Source: Acidobacteriota bacterium
GTDB taxonomy: Bacteria > Acidobacteriota > Terriglobia > Terriglobales > Acidobacteriaceae
Length of the DNA stretch: 47,767 nucleotides
Assembly: GCA_021819585.1 (NCBI GenBank)
Contig: JAKAQS010000004.1
Coordinates: 1 to 47,767, forward strand
Reading direction: 5' to 3'
Under the pieces are notes generated by a model, which saw nothing but the letters and a program-made list of their open reading frames with translations, was not told the DNA's origin and ran no database searches. Both the position numbers and the translations under genes were made by a program. Of the stretch, positions 1 through 47,767 are shown piece after piece (the stretch's first letter is position 1; each line of letters opens with the position of its first letter).

Positions 1-467
1 CTTACGCTCTGGCGACTCTCGGGATCTTCGGAATCCTCGCGGTCACCGAAAAGCAACTGGGCAACGATCGCATCTCTGACCTCGCCGGCCTCAGCCGCCG
101 AGCGCCCTTTCTCTCCGCCTGTCTCTTCGTCTTCGTCCTCTCGCTGGCCGGAATCCCCCCGCTCTCTGGCTTCTTCGCGAAGTTCTTCCTCTTCGTCTCT
201 CTTCTCACCGTCGATCCAGGATCGAAATTGCTGCTGTGGCTCATCATCCTGGCCATCGGTATGAGCGCGGTCTCGCTCTACTACTACCTGCGAGTTCTGA
301 AGAGCGCCTTCGTGGCCGACGCGCCGCCGGAGGCCGCCCCAATCCAATCCACCATGCTCATGCGCCTGCTGGTAGGGGCGCTGGCCGGAGGAGTGATCCT
401 TCTGGGATGCGCCCCCGAACTGATCCTGAATCAGATCCTGAAGGTGATCCACGCCTCCGGCCTCTAA
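1..467 (+). CDS. nuoN: NADH-quinone oxidoreductase subunit N, C-terminal part
   Basis: This is the 3' end of a gene that begins before the window; the frame is open from base 3 to a TAA at 465-467, about 154 residues. NuoN is a membrane-arm subunit of respiratory complex I and one of the antiporter-like proton channels. The family signature AGIPPLSGFFAKFFLF is plainly present, followed by hydrophobic helices, one of which contains SLYYYLRVLKSAF as usual for the NuoN C-terminus. The rest of the nuo operon presumably lies upstream, with nuoN as its last gene, because the genes that follow are unrelated. The identification is firm; only the N-terminal part is missing because of the window edge. 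Confidence 0.95.
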   Translation, partial: YALATLGIFGILAVTEKQLGNDRISDLAGLSRRAPFLSACLFVFVLSLAGIPPLSGFFAKFFLFVSLLTVDPGSKLLLWLIILAIGMSAVSLYYYLRVLKSAFVADAPPEAAPIQSTMLMRLLVGALAGGVILLGCAPELILNQILKVIHASGL

Positions 468-669
468 AGCGATTCCAGGATGTCTATCCCCAGAAGCCAT
501 CACCCTCCAGCCGATGCGGCTGATCGGGAGCCGCGTTCTGGAACACGCTCAAAACCGGTGCGCCGGCCCTGGAATCTCGTCTCAACTTTTCAGTTTTTCA
601 GTCTCAGACCACTCGCAACATCTCGAAGGTCTTCATTTTTCATAGAAGCCCAAGAGACGGAGCGAACTC

Positions 670-1074
670 GTGGCTCCTGAATCCCTGCAATTCCATGCAA
701 CTTCTCTTTTTGAAGACGAACCCAGTAAACGGCCGTTCTATAATTTCTCTGTGAACCGCCGGTTCCACACGATCGTCTCGCTCGCGGCCATCCTTCTGAT
801 GATAGGCTCACAGCTTTGTCAGCTCTTCGATCGGTGGGACACTCTCGCTGACTTTGGACACGACTCCGAATTCATGTTCTTTGTCATCGGCCTATGCATC
901 GGATTGTGTATCCTATTGGCGCTTCTGGCGGCACGCCTTCTCAGGGCTGCTTTTTTGCTCGCCCCGCAACTCTTCGGGATTGCGCCGCCTGAAGGACAGA
1001 TCCACTCCTATGGAACTGGATATCTGACTCTGCTCTTCTCTCCTCCTTTGAGCCTTACCACCCTCCGCATCTAG
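670..1074 (+). CDS. small membrane protein of unknown function
   Basis: I do not recognise this 134-residue product. It starts at a GTG (670); the frame is closed by a TAG at 643-645, so the start cannot be far upstream. The first 35 residues are polar. Two hydrophobic segments follow: one around residues 35-50 (IVSLAAILLMIGSQL) and a longer one around residues 70-100 that is rich in Leu, Ile and Ala. A short Pro/Leu-rich tail ends the protein. It lies 85 bases before the RND adaptor in the same direction and may be transcribed with the efflux operon. No clear ribosome binding site precedes the GTG, so the exact start is uncertain. It could be an inner-membrane accessory of the pump, but nothing in the sequence proves that. 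Confidence 0.55.
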   Translation: MAPESLQFHATSLFEDEPSKRPFYNFSVNRRFHTIVSLAAILLMIGSQLCQLFDRWDTLADFGHDSEFMFFVIGLCIGLCILLALLAARLLRAAFLLAPQLFGIAPPEGQIHSYGTGYLTLLFSPPLSLTTLRI

Positions 1075-1159
1075 ACCTCTGCTGTCCGTCGCCCGTATTC
1101 ATGCGCGTACGAGCCGTCGTGCGCTCATCTTCCTTCGGACAACCATCAGCGGAGCCGTT

Positions 1160-2233
1160 ATGAAGATCCATCGCTTTCCCCTGTGGCGCGGCGCGTCCCA
1201 TCGCTCGCTTGCTTCAGGTGTATGCGCAATTGCGCTGGCCAGCGCCACATTCTCCTCCAGCCAGACACCCGATGTGAATGCGGTCACGGTTAAGGTTCAA
1301 ACTTTCACCCCTCAACTGGCCGCCTACGGCCAAGTCGAGCCCCTCCAACTCGTTCCGCTGAGTGCCGCGGAGACGGGCGTCGTTGAGGGCCTCCGCGTTG
1401 TTCCAGGGGCTCACGTTCGCGCCGGGCAACCCCTGGCCACTCTCGGCGGTCCCACCATGCAAACGCTTCTCATGCAGACTCAGGCCGAGGTTCGCAGCGC
1501 TCGTTCTGCCCTCAACGCTGCGCAGCAGAGCCTCGCAATCGAACGAGAGCAGTTGCCGTCACATCTTACGACTCGCCAGGCGATCCAACAGGCCGAAAGC
1601 GCCGCAGCACAGGCGCAGACGGTCTACGACAGCGCGCAATCGAAACTCTCCTCCGTGCTCCAGTTGATGACTCTGGCGGCTCCCGTCAGCGGCATCGTCA
1701 TAGCCACCAACAGCGCCAATGGCCAGCTTGTCAGCGCCGGCCAGCCTGTGGTCACCTTGCAGCCCGCCGCGGGTCTTTGGCTTCGCGCCAACTACTACGG
1801 CTCTGATCTCAACTCTATCCATCCCGGTATGACCGGCACATTCATGCCCTCCGACGGCGGAGCCCCAATCCGCGTGCGCATCTGCTCCATCTCCGGAAAC
1901 CTCGCAGCCGGCGGCGGCGAATCTGTCTTCCTCTGTTCCGTGCGTAACAGCAGCGCGTGGATCAACGGAGAGGCCGGCGAGGTTACCATCGACCTTCCAA
2001 AGCGGAACTTCGCCATCGTGCCCACCCGTGCGCTCGTGCTCAGTCAGGGAAAATGGTGGGTGCTGGTTCATAACCGCAAGGGTGACCATGCGCAGCAAGT
2101 GGAGCCTGGCGTCGCGCAGGGATGGAACACCTTCATCAAAAGCGGACTGGCGCCCGGGACGCAGGTCATCGTCAACAACGCCTATCTCCTCTTCCACTCA
2201 AATATAGCCGAGCAGTTCCAGATACCCGACTGA
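1160..2233 (+). CDS. RND efflux periplasmic adaptor (HlyD/membrane fusion protein family)
   Basis: This is the periplasmic adaptor of a tripartite efflux pump, linking the inner-membrane RND pump to the outer-membrane channel. The 357-residue protein starts with a basic segment and a hydrophobic signal region (residues 15-32). A first half of a biotinyl/lipoyl-like hairpin follows (GVVEGLRVVPGAHVRAGQPL), then an alpha-helical coiled hairpin rich in Ala, Gln and Glu (about residues 105-165), the second lipoyl half (LAAPVSGIVIATNSANGQLV) and beta-barrel domains. Its TGA overlaps the ATG of the pump gene (TGATG), so the two are translationally coupled. No Cys lipobox is visible, so it is probably held by its N-terminal helix or is periplasmic. 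The substrate is not evident. Confidence 0.9.
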   Translation: MKIHRFPLWRGASHRSLASGVCAIALASATFSSSQTPDVNAVTVKVQTFTPQLAAYGQVEPLQLVPLSAAETGVVEGLRVVPGAHVRAGQPLATLGGPTMQTLLMQTQAEVRSARSALNAAQQSLAIEREQLPSHLTTRQAIQQAESAAAQAQTVYDSAQSKLSSVLQLMTLAAPVSGIVIATNSANGQLVSAGQPVVTLQPAAGLWLRANYYGSDLNSIHPGMTGTFMPSDGGAPIRVRICSISGNLAAGGGESVFLCSVRNSSAWINGEAGEVTIDLPKRNFAIVPTRALVLSQGKWWVLVHNRKGDHAQQVEPGVAQGWNTFIKSGLAPGTQVIVNNAYLLFHSNIAEQFQIPD

Positions 2234-5200
2234 TGAACATGATTGAGAAGAACTCCATTCGCCATCTTTTTTTGCAGCCAATCTTCTGGACGCTCATCTA
2301 CGGTGCTCTTGTTGCCTATGGTGTCTATGCCTGGTGGAAGATTCCTGTCGAAGTGCTGCCTCGCTTCAACTATCCGATGATCAGCGTCATCACGCATCAG
2401 CCCGGCGCCACTGCCACAGAGCTCGAAACCGGGATTGCATGGCCGCTGGAAGGCGAGTTGATGTCTTTACCCAATATCGTCGACGTCCGCTCCAGCATGG
2501 GTAACGGCGTTGTAGAGACCGATATCCGCTTTCGCGAGGGCACCAGCAGCCAGATGGACCTCATGTCCGTCAACAGCGCCATCGACCGCGCCCACCCCGA
2601 GATGACATCCGGCGTGCAACCCGTCTCGGAAATCATGGGCAACGCCATCGATGAAGTAGCCGATTATGCTCTTCAGATCCCCGCTTCTGTGCCGCCCGCC
2701 GAGGCCCAGCATGCGATCATGGCCAACATTGCGCCGGCGCTTCGAGCCTTGCCCGGTGTCTACCAGGTCGAAGTATACGGAGCCGGCGAAGAAGCCCTCT
2801 GGATCCAGCCCGATCTAGCCGCCATGGTTCACTACGGCGTCTCCGTCACCGATCTGCTCAAAGCTCTGCAACAGCAGGTACTTCTGAATCCTGGCGGTTA
2901 CATCACGGCAGGTCACCAGGATCTCTTTATCGAGGTCCGGAATCTTCCCCGCCATATCGCCGATCTGGAAGACATCCCTGTACCGTCTTCCAACGGCCCC
3001 ATTCCGCTGCATAACCTGGCGCGCGTTGTGCGAGCCGCCGTGCCCACTCTCAATGCAGCTTTGCTCGACCAACATGCCGGCGTTGCCATGGTCGTCTTCA
3101 AGCAACCCGATGCATCCACCATCCCCGTCGCCCAAAGCGTGCAAGAAAGCCTGAACACCAGCATCCGTCAACTCCCACAAGGCGTCCGCTGGGTGCGAAT
3201 CTACAGCCAGGGCCATGTGGTCAAAAGCGTCGGCACGGATCTCAGCCGCAATCTTCTCCTTGGCGGCATCCTCGCCATTGGCGTTCTGCTTTGGGTTCTC
3301 GGCGCCGGGCGCGGCATCTGGATCCTTTCCCTTAGCATTCCGCTCTCCCTGTTGCTAGGTATCGCCGGTCTTTACGCCACCGGGCAAAGCCTCAACCTCA
3401 TGACCCTTGGCGCTCTCACCGTCGCCGTCGGCCTGCTTTGCGACGATGGCATCATCGTCCTGGAGAGCATCTACCACCGTTGGGAGAAGGGAGACGAGCG
3501 CTGGACAGGCGTCGTCCAGGGTTTGAAGGACATCGTCGGTCCGGATGTAACCGGCACCCTCGCCACCGTCTCTTCCTTCGCGCCTTTGCTCTTTGTCGGC
3601 GGCCTCGCCGGCCTCTTCTTTATTCCCTTCGCCCTGGCGATGACCTTCTCGCTGCTCGCCTCCTTGCTCATCTCGGTCAGCCTGATTCCGCTCTGCCTTG
3701 GTTTCCTTAGAGCGAAGGCCCGCACCAAACCGACCTTGGCCGGCAAAGCGCTCGATTTCCTGCGTGGAAAGAACCGGATTCTCTTTGGAATCGTATCCCG
3801 ACACCCGCGCTGGAGCGTGAGTGTCTGTGTCGCTCTTCTTCTTGCCAGCCTCGCCGGCCTCGTCCTCGTGCCCATCGACTTTCTTCCGCTGCCGAACGAA
3901 GGGGTACTGCTTGAAAACTTTACTCTGCCTCCCGGCAGTTCTCTGGTGGACACGCAGGCCGCCGTCATGACCATGACCCGACGCATGGCCGCCGACCCGG
4001 CGGTCCACCATACCTACGCTCGCATCGGCTCGTCCTCCAACGGCATCTACACCGATCCGGCTTACTCCGGCGAGATTCAGATCACCCTCAAACCCAGCGT
4101 CAACGTCAACTCGCTTGATACCATCAGCAACCGGCTCATGCAAGAGAGTCAGATCCCTGGTGTGCAGACCTCCATCGACACGCCCACCATCGAGCGAGTC
4201 GGCGAGAGTCTCTTTGGCCTGCCCCAGCCCTTCGTTCTTGACGTCTATGGCGGCAGCATTGCCGAGATGCGCTCTCTGGCCGCGCAGATCGTCGATCGGC
4301 TCCGTCCCATCCCAGCGCTCACCGGCATCTTCAATAACGACGGCTACCTCATCACGCAGGTCCAGATCACGCCGAAGACCGCGGCTCTCGCCGCGCGGAA
4401 TATCACACCGGCACAGCTTTATGCGCAGATCTCTCCCTTGCTGAACGGCGCCATCGTGGCGCAGATGCCCCAGGATAACGTCTCCCTCGCGCTCTATCTT
4501 CGCCTTGCCGACGCACCCGGCCAATCCCTGGATGCGCTCTCCCGTCTGCCCATCCGCACGGATGGGTGGACGCCTCTGGGGCAGTTGGCCGACATCAGCC
4601 TCAGCCCAACCTCCAGCACGATTCGCCACATCGACGGCGCACGCGCCCTTGAGATCCTCGCTACTCCCACCGGCCCTTTGAGCACCACCATGGCTGCCGC
4701 GCGCAAGGCCCTCACCGGACTGCCCCTTCCGCCCGGCTATCGCTACGAGTTCGGAGGTCTGCTCCCCCAGCTTGAAGATGCCGCCATCGGCCTGCTCGCG
4801 GCAGCCCTTGCGGCCTTTCTGTTGATGGTCGCTATCATGATCCTTCAGTTTGACGGCCTGCTCGTCCCCGGCCTTCTTCTTCTGCAGATTCCGCTCGCCT
4901 TCACCGGAGGCGCAATAGCTCTGCTCATCAGTGGGGTCGGCCTGAATGCCGTTGGGATGGTCGCCTTCCTTACCCTGGTCGGCATCGGCCTCAACCACGG
5001 CATCGTGCTGCTCTACCGTGCCCGTCGCAATGAGGCTTCCGGCATGGACCCTGAAACGGCAGTTCGTGAAGCCGTCCATGTTCGCTTTCGCCCCATCGCG
5101 CTCACCACTCTTACCGCCGTCCTCGGCATGCTGCCCACGGCGATGGGTTGGGGCCAGGGAGCAGCGCCTGAACAAGGCCTCGCCGCCGTAGTTCTCGGGG

Positions 5201-5295
5201 GAATCCTGTGGAGCGCCATCCTGAGCACCAACCTGTTGCCCGCACTCTATCTGCACATGCGCCGCAAGCAAATCTCCAGGGAGGTCCAGGCATGA
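2233..5295 (+). CDS. RND superfamily efflux pump permease
   Basis: This is the proton-driven inner-membrane pump of the tripartite system, 1020 residues, the usual size. The frame is open further upstream, but ATG 2233, overlapping the adaptor stop, gives the normal N-terminus (NMIEKNSIRHLFLQPIFW). Two periplasmic loops and two sets of membrane helices are evident. TM4 carries the acidic pair in LLCDDGIIVLESI (D404, D405), matching the proton-relay aspartates of AcrB-like pumps. In the second half the helix has VGIGLNHGIVLLYR, so the position of the AcrB lysine is Asn (about residue 921). The pump is therefore recognisably RND, but assignment to drug (HAE) or metal (HME) export is not safe. 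Its TGA overlaps the start of the TolC-type gene (ATGA). Confidence 0.93.
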   Translation: MNMIEKNSIRHLFLQPIFWTLIYGALVAYGVYAWWKIPVEVLPRFNYPMISVITHQPGATATELETGIAWPLEGELMSLPNIVDVRSSMGNGVVETDIRFREGTSSQMDLMSVNSAIDRAHPEMTSGVQPVSEIMGNAIDEVADYALQIPASVPPAEAQHAIMANIAPALRALPGVYQVEVYGAGEEALWIQPDLAAMVHYGVSVTDLLKALQQQVLLNPGGYITAGHQDLFIEVRNLPRHIADLEDIPVPSSNGPIPLHNLARVVRAAVPTLNAALLDQHAGVAMVVFKQPDASTIPVAQSVQESLNTSIRQLPQGVRWVRIYSQGHVVKSVGTDLSRNLLLGGILAIGVLLWVLGAGRGIWILSLSIPLSLLLGIAGLYATGQSLNLMTLGALTVAVGLLCDDGIIVLESIYHRWEKGDERWTGVVQGLKDIVGPDVTGTLATVSSFAPLLFVGGLAGLFFIPFALAMTFSLLASLLISVSLIPLCLGFLRAKARTKPTLAGKALDFLRGKNRILFGIVSRHPRWSVSVCVALLLASLAGLVLVPIDFLPLPNEGVLLENFTLPPGSSLVDTQAAVMTMTRRMAADPAVHHTYARIGSSSNGIYTDPAYSGEIQITLKPSVNVNSLDTISNRLMQESQIPGVQTSIDTPTIERVGESLFGLPQPFVLDVYGGSIAEMRSLAAQIVDRLRPIPALTGIFNNDGYLITQVQITPKTAALAARNITPAQLYAQISPLLNGAIVAQMPQDNVSLALYLRLADAPGQSLDALSRLPIRTDGWTPLGQLADISLSPTSSTIRHIDGARALEILATPTGPLSTTMAAARKALTGLPLPPGYRYEFGGLLPQLEDAAIGLLAAALAAFLLMVAIMILQFDGLLVPGLLLLQIPLAFTGGAIALLISGVGLNAVGMVAFLTLVGIGLNHGIVLLYRARRNEASGMDPETAVREAVHVRFRPIALTTLTAVLGMLPTAMGWGQGAAPEQGLAAVVLGGILWSAILSTNLLPALYLHMRRKQISREVQA

Positions 5296-6629
5296 AGACT
5301 CGCCAAGGCATCTTTGCCCCTACTATTCTGCTCGTCTGCCTTTCTCTCGCCGGCTGCGCACAGTACCATGCCGATCCGCTGCCCACCGCGCCCGATCTCC
5401 AAAGAACCCCACAGCTCACGGCGCCGGCCAGGCAGTTCCGGCTTCCCGGCCTGGCCCCGCACCCTGTCTCTACCCAGGGTCTTGACCAAACCACCGTCAT
5501 GACCCTGGCAGTCTTCAATAACCCCGATCTCAAGGCAGCGCGTCTTCAGGCCGGCATCGCCGGCGCTCAACTTCTCCAGGCCGGCCTGCTTCCCGACCCT
5601 CAGTTTGAAAGTGGTTTCGCAACCTCCGCGCTCAATTACGGGGGCGTATTGGCGCTCAACCAGCAGATTCAGACGTTGCTCACCCGCGGCGCAGCCAAAG
5701 CCGCCGCTCGCGCATCGGAACAGCAGGTCAATCTCAACATCCTCTGGCAGGAGTGGCAGGTCGCCGAGCAAGCCCGCGAACTCTTCATCCAGGCGCGCAC
5801 CAACTCGCAACTACGTTCCGTTCTCCGTTCCATGCGTCTACTTCTGGCCAATCGCCATCTACGCGACCTGGCGGCGATGCAGCGCGGCGACGTCACCGCC
5901 GGCGTCGTGGCCACCGATCTCTACGATCTCTCCAACGCAGACGCCGCGCTGCGCCAGCTTCAAACGCAGATCAGCCTGAACGATCATAGCCTCGACGCTC
6001 TGCTTGGCCTTGATCCGAGCGTCCATCTCCATCTCATCGGTCCCATCTCCGTGCCAGTGCTCACCGATGCCGAATACAGATCTGCCATCGCCGCACTGCC
6101 GCACCATCGCGCCGACCTTCTTGCTCTCCAAGCAGGCTACCAGAGCCAGGAAGAGGCCCTCCGCCGGGCTATTCTTGCACAATTTCCAGCACTCAGCGCC
6201 GGCGTCGAACTCGAACGCGATCCCGTGGAAGGTGTCAACGCCGGAGGCCCTGAGGTCTCTCTGAGCCTTCCCTTGTTCAACCGCAACCGCGGTCAGATCG
6301 CCATCGAACGAGCCACCCGGGCCGTTCTGCGCCAAACGTATCAGGCTCGTCTGGATGCCGCACAAAGCCAGACCGACCAGGTTTGGCAGGCATCCAAGAT
6401 CCTTGCTGCTCAGCTAAAGGAACTCGACGCCCAGTTGCCCGAATTGGCCCAAACCGCTACCGCGGCCCAACAAAGCCTGCGCCAGTACAACCTCAACGCC
6501 CCGCTTTATGTCTCGCTGGAATCCAACCTGCTGGGAAAACAAGCCGAAGAGATTCGCCTGCGAGCATCGCTTGAAACCGCCCGAGCCGCTTTGAGAACAC
6601 TCCTGGGTCTTCCCTTTGACGCTCCGTGA
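5292..6629 (+). CDS. TolC-family outer membrane efflux lipoprotein
   Basis: This is the outer-membrane channel component of the efflux operon, 445 residues. The ATG at 5292 overlaps the pump stop codon, and the product starts with a lipoprotein signal peptide ending in the lipobox LAGC (Cys22), so it is probably anchored by a lipid like OprM/NodT-type channels. The two TolC repeats are visible as long Ala/Gln/Leu-rich helices, with DLKAARLQAGIAGAQLLQAG in the first repeat and SLSLPLFNRNRGQIAIERA in the second; the latter is the typical 'PLFNRNRG' turn of the family. It is the last gene of the operon; 13 bases separate it from the oppositely oriented ribBA gene. Confidence 0.9.
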   Translation: MKTRQGIFAPTILLVCLSLAGCAQYHADPLPTAPDLQRTPQLTAPARQFRLPGLAPHPVSTQGLDQTTVMTLAVFNNPDLKAARLQAGIAGAQLLQAGLLPDPQFESGFATSALNYGGVLALNQQIQTLLTRGAAKAAARASEQQVNLNILWQEWQVAEQARELFIQARTNSQLRSVLRSMRLLLANRHLRDLAAMQRGDVTAGVVATDLYDLSNADAALRQLQTQISLNDHSLDALLGLDPSVHLHLIGPISVPVLTDAEYRSAIAALPHHRADLLALQAGYQSQEEALRRAILAQFPALSAGVELERDPVEGVNAGGPEVSLSLPLFNRNRGQIAIERATRAVLRQTYQARLDAAQSQTDQVWQASKILAAQLKELDAQLPELAQTATAAQQSLRQYNLNAPLYVSLESNLLGKQAEEIRLRASLETARAALRTLLGLPFDAP

Positions 6630-6642
6630 GCCATAATCTCTT

Positions 6643-7851
6643 CTACATTGACGTCAGCGAATGGCTCCTGAGGTCAATAGGCACACTCTCAATGATCTCA
6701 ATCTCAAACCCCTGCAAGGCAGGTACATGCTTGGGATGGTTGGTCAGTAAGCGAATCTTGTGGATGCCAAGATCAGAGATGATCTGGCCTCCAAGTCCGA
6801 CATGGCGAAGAATCCGCTCGCTTGGGCTCCCCGCGCCGTCATCGGTTGTGGCGCGTCTTCCCCGGTGAATGCAGAGTCGTGCAGGGTAGGCCGTAGCATC
6901 AACCAGAAAGCCGCGCTGAGTATGATGCAGATAGATGAGAGCGCCGCAACCAGCCTTGGCGATCTCCCGAAGGCTAGCGTCGACTGTCGCCCGGCAGTCG
7001 CAAACCGAAGAACCGAATACGTTGCCTGTCAGGCAGTGGGTCTGGACCCGGACCAGTACAGGAAGGCCGGAGAGCGCTGCTTGCGTCACGTCGCCAAAGG
7101 TAAGAGCCAAATGGGCTTCGTCTCCAGAGCCAAGGCCGGTAGTTTGAATGTCACTTTCATAGGAGATCATTCGGAAGTCGCCATACTCAGTGGGAAGAAC
7201 GCCTTCCGCCACGCGATGCACATAACGTTCGTTCGACATCCGGTAGCGGATAAGATCGGCGACGGTAACCATCTTAAGGTTATGAATCTTGCAGAACTCG
7301 ATGAGGTCGGGCACGCGAGCCATGGTGCCGTCCTCGTTCATGACTTCGCAGATCACGCCCGCGGGCACCAGACCGGCCATGCGCGCCAAGTCCACAGAAG
7401 CCTCCGTCTGACCGGCGCGCACCAGGACACCACCTTTGCGGGCGCGTAGCGGAAAAACATGACCAGGGCGTGCTAGATCATCAGGGGAAGAGTTGGGACT
7501 GATCGCAACCTGGATCGTGTGGGCACGGTCGGCCGCTGAAATCCCCGTCGTCACACCTTCGCGGGCCTCGATGCTCTCGGTAAACGCCGTGCCAAAGCGT
7601 GAAGTATTATCTTTCGTCATCGGGCCAAGGCGCAGGTAATCTGCGCGCTCTTCGGTCAAGGTAAGGCAGACGAGACCCCGTCCGAAACGGGCCATAAAGT
7701 TGATGACTTCGGGGGTACAGAACTCCGCCGCAACTGTGAGGTCACCTTCGTTTTCTCGGTCCTCATCGTCTATCAGAACGATGATTCGTCCGGCCCTGAG
7801 TTCGTCAAGAGCTTCAGGTATCGTAATAAATCCAGCGGCTCGGTCAGGCAT
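6643..7851 (-). CDS. ribBA: bifunctional 3,4-dihydroxy-2-butanone-4-phosphate synthase / GTP cyclohydrolase II-like protein
   Basis: This is a riboflavin biosynthesis enzyme of 402 residues. The N-terminal RibB half (about 1-205) is well conserved: [11 protein letters not shown] (residues 28-38) supplies the acidic metal ligands, and [14 protein letters not shown] follows. The C-terminal half (about 210-402) resembles GTP cyclohydrolase II and keeps the zinc cysteines (C273, C284, C286, in [16 protein letters not shown]) and the late motif IRLLTNHP. The canonical stretch after YLR (QEGRGIGL, then the Asp-x-Arg catalytic motif) is instead HTQRGFLVD followed by unrelated sequence; Arg349 may match the catalytic Arg, but the Asp position is Ile347. 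The RibB activity is confident; GTP cyclohydrolase activity is doubtful. ATG 7851 was chosen because it gives the standard N-terminus; a TTG further upstream would overlap the preceding gene. Confidence 0.9.
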
Positions 7852-7921
7852 AGAGTTCGATGATCTTCGATTCCTTACCTCAAAAACGGCATCGCTTGTA
7901 TTTGAAGGCTGAGAGCGAATC

Positions 7922-8149
7922 CTAAAGGGTGGATTCAATCTCGAAGCCCCAAGCTTCAAGTAGAGCCTCGGGGATGTATTTGGAGTTCTTGTTCCGCCGC
8001 GCCCACTCGCGAAGACGAGTGGAACGGACGTATTGGTCAGGCGTCAGTTTGTACTCCTTGACGACCTGCTCGAACGATGTGATGGTGGGAACCACCGGGC
8101 CGATCGGCTCCGGCTTACCCCAGTTGGGATTACCGCGGCGCTTTGCCAT
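7922..8149 (-). CDS. small conserved protein of unknown function
   Basis: This 75-residue, basic, soluble product starts MAKRRGNPNWGKP and is otherwise unrecognised. It has no signal peptide or membrane segment. The middle (SFEQVVKEYKLTPDQYVRST) and the end (LREWARRNKNSKYIPEALLE) read as short amphipathic helices, a size and charge compatible with nucleic acid binding. Small proteins with this beginning seem common in acidobacteria; that is an impression from memory. It lies 70 bases upstream of ribBA in the same direction and is probably co-transcribed with it. A TAAAAT -10-like box lies about 40 bases upstream of its ATG, and the leader contains a GGCGG/CCGCC hairpin. The coding call rests on the clear start, codon use and neighbourhood. 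Confidence 0.65.
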   Translation of the reverse strand: MAKRRGNPNWGKPEPIGPVVPTITSFEQVVKEYKLTPDQYVRSTRLREWARRNKNSKYIPEALLEAWGFEIESTL

Positions 8150-8604
8150 GTATCTGGAGTCCTTGAAGTTGATGCGGCGGATTCCCGCCGAATTCTATTT
8201 TACATCACTCTCATGGACCGCCTAGCGCCGGAATCCGCTGCGAATCTGCTGGAATTCGCGGGGTTTTGCAAGGAAACTGCAGAGATCCGCAGGGCGCGCG
8301 GCAGACGCACCCTTGATACATGGATCTCTCCCTTTCGTCCATTCAGAACTTCCTTTCTGCGGGCTTGCTGTTCACGATCTGGGGTATCTGAATGGATTGC
8401 CCCAGATGTCCAGGTTCTACAGCGGCGCCGGCTGAGACGGGTGTCTGCCGGCGGAAGGTACAGGCTGTCCATGGGACCAATGTCCCAGAATCTGCCAAGC
8501 AAAGGCCCGTTGACCCGTCGCGGGCTTGCTGTGACGTTTTCATTTCATTGGGGAAGACGCCCACACAGGTCGAAGGGTCGGGATACACCTATACGGGAAA
8601 AGCC
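8150..8604. other. 455-base stretch without a supported gene
   Basis: This region separates the ribBA-side genes from the GH18 gene. The right part lies downstream of GH18 and the left part upstream of the 75-residue gene, whose promoter it should hold. Open frames here have no recognisable product. There is no FMN-riboswitch signature in front of the riboflavin gene on either strand. Confidence 0.5.
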
Positions 8605-9654
8605 CTAACGCTTGTCGGGAATCGCAGCCCAGATGGCGGGGTCTTCATCTCCCAGATCCCAGGCGCAGACTCCCTGAATTCCGTACTGTTTGGCAAGATT
8701 GAAGCGGTCCATGAAGGCGCGCTGATTCGTATAGAAGACCCACTCGCGCATCTGATCGCGGTCGATGTAGAACCAGGGTGTATGCTCCACCGCGTCCCAT
8801 TGAGTCTTGCCGCCCCAGGTATCGCGCAGGTGGATCGCCGCCGGCTCCGAGATGTACTCCGCAGTGGGGTTGGGGGTATGGTTTTTACCGTTGAATCCAG
8901 GGTCGCCCGTATACCAGTGATACCCGTAGAGGGCTATGCCCAGCGACAACTTGTTGCGAGGAACGAACTGAAGCGCGTAATCCACATTTTGTTTGGTCCA
9001 GGTCCAACCATCCACAGGACCAGGAACGGTCCAGCGGGTGTTCTGGTCATAGGTCATCAGGCAGATGAGATCCACGGATTGAGCCAGGGCTTTCAGATCA
9101 TAGCCGCCGCGCCACTCCTGGAAAATCCAGGTGCTGAAACCGGAAGCTCCCGGGTATCCGGGTGCGTTCGGAACCACGTCGATCTGCACCTGGAGATGCT
9201 GCTGGTGAAGCGCATCCGCAATCTTCTTCACCATTGAGGAGAGGCCATCCTTGTCCGTCCACATGACATTTTCGATATCCAGATTCACACCGTCGTAGCC
9301 GTGGTTATGACATTCCCGCAGCAGGGACTGAATGAGCGCCTCCTGCGCCTTTTCATCACCCACGAGAACGTGAAGCTGTTCGTGGTTGAAGAGAGCGAAG
9401 AGAGGAATGATCTTCAGGTGCGCCTCTTTGGCTGCCTTGAGAACCACCGGCTGCGGCTCACCGCTCACCAGGCCGTTCTGGTCGAAGTGGTACCAGGTGG
9501 GCGAGATGATGTCGATCTTGTCCATGTGAGCGAGAAAGGAGGCAACTGCGGCATCCTGATTGCCAACCCAAAACTCCGTCTTCTGGGCATAGGCCAAAAG
9601 AGTGCCCAGCCACAGCGCGGCTCCTGCCACGAGCTTTGTTCCTTGCTTCTTCAT
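8605..9654 (-). CDS. secreted glycoside hydrolase family 18 protein (chitinase-like / spore-cortex type)
   Basis: This is a 349-residue protein predicted to hydrolyse beta-1,4-linked GlcNAc polymers or their fragments outside the cytoplasm. ATG 9654 has a good ribosome binding site (GGAAAGGA). The N-terminus is a signal peptide (basic MKKQGTK, hydrophobic core, cleavage near AYAQ). The rest is a GH18 barrel. The catalytic strand is YDGVNLDIENV, in which Glu128 is the expected acid and Asp126 its partner; the first Asp of the usual DxxDxDxE motif is kept (D121) and the second is Asn. LICLMTYD and GVCAWDLGDED are further GH18 strands. The DGVNLDIE form resembles YdhD/SleL-like GH18 enzymes more than classical chitinases. 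It is followed upstream in the same direction by nagA (152-base gap), placing it in the GlcNAc locus. Confidence 0.88.
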   Translation of the reverse strand: MKKQGTKLVAGAALWLGTLLAYAQKTEFWVGNQDAAVASFLAHMDKIDIISPTWYHFDQNGLVSGEPQPVVLKAAKEAHLKIIPLFALFNHEQLHVLVGDEKAQEALIQSLLRECHNHGYDGVNLDIENVMWTDKDGLSSMVKKIADALHQQHLQVQIDVVPNAPGYPGASGFSTWIFQEWRGGYDLKALAQSVDLICLMTYDQNTRWTVPGPVDGWTWTKQNVDYALQFVPRNKLSLGIALYGYHWYTGDPGFNGKNHTPNPTAEYISEPAAIHLRDTWGGKTQWDAVEHTPWFYIDRDQMREWVFYTNQRAFMDRFNLAKQYGIQGVCAWDLGDEDPAIWAAIPDKR

Positions 9655-9806
9655 TGCGATCCTTTCCGGTGAAATCGATTGAATAAGGCAGAGCGCGGCT
9701 CTTTCTCGCGCCGCTGCAGGCCGGGGAAGAGATGACCGTTCCAGAGAGCAAACCAACCCGCGCGAGGAAGCCTCTTTTCGGCATTCCCATTCGGGTTCCA
9801 ACTCCA

Positions 9807-10940
9807 CTACTCTACTTGCCGCCCGTCGATGATGCCCCCAATGCGGCGACCGCTCGCATCGAAGCGGTTGAAGTTTGCCGGAGCCCCTGCCGCGATCTGT
9901 GTCAGGGGCGTCATTCCCATCAGCCGCGCCGGGTTGCGTGAAGCCAACCGCACCGCGGTTTCAAGCGAGGTTCCGGTAAACCGCTGCAGGTTGGCCACTG
10001 CACGGTCCATGGTGAGAACACTGCCGGCCAACGTCTCTCCGGACAGACAGACGCCGTCCTTCACGACTACCTTTAGATCGCCCAGAGTGTAGGTTCCATC
10101 CGGAACGCCAGTGGCCGAGATTCCATCGGTCACCAGGATGGCCCGCTCCTCGCCCTTCATCTTCAACCACAACCGGATCACAGCCGGATGTACATGGACT
10201 CCGTCGCAGATCGCTTCGGCGTAGATGTCATCGCGGTCCAGGAGCGTGCCGACGATACCCGGCTCACGATGGTCCAGCGCGCGCATCGCGTTGAAGAGGT
10301 GCGTCGAACTCCTGGCTCCCGCGGCAATTCCCGCCAGTGTCTGCGCCTCCGTGGCCATGCTGTGCCCCATCGAGATCCGCACCCCCTGGGCCGTCGCGTG
10401 CTCGATCAATTCCAGCGCATGCGGCAACTCCGGCGCCATGGTGATCAACCGGATGTGTCCTCGCGCCGCGGCCTGGAAGCGGTCAAACAGGTCGATGCTC
10501 GGCTCCTGAAGGCATGCCTCCGGATGAACGCCACGCTTGGCATGGGAGACGAAGGGGCCTTCCAGATGGATTCCCACCGGAGTCGCCACCGGCCCCCCGG
10601 AAGCATGCGGACGCGGCCGCTCAATCGCATCCGCCAGACGCTCCAGCGCCTTCAGGGTCAGATCCAGCGGAGCCGTCACCGTGGTGGGGAAGTAATGCGC
10701 TACTCCATGCGAAGCAAGGAAGCGTCCAGCCTCTGCGATCCCCTCCTGATCGGCCACCATAAAGTCAAATGACCTCGCGCCATGGACGTGAATCTCAAAG
10801 AACGCAGCCGTCAGCGTCTCGGTCGACCCGTTCTCCGGTCCCTCTTGCACGCTGACGATCTTGCCGTCTTCCACGGACACAATCGGATACGCCAACTCGC
10901 CCGTATCGGTAATCAATCTTCTTGCAATAATCTGCTTCAT
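9807..10940 (-). CDS. nagA: N-acetylglucosamine-6-phosphate deacetylase
   Basis: This is a cytoplasmic amidohydrolase of about 377 residues that converts GlcNAc-6-phosphate to glucosamine-6-phosphate and acetate. The metal-site strand FEIHVHGARSFDF appears near residue 50, then HLEGPF (metal-binding Glu), GHSMATEAQ (His), SSTHLFNAM (His) and VTDGISATG (catalytic Asp), all in the expected order. The C-terminus reads ASRNPARLMGM as usual for NagA. A GTG lies directly before the chosen ATG (10941-10943), so the start could be one codon longer. It is divergent from the GH20 gene, and the 240-base gap between them probably holds promoters for both. It delivers the substrate of the SIS deaminase encoded at 14333. 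Confidence 0.95.
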   Translation of the reverse strand: MKQIIARRLITDTGELAYPIVSVEDGKIVSVQEGPENGSTETLTAAFFEIHVHGARSFDFMVADQEGIAEAGRFLASHGVAHYFPTTVTAPLDLTLKALERLADAIERPRPHASGGPVATPVGIHLEGPFVSHAKRGVHPEACLQEPSIDLFDRFQAAARGHIRLITMAPELPHALELIEHATAQGVRISMGHSMATEAQTLAGIAAGARSSTHLFNAMRALDHREPGIVGTLLDRDDIYAEAICDGVHVHPAVIRLWLKMKGEERAILVTDGISATGVPDGTYTLGDLKVVVKDGVCLSGETLAGSVLTMDRAVANLQRFTGTSLETAVRLASRNPARLMGMTPLTQIAAGAPANFNRFDASGRRIGGIIDGRQVE

Positions 10941-11151
10941 CACCCGTACCGCTCTCTATCCATCATGGTTCCACTTCAGCACAAGCGCCGCCTGGCCTCT
11001 TGATTTGAAGGTCACTGCACAAGTCTCAAGCACAGCCCTACTTTGGGCCATGAACTCAATCGTCTCCGGTCTTCCTGGCAACTTTCCATGAACATGGAAG
11101 AACACTCTGTTCCTATCTTGCTAAAATAGCTCGAAAGTTTGCGCATTTCAA

Positions 11152-11169
11152 CATAAAATAATCAATTTA
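11152..11169 (+). promoter_or_regulatory. AT-rich motif upstream of the GH20 gene, shared with nagB-II
   Basis: CATAAAATAATCAATTTA lies directly before the strong ribosome binding site AGGAGG of the GH20 gene. An almost identical sequence, CATAAATAATCATTTTA, lies at 14297-14313 before the SIS deaminase gene. Both are far more AT-rich than their surroundings. They may be the binding site of the DeoR-type regulator encoded between the two genes, or similar promoter -10 regions. Confidence 0.45.
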
Positions 11170-11180
11170 TAGGAGGAATC

Positions 11181-13355
11181 ATGCTCATTCCGCTTCCCGC
11201 ATCTGTCGGGACAGGACGCCATGTCCCGCAGCCCAACTCTCTCCGTCTGTCTCTGGCAACCCTGCTGATCTTCGCCCTCAGCCCAACGGTACAAGCCTTG
11301 GCGCAAGGTTCCGCAGCCCCCAGCCCCATGCTCTCTCCTCAACCGAAGCAGATCCAAACCCAAGGTCTGGTTCCCGTCCATGCCGCGAATGTGATGGTTC
11401 CCGGCGGTAATCCCGAGGATCTGTTTGCCGCGCAAAATCTCAACCAGACCCTGCGCCGCAGCGGGATCGTTGTTTCGCCTGCGGCGGGTCCCGTGGATCT
11501 GACTGTCACTCTTCTGCGCGCCGGCTCGACCCAGGCAAACGAGATCCTGACGGATCATCATCTCGCCTTCGACGAAGCGATGCATGACGAAGGTTACGTT
11601 CTTGTCTCGCAGAAGGACGCATCCGGTGGAGATGCTGTGGAGATCATTGGTGAAACTTCTGCTGGAGTTTTTTATGGAGTCCAAACGCTCAAGCAACTCC
11701 TCCAGGACGCTAACGGCGTTCCCTCCGTGTGGATCGCCACCATCCGCGACTGGCCCAGCATGAAGTACCGCGGCGAAGACGACGATCTTTCTCGCGGCCC
11801 ATTTCCGACCATGGCCTTCATGAAGCATCAGCTTGAGGTCTTTGCGGCCCACAAGGTGAATCTTTACTCTCCATACTTTGAAAACACTCTGGAGTACGCT
11901 GACGATCCCCTCGCCGCGCCTCCGGGAGGAGCCCTCACCCGAGAGCAGGCCAAGCAACTTGCGGCCTTCGCCGGCCGTCTGCACATCATGATCGTGCCCG
12001 AGCAGGAGGCCTTCGGCCACGTCCACCATGTACTGGAATTTGAGAAGTATGCCGATGTGGCAGAGACGCCGCACGGCTACGTCCTCGCTCCCGGCCAGGC
12101 TGGATCGCTTCCCCTGATCAAGAGTTGGTTCACGCAGATCGCCGCTGACTTTCCCAGCCCCTTTCTGCACATTGGTGCCGATGAGACCTTTGAACTGGGT
12201 ATGGGCCGCACCAAACCCGCCGTCGATCAGCGCGGCCTCGGTCCGGTCTACGCCGACTTCCTCGCTTCCATCCACAACACCCTGGCCCCGCTTCACCGGC
12301 GTCTGCTCTTCTGGGGTGACATCGGTGACTCGGATCCATCCGCGATTCCAGGGATTCCCAAAGACATGATCGCCGTCCCTTGGATCTACTGGCACGAAGA
12401 CAGCTACGACCACGCCATCCTTCCCTTCAAAAAGCAGGGCCTGGAGACCTGGGTCGCCCCAGGCGATGACAACTGGAACGTCGTCTTTCCCATCGAGAGT
12501 ACAGCTCTGGACAACATATCCGGGTTTGTAGCCGCCGGTCAGCGCCTGGGCAGCACTGGCGTGCTGACCACCGTATGGGATGACGACGGTGAGGGCCTCT
12601 TCAATGAAGACTGGTTTGGTGTGCTGTTTGGGGCCGCTGCGGGATGGCAGCCGGGCAAGGCGGACGCTGCCGCCTACCAGGCATCCTTCGGCCCCATCTT
12701 CTTCGGAGATACCTCAGGAAGCATCAACCAGGCCATGGCGGAGATCATCGCCGCCGAAAATCTGATCGACGTCAGCGATCGAGTTTTCTGGCTTGATCCG
12801 TGGAGCCCGGCCGGCATTCAGGAGGGCGACAAGTTGCGCGCCAACATTCCCGCCGCCCGTCTGCACGCGGAAAATGCTATCAATCTGATCGAAACGGCCT
12901 TGGCGAGCCAGCCTTCGCTGCGCGAGAAGAACGCTCTTCTGGCCATGGATCTCGGCGCGCGCCGCATCGACTTCATCGGCCTTAAATTTCAGTTGTCCGA
13001 TGAGATTCGCGATGGCTATGCCCAGGCCTACGCCCTGCAAAAGGATCCCTCCAAGAAAGAGATCGTAGGGAATAGTCTGGATGAAATCAGCAGCAATAAC
13101 GGCAAATGCCAGGATATCCGCGACGGGTACTCCCTGCTCAAGACGCTCTATCGCCAAACATGGCTGGCTGAAAACCGGCCTTACTGGCTGGACAACGTCC
13201 TGGTGCGCTATGACCTGCGGACTCAGCTCTGGCAGAGCCGGGGAGAACAGATCAGCGCCGCCATGGACCAGGCCTATCAAACCCACCAGTTGCCGACGGC
13301 ATCAAGCCTCGGCATCCCAGGGCCGGTTTCTCCATCGACGGAAACGCAGAAGTAG
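11181..13355 (+). CDS. secreted beta-N-acetylhexosaminidase, glycoside hydrolase family 20
   Basis: This 724-residue exported enzyme should remove terminal beta-linked GlcNAc or GalNAc from glycans or chito-oligosaccharides. ATG 11181 follows a perfect AGGAGG. A signal peptide is visible (residues 20-42, LSLATLLIFALSPTVQALAQ). The N-terminal GH20b-like domain (about 50-185) ends in AGVFYGVQTLKQLL, then comes the catalytic barrel. The catalytic pair is in HIGADETFELG (Asp334, Glu335), the family's HxGxDE motif. The C-terminal 250 residues are mostly helical and longer than in minimal hexosaminidases. It is the outer-most step of the GlcNAc locus and is divergent from nagA. Its stop lies six bases from the stop of the convergent DeoR-type gene. 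Confidence 0.92.
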   Translation: MLIPLPASVGTGRHVPQPNSLRLSLATLLIFALSPTVQALAQGSAAPSPMLSPQPKQIQTQGLVPVHAANVMVPGGNPEDLFAAQNLNQTLRRSGIVVSPAAGPVDLTVTLLRAGSTQANEILTDHHLAFDEAMHDEGYVLVSQKDASGGDAVEIIGETSAGVFYGVQTLKQLLQDANGVPSVWIATIRDWPSMKYRGEDDDLSRGPFPTMAFMKHQLEVFAAHKVNLYSPYFENTLEYADDPLAAPPGGALTREQAKQLAAFAGRLHIMIVPEQEAFGHVHHVLEFEKYADVAETPHGYVLAPGQAGSLPLIKSWFTQIAADFPSPFLHIGADETFELGMGRTKPAVDQRGLGPVYADFLASIHNTLAPLHRRLLFWGDIGDSDPSAIPGIPKDMIAVPWIYWHEDSYDHAILPFKKQGLETWVAPGDDNWNVVFPIESTALDNISGFVAAGQRLGSTGVLTTVWDDDGEGLFNEDWFGVLFGAAAGWQPGKADAAAYQASFGPIFFGDTSGSINQAMAEIIAAENLIDVSDRVFWLDPWSPAGIQEGDKLRANIPAARLHAENAINLIETALASQPSLREKNALLAMDLGARRIDFIGLKFQLSDEIRDGYAQAYALQKDPSKKEIVGNSLDEISSNNGKCQDIRDGYSLLKTLYRQTWLAENRPYWLDNVLVRYDLRTQLWQSRGEQISAAMDQAYQTHQLPTASSLGIPGPVSPSTETQK

Positions 13356-13361
13356 CCTGGG

Positions 13362-14147
13362 CTAGGCCAGAACCACTTCAATTCCCCGTGCCGACAACTC
13401 GTCCTGCATCCGGCGAGGCAGGTTGGTATCGGAGACCAACATATGGATGGAGGAGATGGGGCAGATCAGCGCAGGGCTGACCTCTCCCATCTTCTCCGAA
13501 TCCGCCACAATGATCACCTTTTTGGCGTTGCGTATCATCGCCTGGGAGACTGCGGCCTCCTCCGCCTCCAGCGTGGTCACGCCGCGCTCCAGATCGAAGC
13601 CGGTAATCCCAATAAACGCCTTGTCCAGGTACACCTCGCGCAGGAAGTTCAGCGCGGGCTGCCCGGCCAGGGCGAAGGTCCACGCCCAGGCCAGCGTCCC
13701 GCCCGTCAGCATGGTCTTGATCGCCGGTTGGTTGCATAGCTCCATTCCAATGTTCACCGCATTGGTAATCACTGAAATGCCACGGCGATGCCGCAGGGAG
13801 CGGCCAATCTGTGTTGTGGTGGTGCCGGCCGTCAGGCCGATCGTCTCGTGTTCCCCAATTAACTCACTGGCCGCCACCCCAATCCGCCGCTTGGCCTCAA
13901 CTGAGCGCAACTCCCGGGCCTGAAACGACGTATCATGCCGAAACGGCTCATAGAGCAATGGCTCGACCAGTGTAGCGCCGCCATGCGTGCGCAGCACCAG
14001 ACCACGTCTTTCCAGCCGCGCCAGATCCCTGCGAATGCTCGGCGCCGAGGCCCCAAGCTGGTCCACCAACTCCTGGACTGAGATATCCCCCGCCCTCAAA
14101 AGGGCTTTCATGATGCGATCGCCGCGCACATCCGTCTTTGTAGACAT
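13362..14147 (-). CDS. DeoR/GlpR-family transcriptional regulator, probable repressor of the GlcNAc locus
   Basis: This 261-residue protein has the full DeoR architecture. An N-terminal winged helix (about residues 5-60) carries VQELVDQLGASAPSIRRDL and RLERRGLVLRTHGGA, the family hallmark. A C-terminal sugar-phosphate-sensing domain follows, with LTAGTTTTQIGRSL and FIGITGFDLERGVT resembling the phosphosugar isomerase-like fold. The gene sits between GH20 and the divergently transcribed SIS deaminase, 185 bases from the latter, the usual place for a local repressor. Its likely effector is a GlcNAc-derived phosphosugar such as glucosamine-6-phosphate. That is inferred from context; other acidobacterial GlcNAc loci may use different regulators. 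Confidence 0.9.
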   Translation of the reverse strand: MSTKTDVRGDRIMKALLRAGDISVQELVDQLGASAPSIRRDLARLERRGLVLRTHGGATLVEPLLYEPFRHDTSFQARELRSVEAKRRIGVAASELIGEHETIGLTAGTTTTQIGRSLRHRRGISVITNAVNIGMELCNQPAIKTMLTGGTLAWAWTFALAGQPALNFLREVYLDKAFIGITGFDLERGVTTLEAEEAAVSQAMIRNAKKVIIVADSEKMGEVSPALICPISSIHMLVSDTNLPRRMQDELSARGIEVVLA

Positions 14148-14282
14148 AAAGAAACATTACCGAATCGGAGAGAGAAAAACCCATACTTCCGGCTGAGAGG
14201 TTCCCGATTCTTGTTGAGTTTGGTTCCAGGATACTCAGGCGCAGGAGATTACAGCTTGCGGCGCACTGGAATGTACCTTATT

Positions 14283-14313
14283 CTGATCGTATCAGGCATA
14301 AATAATCATTTTA
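14283..14313 (+). promoter_or_regulatory. candidate operator/promoter of nagB-II
   Basis: In the 185-base divergent region between the DeoR-type gene and nagB-II, the perfect inverted repeat CTGAT-CGT-ATCAG (14283-14295) is followed at once by CATAAATAATCATTTTA (14297-14313), the AT-rich motif also found before the GH20 gene. The position, 20 bases before the start codon, suits a repressor site. Confidence 0.4.
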
Positions 14314-14332
14314 ATTTCAAAAGAGACTTATA

Positions 14333-15475
14333 GTGTCAACATCTTCCTCTCCTACGCCCTCCCCTTTTGCTCATTGGATGCTGCGCGAGATCTTCGAACA
14401 GCCGGAAACGTTCTTGGCCACCATCCAGCACTACGTCGCGGACGGTAACTTTCGCACCGAAACCTGCGCGGCCATCGTCGAGTGGCTGGAGCGTGTGCGC
14501 ACCAAGATCGTGATCGCCGCCAGCGGCTCCAGCCGCCACGCAGGGCTTCTGGCCGAGCTTTTGATCGAGGATCTGAGTTCCATTCCGGTGGATGTGGAGT
14601 ACGCCAGCGAGTACTCGTACCGTCAAGAGAAGTCCTTGGCAAACAACGCCGTTCTGGTGATCTCCCAATCTGGCGAGACCGCCGACACCTTGGCCGCTCT
14701 GCGCAAAGCCAAAGCGCTGGGCAACCAGACGCTGGCGATCACCAACGTGGAGGGATCCACGATGGCTCGCGAAGCTACAGTCTTCTTCCCCACCCTGGCC
14801 GGTCGGGAGCGCGCCATTCCGGCGACGAAGAGCTTCACCGCTCAGTTGCTCAACCTTTACCTTCTTGCTTTGATGGGCGCCTTGGCCCGCAAAACGATGG
14901 ACGCCGAGGAGATCAGGATGCGTTTGGCGGAGATGGAAGCTCTTCCCAGTCTGGTGGAGATGCAACTACGCGGCTGGGAGGAGTTAATTCGCCGCATCGC
15001 TGAAAGCTATCGCGCAACCAAAAACTTCCTCTTTCTCGGCCGCGGAGTGCATTACCCCATCGCCCGCGAAGGAGCGCTCAAACTCAAGGAGTCCGCCTAT
15101 CTGCACGCGGAAGGATATCCGAGCGGGGAGTTGAAGCACGGCCCCAACGCTTTGGTCTCCCCAGCCACGCCCCTGGTGATGATGGCCACCGTGGACTGGG
15201 CGGCCCCTGACTCGATCCTGCGCTATGAGAAGGTGATTCATCTGATGCGAGAGATGCGCCGGCAGGGGGCCGGCATCCTCGCGATCGCCAACGAGGGCGA
15301 CAAAACCGTATCCGCCCTGGCCGACCACACTATCACGGTGGCTCAAGTGCGCGAGCCTCTGCTGGCCATCTGTGAGACGATACCTTTGCAGCTTTTCTCC
15401 TACTGGATGGCCACCAACAATGGAGTCGACGTCGACCATCCTAGAAATCTGACCAAAGCGGTGCTGGCGGAGTAG
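14333..15475 (+). CDS. SIS-domain glucosamine-6-phosphate deaminase (NagB-II type)
   Basis: This 380-residue protein corresponds to the isomerase half of GlmS without the glutaminase half. Such proteins act as glucosamine-6-phosphate deaminases, giving fructose-6-phosphate and ammonia. Two SIS domains are visible. The first has ASGSSRHAG and VLVISQSGETADTLAALRKA, the phosphosugar-binding loop, almost as in GlmS. The second has ALKLKESAYLHAEGYPSGEL followed by KHGP. The end, DVDHPRNLTKAV, also matches GlmS. The start is a GTG at 14333 with only a weak AGAGA before it. It is followed after 42 bases by the kinase gene, so the two probably form an operon under the DeoR-type regulator. No classical NagB is encoded in the window, so this enzyme probably completes the route from NagA. 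Confidence 0.87.
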   Translation: MSTSSSPTPSPFAHWMLREIFEQPETFLATIQHYVADGNFRTETCAAIVEWLERVRTKIVIAASGSSRHAGLLAELLIEDLSSIPVDVEYASEYSYRQEKSLANNAVLVISQSGETADTLAALRKAKALGNQTLAITNVEGSTMAREATVFFPTLAGRERAIPATKSFTAQLLNLYLLALMGALARKTMDAEEIRMRLAEMEALPSLVEMQLRGWEELIRRIAESYRATKNFLFLGRGVHYPIAREGALKLKESAYLHAEGYPSGELKHGPNALVSPATPLVMMATVDWAAPDSILRYEKVIHLMREMRRQGAGILAIANEGDKTVSALADHTITVAQVREPLLAICETIPLQLFSYWMATNNGVDVDHPRNLTKAVLAE

Positions 15476-15517
15476 CGGCAAAATCTGGAAGCACAGACTG
15501 GCGGAGTAAACCATTGC

Positions 15518-16468
15518 ATGGCGTTCTTTTTAGCGCTCGACGTAGGCGGCACCAAGACCGATTATCTGCTGGCCGATGAATCGGGTGTGCTTTGCCGCGC
15601 GCGGACGGGAACCATCAAGCGGATGCGCGCCGATGCATCCTCTGCCGCTGCCAACCTGGATCAGGCTTTGGCCGAACTCACGGCCAAAAGCGGCGTCTCC
15701 ATGCAAGCCATCACGCGCACCTGCATTGGAACAGCCGGAGAGACCGTACCTCTGGTCACCGATTGGTTGCGGCAGGCATTTTCGGTCCGCGTTTCGGGCG
15801 AGCTTCTCCTGCTTGGAGATGTCGAGATCGCTCTGGATGCCGCGTTCCACGGCAGGCTCGGAGTGCTTGCCATAGCAGGCACGGGCTCCAACGTCGCCGG
15901 CCGCCGGCCGGATGGCTCCATCGTCACCGCCGGTGGCTGGGGCCCCGAACTCGCTGACCAAGGCTCGGGCCACCGGATCGGCCACGAGGGCCTGCGCGCC
16001 GCTTTTCTGGCTCGCGACGAAGGCCGGCCCACCCGCCTGATCGACGCCGTCCTGGCGTTCTGGCAGCTACCCTCCATCGAGCTTCTGGTCGAGGCCGCCA
16101 ACGCTCGCCCTGCGCCCGACTTCTCTCGCCTCACCGAGGTCATTCTGGACTGCGCCAGGCAGGGTGATGCGGTCGCCAACGAAGTCCTCCGCCGCCAAGG
16201 CGAAGAACTGGCCGGGCTGGTGCGCCTGGTGGTCCGCCGGGTGCATGCGGCGTCCGTCGCTGCAAGCTCCAGCGGCAAAGCCGAACTTCCCAGCGTGGCC
16301 TTCACCGGCTCCATCATGGAGAAGGTTGCACCCGTCCGCGAAGCCCTGGTGACTGATGTCCGTTCAGAGTTTCCAACCATCCATGTCCGGGAGGGAGTAG
16401 TCGATCCTCTGCTTGGGGCTCTGTGGCGCGCCCAGAACCCGGCGCTGCCGTCTCGCCAAGGCTGCTGA
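15518..16468 (+). CDS. BadF/BadG-family sugar kinase, probable N-acetylglucosamine kinase
   Basis: This 316-residue member of the ASKHA fold resembles animal-type NAGK and would phosphorylate GlcNAc to GlcNAc-6-phosphate, the substrate of NagA. The phosphate-1 loop is LDVGGTKTDYLLAD at the N-terminus. The phosphate-2 and adenosine regions include AIAGTGSNVAGR and GGWGPELADQGSGHRIGHEG, the latter very like the NAGK sugar- and ATP-binding strand. ATG 15518 has GGAG upstream. It lies immediately behind nagB-II. The presence of a kinase suggests that free GlcNAc is imported by a permease rather than a PTS; no sugar permease is encoded in the window. Confidence 0.85.
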   Translation: MAFFLALDVGGTKTDYLLADESGVLCRARTGTIKRMRADASSAAANLDQALAELTAKSGVSMQAITRTCIGTAGETVPLVTDWLRQAFSVRVSGELLLLGDVEIALDAAFHGRLGVLAIAGTGSNVAGRRPDGSIVTAGGWGPELADQGSGHRIGHEGLRAAFLARDEGRPTRLIDAVLAFWQLPSIELLVEAANARPAPDFSRLTEVILDCARQGDAVANEVLRRQGEELAGLVRLVVRRVHAASVAASSSGKAELPSVAFTGSIMEKVAPVREALVTDVRSEFPTIHVREGVVDPLLGALWRAQNPALPSRQGC

Positions 16469-16494
16469 ACGGTTTGATCGGAGGGGCCAGGCGC

Positions 16495-16531
16495 CCCACA
16501 TCTCGCACTGCAGAGGGTTTGGATATGTGGG
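16495..16531. terminator. possible hairpin between convergent nagK and GT87 genes
   Basis: CCCACAT (16495-16501) and ATGTGGG (16525-16531) could form a seven-base stem downstream of the kinase gene. There is no U-tract, so a termination role is tentative. The left arm overlaps a 14-base sequence repeated at 20439. Confidence 0.3.
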
Positions 16532-16667
16532 CTTGCAGAATGTCAGGGCTTTGCGCGAGCGCCCCATCCAAAGCGTGTTCGTCCCGGCCCGGGTAACCAA
16601 GCAAGGACTCCTCCTTTTGGACCGGATCCGTCAGCCACTCCGGCCGCTTCTCACCACAGGCAGTGGT

Positions 16668-17960
16668 CTACACGGCGGTTTCATCCGTCTCGCGGCTGAG
16701 ATGCATCAGCCATCCCATCAGAGCCAGCGCTCCAAAGTAGAGATAGGACTGCAACACGTTCCACCCGCGCAGATCCGCAAGGTAGTTGAAGGCGGGTAGA
16801 AAGTTCAAACAGAGAAAGACCGCCACGGCCAGCACCCAGGGCCTGCGCTCCCACCAGCAGGCGTGCGCAAACCACGCCCAGGCTGCAATCCCCACCACGA
16901 TCCCGTAGTGGTGCTCCCAGGCCATGGGCGAGGCAGCCACGGAGACAATTCCCATCGCTGCAAGATCCGCTGTGGTTCCCCTCAACGCCTTCCACGGATA
17001 GAGCAGAGCCAAGCCCACCAGCAGCAGCGAACTCGCCACAGTGACCCGATAGACCCATGGAACATAGGGCGTATAAACGTACGGATGGTAGAGCAGATTC
17101 TCTCCATTGAAGATCATGCGATTGATCGTGCCAAACATCGACTGGTTGGCGTAGTGGGACTGCGCCTTGTGGCTCAACCCGGCCAGCACGCCCAGATAGT
17201 CCAGGTTGTTCTGCCAACCAAAGACGGCCACCGAAGCAACCAGCAGCAGCGCTGCGCAAGCAGCAAACGCCGCCGCCGCGCCCCATCGTCTTCGCACCAG
17301 CATCCACACCAGCAGCAGAACGAACTGCGGCTTGACCGCGCTCAGCAAGGCCGCCAAGGCGCCGGCCCAACCTTCGCGGCCGGTGGTCCATAACAGCAGC
17401 AGCAGGGTAAATCCGAAGGACAGGAACGTCTGCGCATTGCCCAGCGAGTACCCCTTGAGCAACGGGTAGCATCCCAGCGTGGCCAGCACCACGGCCAGCG
17501 CCGCCGGCAGGGTCATCTCCGCGCCGCGCCGCCGCAGCAGCCATCTTCCCATCGCAATGGATACGGCCGCCACGCCCCATACGGCGGCAAAGGAGAGAAT
17601 CGCCAAGGTCCGCAGCATGGCCGCATCGCTCAACCCCAGCTTGCGCATGGCCACCAGCGGCAGTTCGCTGGCCAGGGAGTAGATAAGCGTGTCATAGAGT
17701 TTGGCGTCATAGATCGGCAGGTTCGGGTGCGCCCGAAAGTAATCGAGTGACTTCATCATCGGCAACCAGGAGTCGGTCCACTGCCGGAGATGGAAGAACG
17801 CCTTGAGATCGGGAAGCATGTTCCCAGGATTGCCCAGGTGCAAGGCCCTGCAGAGGGCCCATTGTCCCACGTTGGCCAGCAGCAGACTTACCAGCACGAA
17901 CCCCAGCAGCCGCCGATCATGCGTCCCTGCCCCAAGCCTCTGCGACTGGATGGATCTCAT
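16668..17960 (-). CDS. GT87 (DUF2029) family integral membrane glycosyltransferase
   Basis: This 430-residue protein is strongly hydrophobic, with roughly ten membrane segments. Family features are the early acidic, aromatic periplasmic loop (DLKAFFHLRQWTDSW), ALLSAVKPQFVLLLVWMLV in the middle, and SPMAWEHHYGIV near residue 350, which matches the SPxxWxHH motif of GT87 enzymes. These transfer mannose or related sugars from polyprenyl-phosphate donors to glycolipids or polysaccharides on the outer side of the membrane. The acceptor is unknown. It is convergent with the kinase gene and divergent from the methyltransferase gene, and has no obvious operon partner. Confidence 0.8.
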   Translation of the reverse strand: MRSIQSQRLGAGTHDRRLLGFVLVSLLLANVGQWALCRALHLGNPGNMLPDLKAFFHLRQWTDSWLPMMKSLDYFRAHPNLPIYDAKLYDTLIYSLASELPLVAMRKLGLSDAAMLRTLAILSFAAVWGVAAVSIAMGRWLLRRRGAEMTLPAALAVVLATLGCYPLLKGYSLGNAQTFLSFGFTLLLLLWTTGREGWAGALAALLSAVKPQFVLLLVWMLVRRRWGAAAAFAACAALLLVASVAVFGWQNNLDYLGVLAGLSHKAQSHYANQSMFGTINRMIFNGENLLYHPYVYTPYVPWVYRVTVASSLLLVGLALLYPWKALRGTTADLAAMGIVSVAASPMAWEHHYGIVVGIAAWAWFAHACWWERRPWVLAVAVFLCLNFLPAFNYLADLRGWNVLQSYLYFGALALMGWLMHLSRETDETAV

Positions 17961-17996
17961 GCGCTCACTATATCAAGCAACGAATATGATCGAGGG

Positions 17997-18761
17997 ATGG
18001 ACCGTATCGACCGCTTTACGGGGCGCGCCGCTCTCTATGACCGTTACCGCCTGCGCTATCCCAGAGAGATTGTTCTGGATCGTCTGGAGACCTGGTGTGG
18101 CCTGCAACCGCAGTGGCCAGTCGCCGACATCGGCGCCGGCACAGGCATGCTCTCTGAGGTCTTTCTCTCCAACGGGAATCCGGTGCTGGCCATTGAGCCC
18201 AACCTGGAGATGCGCAACGCCTGCCGGCAACTTGCAACTGAGTGGCCGCTCCTCCAGGTAAGCAACGGCTCTGCGGAGGAGACGGGCCTGGCTGGGAACT
18301 CCGTGGCTGTGGTGGCCGCCGGCCGCGCATTCCACTGGTTCGATATCCCTCGCGCTCTCCGCGAGTTCCAACGCATCCTCCAACCCAATGGCTGGCTGGT
18401 GCTGGTCTCCTATGGCCGCGCCAAAGATGAATCCCCGCAGTCGCTGGCCTTTGAAGATCTGCTGATCACCCACGGCACGGACTACGCCTACATCCGCGCC
18501 GGCTATCGCATTCACGAGAACCTCGGCCAGGTCTTCACAGCCGATCACCATAGCGAGCGGGTCCACAGTCAACAGATTCTGGACTGGGACTCTTTCCTCG
18601 GCCAGACGCTGTCTCTCTCAGTGACTCCGCAGCCCGACGACCCGGGCTTCCCCGCGTTTGAGCATCAGCTCCGCGCATTCTTCCAGAGGTATGCGGCGGA
18701 CGGTCTGCTCACGGTCCCAACCTCTTGCTGGATCGACGTGGGCCGCATCGGCGCCGCCTGA
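17997..18761 (+). CDS. class I SAM-dependent methyltransferase
   Basis: This 254-residue cytoplasmic protein has the Rossmann-type methyltransferase fold. The SAM-binding motif I is VADIGAGTGMLSEVF (about residues 40-55), followed by the acidic end of the second strand (VLAIEPNLEMRNAC). The later VAAGRAFHWFDIPRALREF matches the 'QAxHWxD' stretch of a common family of uncharacterised methyltransferases. The frame is open much further upstream, but ATG 17997, preceded by GAGGG, gives the usual start (MDRIDRFTGRAALYDRYR) and clears the divergent GT87 gene. The substrate cannot be told from sequence. Confidence 0.85.
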   Translation: MDRIDRFTGRAALYDRYRLRYPREIVLDRLETWCGLQPQWPVADIGAGTGMLSEVFLSNGNPVLAIEPNLEMRNACRQLATEWPLLQVSNGSAEETGLAGNSVAVVAAGRAFHWFDIPRALREFQRILQPNGWLVLVSYGRAKDESPQSLAFEDLLITHGTDYAYIRAGYRIHENLGQVFTADHHSERVHSQQILDWDSFLGQTLSLSVTPQPDDPGFPAFEHQLRAFFQRYAADGLLTVPTSCWIDVGRIGAA

Positions 18762-18764
18762 AGC

Positions 18765-18785
18765 CGGCGCACTTTCTTCGCGCCG
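18765..18785. terminator. GC-rich hairpin between convergent genes
   Basis: CGGCGC and GCGCCG frame a nine-base loop between the methyltransferase stop (18761) and the serine dehydratase stop (18812). It could act on both strands; there is no clear U-tract. Confidence 0.4.
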
Positions 18786-18811
18786 CAGGAAGGCAGCGAA
18801 CCGGCGCGCCC

Positions 18812-20299
18812 TCAGCACTCAATCACGTTCAGAGCCAGCCCCGCCAGGCTCGTCTCCTTGTAGCGCGACTGCATATCCATGCCCGTCCGGTACATGGTGT
18901 CGATCACCTGGTCCAGGGAGACCTTATGCTCGCCCTGATCATGCATCGCCAGGCGCGCCGCATTCACCGCCTTAACCGCTCCCATGCCGTTGCGCTCAAT
19001 GCAGGGAATCTGCACCAGCCCTCCAATCGGGTCGCAGGTCATGCCCAGGTTATGCTCCATGGCAATCTCGGCCGCGCTGGCCGCCGTAGCGTTGTCACCG
19101 CTCAAGGCGGCCACGAGTCCCCCGGCCGCCATTGAGCAGGCCACACCCACCTCTCCCTGGCAGCCCACCTCGGCGCCGGAGATGGAAGCATTCTCCTTGT
19201 AGAGAATTCCAATCGCGGCAGCGGTCAAGAGGTATCGCAGCAGTCCCTCCTGGCGCTGCTCCCGGTCCAGTCCGGCCGACGCATGGCGCACATAGTAATA
19301 GGCCACGGCCGGAATGACGCCAGCCGCGCCGTTGGTGGGCGCCGTGACCACCCGTCCCCCGGCCGCATTCTCTTCATTCACCGCCATGGCCACCATGGTG
19401 ACGCTGTCCAGTGGGGCCAACGGATCGCCGGGAACATTCTTCTTTTCCATCTCCGCCAGCCGCCGCGCCAGTCCGGGCGCGCGCCGCCGCACATTCAGCC
19501 CGCCAGGAAGCACGCCCTCGGTCCGCAGCCCGCGCTGGATCGAGTCCTCCATCGCCTGCCACAGGGCCAGGATCGCCGCCTTGATACGCTCCTGGCCAGA
19601 GAGCATCGCTTCAGCTTCACGGCCTGGCAGCAAAGGATTGAGGATCCGGTTGATTCGGCGCGCGATCTCCGGGTCTTGGAGCAACGCGGCCTCATTGGCC
19701 AGCACCATCTCGGCGATCGACAGATGCTGCCGCTCCCCCAGACGCAGCAGCTCATCGGCGCTGGAGAAGGCGTAGGGCACGGGACGGGCCTTGATGCCGC
19801 TTGCACCCGCCGCAAACTCCTGGGCTGAGAGGATGAAACCGCCGCCGATGGAGTAGTACACCTGCTCGAACAAGACGTCTCCCTGCTGGTTACGGGAGGC
19901 GAAGCGCATTCCGTTGGGATGAGTCACCACTCCCGGGTCTGGGTACATCTGATCGCGATGCAGGCGCAGATCCACGGCCGGATCAAAGCGTACGCTGTGC
20001 CGGCCGAAGAGCTTGAGGGACTTGTTTGCCCGCAGCGACTCCAGGCGAGCGCCGATAGTATCCAGATCGACTGTATCCGGCGACTCCTCCAGCAGCCCCA
20101 TCATCACAGCGCGGTCCGTTCCGTGACCGATACCTGTCAGCGCCAAAGATCCATAGAGGTCAACAGTCAGCGCGGGTCCGAACTCACCGCGCGCGTCCAT
20201 CTCTCGCAGGAATCGCAGCGCCGCGCGCATGGGTCCCACCGTATGCGAGCTTGATGGGCCAATCCCGATCTTGAATAACTCAAAGAGGCTTGTGTTCAT
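18812..20299 (-). CDS. sdaA: L-serine ammonia-lyase, iron-sulfur dependent, single chain
   Basis: This enzyme deaminates L-serine to pyruvate and ammonia. The 495-residue chain contains both the beta domain (N-terminal, FELFKIGIGPSSSHTVGPM) and the alpha domain (C-terminal). The cysteines expected to hold the [4Fe-4S] cluster are in GCQGEVGVACSMAAGG and MTCDPIGGLVQIPC. APTNGAAGVIPAV is the typical alpha-domain motif. It is somewhat longer than the approximately 455 residues usual for SdaA. ATG 20299 was chosen because it gives the conserved N-terminus; a GTG three codons earlier is possible. A TACAAT -10-like box lies at 20327-20332 on the minus strand, giving a short leader. No partner gene is adjacent. 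Confidence 0.95.
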   Translation of the reverse strand: MNTSLFELFKIGIGPSSSHTVGPMRAALRFLREMDARGEFGPALTVDLYGSLALTGIGHGTDRAVMMGLLEESPDTVDLDTIGARLESLRANKSLKLFGRHSVRFDPAVDLRLHRDQMYPDPGVVTHPNGMRFASRNQQGDVLFEQVYYSIGGGFILSAQEFAAGASGIKARPVPYAFSSADELLRLGERQHLSIAEMVLANEAALLQDPEIARRINRILNPLLPGREAEAMLSGQERIKAAILALWQAMEDSIQRGLRTEGVLPGGLNVRRRAPGLARRLAEMEKKNVPGDPLAPLDSVTMVAMAVNEENAAGGRVVTAPTNGAAGVIPAVAYYYVRHASAGLDREQRQEGLLRYLLTAAAIGILYKENASISGAEVGCQGEVGVACSMAAGGLVAALSGDNATAASAAEIAMEHNLGMTCDPIGGLVQIPCIERNGMGAVKAVNAARLAMHDQGEHKVSLDQVIDTMYRTGMDMQSRYKETSLAGLALNVIEC

Positions 20300-21217
20300 C
20301 TCTTCCACGGCCCTTACGCCCTTACGATTGTAGCCTCTGTGACATCGGCCCATGAGCCGCGGATGGGTGTTGTCCCAGATTGGCTCCGTAGAGGCGGGTG
20401 GCCCGCAGATCATCCACTCTCCATCAATTCGCGAGGCGGGCGCCCCACATCTTGCTCTTCAAAATTTGTTTTGACAGCCCTCGGCGAGCCTGGCTTCATA
20501 CCTCTGCCGTCAGGCGCCATCAGCTTCGTCGATTGCCGGCCAAATCCGGCCTGGCTGAGGCTACCCGCGTTTTTGGGGGGCTCCTAAGGCGTCCCGCGTC
20601 TCAGACCGCTCTGGGCGCCTGCTCTCCAAGCACAAACGGGATCCACCTGGGGGACTGGGGAAGTTTGACGGGCGGCAACCCAAAGTGATTGAGTGCCGCG
20701 GGTCACGCTTTTGAGCGTCAAGACTCTGGACATCCTTCCGATTTTCCTATCGGGAAGACGCGATCCAGTCTCCGTTTCGCAATTTCTTCGGCAACAAGCA
20801 ACACGCTCCTCCGCCCACCCTTTCGAGCGGCAGTCTGAGCGCCATGGCGGAGATGCGAGGGCGCCGGTTGACCTCCAGCGCCCTCGCATGCCGCCGAAGC
20901 GGGAACTTACGCAGCTCCGATTCCGGCCCGTACCGCGGGAAACCTGTGGCCATACCCCGAACCGTCTTTCGAACTATGCTCTCATCGCCGGCAAACTGCG
21001 TGATCTTTCGCGCCATGGTCGCGATGGCTCAAGATCGAAGTCTCCTCGGCATCCATGCAGAATTCCTCTGTTTGTGCAGAGTTTCCCCCAATCCGCTGCC
21101 TGTTCGGCCCGCTTCACGGGGACTGCACCCTCTGCTCTTTCTTCATGCCTCCTGGTAGCGCTCATCTTTATCCTCTGCAGAGCGTGTTGTATGGATTTTC
21201 CCTACGCGGCCTAAGAG
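20300..21217. other. 918-base stretch without a convincing gene
   Basis: Several open frames of 70-170 codons exist on both strands but none has a recognisable family, a good ribosome binding site or a natural amino-acid composition. The left end should carry the sdaA promoter. A copy of GGCGCCCCACATCT lies at about 20438-20451, and an imperfect hairpin CTTCCGAT/ATCGGGAAG lies at about 20734-20758. This may be decayed coding DNA. Confidence 0.5.
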
Positions 21218-22909
21218 TTAGTGGTTGCAGTCATTCGTCGCGCCGGTTAGCACATCGCTGGCCGAGGTGAGCGTCTCGCTGTAGCAGTTGCCGAGGGAGT
21301 CGTTCTTCCGGTAGGTCTGCGAGGACTTGGTGTTGGAGGGCGCAAATGTGTTCAGGTTCAAGTCATCCTGCGATTGCGTCTCCTCAAAAGTTCTCGAGGT
21401 GAGCGGACGCATTCCGAACAAATGCTGCATCTTGGTCAGCTTGTATTGCTGGTCCACGCTGGTGTTCTGATAATAGTAGGCGCCGGCCGTGTTGTACGCA
21501 TAGGTGTAGTTGATCTTCAGCGGATACGTATACCTCTGCTCACTCGTGCTGGCGATGTGTCCCTTCTGTGTGGTGACGTGCAAATCCACTGTCGTCAGTT
21601 GTTGAATGTTCTGTGTGTCCGGCGAATCTGTAGTGGGGTTCACGTCCACCTCCTGCGTGTTGCTGAAGTCGACCTTTTCGTCCAGGGTGGTCTCCACGCG
21701 GCCTTGCGAGGTGTCCACATAGCCCCTGATGGTGAACTCGCGGTTGGAGGTTACGGACAGCATGCCGGTATAGTCTCCGGTGGCCGAGTTGAAGGAGATG
21801 TTCTCCTGCGTCTGTGGCGTCGGAGCCGCGGAAAGAGTGTTCTCTTCCACGCCGCCCGTCACCTTCTGGCTACGGTGATCCAAATAGACGAGCAGGTTGG
21901 CTGTAGCCAGGAAGTAAGAGTTGGCATTGAACACACTCAGGGCCACGGTGTGCATCTGGCCATCGGCGAGCAAACCGGCGAAGGGGGTCAGATTCACTCG
22001 GTACGGCTTGAAGTCGAGCGTCTGGTTGGCCGGGATCGGACGCCACAAAAACGGGTCGATGCCGCCGGTGAAGATCCACGGGTAGACCGGCGCTACGCCG
22101 GCGGGATTGCCGTCAAGGGTAATCTCCGTCTCGCGAAAGGCCGTGCCTCCAAAGCTCAGCAGATTGTTCGCCTCGTTGCTCGGCACGTCGAAGTAGAAAA
22201 ACTCATCGTTGCTCTGGTTCTGTGCGATCACGTCGAGATAAACGGCCTCTACATTCTCCGGCAGATTCAGGGCCTGCGAGATCGTGCTGGAGGTTGTGTT
22301 CAGCGTGCCCGCGTCGCCACCACTCCCGTTCACCGGCACCACCATGTCGGGCACAACCGGCGCTGGGTTGGTAAAGTTCGCCGGATAAAACTCAAGCGCC
22401 GCATTGGCGTAAATGATGCCGGTGTAAGTCGAGTTGACCAGGTTGCCCAGATTGGCTTCGCCCACTTGGTCTGACTTGAAGATTGCCGACAGGTCAGTGA
22501 CGTCCCGCTCCACGTGCCAAGAGGGGCTGAAGCTCGCGCCTGGTTCAGCGGTGGTGCCATAGAAGATGTTGGCATGGCCCAGATAGAAGGCCGCCGTGCG
22601 GTCGTACTGCACGCCGGCGGTCACAGTAAAATCCGCAGTGAAGACAACCTTGGCCCAGGGGCCTGGACAGCCCGCGGGTGGGGTGTAGCTGAAGCTGGCC
22701 GGAGTGAAGCCTTCAAAGGCCAGGTTCGTGAAAAGCTTTACGGTGCATGGCTTGGTTGAGGGGCGCGGAACGAGCGGTTGGGCCGATACGGGATCCGACG
22801 AACCAATCTGTGGCGTGGTGGGCGCAAGGACGACCTGCGAGCTGGCGAGACCGGCGGAAAAAGCCGTCAGCGCCGCAAGCGCAAGGGGAGCGAGCACAGT
22901 CTTATTCAT
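21218..22909 (-). CDS. secreted peptide-N4-(N-acetyl-beta-glucosaminyl)asparagine amidase, PNGase A type
   Basis: This 563-residue exported enzyme is predicted to cleave the bond between Asn and the first GlcNAc of N-glycans, releasing intact glycans. ATG 22909 has GAGGAA upstream and begins a signal peptide (NKTVLAPLALAALTAFSAG). Family-specific stretches of plant-type PNGase A are clear: TAAFYLGHANIFYGTTAEP, WHVERDVTDLSAIF, PWIFTGGIDPFLWRPI, LDFKPYRVNLTPFAGLL and ATANLLVYLDH. The C-terminal 180 residues are less familiar. Acidic PNGases of this family have been described from Terriglobus, so activity in an acidobacterium is plausible. Released glycans could be trimmed by the GH20 enzyme and fed to the Nag pathway, though the genes are about 5 kb apart. 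Confidence 0.88.
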   Translation of the reverse strand: MNKTVLAPLALAALTAFSAGLASSQVVLAPTTPQIGSSDPVSAQPLVPRPSTKPCTVKLFTNLAFEGFTPASFSYTPPAGCPGPWAKVVFTADFTVTAGVQYDRTAAFYLGHANIFYGTTAEPGASFSPSWHVERDVTDLSAIFKSDQVGEANLGNLVNSTYTGIIYANAALEFYPANFTNPAPVVPDMVVPVNGSGGDAGTLNTTSSTISQALNLPENVEAVYLDVIAQNQSNDEFFYFDVPSNEANNLLSFGGTAFRETEITLDGNPAGVAPVYPWIFTGGIDPFLWRPIPANQTLDFKPYRVNLTPFAGLLADGQMHTVALSVFNANSYFLATANLLVYLDHRSQKVTGGVEENTLSAAPTPQTQENISFNSATGDYTGMLSVTSNREFTIRGYVDTSQGRVETTLDEKVDFSNTQEVDVNPTTDSPDTQNIQQLTTVDLHVTTQKGHIASTSEQRYTYPLKINYTYAYNTAGAYYYQNTSVDQQYKLTKMQHLFGMRPLTSRTFEETQSQDDLNLNTFAPSNTKSSQTYRKNDSLGNCYSETLTSASDVLTGATNDCNH

Positions 22910-23424
22910 TGCGGGTTCCTCGTGGTGAAAGTGGGACTGAGGCGAAATAGTAGCACCAGAAGCGACTCTTGAAAACAACAAAATGAGGGGGGTGATCCTG
23001 CGCTTTGTATGCAAAAAATTGCGGCCTTCAGCCTCTATGAGTACGGCTGGGAGGCAGGTAGCGCGTGTTGCTCCCGTTCGGGTTCAGCAGACGCGCCATG
23101 CAGCCGGATACCAACATGCGAGGCTTGCTGCCAGTGGTTTGCATGGCGGATGATCTTTGCACCACCAGGATAGCGAACCGTCCCATTCCCCGGATCTGTT
23201 CGTCGGAATCCCTGCCGCCTTGCATGACTGCACTCAGCATGGGCGACCGCGCCTGTTCGCTCTTGGCAGAGACATGAGGGCGGCTACCCGTCCGTTTGCT
23301 TTTGCTTTCGGATAGCGCGGTAAGCGCGCTTGACGATGGTTCACTTACAAAAATAGGCGGCCCGATTCTTTCGGAAACGGGTCGACCCGCCGCACCATTT
23401 GCAACTCCATGCTGGACATCACCA
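22910..23424. other. 515-base stretch without a firm gene
   Basis: The part next to 22909 should hold the PNGase A promoter. A minus-strand frame at 23028-23240 (70 codons, with GRFAILVVQRSSAMQTTG) reads somewhat like protein but matches no family I know; it could be a remnant of a larger gene or chance. The rest lies downstream of the lipoprotein gene. Confidence 0.4.
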
Positions 23425-24615
23425 CTACTGGACCATATTTGTTGCTCCCTGGCTGAGTTGCACTACCGAGTTGGAATTGTCGTCGTTGAAGAAGACCTTC
23501 TGCGTGGCCAAGGTGGTTCCTTCCGTGGCGATGCCAAAGATAGCTCCCGCATTACCGCTGTCCACGGACATGGTTCCAACCTCCATACCGGTTGCCGGGT
23601 TGATCTCCACCATATTGTTATCGCCGGTATTGCCTACAATCAAGTCACCGTTGTAAAGCAAGGCTGAACTTATGGGATAGTTGAGCGGCATGCCTGAGTA
23701 CACCACCCGTGCCTGACTGGCGGCCGGACCGCTGAAGGTCAAGGTCGTGGATGTAGAGGATCCCGAGGTGGAATAGCCACCTGATCCCATATCCATTGAG
23801 CTGGCCGATACCGTTATGCCGTTTGCTGGAACGGTGGACACCTTCGAGATGGCCACGATCGAGTCCGTGTCGGAAGAGACGATATACAAAGTGTCCGAGT
23901 TTGGATCGTAGGTCAGCCCGGCGGGCGCAAGAATGCCATATTGTTTGGAGACCGTGGACGGAAAGTCTGTGACGATCTGATGAAAGACGAAACCAGTGCT
24001 TGTGATCTGTACCGCGACGATGGATCCGTTGGCGGCCTGCGAGATATAAAAGGCAGGATTCGCCGTAATACCACTGGACGCGGATGGAGAAGCGAAGATC
24101 TGCCCCCACGGCTGATCCCAGGAAAAGTTGGACGCCAAGGTGGTCTTGACCACGCCAGTAGGTTCGACGATTGGATTGTCGTTGGCCGTATAAGCCGCAA
24201 CCCATATGTTATCCGTAGAACCCAGTGCCAGCGCGTCGCAACCAGCGATGTTGGAACTTTGGGCGATTCGTTTGGGCATGGAGCCCGCGGTGGGAGAGAG
24301 ATCCTCAATGGTCGTTCCAGCGCCGGAGGTTCCGGAACTGTTGTTGAAGTTACAAACAATCAAGTCACCCGCGTTGATGGGCCCCGAGGCCGCCGGTGCG
24401 ATGGCAAGGCCGTAGGGATTGTTATCGCCATTTTCGGGATCGACTGTGGATCCGATCGTCGTTTTGGCGGTGAGCTGACTCAGAACGCTCGGAGTTGACC
24501 CCATCATTCCAGAGCTGCCTGACATGGAGTTGGATGACATACAGCCTGTAAATAACAAGCCGCAACAAAGTGTTGAACAGCACATGGCAAAACCGGAAAC
24601 ACCTTTTGAAAACAT
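23425..24615 (-). CDS. lipoprotein with predicted beta-propeller repeats, function unknown
   Basis: This 396-residue protein has a lipoprotein signal peptide ending in LFTGC (lipid-carrying Cys25), so it is an envelope lipoprotein. A flexible Ser/Gly/Met-rich linker follows (MSSNSMSGSSGMMGS). The body is made of repeated strands such as NPYGLAIAP, DNIWVAAYT, AGLTYDPNSDTLYIVSSD and GDLIVGNTGDNNMVEINP, typical of NHL/YncE-like beta-propellers that bind ligands or proteins. ATG 24615 was preferred to a GTG two codons upstream. No catalytic motif is visible, and the neighbours do not suggest a specific role. Confidence 0.75.
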   Translation of the reverse strand: MFSKGVSGFAMCCSTLCCGLLFTGCMSSNSMSGSSGMMGSTPSVLSQLTAKTTIGSTVDPENGDNNPYGLAIAPAASGPINAGDLIVCNFNNSSGTSGAGTTIEDLSPTAGSMPKRIAQSSNIAGCDALALGSTDNIWVAAYTANDNPIVEPTGVVKTTLASNFSWDQPWGQIFASPSASSGITANPAFYISQAANGSIVAVQITSTGFVFHQIVTDFPSTVSKQYGILAPAGLTYDPNSDTLYIVSSDTDSIVAISKVSTVPANGITVSASSMDMGSGGYSTSGSSTSTTLTFSGPAASQARVVYSGMPLNYPISSALLYNGDLIVGNTGDNNMVEINPATGMEVGTMSVDSGNAGAIFGIATEGTTLATQKVFFNDDNSNSVVQLSQGATNMVQ

Positions 24616-24855
24616 CCGCACACCCCATTTCCCTATGAAGTTGTTCGCAGGTCTCTGCTTTGCTTTGGCTACGCATCGAGCTGCCAGAACTGTGACAACA
24701 ATTTCCTTAGTCAGTTTAGGGAAAGCCTTGCGCTCTCAAATCGGTTAAGAGTGGTCATTTCAATCTCACCTTAACTAGCAAGCAACAATCTCCTGCTCGA
24801 ATTGAGTGATGGTAAAAGGTGACGTCAAGCGGCTTGTGTCGAAACGCGGGGTTGC

Positions 24856-25785
24856 CTACTGCGAGGCGGCATCATCCTCGAAGAAGTCGTTGTCGACGCG
24901 CTTGACGACGTAGGTGCTCTCAGCGGAGATGCCGACATCGAAATCGAACATAAACGCAGCCAATTCCGTACCGTCGATGAGAATGACCTTCGTTTCAAGG
25001 CTGCTGGCGTACTCGCGGGCGTCCTTCGTAAAAGTAGACGTTGTGAGAAAGATCCCCTTCCGCGCCCGTTTGCCAAGCAGGGCACCGACGAACTTCTGAA
25101 TCTCAGGACGGCCAACACTCGCGTCATCCCATCGCTTCGCCTGAATGTAGATCTGTTCCAGTCCGAGCCTGTCTTCCTTAATAACGCCGTCAACGCCGCC
25201 GTCACCTGACTTGCCAATCGCCTTTCCAGCGTCGGCTAACGTGCCGCCATAGCCCATGGCCGAAATCAGCTTAACCACCAGCCGCTCAAAGAACTCTGGT
25301 GAACAGTGCTTGACCCGCTCAAGCGCGTCTTCTTCAATCTGCCTCCGCCGATTCAGGTAGCCGGTAGCCATCAAGTCGTCGGGAGTGTCTGTTTCAACAG
25401 CCAACACAGCGGCTTCGCTCTCCTCCGATGTCGCCGTTCGCGAACGTCTCTGGAATTCAATAAACTCAGGGAACCTGCGAAGAAAGGCGTTGTCGATTCG
25501 CTCGGGCTTCTCCGCCAATATCTGTTTGCCACGGTCGGTGATGCGGAACTGGCCGCGCTGAACGTATTCGATGAGGAGGGCATGTTTGATGTAGGTCCGC
25601 GCCCATCCAACCCGATTGTCGAAAATCTCTTGCTTGCCGCTTGGAAGCAGTTCCTTTCGTTCCGACTCAGTGAGCCCAAACTGCACGGCGAGTTCGGTCA
25701 CCGCATCGCGCTTGGTATGTATCTTGCCGTCACCGGCTATCTTCAGCAGCGGCAGCATCAGGGTCTGGTAGTCGGGTATCGGCAT
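24856..25785 (-). CDS. mrr: Mrr-type restriction endonuclease
   Basis: This 309-residue protein has the two-part Mrr layout. An N-terminal winged-helix domain (about residues 5-95, TLMLPLLKIAGDGKIHTKRD) is followed by a C-terminal PD-(D/E)xK nuclease domain (about 155-280). The nuclease site is in SGDGGVDGVI (Asp199) and YIQAKRW (Gln215-x-Lys217), the QxK form characteristic of Mrr enzymes, which cut methylated DNA. The start ATG 25785 has GGAG upstream; a frame extension beyond it lacks a better start. A GACCC-AAC-GGGTC palindrome lies 19 bases upstream and could be an operator. No methyltransferase gene is adjacent, which fits a modification-dependent enzyme. It is flanked by gene-poor DNA, suggesting acquisition by transfer. 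Confidence 0.9.
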   Translation of the reverse strand: MPIPDYQTLMLPLLKIAGDGKIHTKRDAVTELAVQFGLTESERKELLPSGKQEIFDNRVGWARTYIKHALLIEYVQRGQFRITDRGKQILAEKPERIDNAFLRRFPEFIEFQRRSRTATSEESEAAVLAVETDTPDDLMATGYLNRRRQIEEDALERVKHCSPEFFERLVVKLISAMGYGGTLADAGKAIGKSGDGGVDGVIKEDRLGLEQIYIQAKRWDDASVGRPEIQKFVGALLGKRARKGIFLTTSTFTKDAREYASSLETKVILIDGTELAAFMFDFDVGISAESTYVVKRVDNDFFEDDAASQ

Positions 25786-26536
25786 CGGCTCTCCGTTCTG
25801 TTTGACCCAACGGGTCGCGGGCGATTTCCGCACACTCAGACCGTCAGCGTCGACAGAATGGCCGCACGGAAATTTTCGTCCCGAACCGATGCGAGTCGTG
25901 ATTGCTTGTAGGATTCCAACTGTCTATCGCTCCGCCGCATAGACCTTGGGTTTGACTCGATGAGCTGGTGATGGGACTCAACGAAGCAGGAACTGGTTCT
26001 TGGACCGAAGCGGCTGACAAGACTCTGAATGCATGATGGTTGTAGCGAAGCGTCTTTTCAACAGTCCTGCGTGACGGCATAGAGCAAGGGCAAACGCGTC
26101 TTAATTCCCATCGCTGAGCATTCCGAGCTTGTAGTTGCGACCCCACGTGGCGGCGAGGCGTTTTCCGTGAACGCTGAGCCTGAAGTTTTTGGCCTGTTTG
26201 AGGGGACTCAGGGCGATGCGGTTGAAAGGAGGCGGATCCAAGGCCTCCGCTCTCGCTCTCAAGAATACGAAGCATGCCCCCCTAAGGTGGACTTCAGGCG
26301 GGTCCGTCTTACGCAACCGAGTGGCGGCGATGGAGATCCTAAAATTCCAAATCTCGATTCGAGCGGGAGAGACGGGGCGTCCGCTTATGGCCCAAAACTT
26401 GGTACGCCGCGCTTTACAAGCACTGAGCCGCCCCCCGCTCGACGACCGGCCGAATCCTGATTCAACCACTGAATTGAAAGCAATGCGCGGAGAAATTGTT
26501 CGCCCCCCCGCTGCGCTCCAGGAGCCCTTGTCGCCG
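25786..26536. other. 751-base stretch without a supported gene
   Basis: This region lies upstream of mrr and downstream of the esterase gene. Open frames on both strands are low-quality and overlap each other. No inverted-repeat ends, transposase fragment or tRNA end was seen. It may be decayed DNA at the edge of an acquired segment. Confidence 0.45.
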
Positions 26537-27712
26537 CTACGGCCTCCCCCTCCCTGCCGCAGTAGTTCGTTCTGTCGCAGACGCTCCATACCTCTGCCAG
26601 ACATACTCCAGCGCTTCAGGCAGTGTTTCAAGCCGGACGCCGTGGTCAACGTGGCCGGCGTCTTCCGCAAAGACAAATTGATAGTGATAGAGCTTCTCAG
26701 AGAGCACGCGGGCCATGCGCTCATTGGCCAACACCCAGTCGTGCATCCCGTCGCGCATCGAATTGGGGTTCAGCAGATCGTGATCGCCTACTTCCAGCCA
26801 TATGCGAATGGGCTTGCGTGGGCTGCCGGAGATCAGCTTCTCATGGAACTCCCACGCGCCGTGTGGCGTGGCAGGGTTGAACGGCCACTGCTGGTTGACG
26901 AAGGTTCCTGAATAAGAGAGGACGCGGTGGTAGAGGTCCGGGCGGTACCAGGCCATCTCTAGCGCCGCCGCGCCGCCTGAACTGCCGCCCATGGTGGCGC
27001 GGCCATCAGGGTTATGCGTGAGGCGAACATGAGCCTGGGCTTCCACCCGCGGCAGAACCTCCGCTTCGACGAACTCGGCGTAGCGGCCCGACATCGTGTC
27101 ATATTCCAGGCCTCGCTCGCTGCCCTGCGCATCCTGTCCGCCATTGGCGATTGAGATTCCAATCATCACCGGGATGCGATGCTCCGCGATCAGCGCGTCA
27201 AGAGCGGCAAACAGCATCCAGTCCGGGCCATCCGCGCCCACGATGAACGGCGCCGCCGTGCCCGGCTTGTAACCCGCAGGGACGTAGACGGCGACCTCGC
27301 GGGTCCATGGAGCAGGGTGGCTGTTCGTCACGATCATCTTTGCAGGATTGTTGGGGTCGGCTTGGCCGACAACGTTCGGAGTGCGGGCGATTCCGGGGTA
27401 GATTTTGCTCGCGGCCGAAGTCATCGTGAAAACTGTAACCCTGCCATGGGCGAAGTGCGGGACCACACCTTTGGGATGTGGTTCTGCCGCAAAGGCAGCT
27501 AGCTCGGGCGCAGGCGTATGCGTCGGCCCCAGGATGAAGTTGCCATCAGCGCCCGGCGACGGGAGATGGCCGTCGGGAAGCCGCACAGCCTTCACAAAGC
27601 CCGGGCTGTTGGGGTCGCGCGTCGGCGGCGTGGGACGCTGCGCCGGTGCGCTCTGCAATGCGAAACCAAAGAACACAGCGGTGAGAAGAAGAGTTGCTGG
27701 CCGGGACTGCAA
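26537..27712 (-). CDS. secreted esterase, enterochelin esterase-like alpha/beta hydrolase
   Basis: This 391-residue exported serine hydrolase starts at a TTG (27712) backed by GGAGG six bases upstream; no nearer ATG gives the signal peptide ([20 protein letters not shown]). The body resembles the Fes/Esterase D group: [13 protein letters not shown] precedes the catalytic domain, the nucleophile elbow is [11 protein letters not shown] (Ser244), [14 protein letters not shown] supplies the acidic residue and [10 protein letters not shown] the His. Substrates of this group include siderophore esters, feruloyl and acetyl esters of polysaccharides. An N-terminal region before the hydrolase (about residues 60-130) may be an Ig-like domain. 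No siderophore or xylan genes are nearby, so the substrate stays open. Confidence 0.85.
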
Positions 27713-28024
27713 GGCAGACCTCCGCGAAGGAAACCGGGATGGCCGAATTGTAGCGGGTCGGACTCGTGGCTATCCACTGGTCAGGCAAGAAGACCGGAGG
27801 CGAGAGAGGATCTCGGTTCCTGTTCACGAGATTGCCATCCGATCACGGAGGACTGTGTCCCACAGTGCTACACTCAGAGGAGTTTTCCTGTGGGAGGGTC
27901 TACCGAAGCAGCCGTGAAGGCGGCGCCTTCTCTGGGGAATTCGCTGTCTTCAAGGCTCTGGCGAGTTTCCTGGCGAACTTCTAGCCCACTCTCGATGCAA
28001 CCCCGCCTCAAGGAACCACCAGGC
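27713..28024. other. 312-base divergent intergenic region
   Basis: The region lies between the esterase gene and the YifB-type gene and should carry promoters for both. The plus-strand frame of the downstream gene stays open through it, but no family similarity is seen before 28025. Confidence 0.5.
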
Positions 28025-29641
28025 ATGCTCTTCAAAGCTCGCAGCGCGGCCGTCTACGGAATTGACGCTCACATTATCGACGTAGAGATTGACTTCTCCG
28101 GCACGATCGCGAAAGAAGAGATCTTCGCCACCGTGGGTCTTCCCGATGCCGCGGTGCGCGAGAGCCGGGACCGGGTTCGCTCGGCGATCAAAAACTCCGG
28201 CTTCGACTTGCCTCCCACCCGCATCACCATCAACCTGGCTCCCGCCGATCTGAAAAAAGAGGGCTCGGGCTTCGATCTGCCCATCGCCATCGGCATTCTG
28301 GGGGCTTACGGAGCGCTCTCCATCAAGGACATCGCCGACTTTGTCCTGGTGGGGGAGTTGGGGCTGGATGGCTCTCTGCGCGCGGTTCAGGGGATGCTGC
28401 CCATCGCCATTGCAGCCCGTGCGGCCGGCATCCACAACCTGGTGATCCCGGCGGCGAATGCGCGCGAGGCTGCGGTAGTCGCCGGCGTCAATGTTTATCC
28501 GGTTCGTTCGCTGCTGGAGGTTAGGGAGCTTTTGAACTCCGCCTCCGGCGTCTCCGGCAGCCAGCCCCAACTGTTTGCTCAACCCCTGTCCGTGGATAGC
28601 GCCAGCCTGTTGAATGAAGCTCTGGAGTACCCGGCGGACTTCCGCGACGTTCGGGGCCAGCAGGTGGCCAAACGGGCTCTGGAGGTCGCCGCCGCCGGAG
28701 GCCACAACATCCTGATGATCGGCCCACCCGGCTCCGGCAAGACGATGCTGGCCAAGCGGCTTCCCTCCATCCTGGCGCCGCTGCGCTTTGAAGAGGCCCT
28801 GGAGACCACCAAGATCCACTCGGTCGCCGGCATCCTCAATCGCGATGAAGGTCTGGTGACCCACCGCCCCTTTCGCTCTCCGCACCACACGATCTCAGAC
28901 GCCGGACTGATTGGCGGCGGCGTGATGCCTCGGCCGGGAGAGGTCTCTCTGGCGCATAACGGCCTTCTCTTTCTGGACGAACTTCCGGAGTTTCCCCGCA
29001 ACGTTCTGGAGGTTCTGCGCCAACCCCTGGAAGACGGTCAGGTGACCATCTCCCGGGCGGCCATGTCGCTCTCCTTTCCGGCTCGCTTCATGCTCGCCGC
29101 AGCCATGAATCCCTGTCCCTGCGGATACTTCAATGACAAATCCAGGGAGTGCATGTGTACCCCGCCCATGATCCAGCGCTATGTCAGCAAGGTGAGCGGC
29201 CCGCTTCTGGACCGAATCGACATCCATATTGAGGTTCCGGCGGTGCAGTACAAGGAGTTGCGGGGAGCCTCCGCCGCCGAAGGTTCGGCGGAGATTCGCG
29301 CCCGGGTGCTGGCCGCCCGCGAGATCCAGCATGACCGCTTTCTGCAGTACGGAGCCAAACCCGCTGCCAAAGCCTCCAAAGGCACTCCTCGCGCCGCCGG
29401 CGCCTTTGCCAACGCCCAGATGTCCACCCAGCAGATCCGGACCTTCTGCGAACTTTCCACGGATGCGGAGAGGTTGCTGGAGCGAGCCATGCAGCAGCAA
29501 GGGCTCAGCGCCCGGGCTCACGACCGCATCCTCAAGGTAGCGCGCACTATCGCCGACCTGGACAGATCCGCTTCCATCTCCGTGCCACACATCGCGGAGG
29601 CCATTCAATATCGCACCCTCGACCGCAGCTACTGGTCCTGA
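28025..29641 (+). CDS. YifB/ComM family Mg-chelatase-like AAA+ ATPase
   Basis: This 538-residue protein belongs to the ComM/YifB group, hexameric helicase-like ATPases that promote branch migration when foreign DNA is integrated during natural transformation. The N-terminal Lon-protease-like domain begins [16 protein letters not shown] and contains [20 protein letters not shown]. The AAA+ domain has Walker [11 protein letters not shown] and the Walker B strand [10 protein letters not shown]. The zinc-like cysteine stretch [17 protein letters not shown] and the C-terminal chelatase helices ([18 protein letters not shown]) match the family. ATG 28025 is chosen because it begins the conserved domain; AAGGA lies upstream. 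The gene stands alone. Confidence 0.93.
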
Positions 29642-30176
29642 TGCCTCGCAGACTGTCGGTGGGGAGGTGACCGATCCGCAGCCGGCGCTGAGGAGCAGGA
29701 AGAGTCTTGAGAACGGCAAGATCCAATTTTCAATAGATTCAACCCCGTCTTTCACCAAAAAAAGGATTGACCCGGTAACCTTGCACGAGTTATGGTTCAA
29801 ATAGCAGGAAAAAGGGCCCAAAAGCTGCTTCCATCAGGGATTCAGGATAGAGTTTCTGTGCTGATCTGGTGGGCGTGGCTGATGTCTTGCGGACATTCCT
29901 CCCAATGTCGATCTCCGGACGACACGAGAATTCCTCGTAAATCGCTGGGGGGACAGGCCCGCCAATCCCAACCTGCCTCGTGAAGTGGCTGTACCCTACA
30001 TCTTTCGCTCCGCTGCGCAATTTGCGCAAAGGATGGATGCGCCTTCCTTGCAACTCGCGCGTCTAATACGGTTAACCGGGCTTGTCTGCGGCTTCAAGGC
30101 GGCAAGCCACGAGGTATCCCCACCATGGGCGCAGTGCAACGACGCCCGGAACCTCGCTACACCAGGAGAATCATTC
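29642..30176. other. 535-base stretch without a supported gene
   Basis: Short frames on both strands have no recognisable product. The right end should hold the promoter of the small omega-like gene at 30177. No 6S, SRP, RNase P or tmRNA signature was seen. Confidence 0.45.
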
Positions 30177-30398
30177 ATGCGCTCTGATCTGATCTTTGGT
30201 GCTCTTACGCACGTGAAGAACCGCTACAAGCTCTGCCAGCTTGCCTCGAAGGCGACTCGCAAGCTGCACAAGCCCAACACCCGCGTGCAGGACACCGCCA
30301 ACGAAGTCTTCGACCGCTTCAAAGACACCATTCCCATGGACACCACTGCGGAATCCAGCCTTGAGGCGCTCTCTGGCTCAGAGCGTCGCGCCGCCTAA
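30177..30398 (+). CDS. probable RNA polymerase omega-subunit-like small protein
   Basis: This 73-residue protein starts at ATG 30177 behind a good AGGAG. It begins MRSDLIFGALTHVKNRYKL and continues CQLASKATRKLHKPNTRVQD. The pattern 'NRYxLxxxASKATRxL' parallels the conserved core of the omega subunit ('NRFELVLLAAKRARxL'), and the length suits omega, which stabilises beta-prime and helps assemble RNA polymerase. Similar short proteins seem to occur widely in acidobacteria. No gmk or coaBC gene, the usual neighbours of rpoZ, is present; the next gene is rho. The omega assignment is by short motif only; a lineage-specific regulator is the alternative. Confidence 0.55.
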   Translation: MRSDLIFGALTHVKNRYKLCQLASKATRKLHKPNTRVQDTANEVFDRFKDTIPMDTTAESSLEALSGSERRAA

Positions 30399-30751
30399 CT
30401 ACAGTCTTGCGTCTACAGGTGACGGCCTCTGTCCACCATCATCTTTTGGAGGCCGTTGCCAGAGCAGCAGCAGATCGCAAACCGAGCTGAAAGCAATCCA
30501 GCCGAAGCCGAGTCCGCTTAGCCGGTGCATCTTCATTCCGCTGAGTCTTGCGCCGGAGCTTCCTTTTCCTCGTCCAGGTCTGCTAGGCTGAAGGCAATTT
30601 CAGCATCATAATCCGAAGTCATCGCGTACTCCCATACTCTTCGTCTTTCTGCTTCGACCCTCCGCATCACAGGCGCACCCGGCGCTCCGCCGTAGCAGCG
30701 CGATTCCGCAAGACCATCCCTTCGCATCATTCCGCCCCCCCCAAAAAATCT
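30399..30751. other. 353-base leader region upstream of rho
   Basis: The region contains a strong hairpin at 30422-30456 and then a pyrimidine-rich tract running up to the rho start, including a run of eight C at about 30735-30742. A long C-rich leader suits Rho autoregulation, in which Rho terminates its own transcript early. No open frame is convincing. Confidence 0.5.
30422..30456 (+). terminator. hairpin after the omega-like gene
   Basis: ACGGCCTC (30422-30429) and GAGGCCGT (30449-30456) form a perfect eight-base stem with a 19-base loop, 24 bases beyond the omega-like stop codon. It lacks a following U-tract. It could end that transcript or structure the rho leader. Confidence 0.5.
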
Positions 30752-32023
30752 ATGGAAACCACTCAAGCACTCATGACTATCTCCGAGTTGAAAGAAAAAA
30801 GCATTGCCGAACTCGGCAAGCTCGCCCGCGCTCTTGAAATTACAGGCACCAGCGCGCTCCGCAAACAAGACCTCATCTTCAAAATTCTCCAGGCCCAAAG
30901 CGAAAAAGAGGGCCACATCTTCGCGGAAGGCGTTTTGGAGATACTTCCCGACGGCTACGGATTTCTCCGCTCCCCGGACTACAACTACCTTCCCGGCCCG
31001 GATGACATCTATGTCTCTCCCTCCCAGATCCGCAAGTTCGATCTGAAGACGGGAGACACGATCTCCGGCAACGTGCGCAGCCCCCACGAAGGGGAGAAGT
31101 ACTTTGCGCTGGTCAAGATCGAAGCGATTAATTTCGAGAGCCCGGAGGAGACCCGCAACAAGATTCTCTTCGACAACCTGACCCCGCTCTATCCCCAGGA
31201 ACACATCAAGATGGAGACCGTGAAAGACGGCATCTCCGGCCGGGTGATGGACCTGCTGTGCCCCATTGGCAAGGGCCAGCGTGGACTGATTGTGGCTCCG
31301 CCCCGCACCGGCAAGACGGTCCTGATGCAGTCCATCGCCAACTCGATTACGGCCAATCATCCGGAGATTGTTCTCATCGTGCTGCTGATCGACGAGCGGC
31401 CGGAAGAGGTGACCGACATGCAGCGCTCGGTGAAGGGCGAGGTTATCTCCTCCACCTTCGACGAGCCCGCGGCGCGCCACGTGCAAGTGGCGGAGATGGT
31501 GATTGAAAAGGCCAAGCGCCTGGTGGAGCACAAGCGCGATGTGGTCATCCTGCTGGATTCCATTACCCGCCTGGCGCGCGCCTACAACACCATCGTGCCG
31601 CCCAGCGGCAAGGTGCTCTCCGGAGGCGTGGACTCCAACGCGCTGCAGCGCCCCAAGCGTTTCTTTGGCGCGGCGCGCAACATCGAGGAGGGCGGCAGCC
31701 TTACCATCATCGCATCGGCGCTGATCGATACCGGCTCGCGCATGGATGAGGTGATCTTCGAGGAGTTCAAGGGCACCGGCAACATGGAGGTGATCCTGGA
31801 CCGCAAGCTGGTGGACAAGCGCGTCTTCCCGGCCATCGACATTCAACGCTCCGGCACCCGGAAAGAGGAGTTGCTCATTCCCAAGGACGACCTGCAGCGC
31901 ACTTGGATCCTGCGCAAGGTCCTCAATCCCCTATCACCGGTCGAGGCCATGGAGTTGCTCAGCGACAAACTGGGTAAGACGCGCAATAACCAGGAGTTCC
32001 TGCACAACATGAGCTCGCTGTAA
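30752..32023 (+). CDS. rho: transcription termination factor Rho
   Basis: This is the ATP-dependent hexameric RNA helicase that ends transcription, 423 residues, the normal length. The N-terminal helix bundle ([20 protein letters not shown]) is followed by the RNA-binding cold-shock-like domain ([20 protein letters not shown]). The motor domain has Walker [11 protein letters not shown], the Q-loop region [15 protein letters not shown], Walker [18 protein letters not shown] and the R-loop/secondary RNA site [20 protein letters not shown]. No Shine-Dalgarno sequence precedes ATG 30752; the upstream bases are C- and A-rich. A second in-frame ATG at codon 8 is a possible alternative start. It is probably monocistronic. 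Confidence 0.97.
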
Positions 32024-32063
32024 GAGCTGCTTCCCTGACCTGTTTGCAAACCTGTTCCTATCG

Positions 32064-32092
32064 TGCGAGTCCGCAACCTCCGCAGACTCGCA
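32064..32092 (+). terminator. hairpin downstream of rho
   Basis: TGCGAGTC (32064-32071) pairs perfectly with GACTCGCA (32085-32092), 40 bases past the rho stop, with a 13-base loop. It is followed by AAACG rather than a U-tract, so it may be an RNA 3'-end stabiliser or a weak terminator. Confidence 0.5.
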
Positions 32093-32296
32093 AAACGCTG
32101 CAGGAGCGCTTCACCTGCGCTCTACGTCCGCTCGATGGCCGGGTTGTCACCGATGTTTGCCCGCCGGACGCCTGAAACAGCCCTCGCCTTCAGGTTTTCA
32201 GCAAAGCCAGATGCCTCACCCGCCGCGGTCACTGTAAAACCCTCCTTACCAAAAGGGTGAAGCTTCTCCGTCCATCGAAACATCTATACTTTAAGC

Positions 32297-33874
32297 ATGT
32301 CGCAGACGAACCTTCCACGCACCCTCGGCCAGCTTCGCCACTCAGAGTTCACCCCTGAACGCGTTGCCCGCAGCGTAAAAGACGAACTCCGCGATAACCT
32401 GATTACGCGGCTGCGCGAGATTGCCCCAGGCGGAGCGCGCGAGGGCGAAAGCCTCTTCCCTGGCATCATTGGTTTTGACGACACGGTAATTCCCCAGATC
32501 GTCAACGCCATCCTCTCCCGCCATAACTTCATCCTTTTGGGTCTGCGCGGTCAAGCCAAGTCACGGATTCTGCGCTCCCTGACCACGCTGCTGGACCCCT
32601 ACTGTCCCTTCGTCGCCGGCTCGGAGATCCGCGACAACCCTTACGCTCCGCTGAGCCGGTTCTCGCGCGACCTGATCGCCTCGCTGGGCGACGACACGCC
32701 GATTGCATGGATGACGCCACGCGACCGCTATGTGGAGAAGCTGGCCACCCCGGACGTCACGGTTGCTGACCTGATCGGCGACGTGGACCCCATCAAGGCC
32801 GCGCGCTCCGGTCATGAGCTGGGCAGCGAACTCACCATGCACTATGGCCTTCTTCCTCGCGCCAACCGCGGCATCTTTGCCATCAATGAGGTTCCGGACC
32901 TGGCCGGCAAGATTCAGGTGGCCCTGTTCAACATCATGCAGGAGGGCGATGTTCAGATGAAGGGCTACCCCATCCGTCTCGAACTGGACGTCGCCATCGT
33001 CTTCTCGGCCAATCCCGAGGACTACACAGCGCGCGGCAAGATCGTGACTCCGCTCAAGGACCGCATCGGCAGCGAGATTCGCACCCACTATCCGGAGTCC
33101 CTGGATGAGGCGATCAACATCACCCGGCAAGAGGCCTGGACCGAACGCGGCTATGCCGGCGGCGACAAGACCACTAACGAGATGGTGATTCCACAGTACA
33201 TCCGCCAGATCGTGGAGCAGGTAGCCTTTGCAGCCCGCGAGGACAAGAAGGTGGACAAGCGCTCCGGCGTCTCGCAGCGGCTACCGATCTCCACCATGGA
33301 GCTGGTGGTCTCCAACGCCGAACGAAGGGCTCTGCTGCACGGCGAGAAGCTGGCCGTCCCGAGGGTGGGTGACATCTTCGCCGCGCTGCCGGGCATCACG
33401 GGCAAGATCGAACTGGAGTATGAGGGCGAACTGAAGGGCGCCGAGACCGTCATTCGCGAGATCATTCGTCAGTCGGTGGCCAACATCTATGACTCATACT
33501 TCGCCAACACGGACACCCAGCAGATCGAACAGTGGTTCAACCTCGGCGGAGCTGTCGAACTCAACGACAAGCAGCCATCAAAGGCTGTTTATGCCGAGTT
33601 GAAAACCATTCAAGGCCTCTTCGAGAGACTTGCCCCCTTGAAAATTAACGAACGCTCTCCCATCGAAATCTCCGTCTCCGCGGCGGAGTTTCTCCTGGAG
33701 GGCCTGACCGCGCACAAAAAGATCTCACGCTCCGAAGCCCGCGTCTTTACGGCGGGTGAAAAGCGCCGCCGCATCGAAGAGGCAGCCGGCTTTGGCGAAC
33801 ATGCCCGTGAGCGCCTGCAGGAAGACGCCCTGAACCAGGTTGCTCGCAACCGCACCCGGCGCGGCTTCAACTAA
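32297..33874 (+). CDS. MoxR/Mg-chelatase-type AAA+ ATPase
   Basis: This 525-residue protein is an AAA+ ATPase of the MoxR/ChlI type, chaperone-like motors that usually act with a VWA-domain partner. An N-terminal segment precedes the ATPase core. Walker A is GLRGQAKS (residues 82-89), the Walker B/sensor region includes RGIFAINEVPDL and IVFSANPEDYTARGKIVTPL, and the arginine-finger segment is LKDRIGSEIRTHYP. The C-terminal 200 residues are helical and longer than in short MoxR proteins. TATACT (32285-32290) ends six bases before ATG 32297 and no ribosome binding site is seen, so the transcript may be leaderless. A VWA protein fitting as partner is encoded at 36136, beyond the MFS gene on the other strand. 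Confidence 0.87.
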   Translation: MSQTNLPRTLGQLRHSEFTPERVARSVKDELRDNLITRLREIAPGGAREGESLFPGIIGFDDTVIPQIVNAILSRHNFILLGLRGQAKSRILRSLTTLLDPYCPFVAGSEIRDNPYAPLSRFSRDLIASLGDDTPIAWMTPRDRYVEKLATPDVTVADLIGDVDPIKAARSGHELGSELTMHYGLLPRANRGIFAINEVPDLAGKIQVALFNIMQEGDVQMKGYPIRLELDVAIVFSANPEDYTARGKIVTPLKDRIGSEIRTHYPESLDEAINITRQEAWTERGYAGGDKTTNEMVIPQYIRQIVEQVAFAAREDKKVDKRSGVSQRLPISTMELVVSNAERRALLHGEKLAVPRVGDIFAALPGITGKIELEYEGELKGAETVIREIIRQSVANIYDSYFANTDTQQIEQWFNLGGAVELNDKQPSKAVYAELKTIQGLFERLAPLKINERSPIEISVSAAEFLLEGLTAHKKISRSEARVFTAGEKRRRIEEAAGFGEHARERLQEDALNQVARNRTRRGFN

Positions 33875-34033
33875 CGCGGCGCCACGCGGAGTTGGAGATT
33901 CTCTACCAACAGCATTGACGGGACGCGGTATGCACCACCAGCTTTGGCTCCGTTGACTGCGCTTACAAGCTGCACAGCTTTGCCGTCTTCAGCAGCGTCC
34001 GCCCCTGACCTGTGGAGCGGCCCCCGATCCGCC

Positions 34034-35665
34034 TCAGTCGATCGGCGCTACCTCTTTGGAGCGGAACTTCGGCCTCTTCATCAGGTATCCCACTGGAATC
34101 AGGCAAGCGACCAGCACCACGAGCACATGCACGGTATCGACGTAGGCCAGCGTGCTGGCCTGCACATTCATCATGTTGTAGATCCGGGCAGAGGCCCGCG
34201 CACCGGCGCCCGCCGCAGAGTAGCCACTGGACTCCAGCGAGGACTTAATGCCTTGGTACAGCGATTGATAGGCGCTCGATCCGTTGTAGACATTGGCGGC
34301 AAGGTAGTGTTGATGCACCTGCGCTCGCCTGGCCAGCATCGTGCTGATAAAGGAGATCCCGATGCTGCCTCCAATGTTGCGCGCCAGCGCCGTCATGCCG
34401 GAGACCTCGTTGTTCTTCTCCTGGGGAATGCCGACATAGCTCATCACGCTGATGGGAACGAAGAGAAACGGCATGCCCAGCACCATCACCACCCGCCAAC
34501 TGGCTGCATCCCAGAAGGTGATTCCCGGGTAAACCCCTGCAATCCTCCAGATGCCGATGGTGAGCAAGGTGAATCCATAGGTGATCATCAGACGCGGATC
34601 CACCCTTTGGCCCACATAGCCCACGATGGGAAACATCGTGATCAGCACCAGGCCTCCGGCGGAGAGCGCCAATCCGGCCTCCGTGGCCGTATAGCCCATC
34701 ATCACCTGCAGAAACTGAGGAATCATCACCGTTGTGGCATAGAGCGCCGCACCGATGATCAGCATCACGATCTGGGACATGGCAAAGTTGCGCCGGGTGT
34801 ACAGAGAGAGATCCAGGATCGGATGCTCAGCGGTCAACTCCCGGTACAGGAAAGCGACAAGACCGCATCCAGCCACGATGGCGCAGGCGACGATGAAGTG
34901 CGATCCGAACCAGTCGTCCTCCTGACCCTTATCCAGCAAGATCTGGAGTGCTCCAATGGTGAGCGCCAGCAGTCCCAGCCCAATGCCGTCGATGCCACCG
35001 AGTTTGGCCCGCACCCTCTTGAGATAAGGTGGATCCTCCACGATCCGGCTGGTGAGCAGAAGAGAGAGAATACCCACCGGAATATTCAGAAAGAAGATCC
35101 ATCGCCAGGTAAAGTTGTCCGTGATCCATCCTCCCACCGTAGGCCCGATCGCCGGCGCCAGCACCACAGCCATACCGTACATGCTGAAAGCCATGCTGCG
35201 CTTCTCCGGAGCGAAGGTGTCGGCCAGGATGGCGCGCTCACTCGGCTGCAGCCCTCCGCCGGCTGCTCCCTGAATCACCCGCAGGACAATCAGCATGGGC
35301 AGAGAGGTCGCCAGCCCGCACAGAAAGGAGAACAGGGTGAAGATCGCGACGCAACTCATGTAGAAGTTCTTGCGTCCGATCCGGTTAGCAATCCAGCCGC
35401 TGATGGGCAGTACAATCGCGTTGGAGACCAGGTAAGAGGTCAGCACCCAGGTGGCCTCCTCATAGGTGGCGCCCAGCGAACCGGCGATGTGCGGCAGCGC
35501 TACATTGGCTATGCTCGAGTCCAGGGCTTCCATGAAGGTAGCCAGCGTCACCGTCAGCGTGATCACCCACGGGTTGAACCGCGGCGCCCACGGCTCATGA
35601 TGAAACTCGTCTTCGGAGTCTCTGTTCGGCGCCTTTTCTGCAGCGACAACGGTAGCCTGTGCCAT
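34034..35665 (-). CDS. DHA2 family MFS multidrug transporter (EmrB/QacA type)
   Basis: This 543-residue inner-membrane protein is a proton-coupled drug exporter with 14 expected membrane helices. TM1 contains TLATFMEALDSSIANVALPH, the DHA2 form of motif D1. The loop after TM2 is GWIANRIGRKNFYMS (motif A). Motif C in TM5 is AVVLAPAIGPTVGGWI. ATG 35665 starts a polar cytoplasmic tail of about 30 residues. No EmrA-type adaptor gene accompanies it. The gene is inserted, on the opposite strand, between the MoxR-type and VWA genes, which normally sit together. Confidence 0.92.
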   Translation of the reverse strand: MAQATVVAAEKAPNRDSEDEFHHEPWAPRFNPWVITLTVTLATFMEALDSSIANVALPHIAGSLGATYEEATWVLTSYLVSNAIVLPISGWIANRIGRKNFYMSCVAIFTLFSFLCGLATSLPMLIVLRVIQGAAGGGLQPSERAILADTFAPEKRSMAFSMYGMAVVLAPAIGPTVGGWITDNFTWRWIFFLNIPVGILSLLLTSRIVEDPPYLKRVRAKLGGIDGIGLGLLALTIGALQILLDKGQEDDWFGSHFIVACAIVAGCGLVAFLYRELTAEHPILDLSLYTRRNFAMSQIVMLIIGAALYATTVMIPQFLQVMMGYTATEAGLALSAGGLVLITMFPIVGYVGQRVDPRLMITYGFTLLTIGIWRIAGVYPGITFWDAASWRVVMVLGMPFLFVPISVMSYVGIPQEKNNEVSGMTALARNIGGSIGISFISTMLARRAQVHQHYLAANVYNGSSAYQSLYQGIKSSLESSGYSAAGAGARASARIYNMMNVQASTLAYVDTVHVLVVLVACLIPVGYLMKRPKFRSKEVAPID

Positions 35666-36135
35666 GCCGTTCCTAAGCGAGTGGGGAGGGTTGGGAGAGT
35701 TGAGAGGGTGACGAGATCCGGGAAAGGCGAAAATGGCCGGCCAGGAGAGACGTGCTTACCGCATCCTCCTGCGCGTCTCATCCAGTCGCCATCTGCCTTT
35801 TTTGTCCCTTCGTTACATTTGCAACTTCGTCGCATTGCGGTCCTGCGGCTTGCCCGGATGGATTGCTCCGCCTAGGGGAGCTTCCCGGCACGTCAGCCGG
35901 CCGAGGACTCCAAAACCTTATTTTAACGGAGAAGCCACGCGAATATTGTTGTCCAACGAAAAACTTACCCGCCGTACTTCTCTACCCCCCCTCGCCGGTG
36001 AGACGAGCCAGACTGCATGGTTCCATCGCGAGATCGAATCCGGATCAGCATCCGCAAACCTCATCGCGCGTCTAATCTAGAGGAGCGTCTCTCTGTCCAA
36101 TCTCGCGTTTCCGCAACGTTCCTCTTTTGGCCACC
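35666..36135. other. 470-base divergent intergenic region
   Basis: It lies between the transporter gene and the VWA gene, and must carry promoters for both. It has one AT-rich patch around 35915-35965. No operator was identified. Confidence 0.45.
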
Positions 36136-37362
36136 ATGAAGCTCACTCGCTACACCCGATTCACCGGCGACCTCTCCTCCAGCCTGGACCTTGAGGACCT
36201 TCTCCAAGCCCTCTCGGACTTCCTGCTGGACTCTGGCTTTGAGGATCCCTACTCGTCCTTCTCCAACCCGGACGACTCCATGGAGAGCCTGCGAGAGGCC
36301 ATACGCCAAGCCCTGGAGTCGGGTGAACTCCTGGATGAAGAGTCGCAGAAGCAGTTTGATCAACTCGAGCAGGAGCAGGTGGAAGATCTCATCGACAAGA
36401 TCATCGAGCGCATGAAGGCGGAAGCCTACCTCAACGCGGAAGACCCCTCCGACAGCCAGGGCTCAGCCGGAGAAGGCAACAGCAGCGAGGCCCGCTTCGA
36501 GATCACCGCCAAAGGCCTGGACTTTCTTGGATATAAGGCCCTTCGCGACCTCCTGGGGCCCTTGGGCAAGTCCTCCCTGGGCCGTCACGATACTCACCAT
36601 GAGGCGGCCGGCGTGGAGACCAACGGCTCCTCCAAGCTCTACGAGTTTGGGGACAGCCTGAACCTGGACATCACGGCAACGCTCTCCAACCTCTTTGCGC
36701 GCGAGGGCGGACCCTCCTCCAACGGCGCCATCAACCTGGAGTACTCTGACCTGCAAGTGCAGCAGGCAGACTACCAATCCTCTTGCGCTACCGTGGTTCT
36801 GCTGGACTGCTCCCACTCCATGATCCTCTATGGCGAGGATCGCTTCACCCCGGCCAAGCGCGTAGCCATGGCCCTCTCTCACCTGATCCGCACGCAGTAT
36901 CCCGGCGATTCCATCGATCTGGTGCTTTTCCATGACTCCGCCGAGCACATTCCCCTCTCCCAACTTCCGCGGGTCAAGGTTGGGCCGCACTACACCAACA
37001 CTCGCGAGGGGCTGCGGGTAGCGCAGCGCGTGCTGCGCGGCTCCGGCAAGGACATGCGACAGATCGTGATGATCACTGACGGCAAGCCCTCGGCGCTGAC
37101 CATGGCCGACGGCCGCATCTACAAGAACGCCTTCGGCCTTGATCCTCTGGTGATCTCGGAGACACTGGAAGAGGTCAGCCGCTGCAAGCGTGCAGGCATC
37201 ATGATCAACACCTTCATGCTGGCCAATGAGTTCCAGCTCGTCCAGTTTGTGCAACAGATGTCGGCGATGTGCCGCGGCAAGGCGTACTTCACCACTCCAC
37301 AGACCCTGGGCAACTATCTCCTGATGGACTTCATGTCCCGGCGCTCGAAGCGCGTGAACTAA
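36136..37362 (+). CDS. VWA-domain protein, likely partner of the MoxR-type ATPase
   Basis: This 408-residue cytoplasmic protein has an acidic, helical N-terminal half ([20 protein letters not shown], later [20 protein letters not shown]) and a C-terminal von Willebrand factor A domain from about residue 215. The metal-ion adhesion site begins [14 protein letters not shown] (DxSxS, Asp224 to Ser228) and continues with [12 protein letters not shown] (Thr) and [12 protein letters not shown] (Asp). VWA proteins of this type bind MoxR/Mg-chelatase ATPases, as in RavA-ViaA or ChlI-ChlD, and help insert metals or remodel proteins. ATG 36136 was chosen over a TTG three codons upstream. The ATPase gene at 32297 is the obvious candidate partner. 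Confidence 0.87.
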
Positions 37363-37392
37363 TCAGGAAGACGGATCAAAACCCTCAAGTTT

Positions 37393-38067
37393 TCATCTGT
37401 TGGGTATCTCACTTGCTTGACCTGTCTGCATGGTTGCGCGAACCTCTCGGAGTGTAGCCGCCTCACCGTGTCTCTCTCGCCAGATTCGATAGACCCCCCA
37501 GGCGGCGGCTGTGCAGTTGTCCATCACCCGTCCATCCAGGAGCATGGCTTCAAACTCATGCACCGCCACCCGATGCACCGTCATATCTTGCTCCTCGGGG
37601 TCGCGTTCCGTTTCGCCCTGGCTGAGCCCTTCAGCGAGAAAGACATGATGGATCTGCCGCATCGCTCCATAGGCGATCCAAAGATCGGTCAGAGGCGTCA
37701 TTTGCTGGGCGCGCAATCCGGTCTCTTCGGCCAGTTCTCCCCGCGCCAGTTCCAACGGATCGACCTCCGCAACCTCCCAACTTCCCTGGGGAAACTCGTA
37801 GAAACTGGCCCCCACCGTGTAGCGATACTGATGCACCAGCCATACAAACTCGCCTTCCTCGGTGCGTTCGAGAGGAATGATGATGACGGCCGGCGCCTTT
37901 TCCATGACACCGTAGATACCAAACCTGGCCGAGTCCTGTGAACACAACCTGCGCTCAATGACGTCCTCTCGCACCCGGCACCAGGGGTTCCGATACACCT
38001 CACGGGTGCTAATGGTACGAATCGGCTTCTCCTCGCCGGCCGGCCTTGAAAGGAAATCATTCGCCAC
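37393..38067 (-). CDS. Nudix hydrolase, ADP-ribose pyrophosphatase-like
   Basis: This 224-residue enzyme would hydrolyse a nucleoside diphosphate linked to another group, such as ADP-ribose or ADP-sugar. The N-terminal strands (TISTREVYRNPWCRVRED) are typical of NudF-like enzymes. The Nudix box is FPQGSWEVAEVDPLELAR followed by GELAEETGL, with the catalytic Glu pair in EET; the leading Arg-Glu of the consensus appears as Arg-Gly-Glu, a common variant. The start is GTG 38067. It is convergent with the VWA gene and divergent from glgE; a role in nucleotide-sugar turnover next to glgE is possible but unproven. Confidence 0.87.
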   Translation of the reverse strand: MANDFLSRPAGEEKPIRTISTREVYRNPWCRVREDVIERRLCSQDSARFGIYGVMEKAPAVIIIPLERTEEGEFVWLVHQYRYTVGASFYEFPQGSWEVAEVDPLELARGELAEETGLRAQQMTPLTDLWIAYGAMRQIHHVFLAEGLSQGETERDPEEQDMTVHRVAVHEFEAMLLDGRVMDNCTAAAWGVYRIWRERHGEAATLREVRATMQTGQASEIPNR

Positions 38068-38199
38068 AGGCTGTCCTCACGCCACCATCTTATCCTGTAG
38101 CCGCCCTCGGCCTGACGTTGCGCCATCTCCTCCACTGCCTCTCCGTCGCCGCCTCGTCCGTTACCATCTGTACAGAGGTCCAAAGGAGTCGCATCGCGC

Positions 38200-40245
38200 A
38201 TGAAACCAGCCGAAGGCCGCAGGAGAGTTGTCATCGAAGAGGTTCAGCCCAGCGTAGACAGCGGACGCTACCCCGTGAAAGGTGTCCTGGGGGAAGAGAT
38301 CACCGTTACCGCGGCCATCTTCGCCGATGGTCACGATCACGTCGCCGCACGGCTTCTCTATCGCCATCACACCCAGCGCCGGTGGAGGTCGGTCCCGTTT
38401 GTTGAACTCGGCAACGATCTCTGGTCGGCTACTTTCTCCGCCTCCGATCCCGAGGATGCCTCCAGACTCGGTCCATGGCGCTTCACCATCGAAGCCTGGG
38501 TCGATCACTTCGACACCTGGCTCCATGATCTTGCCAAACGCCTGGCTGCGCAGTCCGACTCCGCGCAAGAGATCCCGTTGGCCTACCGCATCGGCGCCGG
38601 CCTTCTGGATGAAGCCGCAGCACGCTGCAAGCCGAGGTCAGCGGATGCCACGCGGATCCAGGGCGCGGCCGCGGAGCTTCGCACGGTGGCCGACCAGGCT
38701 CTCAGTATCTATCCCGATCCCGTTACCTCGAAGGGAGTTCTCAACCCCTCCCTGATCGCTCTGGTGCAAAGCTACCCCGACTTGAGCTTCGCCACCCGTC
38801 ACCCCGTTGAGTTCCCCCTGTGGATCGATCGTGCGCGAGCCGGCTTTTCCGCCTGGTATGAACTCTTCCCTCGCTCCGCCTCATCCATCTCCCACCAGCA
38901 TGGAACGCTGCGCGATGTGGCCGCACTGGTTCCGGAGATTGCGGCGATGGGCTTCGATGTGCTCTACCTTCCGCCCATCCATCCCATCGGAACAGCCTTC
39001 CGCAAGGGACGCAACAACTCCACCACGCCAGAGCCCGGCGACGTCGGTAGCCCGTGGGCCATTGGGAACAGGCGCCTTAGCGCCGGTGACGGAGGCCACA
39101 CCGATATCCATCCCGACCTGGGCACGTTCTCCGACTTCGACCACCTGGTGCGTACGGCGCGGGAACACAACATGGAACTCGCCCTCGACATCGCCTTCCA
39201 GTGCAGCCCCGACCACCCCTGGGTCAAGCAGCATCCGGCCTGGTTCAAGCACCGCCCCGACGGCAGCATTCAATACGCGGAGAATCCTCCCAAGAAGTAT
39301 CAGGATATCTATCCATTGAACTTCGAGTCCACGGACTGGCGCGGTTTATGGGATGCGCTGTGCAACGTCTTCCTGTTCTGGATCGAACGCGGTGTACGCA
39401 TCTTCCGGGTCGACAATCCCCACACCAAGCCGCTGCCATTCTGGGAGTGGTGTATCGCCAAGATTCACAAATCGGCTCCCGATGTCCTGCTTTTGTCGGA
39501 AGCCTTCACTCGCCCCCACCTCATGTACTCGCTGGCCAAAGGCGGCTTTACACAGTCGTATACCTACTTCACCTGGCGCACCAGCAAGCAGGAGATTCAG
39601 AGCTACTTTGAAGAGATCTGCAACCCGCCAGTCTCGACCTTCTTCCGGCCCAACCTTTGGCCAAACACACCGGATATTCTGCATGCGCAGTTTCAGGTGA
39701 CGGATCTCGACCACCGCCGGGCCATCTTTCGGCAGCGCATCGTTCTGGCCACCACGCTCTCATCCAACTACGGCGTCTACGGCCCGGCCTATGAGTTGTT
39801 GGAAGGCCGGCCGGCGAAGCCCGCCCCCGGAAAGACCTCCAGCGAGGAGTATCTGGACAGCGAAAAGTATCAGATCCGGGCATGGAATCGCTCCGCGTCC
39901 CACTCCATCGCTCCTTTCCTCACCGAACTCAACCAGATCCGCCGCGCCAACCCGGCTCTGCAGCGCAACGCGGCTCTCCACTTTCACAGTGTCGCCAACG
40001 ACCAGCTCCTCGCCTACTCCAAATCCTTAGCCGGCAACACCATTCTGGTCGTGGTCAACCTCGACCCGCTGCACCAGCAGAGCGGCGTTCTCGACCTGAA
40101 CATGCCGGCACTGAACCTTCCCTGGCAGTGCAGCTTTGAGGTTCAGGATTTGCTCACCGGGGCCGTTTATCACTGGCGCGACCAGTGGAACTACGTGGCT
40201 CTGACGCCCGCAGCCACCGCGCATGTGCTTCGAATCGTTCCGTAA
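38200..40245 (+). CDS. glgE: alpha-1,4-glucan:maltose-1-phosphate maltosyltransferase
   Basis: GlgE extends alpha-1,4-glucans with maltose from maltose-1-phosphate. The 681-residue protein has an N-terminal beta-sandwich domain (KGVLGEEITVTAAIFADGHD), a GH13 barrel, and a C-terminal beta domain. The barrel has the GlgE-specific strand RIFRVDNPHTKPLPFWEW, in which Asp405 is the nucleophile and the proline/lysine part binds the phosphate. LLLSEAFTRP holds the acid/base Glu434. The start ATG 38200 has AAGGAG about ten bases upstream. The usual companions treS, the maltokinase gene and glgB are absent here, so GlgE is either served by genes elsewhere or by a GlgA/GlgM-like route. Confidence 0.95.
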   Translation: MKPAEGRRRVVIEEVQPSVDSGRYPVKGVLGEEITVTAAIFADGHDHVAARLLYRHHTQRRWRSVPFVELGNDLWSATFSASDPEDASRLGPWRFTIEAWVDHFDTWLHDLAKRLAAQSDSAQEIPLAYRIGAGLLDEAAARCKPRSADATRIQGAAAELRTVADQALSIYPDPVTSKGVLNPSLIALVQSYPDLSFATRHPVEFPLWIDRARAGFSAWYELFPRSASSISHQHGTLRDVAALVPEIAAMGFDVLYLPPIHPIGTAFRKGRNNSTTPEPGDVGSPWAIGNRRLSAGDGGHTDIHPDLGTFSDFDHLVRTAREHNMELALDIAFQCSPDHPWVKQHPAWFKHRPDGSIQYAENPPKKYQDIYPLNFESTDWRGLWDALCNVFLFWIERGVRIFRVDNPHTKPLPFWEWCIAKIHKSAPDVLLLSEAFTRPHLMYSLAKGGFTQSYTYFTWRTSKQEIQSYFEEICNPPVSTFFRPNLWPNTPDILHAQFQVTDLDHRRAIFRQRIVLATTLSSNYGVYGPAYELLEGRPAKPAPGKTSSEEYLDSEKYQIRAWNRSASHSIAPFLTELNQIRRANPALQRNAALHFHSVANDQLLAYSKSLAGNTILVVVNLDPLHQQSGVLDLNMPALNLPWQCSFEVQDLLTGAVYHWRDQWNYVALTPAATAHVLRIVP

Positions 40246-40690
40246 CGGGGCGGAGGATGAACTCAGATTGGGCTCTGAGCCCGGAACGGTTCGGAAGGCC
40301 CAACTTCGCGGTCTTGGCTGCGGATGGTTCAAACCGGGCCTTGTAGAACAACTCACCGTCAGACCTGGCATGAGGGCTTCCCTCCGCCATGCGCAAGGCC
40401 TGTTCCCGGGGTGAGGCCGCGGCTGATTCGGCTCACGGGCGCATGGATGTCTAAGGGTTCAGCAGGTGACCGGCGTTGCCTGCGGCCCCATGAACTGGAG
40501 TATCTCAGCCTCGTGATACCTTCACTCCCGTGCCCGCTTGCACGCAAACGCTACTTCTGCTCGCGCCGCGGTATCCTTATTCCGCGCAGAAACTGAACCT
40601 CTACCCTGGAATGTGGTTTTCTCTCCACATTGCAGAGCGGTTGACTCAGACGCTTCAATGCAGTGCAACGAACAAGATAGGAGATCCTTC
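40246..40690. other. 445-base stretch between glgE and the GH13 gene
   Basis: The region contains the short palindrome GGGCT-CTG-AGCCC about 30 bases past the glgE stop and a TTGACT near 40638 that could be a -35 box, without a clear -10. No gene is supported; the frame of the downstream gene is open from 40538, but family similarity and the signal peptide begin after 40691. Confidence 0.45.
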
Positions 40691-42436
40691 ATGGATTGCC
40701 GAGGCGCACGACGTAGACACACACTCCCCCGGATGATCCTGGCAGTGCTTCTCACCGCCGGGGCGTCCGGCCAGACGCAACCTGCGAAGCCGGCCCAGAA
40801 GCAAGCTACGCCCTGGTGGCAGCACGCCATCGTCTATGAGATCTATCCGCGCAGCTTTCAGGACACCAAGGGAGATGGCGTCGGCGATATCCCCGGAATC
40901 ATCCAGAGACTGGGATACCTCCAGCAACTTGGCGTCAATGCCATCTGGCTGACGCCCATCTACCCATCCCCCCTCAAAGACTTTGGCTACGACATCTCCA
41001 ACTACGAGGCCATCGACCCCATGTACGGAACGATGGCCGACTTTGACCACCTCCTGGCAGCAGCCAGGGCACATCACATCCGGGTAATGATGGATATGGT
41101 GCTGAACCATACCTCCGATCAGTCGGCATGGTTCAAAGAGAGCCGCAGCTCCCGCAACAACCCGAAACGCGCCTGGTACATCTGGCGCGATGGAAAGGGT
41201 CCCGGAATCCCTCCCAACAACTGGGAGAGCGCCTTCGGGGGCTCGGCGTGGACCTACGATCCCACAACCAAACAGTGGTACTATCACGCCTTCCTGGCGG
41301 CACAGCCTGATCTGAACTGGCGCAACCCGGAGGTCCAGAAGGCGATGTTCGATGCCTGCCGCTTCTGGTTGAACAAGGGAGTCGCCGGCTTTCGCCTGGA
41401 CGCCGTCCCCAATCTGTTTGAAGACCCGAAGCTGCGGGATGAGCAGGTGCTCCCGGGCAAGAACGCCTATGGCGACCCCAATCTGAATCCAGACCGCACC
41501 GAGGATCTTCCCGAGGTCCATGACGTGATGCGTTCGCTGCGCAAACTGGTCGACAGCTATCAGGGAGACCGGGTGCTCATCGGCGAGACTTATCTTCCGA
41601 ACATCAAAGATCAACTCGCCTGGTATGGCGGGGCCCGGCACGATGAGTTGCAGTTGCCCATGGATATGCAGGTGGGCATGATCAACAAGCTGGACGCCTC
41701 CCTCTTCCGGGAGAAGATCGGCCAAGCCGAAACCCAGCTCGACGGCCTGATGCCCCTGTTTGTCTTCGATAACCATGACAATCCACGGAGCTGGAACCGC
41801 TATGGAGACGGCGTCCACGACCAGGCCATCGCACGCATCATCGCCACCATTCTGCTCACCACCCGTTCGGCGGATCTGATGTACTACGGAGAGGAGATTG
41901 GCATGACCACAACCCCTCCCGCATCTCTCTCCCAGGTCCGTGATCCGGCGGCCATTCGCGGATGGCCCGCTTACAAAGGCCGGGATGGAGAGCGAACCCC
42001 CATGCAATGGAGTAGCGGAAGAGATGCAGGATTCAGCACAGCGGCTACCACCTGGCTTCCGATTCCAACCAGCTACAAACAGGTGAACGTCGCCGTGGAA
42101 TCTGCCCAGCCAGATTCGCTGCTGAACTGGTATAAGCATCTGATCTCCATGCGCAGTCAGATACCCGCTCTGGCGCGCGGAGCGAACATCATGGTCGATC
42201 GATCCGATCCGAATGTTCTGTCCTACCTACGCCAGGTACCCGGCCAGACCAGCGCCGTGCTGGTGGCCATGAACTTCACGGATCAGCCCCATACGGTCTC
42301 CTATGATCTGCGGGACAAAGGCATCAAGGCAGCGACAGCACATGCGCTGCTGAAGGATCAGGGAGTAAGTGAGACCGTGAACTTACACCACCTCACGCTG
42401 CCACCCTTTGCAGTCTTCATCGGGGAGATTCAGTAA
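40691..42436 (+). CDS. exported GH13 alpha-glucosidase / oligo-1,6-glucosidase
   Basis: This 581-residue enzyme hydrolyses alpha-glucosidic bonds of malto- or isomalto-oligosaccharides, probably in the periplasm or outside. ATG 40691, with AGGAG upstream, begins a signal peptide (arginine-rich start, then MILAVLLTAGASGQ). The catalytic domain starts WWQHAIVYEIYPRSFQDTKG. Motif I is MDMVLNHTSDQS, the nucleophile is in FRLDAVPN (Asp237), the acid/base in LIGETYLP (Glu299) and the third acid in FDNHDNPRS (Asp363). The Val in MVLNHTS and the Asn-Pro after the last Asp suit alpha-glucosidases. It follows glgE by 445 bases and could provide sugars for glucan synthesis. Confidence 0.93.
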   Translation: MDCRGARRRHTLPRMILAVLLTAGASGQTQPAKPAQKQATPWWQHAIVYEIYPRSFQDTKGDGVGDIPGIIQRLGYLQQLGVNAIWLTPIYPSPLKDFGYDISNYEAIDPMYGTMADFDHLLAAARAHHIRVMMDMVLNHTSDQSAWFKESRSSRNNPKRAWYIWRDGKGPGIPPNNWESAFGGSAWTYDPTTKQWYYHAFLAAQPDLNWRNPEVQKAMFDACRFWLNKGVAGFRLDAVPNLFEDPKLRDEQVLPGKNAYGDPNLNPDRTEDLPEVHDVMRSLRKLVDSYQGDRVLIGETYLPNIKDQLAWYGGARHDELQLPMDMQVGMINKLDASLFREKIGQAETQLDGLMPLFVFDNHDNPRSWNRYGDGVHDQAIARIIATILLTTRSADLMYYGEEIGMTTTPPASLSQVRDPAAIRGWPAYKGRDGERTPMQWSSGRDAGFSTAATTWLPIPTSYKQVNVAVESAQPDSLLNWYKHLISMRSQIPALARGANIMVDRSDPNVLSYLRQVPGQTSAVLVAMNFTDQPHTVSYDLRDKGIKAATAHALLKDQGVSETVNLHHLTLPPFAVFIGEIQ

Positions 42437-42732
42437 CGATCCGCGGCCGAGAAACCCAACGTTGTCCGGTGAAGATTCCTGACGGCGCGGGCGGCTCGCT
42501 GACCGAGTCTGGCCAAGACGCACTGCAGTCGGCGCAGAAGATAGCGGATGGGGCTCCAGCTCCGCGAAGGACGGTTTACAAAAGAAGGTCTATGCGCCGG
42601 GCTGGAGATGCTGCTGCCATGGAGCAGCCGACAAGCCTTTCAGGAGAGAGCGGCACGCCGGCGCCACCTTCGCACTGCGTCACTGATTTCACACCGGCAC
42701 TGGGGTACAATCGATTGCGGTCATGACTCCGC

Positions 42733-43851
42733 ATGAACGTTGAACAAACGACGCACTTTGAATTGAAGCGAGAGAACAAGCAAGGAGTACACCTGCCTCG
42801 CCCCAGACGGGGCCAGAGATTTCGCCTCGTTTCACCCCTTGTATGGGGAGTTGTTCTTCTGAACGTCCTTCTGACGGCCCATCAGAACCTGGCCGAGGCG
42901 CAGGCGCCAGAGATCGAGATGCGCGAGCTCTCTTCCACCCAAATCAAAAAAGGCGTCAGCGCCATCGGTTTTGGCGGCGATGGGGCCACCTGGGGCAATT
43001 ACGCGCGCATCTGGCGTGAGGCGAACAGCGTTCCGCTCGACTACGGCGAGTCACAGTTCGACACCGGGAACCGCTTCCACTTCGAAGCCATTGGCGTGAC
43101 ATCTCCGGCCACGTGGCATCACCTTACCTTCTACGGCATCACCATGGTTCAGCACGGTAACGGCATCCGGCTCAATCTTGAAACTCCAGGCTTGGGGCCG
43201 GAACCCGTCCCTGTCACAGGCTATGGCTCGGATCTCGGATTCTTCAGCAAAATCGCCATGCCCCTTAGGAAGGGCTTTTCCATCGGCGTCCTGATCTCGC
43301 ATGAGACATCCCACTTTGACGCTGTGACAGATGCCCCTCCACAGCAGGGAGTTCGCTATGACACGGTGTGGCGTCCCTCTGGAGGTTTGGGGCTGATCTG
43401 GCAGCCATCGAGGCGGCTCTTCTTCGGAGCCCGCGAGATGGTGAATAACGACATGGAGTTTCGCACGGATCCGTCCGGCGTCTTCCACGGCGAGGTGCGC
43501 AGTTCCGAGTTCCGCCTCGGCAGCGCCCTCTCTCCTTGGAAGGGCGCCTGGTTGGATATGGGGGGGACAAGTCTGATTCGCAGTGATGCTCTGGCAGGGA
43601 CCAAGAGCCACTTCTACCATCCCAACCTCGGATTTGAGCAAGAGTTCCTGCAAAAGAAGCTGACCGTGCGGGGTGGATTGGATGAGACCTCACCCACCGC
43701 CGGCGCAACCGTCAAGGTCAAACGTTTCAAGCTGGATTCCGCCTATATCAAAAATATGGCGCGAAGCCGCATCGGCAATCTCTTCGGCTCCAGCAGCAAT
43801 AGTGTTCTTCTGACTTTGACCTACAACGATGCAGCCGAGCATGGCGAATAG
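42733..43851 (+). CDS. predicted outer-membrane beta-barrel protein of unknown function
   Basis: This 372-residue protein has an N-terminal basic stretch and a hydrophobic segment (about residues 33-48, LVSPLVWGVVLLNVLLTAHQ), read as an unusually long signal peptide. The mature part alternates polar and aromatic residues in short strands (FHFEAIGVTS, HHLTFYGITMVQHG, GLGLIWQPSRRLFFGAREMV, SVLLTLTYNDA), as in outer-membrane barrels. GFGGDGATWGNYARIWREAN near residue 80 is a plug- or loop-like section. I do not recognise the family. A TACAAT box lies at 42706-42711, giving a short leader; no ribosome binding site is visible. Confidence 0.65.
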   Translation: MNVEQTTHFELKRENKQGVHLPRPRRGQRFRLVSPLVWGVVLLNVLLTAHQNLAEAQAPEIEMRELSSTQIKKGVSAIGFGGDGATWGNYARIWREANSVPLDYGESQFDTGNRFHFEAIGVTSPATWHHLTFYGITMVQHGNGIRLNLETPGLGPEPVPVTGYGSDLGFFSKIAMPLRKGFSIGVLISHETSHFDAVTDAPPQQGVRYDTVWRPSGGLGLIWQPSRRLFFGAREMVNNDMEFRTDPSGVFHGEVRSSEFRLGSALSPWKGAWLDMGGTSLIRSDALAGTKSHFYHPNLGFEQEFLQKKLTVRGGLDETSPTAGATVKVKRFKLDSAYIKNMARSRIGNLFGSSSNSVLLTLTYNDAAEHGE

Positions 43852-43971
43852 CGTTGGCTCTCCGCCTGGACCTCCCACGAAGGGTCTTGGGAACATTGCA
43901 ACCGCCTTGGCCGCCGCGCCACCCCATACATGGCGACTCGCTCTCCTGAAGCAACGAAGAGCAAAGTGGCT

Positions 43972-44340
43972 TTAAATTCGGCTCTCTGACCGGAGGCGAT
44001 GCAGGACCAACCGATGGGCAATCTCCTCCGCCGAAATGTGATAAGTCCCCGTGGCGATGGCCGCTCGAATGCGAGCAATCCTTTCGGCACGCACACAGTA
44101 GCCACCGGCGGCCAAATCGGTTCTCACCGAGAGATTGGCAGAGAGACCCTGGCCCCCGGTGGCGCCCCCCGGGGGCTGCACCTGGCCCGTCATCGTCTGG
44201 TCCAGACAGCTCATCGGCCAGGCAGACCTTGAGGTTTGGCAGGCTTCAGCAGAGCCTGGCTGCCGAACTCGCCGGAGCGGGTCAGGTTTCATCTCCTTTT
44301 GCGCCTCCGCGAGATTGATCGAGTTGCTGATCCTTGCCAA
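43972..44340 (-). CDS. flgM: anti-sigma-28 factor FlgM
   Basis: FlgM binds and inhibits FliA until the hook-basal body is complete. The C-terminal third matches the FlgM domain: VRAERIARIRAAIATGTYHI then SAEEIAHRLV, the 'IxxGTYxVxxxxIA' sigma-binding helix pair. The N-terminal part is low in structure, as is typical of this largely disordered family. The start is uncertain: I chose TTG 44340 because AAGGTGG lies six bases before it and RISNSINL follows at once, which suits a FlgM N-terminus. ATG 44292 lacks a properly spaced binding site. With this start the protein has 122 residues, slightly long. It lies downstream of fliA in the same direction, behind a sigma-28 promoter. Confidence 0.8.
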   Translation of the reverse strand: MARISNSINLAEAQKEMKPDPLRRVRQPGSAEACQTSRSAWPMSCLDQTMTGQVQPPGGATGGQGLSANLSVRTDLAAGGYCVRAERIARIRAAIATGTYHISAEEIAHRLVLHRLRSESRI

Positions 44341-44693
44341 GACGAACCACCTTAGTGCCAATATCGGCAGATGGAAGAAAATATCGGCAAGCCGGACAGA
44401 AACTTAAGCATTTTTAATATTTGCGGTCTTGATCGGTGGTTGATGTAGCTTTTTCGCTTGGATGGGTCTCCCAAATCGGGCTTGCTGCGGCGTTTTGGTC
44501 CCACCCAGCCGGCAAGCTTGCAGGAACCCCGGACCTTGGGAAAGATCCTATCAAGGTCGAGGCGCCGAGAGACACCTTCACGGAAAAGGCCATAGCCGCA
44601 AACTGCTCTGTACCGGAGAGCACTATAGAACGGGGATTTTGGGGAGAGACGCGACGAAGCAGCGAGCCAGGCGCAACAGGATGAGACGGGAGA
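44341..44693. other. 353-base region between fliA and flgM
   Basis: It contains the sigma-28 promoter of flgM and a second copy of its -10 element (GCCGATATT on the minus strand, ending at 44361). The minus-strand frame at 44414-44690 is open but overlaps the end of fliA and has no known product. Confidence 0.5.
44381..44407 (-). promoter_or_regulatory. sigma-28 (FliA) promoter of flgM
   Basis: On the minus strand the sequence reads TTAAGTTT (44407-44400), 11 bases, then GCCGATAT (44388-44381). The FliA consensus is TAAAGTTT-N11-GCCGATAA, so 14 of 16 positions and the spacing agree. The transcript would start about 30-35 bases before the proposed flgM start. This gives the usual feedback, FliA driving its own inhibitor. 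Confidence 0.8.
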
Positions 44694-45605
44694 CTAACAG
44701 TCACACAGGTTGCTGGGGGAACACCCAGGGGCTGATACTCGGGCCGGGATTCTCTCCGCCACTTGAAGTCTGGAACGCAGCCGCTGCACCGCGGAGGAAT
44801 GGATTTGGGAGACGCGCGACTCGACCACGCCCAGAGCCAGACCAATCTCCTTCATGGTGAGTTCCTCGAAGTAGTAGAGCGTAAGCACCATGCGCTCTTT
44901 CTCAGGAAGCTCCTCAATGGCGTCGATGAGCCGCTGGCGCATCTCCCCCTGCAGGCAACGAAACAGCGGATCATCCTGAGGAGATCCGGGAATGCAATCG
45001 AGGTGCTCTTCGCCGGAGTCCTCGTTGTGCTCCAGGTTAAGACTTCCTATCTCCAGGCCTTTCAGTTGACCCAGCAAAAGCTGATACTCGTTGAGGTCAA
45101 GGTTCAGCTCCCGTGCGATCTCCGGCTCGGTCGGAACCCTCTGCAAGCTGCGTGTCAGAGCCAGAATGGCGTCCTGCACAAGGCGGCCCTTGCGGCGAAG
45201 CTCGCGCGGGCTCCAGTCCAGAACCCGCAAGAAGTCAAGAATGGCGCCGCGGATGCGAAACTGCGCATAACTCTTGAACTGTACCTGTTTCCGGTGATCG
45301 AACTTGTTGAAGGCGTCGATAAGCCCGACGACGCCGGCCGAAATCAGATCGTCCAACTCCACGTGCTCGGGGAGCCGTTCATGGATGCGACGCGCAATGG
45401 ATCGCACCGTGGGAAGGTGACCGAGCAAAAGACGCTCACGCTCTTCACGCTCCTTGCTGGAAGTGACAGAGCCGGTGGCCCAGAGATCAAGGCGTTGCGG
45501 AGAACCCGCAAAATCAGAGCTTGCAAGATCAGAGTTCGCAAAGGGTGAGGTTGTAACTTGTGAGTTTGCAAATTGGATTGAATCGTTGCTGCGGTTCATG
45601 GCCAT
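44694..45605 (-). CDS. fliA: RNA polymerase sigma-28 factor for flagellar genes
   Basis: This 303-residue sigma factor directs transcription of late flagellar and chemotaxis genes. Region 2 is clear: HLPTVRSIARRIHERLPEHV, DDLISAGVVGLIDAFNKFD, then QFKSYAQFRIRGAILDFLR and DWSPRELRRKGR, which is characteristic of FliA/WhiG. Region 3 has RVPTEPEIARELNLDLNEYQ. Region 4 has LPEKERMVLTLYYFEELTMK followed by EIGLALGVVESRVSQIH. The N-terminus is extended by about 45 residues, including a pentapeptide-like tandem repeat at residues 11-35. ATG 45605 has GAGGGG upstream; a second ATG two codons later is possible. It is followed by flgM and preceded, after 518 bases, by the sigma-54 activator gene. Confidence 0.95.
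   Translation of the reverse strand: MAMNRSNDSIQFANSQVTTSPFANSDLASSDFAGSPQRLDLWATGSVTSSKEREERERLLLGHLPTVRSIARRIHERLPEHVELDDLISAGVVGLIDAFNKFDHRKQVQFKSYAQFRIRGAILDFLRVLDWSPRELRRKGRLVQDAILALTRSLQRVPTEPEIARELNLDLNEYQLLLGQLKGLEIGSLNLEHNEDSGEEHLDCIPGSPQDDPLFRCLQGEMRQRLIDAIEELPEKERMVLTLYYFEELTMKEIGLALGVVESRVSQIHSSAVQRLRSRLQVAERIPARVSAPGCSPSNLCDC
45508..45582 (-). repeat. five-copy, 15-base degenerate tandem repeat within fliA
   Basis: Units start at 45508, 45523, 45538, 45553 and 45568 on the plus strand, each beginning GCAA or GTAA; the first two are GCAAAATCAGAGCTT and GCAAGATCAGAGTTC. They encode five-residue repeats: QFANS, QVTTS, PFANS, DLASS, DFAGS (residues 11-35 of FliA). Confidence 0.75.
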
Positions 45606-46123
45606 GACCCCTCGGATCTCCTGCTTTCGCCGCTCTGTGTTGTCTCGGCGAGATCGTTTACGGCACGGGGATGACCAAACTTTGGTGTATTTTTCTTAGA
45701 GATTTTTAGTTTTTCTAATGATTGAAGACAGCCAGAATAGCTGTTGCAAAGCAGGTGCATCCGGTCCGAGAGGAATCGCTCTGTCCGTCCAGACCTTAAC
45801 TTGAGCATCTCCCGCTCGCTGCCGGCCACTCCCCTCTGCATGCGCGGCTCCGTCTCGCCGCGTCATCGATGAGAGTCTGCCCCATCAGAACAGCGGGGCT
45901 CGCTTTCCCTCGGATTCGCCACTAAGGCAGACGGCTCTTAGCATGGGAGGGCGGACAGCGTCAGGAACGAGGATCCGCGCCATCCAGGCCCAACTACTGT
46001 CTCCGTGGCTCCGCATCCTTGCGAAGCCATGTTCCAGGCTTCAGCAGGTTTCTCAATGAGACCCTCTGAAACCAGCTCCGAATCTGCCGCGCCCGGCGCG
46101 ATCCGGGGTGGACGAGAAGATCC
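45606..46123. other. 518-base region upstream of fliA
   Basis: It holds the sigma-28-like site at 45657-45684, an AT-rich patch at about 45686-45722, and a weak sigma-54-like sequence at 45745-45760 (minus strand ATGCACC-N4-TTGCA, lacking the GG of the -24 element). No gene is supported between the sigma-54 activator stop and fliA. Confidence 0.5.
45657..45684 (-). promoter_or_regulatory. candidate sigma-28 promoter of fliA
   Basis: On the minus strand CAAAGTTT (45684-45677) is followed by 12 bases and GCCGTAAA (45664-45657). Relative to the FliA consensus this is a GCCGATAA box lacking one A, with the spacer one base longer, so the TAA keeps its usual distance. The start would be about 45 bases before the fliA ATG. 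Confidence 0.5.
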
Positions 46124-47500
46124 TCAGGATTTGCGAGTGCGTCGCAGCCGAATCTCCTCCGCGCCAATGACGGGCAGATCCTCGGCCAGGATCGAAGCCC
46201 GCTCCAGTACGTGAGCCAGCTCGCGTACGTTGCCCGGCCAGTCATGCAGACAGAGCTTTTCCAGCGCTGCGGCAGAGAGCGTCTTGCGCGGCGCGTTCCT
46301 ACCCAGCAGGGCGAGAAAATGCTCGCTCAGTTCGGGAATATCCGCCATGCGGTCCCGCAGGGGAGGGATATCGATGGGAAAGACGGCCAGACGATGATAG
46401 AGGTCGAGGCGGAAGCCGCCCTCCTCGGCGAGCCTCTCCAGAGGCCGGTGGGTGGAGGCGATCACTCTTACATCAACGTTGACCAGATCGTTTTCGCCGA
46501 CTCGCTGCAACTCGCCGCTCTCCAGAAAGCGCAACATCTTGGCCTGAAGACCGAGTGGCATCTCTCCGATCTCATCCAGGAGGAGCGTTCCACCATGAGC
46601 GGCCTCGATACGTCCGGTTCGAGACTGAACGGCGCCGGTAAAAGCCCCGCGCGCATGACCAAAGAGCTCCGCCTCCAGCAAGGCTTCCGGGATGGCGGCG
46701 CAGTTCAATACCACGAACGGCTTGCTGGAGCGGTTGCTCAAACCATGCACGGCGCGGGCCACCACCTCTTTGCCTGTCCCGGTCTCCCCCTCAATCAGGA
46801 CCGTGGCCGAACGAGGCGCCACCAACCGAATGGTGCGCGCCAGCTCCAGCATCTCGGGCGATCTCCCCACCAGGCCGGCGATAGGGGCGCCGGCACCGGG
46901 CGCCAATGGAGGGAGCGCAAGCACACGAGGCGGCCTGGCCTCAGAAGGGCTCTGCCGCCGGACGGAACTGCCGGGGCTCGTCTCCACCGCGTCGATGACG
47001 CTGGATCCAACCTCCCGGGAGCGCGGCTTGCGCACCAGCGCCTGCGGCACAGGGAAGGGCCGCGAGGACTCTTCTTCGCGCGAGGCTCTCCACCTCGCAG
47101 CAGCCAGGTCACCTCCCCAGCCAGGCGCATCCGGAGAGGCGCCGCCCTCTCGCAGGAGCGATCCTTGCGCCTCGCGCAACGCATGCAAAAGCTCGTGCCG
47201 GCGCGGACCCTTGACATCGCCTTCCAGCATCTCTCCGTCGATCCGGAGCACCTCCATCGCCGGATACATCACTCCAATCTGCTCGGCCAGCTCCACCACC
47301 TCAAGATCGGGCAGCCAATGATCGAGCAGCAGAGCTCCGCAGGGCCGGCGGTCCAACATCTCCATCGCCTCCGCGCCTCCGCGAGCCTCGCGTACATCCC
47401 AGCGCAACCCGCTCAAGCTGGAGTGCAGCTGCTGACGCAAGGAAGCGTCCGCACTGACCAAAACCACCGACTTGTCGAGATCCATGCTTCCTGAAGTCAT
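46124..47500 (-). CDS. sigma-54 activator with receiver-like domain and no DNA-binding domain
   Basis: This 458-residue protein resembles flagellar activators of the FlgR/FlrC type. A receiver-like domain (about 10-115) has Asp60 in ALLLDHWLPD as possible phosphoacceptor, but its N-terminal acidic pocket is reduced to VSADASL. A linker of about 85 residues rich in Pro, Arg and Ser follows. The AAA+ domain has Walker A GETGTGKE (238-245), the sigma-54 contact loop GAFTGA (285-290), Walker B LLLDEIGE (306-313) and WPGNVREL. The protein ends at RLRRTRKS with no Fis-type helix-turn-helix, as in Helicobacter FlgR. ATG 47500 overlaps the stop of the upstream kinase-like gene (ATGA), so the two are coupled and probably form one signalling pair. 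Confidence 0.9.
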   Translation of the reverse strand: MTSGSMDLDKSVVLVSADASLRQQLHSSLSGLRWDVREARGGAEAMEMLDRRPCGALLLDHWLPDLEVVELAEQIGVMYPAMEVLRIDGEMLEGDVKGPRRHELLHALREAQGSLLREGGASPDAPGWGGDLAAARWRASREEESSRPFPVPQALVRKPRSREVGSSVIDAVETSPGSSVRRQSPSEARPPRVLALPPLAPGAGAPIAGLVGRSPEMLELARTIRLVAPRSATVLIEGETGTGKEVVARAVHGLSNRSSKPFVVLNCAAIPEALLEAELFGHARGAFTGAVQSRTGRIEAAHGGTLLLDEIGEMPLGLQAKMLRFLESGELQRVGENDLVNVDVRVIASTHRPLERLAEEGGFRLDLYHRLAVFPIDIPPLRDRMADIPELSEHFLALLGRNAPRKTLSAAALEKLCLHDWPGNVRELAHVLERASILAEDLPVIGAEEIRLRRTRKS

Positions 47501-47767
47501 TCGTTCTCTTTCCGTCTCCTCTCACTGGCTTGCCGCCCGCGCTCCGCTCTCCCCTGCGGCGCTAGCCCTTGGCTCCGCTCTTCCTCCTGGGCAAGTCGAC
47601 AGCGCATACGCTCGACCACGGCGAAGATGCGCCGCGTCTCTTCCAAAGCATCCTCGATGACCTCTTCCAAACGGTCGCCTCTGGATGCAATCCGGCTCAT
47701 CTCCAACCGGCATCGCAAGGCCGTCAAGGGCTGGCAGAGATCATGCAGCTCGGCGTGAAGCGGATCC
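47497..47767 (-). CDS. histidine-kinase-like phosphoacceptor domain protein, C-terminal part
   Basis: This is the 3' end of a gene that begins beyond the window; 89 residues are visible. The sequence HAELHDLCQPLTALRCRLEM matches the H-box of the dimerisation and phosphoacceptor domain (the 'HDLxQPLTAL' form), with the His as likely phosphorylation site. The second helix follows (DRLEEVIEDALEETRRIFAV). Then the protein runs into an Arg/Glu/Gln-rich tail (RAERGRQASERRRKENE) and stops, so the ATPase domain normally found after the H-box is absent. Its stop overlaps the start of the sigma-54 activator gene. It could be a phosphotransfer relay or need an ATPase domain supplied by another protein. 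The N-terminal part is not seen. Confidence 0.75.
   Translation of the reverse strand, partial: DPLHAELHDLCQPLTALRCRLEMSRIASRGDRLEEVIEDALEETRRIFAVVERMRCRLAQEEERSQGLAPQGRAERGRQASERRRKENE

What the first reader, a model, noticed from the sequence alone, without database searches (positions are those of the whole stretch)
21218..22909. Plant-type PNGase A in a bacterium near a GlcNAc pathway
The family is mainly known from plants and fungi, with acidic forms in Terriglobus and a few other bacteria. Together with GH20 and the Nag enzymes it suggests the organism feeds on N-glycoproteins of plants, fungi or protists. The C-terminal 180 residues, rich in Thr, Asn and Tyr, are not explained by the catalytic part.
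Basis: partly seen in the sequence, partly recalled or inferred. Interest (0 to 1): 0.5.

Follow-up and report, generated by a model that had tools for sequence, protein, structure and literature searches.

The report
Acidobacterial PNGase A glycoprotein-deglycosylating enzyme
The gene encodes an ordinary secreted enzyme of a known kind that cuts sugar trees off proteins; such enzymes are already known from acid-loving soil bacteria, but comparison with related bacteria suggests that it belongs to a wider system for eating the sugars of glycoproteins.

Summary
The call is right. Window 22909..21218 (minus strand) encodes a 563-residue protein matching Pfam PNGaseA (E 4e-58). A good model (pLDDT 87) superposes on PNGase Bb, solved with a MUXF glycopeptide, over residues 35-563 (Z 35.6). 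The 'unexplained' C-terminal 180 residues are a normal part of the family: their profile alone finds PNGase Bb (E 1e-13). PNGase A is not exotic here: 59 of 200 sampled genomes of this bacterial family have it, and acidobacterial PNGase H+ enzymes have been made and assayed (PMC4231336, PMC7348039).

The link to the GlcNAc genes is weak at the locus itself: 4.7 kb away, three unrelated genes between, no shared operator found, and the arrangement is lost in a 94%-identical relative. Across the family, however, PNGase A is recurrently linked to CutC (12 of 45 genomes holding both; about 0.24 expected). Of these 12 loci 11 have a DeoR regulator, 11 a TonB-type receptor and 8 a GH29 fucosidase. 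The gene is a new member of a known kind; the recurrent locus is the only mildly new point.

The parts
21218..22909 (-). PNGase A-type peptide:N-glycanase gene, 563 aa
22838..22909 (-). probable Sec signal peptide, residues 1-24 (judged by eye; no signal-peptide program run; pLDDT under 50 for residues 1-23)
21839..22747 (-). PF12222 catalytic region with the two jelly-roll PNGase fold, residues 55-357
21221..21856 (-). C-terminal all-beta domain, residues 352-563 (PF25156 below its cut-off at 385-464); matched with confidence only by PNGase Bb
22917..22921 (-). GAGGA, ribosome-site-like, 7 bases before the ATG
8605..9807 (-). GH18 protein (chitinase/YaaH/CHID1-like hits), nag cluster; the frame's first about 51 residues may not be coding
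9807..10943 (-). NagA, GlcNAc-6-phosphate deacetylase
   Evidence: TIGR00221 over cut-off
11181..13355 (+). GH20 beta-N-acetylhexosaminidase with a GADE stretch
13362..14147 (-). DeoR/AgaR-type regulator
14333..15475 (+). SIS-domain protein, GlmS-isomerase/NagB-II-like (below the NCBIfam cut-offs)
15518..16468 (+). NagK-type GlcNAc kinase (best NCBIfam match NagK, below its cut-off)

Best explanation
A secreted acidobacterial PNGase A (the PNGase H+ kind). [quoted passage not shown] The glycan is then trimmed by GH29 fucosidases and GH92 mannosidases encoded elsewhere in the genome and by GH20/GH18, and its GlcNAc enters through NagK, NagA and the SIS-domain enzyme. Shown here: family, fold, domain content, and presence of the downstream genes in the same genome. 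Inferred: activity, acid optimum, export, glycan specificity, and that the nag cluster of this window serves it.
For: PF12222 E 4.3e-58; phmmer to PNGase Bb E 4.3e-59; model pLDDT 87.4 and pTM 0.87; VIA-align Z 35.6, 506 residues aligned to PNGase Bb, then PNGase F-type enzymes and zebrafish Ngly2 at Z 15.7-17.3 over about residues 37-347 only. D103 and E236 are each kept in 34 of 36 aligned members. Own genome: GH92 x4, GH29 x4, GH20 x2 (one reaching a contig edge). In relatives PNGase A lies within 12 kb of CutC in 12 of 45 genomes holding both, expected about 0.24; GH29 is in 8 of these 12 loci but in only 2 of 15 CutC loci without PNGase (the 15 were picked by hand). Assayed relatives: T. 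roseus PNGase H+, optimum pH 2.6, releases core alpha-1,3-fucosylated glycans (PMC4231336: abstract and passages seen); of 13 enzymes tested at low pH six were clearly active (PMC7348039: parts 1 and 2 of 3 read).
Against: No activity data for this protein. Seven of the 13 tested homologues showed only negligible activity, and these include the Silvibacterium, Edaphobacter and unnamed Acidobacteria enzymes, so of the five acidobacterial ones (assignment to the phylum partly recalled) two were active; family membership does not guarantee activity. At this locus the nag genes are separated by three unrelated genes, and the arrangement is not kept in G007 (94% identical PNGase; nagK on another contig). 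The own-genome CutC block is on a different contig, near sulfatases. PNGase A is patchy (13 of 61 genomes, own included) while nagK and GH20 are widespread (40 and 44 of the 61), so the nag genes do not depend on it.
Confidence: 0.8

Rival explanations
1. The protein is a PNGase A homologue with little or no activity on eukaryotic N-glycans in nature, acting on another N-linked or envelope glycan (for example of archaea or of the bacterium itself).
For: In PMC7348039 seven of 13 homologues had only negligible activity on HRP. A Sulfolobus acidocaldarius control genome also matches PF12222, so the family is not limited to consumers of eukaryotic glycans.
Against: PNGase Bb was solved with a MUXF glycopeptide (title only; that MUXF is a plant-type core is recalled) and aligns over the whole length; GH29 and GH92 are in the own genome, and GH29 is linked in relatives.
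Confidence: 0.13
2. The nearness of the PNGase and nag genes in this window is a coincidence of gene order; the enzyme is regulated on its own. (This can be true together with the best explanation.)
For: Three unrelated genes between, some on the other strand; no shared operator above shuffles (a weak test); window-type nagK near PNGase in 1 of 65 loci, GH20, nagA and SIS in 0 of 65; arrangement lost in G007.
Against: Near relative L004 (93%, coordinates as in G010) keeps PNGase-sda-MTase-GT87 and a 43-residue piece of nagK at the contig end; L056 and L130 carry nagK beside PNGase.
Confidence: 0.6
3. A different amidase or adhesin family with only a jelly-roll resemblance.
For: None found.
Against: Sequence, profile and whole-length fold all point to PNGase A.
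Confidence: 0.01

Closest known systems
PNGase Bb (PDB 9vla, complex with MUXF glycopeptide)
   Same: Same catalytic domains plus C-terminal beta domain; Z 35.6 over 506 residues
   Different: 28% identity; its paper was not found ('PNGase Bb' counts 0 in all 25 papers listed of 28), so its source and catalytic residues were not seen
PNGase H+ of Terriglobus roseus and the other enzymes of PMC4231336 and PMC7348039
   Same: Bacterial PNGase A homologues, several of them from Acidobacteria, tested at low pH
PNGase F and Ngly2 (PF09112/PF09113)
   Same: Shared two jelly-roll catalytic fold, aligned over about residues 37-347, Z 15.7-17.3
   Different: No Pfam match to PF09112/PF09113 up to E 0.01; the alignments stop before the C-terminal domain
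N-glycan pathways of Bacteroides massiliensis and Xanthomonas campestris (PMC9522356 and PMC10154615, passages seen)
   Same: Enzymes for glycan release or trimming (fucosidase, GH92, GH20) work together as a degradation pathway
   Different: B. massiliensis uses a group 2 PNGase, a relative of the E. meningoseptica type II enzyme; the acidobacterial loci use PNGase A with CutC and DeoR

Membership tests
PNGase A (PF12222) | Profile match above the curated cut-off | tested here: met
   197.1 bits against 25.3; 36 of 36 aligned members match at E 0.001
PNGase A (PF12222) | Whole-length fold of a solved member, C-terminal domain included | tested here: met
   9vla Z 35.6, model 35..563; C-terminal profile alone E 1.3e-13
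PNGase A (PF12222) | PNGase_A_C domain (PF25156) above cut-off | tested here: inconclusive
   21.7 bits against 27.9; 16 of 36 members match at E 0.001
PNGase A (PF12222) | Conserved catalytic acidic residues | tested here: inconclusive
   D103 and E236 kept in 34 of 36, but their catalytic role is inferred by analogy with PNGase F (recalled) and was not mapped on coordinates
PNGase A (PF12222) | Releases N-glycans, core alpha-1,3-fucose tolerated | not testable with these tools
   needs an assay
PNGase H+ (acid-active acidobacterial PNGase) | Acid pH optimum | not testable with these tools
   needs an assay
PNGase F superfamily | PF09112/PF09113 match | tested here: not met
   no match up to E 0.01
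PNGase-containing N-glycan utilisation locus | Receptor, fucosidase and regulator genes beside the PNGase | tested here: not met
   in this window only the nag cluster, 4.7 kb away; the own CutC, receptor and a second DeoR are on contig C157; met in other genomes

The most novel reading that the evidence does not exclude
Members of this bacterial family carry a recurrent, rearranged N-glycan utilisation locus built round a PNGase A (not PNGase F): PNGase A with CutC and, usually, DeoR, a TonB-type receptor and GH29 fucosidase, sometimes GH92 or nagK, and once GH18 and GH20. In the window's genome the same system is split between this contig and another one.
Probability: 0.5. Interest if true: 0.45.

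Novelty: new member of a known kind. Interest (0 to 1): 0.28.

Why it matters
The enzyme itself adds one more sequence to a useful group (acid-active, core-fucose-tolerant PNGases). The recurrent locus gives a testable answer to why soil acidobacteria keep plant-type PNGases: to feed on core-fucosylated N-glycans of plants, fungi, protists or invertebrates.

Tried and rejected
A shared operator between the nag promoters and the PNGase upstream region: best 16- and 20-base matches were mostly no better than shuffles that keep base composition (deoR-SIS against PNGase, 36 of 40 and 22 of 40 shuffles reached the observed value; nagA-GH20 against PNGase, 12 of 40 and 4 of 40). The test is weak: it found no clear shared site even between the two nag regions (6 of 40 and 24 of 40). 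Sigma-70 promoter scan of 20400-23440: 0 found, 1.0 expected.

Unexplained C-terminal part: rejected, because the domain is in PNGase Bb. For the C-terminal model alone, no other PDB chain came up with E of 0.001 or less in Foldseek; the C-terminal model was not run through VIA-align.

Foreign origin by base composition: PNGase GC3 0.771 lies within the range of 18 other window genes (0.599-0.811).

GH18 of the window as an endo-beta-N-acetylglucosaminidase: not supported by its best PDB matches (probable chitinase, GH18, YdhD and YaaH-type cortex-lytic enzymes, CHID1), not excluded. My first pattern missed its DGVNLDIE stretch, and the pattern found it in 1 of 5 relatives' pieces; the alignment shows that the other four have the like of SGIQFDLE there, so the last D and E of the motif are kept in 5 of 5.

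Papers: searches (listings with titles and starts of abstracts). For a PNGase A locus in Acidobacteria, (at least 4 of 5 terms, 9 papers, all listed; 24 papers, 12 listed) showed no title or start of abstract on it; that is no proof of absence.

Full report
Observation. Window 21218-22909 holds an open frame on the minus strand, ATG at 22909, 563 residues. The same stretch read in frame 1 of the plus strand has stops; another plus-strand frame of 366 residues overlaps it. A GAGGA stretch lies just before the ATG. The N-terminus looks like a Sec signal peptide (by eye) and has low confidence in the model. Pfam PNGaseA (PF12222) matches residues 55-357 at E 4.3e-58, and PNGase_A_C (PF25156) matches 385-464 below its cut-off. 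No NCBIfam model matches up to E 0.001.

Fold. AlphaFold2 on an alignment of 36 sequences gave pLDDT 87.4 and pTM 0.87. PNGase Bb (9vla, with a MUXF glycopeptide) is the top match in Foldseek (E 1.9e-42) and VIA-align (Z 35.6, rmsd 3.5, 506 residues, model 35..563). PNGase F-superfamily structures and zebrafish Ngly2 follow at Z 15.7-17.3 and are aligned only over about residues 37-347. The C-terminal part alone was aligned in 22 sequences and modelled (pLDDT 92.4). Its profile finds only PNGase Bb in the PDB sequences up to E 0.1 (E 1.3e-13), and its model finds only PNGase Bb at E 0.001 or less. So the tail is a normal domain of the family. It is Thr- and Tyr-rich but not Asn-rich relative to the catalytic part.

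Conservation. D103 (in QYDR) and E236 (in DEF/DER) are each kept in 34 of 36 rows; the exceptions are L070 and L014 for D103, and L013 and L014 for E236. L013 and L014 are remote (33% identity) and may be misaligned. That these are the catalytic pair is my inference from PNGase F (residues recalled) and from the Asp/Glu pair of Ngly2 (PMC12753239, passages).

Distribution. PF12222 matches 18 of 396 genomes drawn from the phylum and 59 of 200 drawn from the same family; the protein itself finds 13 of 61 genomes (own included). The assembly is unnamed (347 contigs, 93% complete); the closest named matches are Acidobacteria MAGs (93-100% identity; L006, 100% over 461 residues, is cut by its contig end). 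The own genome has a second PNGase A gene split over the ends of contigs C174 and C345, which share a stretch of sequence. Its N-terminal half falls in a separate long-stemmed clade with four genes of the same genus; in the larger tree that clade also holds genes of other genera of the family. Its C-terminal piece lies near a pro-kumamolisin-type protein, one gene away.

Known enzymes. T. roseus PNGase H+ has an optimum near pH 2.6 and releases core alpha-1,3-fucosylated glycans (PMC4231336, abstract and passages). PMC7348039 (parts 1 and 2 of 3 read) tested 13 enzymes: Xt, Ac and Ka like Tr, Ft and Dj about fivefold better, the other seven negligible; it also says that more than 70 acidobacterial homologues could be found in 2020. 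[quoted passage not shown]

Neighbourhood in the window. The nag cluster is real: GH18, NagA, GH20, DeoR, SIS-domain protein, NagK-type kinase. It ends 4.75 kb from the PNGase gene; GT87, a methyltransferase and serine dehydratase lie between, so a shared transcript is not likely, and I found no shared operator (weak test). In near relative L004 (93%) the order PNGase-sda-MTase-GT87 is kept, with a 43-residue piece of nagK at the contig end; in G007 (94%, L005/L051) only sda is found and nagK is on another contig. NagK occurs in 40 and GH20 in 44 of 61 genomes, far more than PNGase.

Neighbourhood in relatives. One search looked at 65 PNGase A loci (8.6-21.8 kb, a few cut short by contig ends; six from named contigs, the rest; some genomes give two loci, and L008 and L112 have identical proteins). 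With E 1e-15, window-type nagK is present in 1, GH20, nagA and SIS in 0, GH18 in 1, a kumamolisin-like gene in 2. But CutC is present in 7, a TonB-type receptor in 10 (some distant), DeoR in 6, GH29 in 6, GH92 in 3; all 6 DeoR and all 6 GH29 loci are among the 7 CutC loci. So 58 of 65 loci do not have the block. Searching CutC in 200 genomes of the family gave 104 with it: 45 of the 59 PNGase-positive and 59 of the 141 PNGase-negative ones (genome size and relatedness not controlled). In 12 of the 45 the two matches start within 12 kb of each other (2.1-10.8 kb), against about 0.24 expected from genome size (the P-value printed there ignores relatedness and is not to be relied on). Of the 12 loci, 11 have DeoR, 11 a receptor, 8 GH29, 2 GH92, 2 nagK and 1 GH18. 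L130 has DeoR-CutC-receptor-GH29-GH18-nagK-PNGase with a GH20 next to it; its PNGase is in two frames. On the PNGase tree (67 rows, quick method) linkage needs 7 changes, at least 5 on well-supported branches, against 11.3 for shuffled labels: clustered, but gained or lost several times; gene order differs among loci.

Controls and contrary results. Fifteen CutC loci without PNGase, picked by hand, have DeoR in 9, receptor in 12, nagK in 6, GH18 in 4, GH29 in 2. So the CutC-DeoR-receptor block exists without PNGase and is itself often beside nagK; nagK and GH18 are not commoner in the PNGase-linked loci (2 and 1 of 12), GH29 is (8 of 12). The window's closest relatives L051, L104 and L069 have no CutC in their stretches; in G590 the GH18-nagK-GH29-DeoR-CutC-receptor cluster (L136) lies about 390 kb from the PNGase. 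In the own genome the DeoR-CutC-receptor trio is on C157, near two sulfatases.

Mechanism. Most likely: export, cleavage of the GlcNAc-Asn bond at acid pH, uptake or surface trimming of the released glycan, fucosidase (GH29 x4 in the genome), mannosidase (GH92 x4), hexosaminidase (GH20), then NagK, NagA and the SIS enzyme to central metabolism. Genes shown; flow of substrate inferred.

Verdict. Observation confirmed. Identity: PNGase A, new member of a known kind. Interpretation: partly supported. The recurrent PNGase A-CutC-DeoR-receptor-GH29 linkage is the only part that may be new in print; paper searches showed no title or start of abstract on it.

Noticed in passing
own genome C174:18015-19033 and C345:7298-8265 (L061, L062): A second, divergent PNGase A gene split over two contig ends, in a clade of its own; one gene away from a pro-kumamolisin (acid peptidase-type) protein.
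   Followed up: partly
L054:8248-12276 (G015): The PNGase A gene sits between EutC and EutB (ethanolamine ammonia-lyase) genes.
   Followed up: no
control genome Sulfolobus acidocaldarius: An archaeon matches PF12222 and PF09286 above cut-off; a PNGase A-like protein in an archaeon that makes N-glycans itself (recalled) would be worth a look.
   Followed up: no
L070:8017-10503 (G414): A PNGase A homologue with a C-terminal extension (884-residue frame); one of the 36 members matches a bacterial Ig-like domain (Big_3_5), probably this one.
   Followed up: no
window PNGase residues 241 and about 254: A cysteine pair common in other members is absent from the window protein and its near relatives L016, L017 and L069, and from some others.
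   Followed up: partly
window 24856-25833, minus: Mrr-type restriction endonuclease (Mrr_N plus Mrr_cat) near the PNGase gene.
   Followed up: no
window 38200-42436, plus: GlgE-type maltosyltransferase and an alpha-amylase-family gene next to each other.
   Followed up: no
L132, L136, L140, L141: CutC-DeoR-receptor-nagK blocks, with GH18 or GH29 or both, also occur without PNGase nearby, so this CutC may have a role in GlcNAc or N-glycan use rather than copper.
   Followed up: partly
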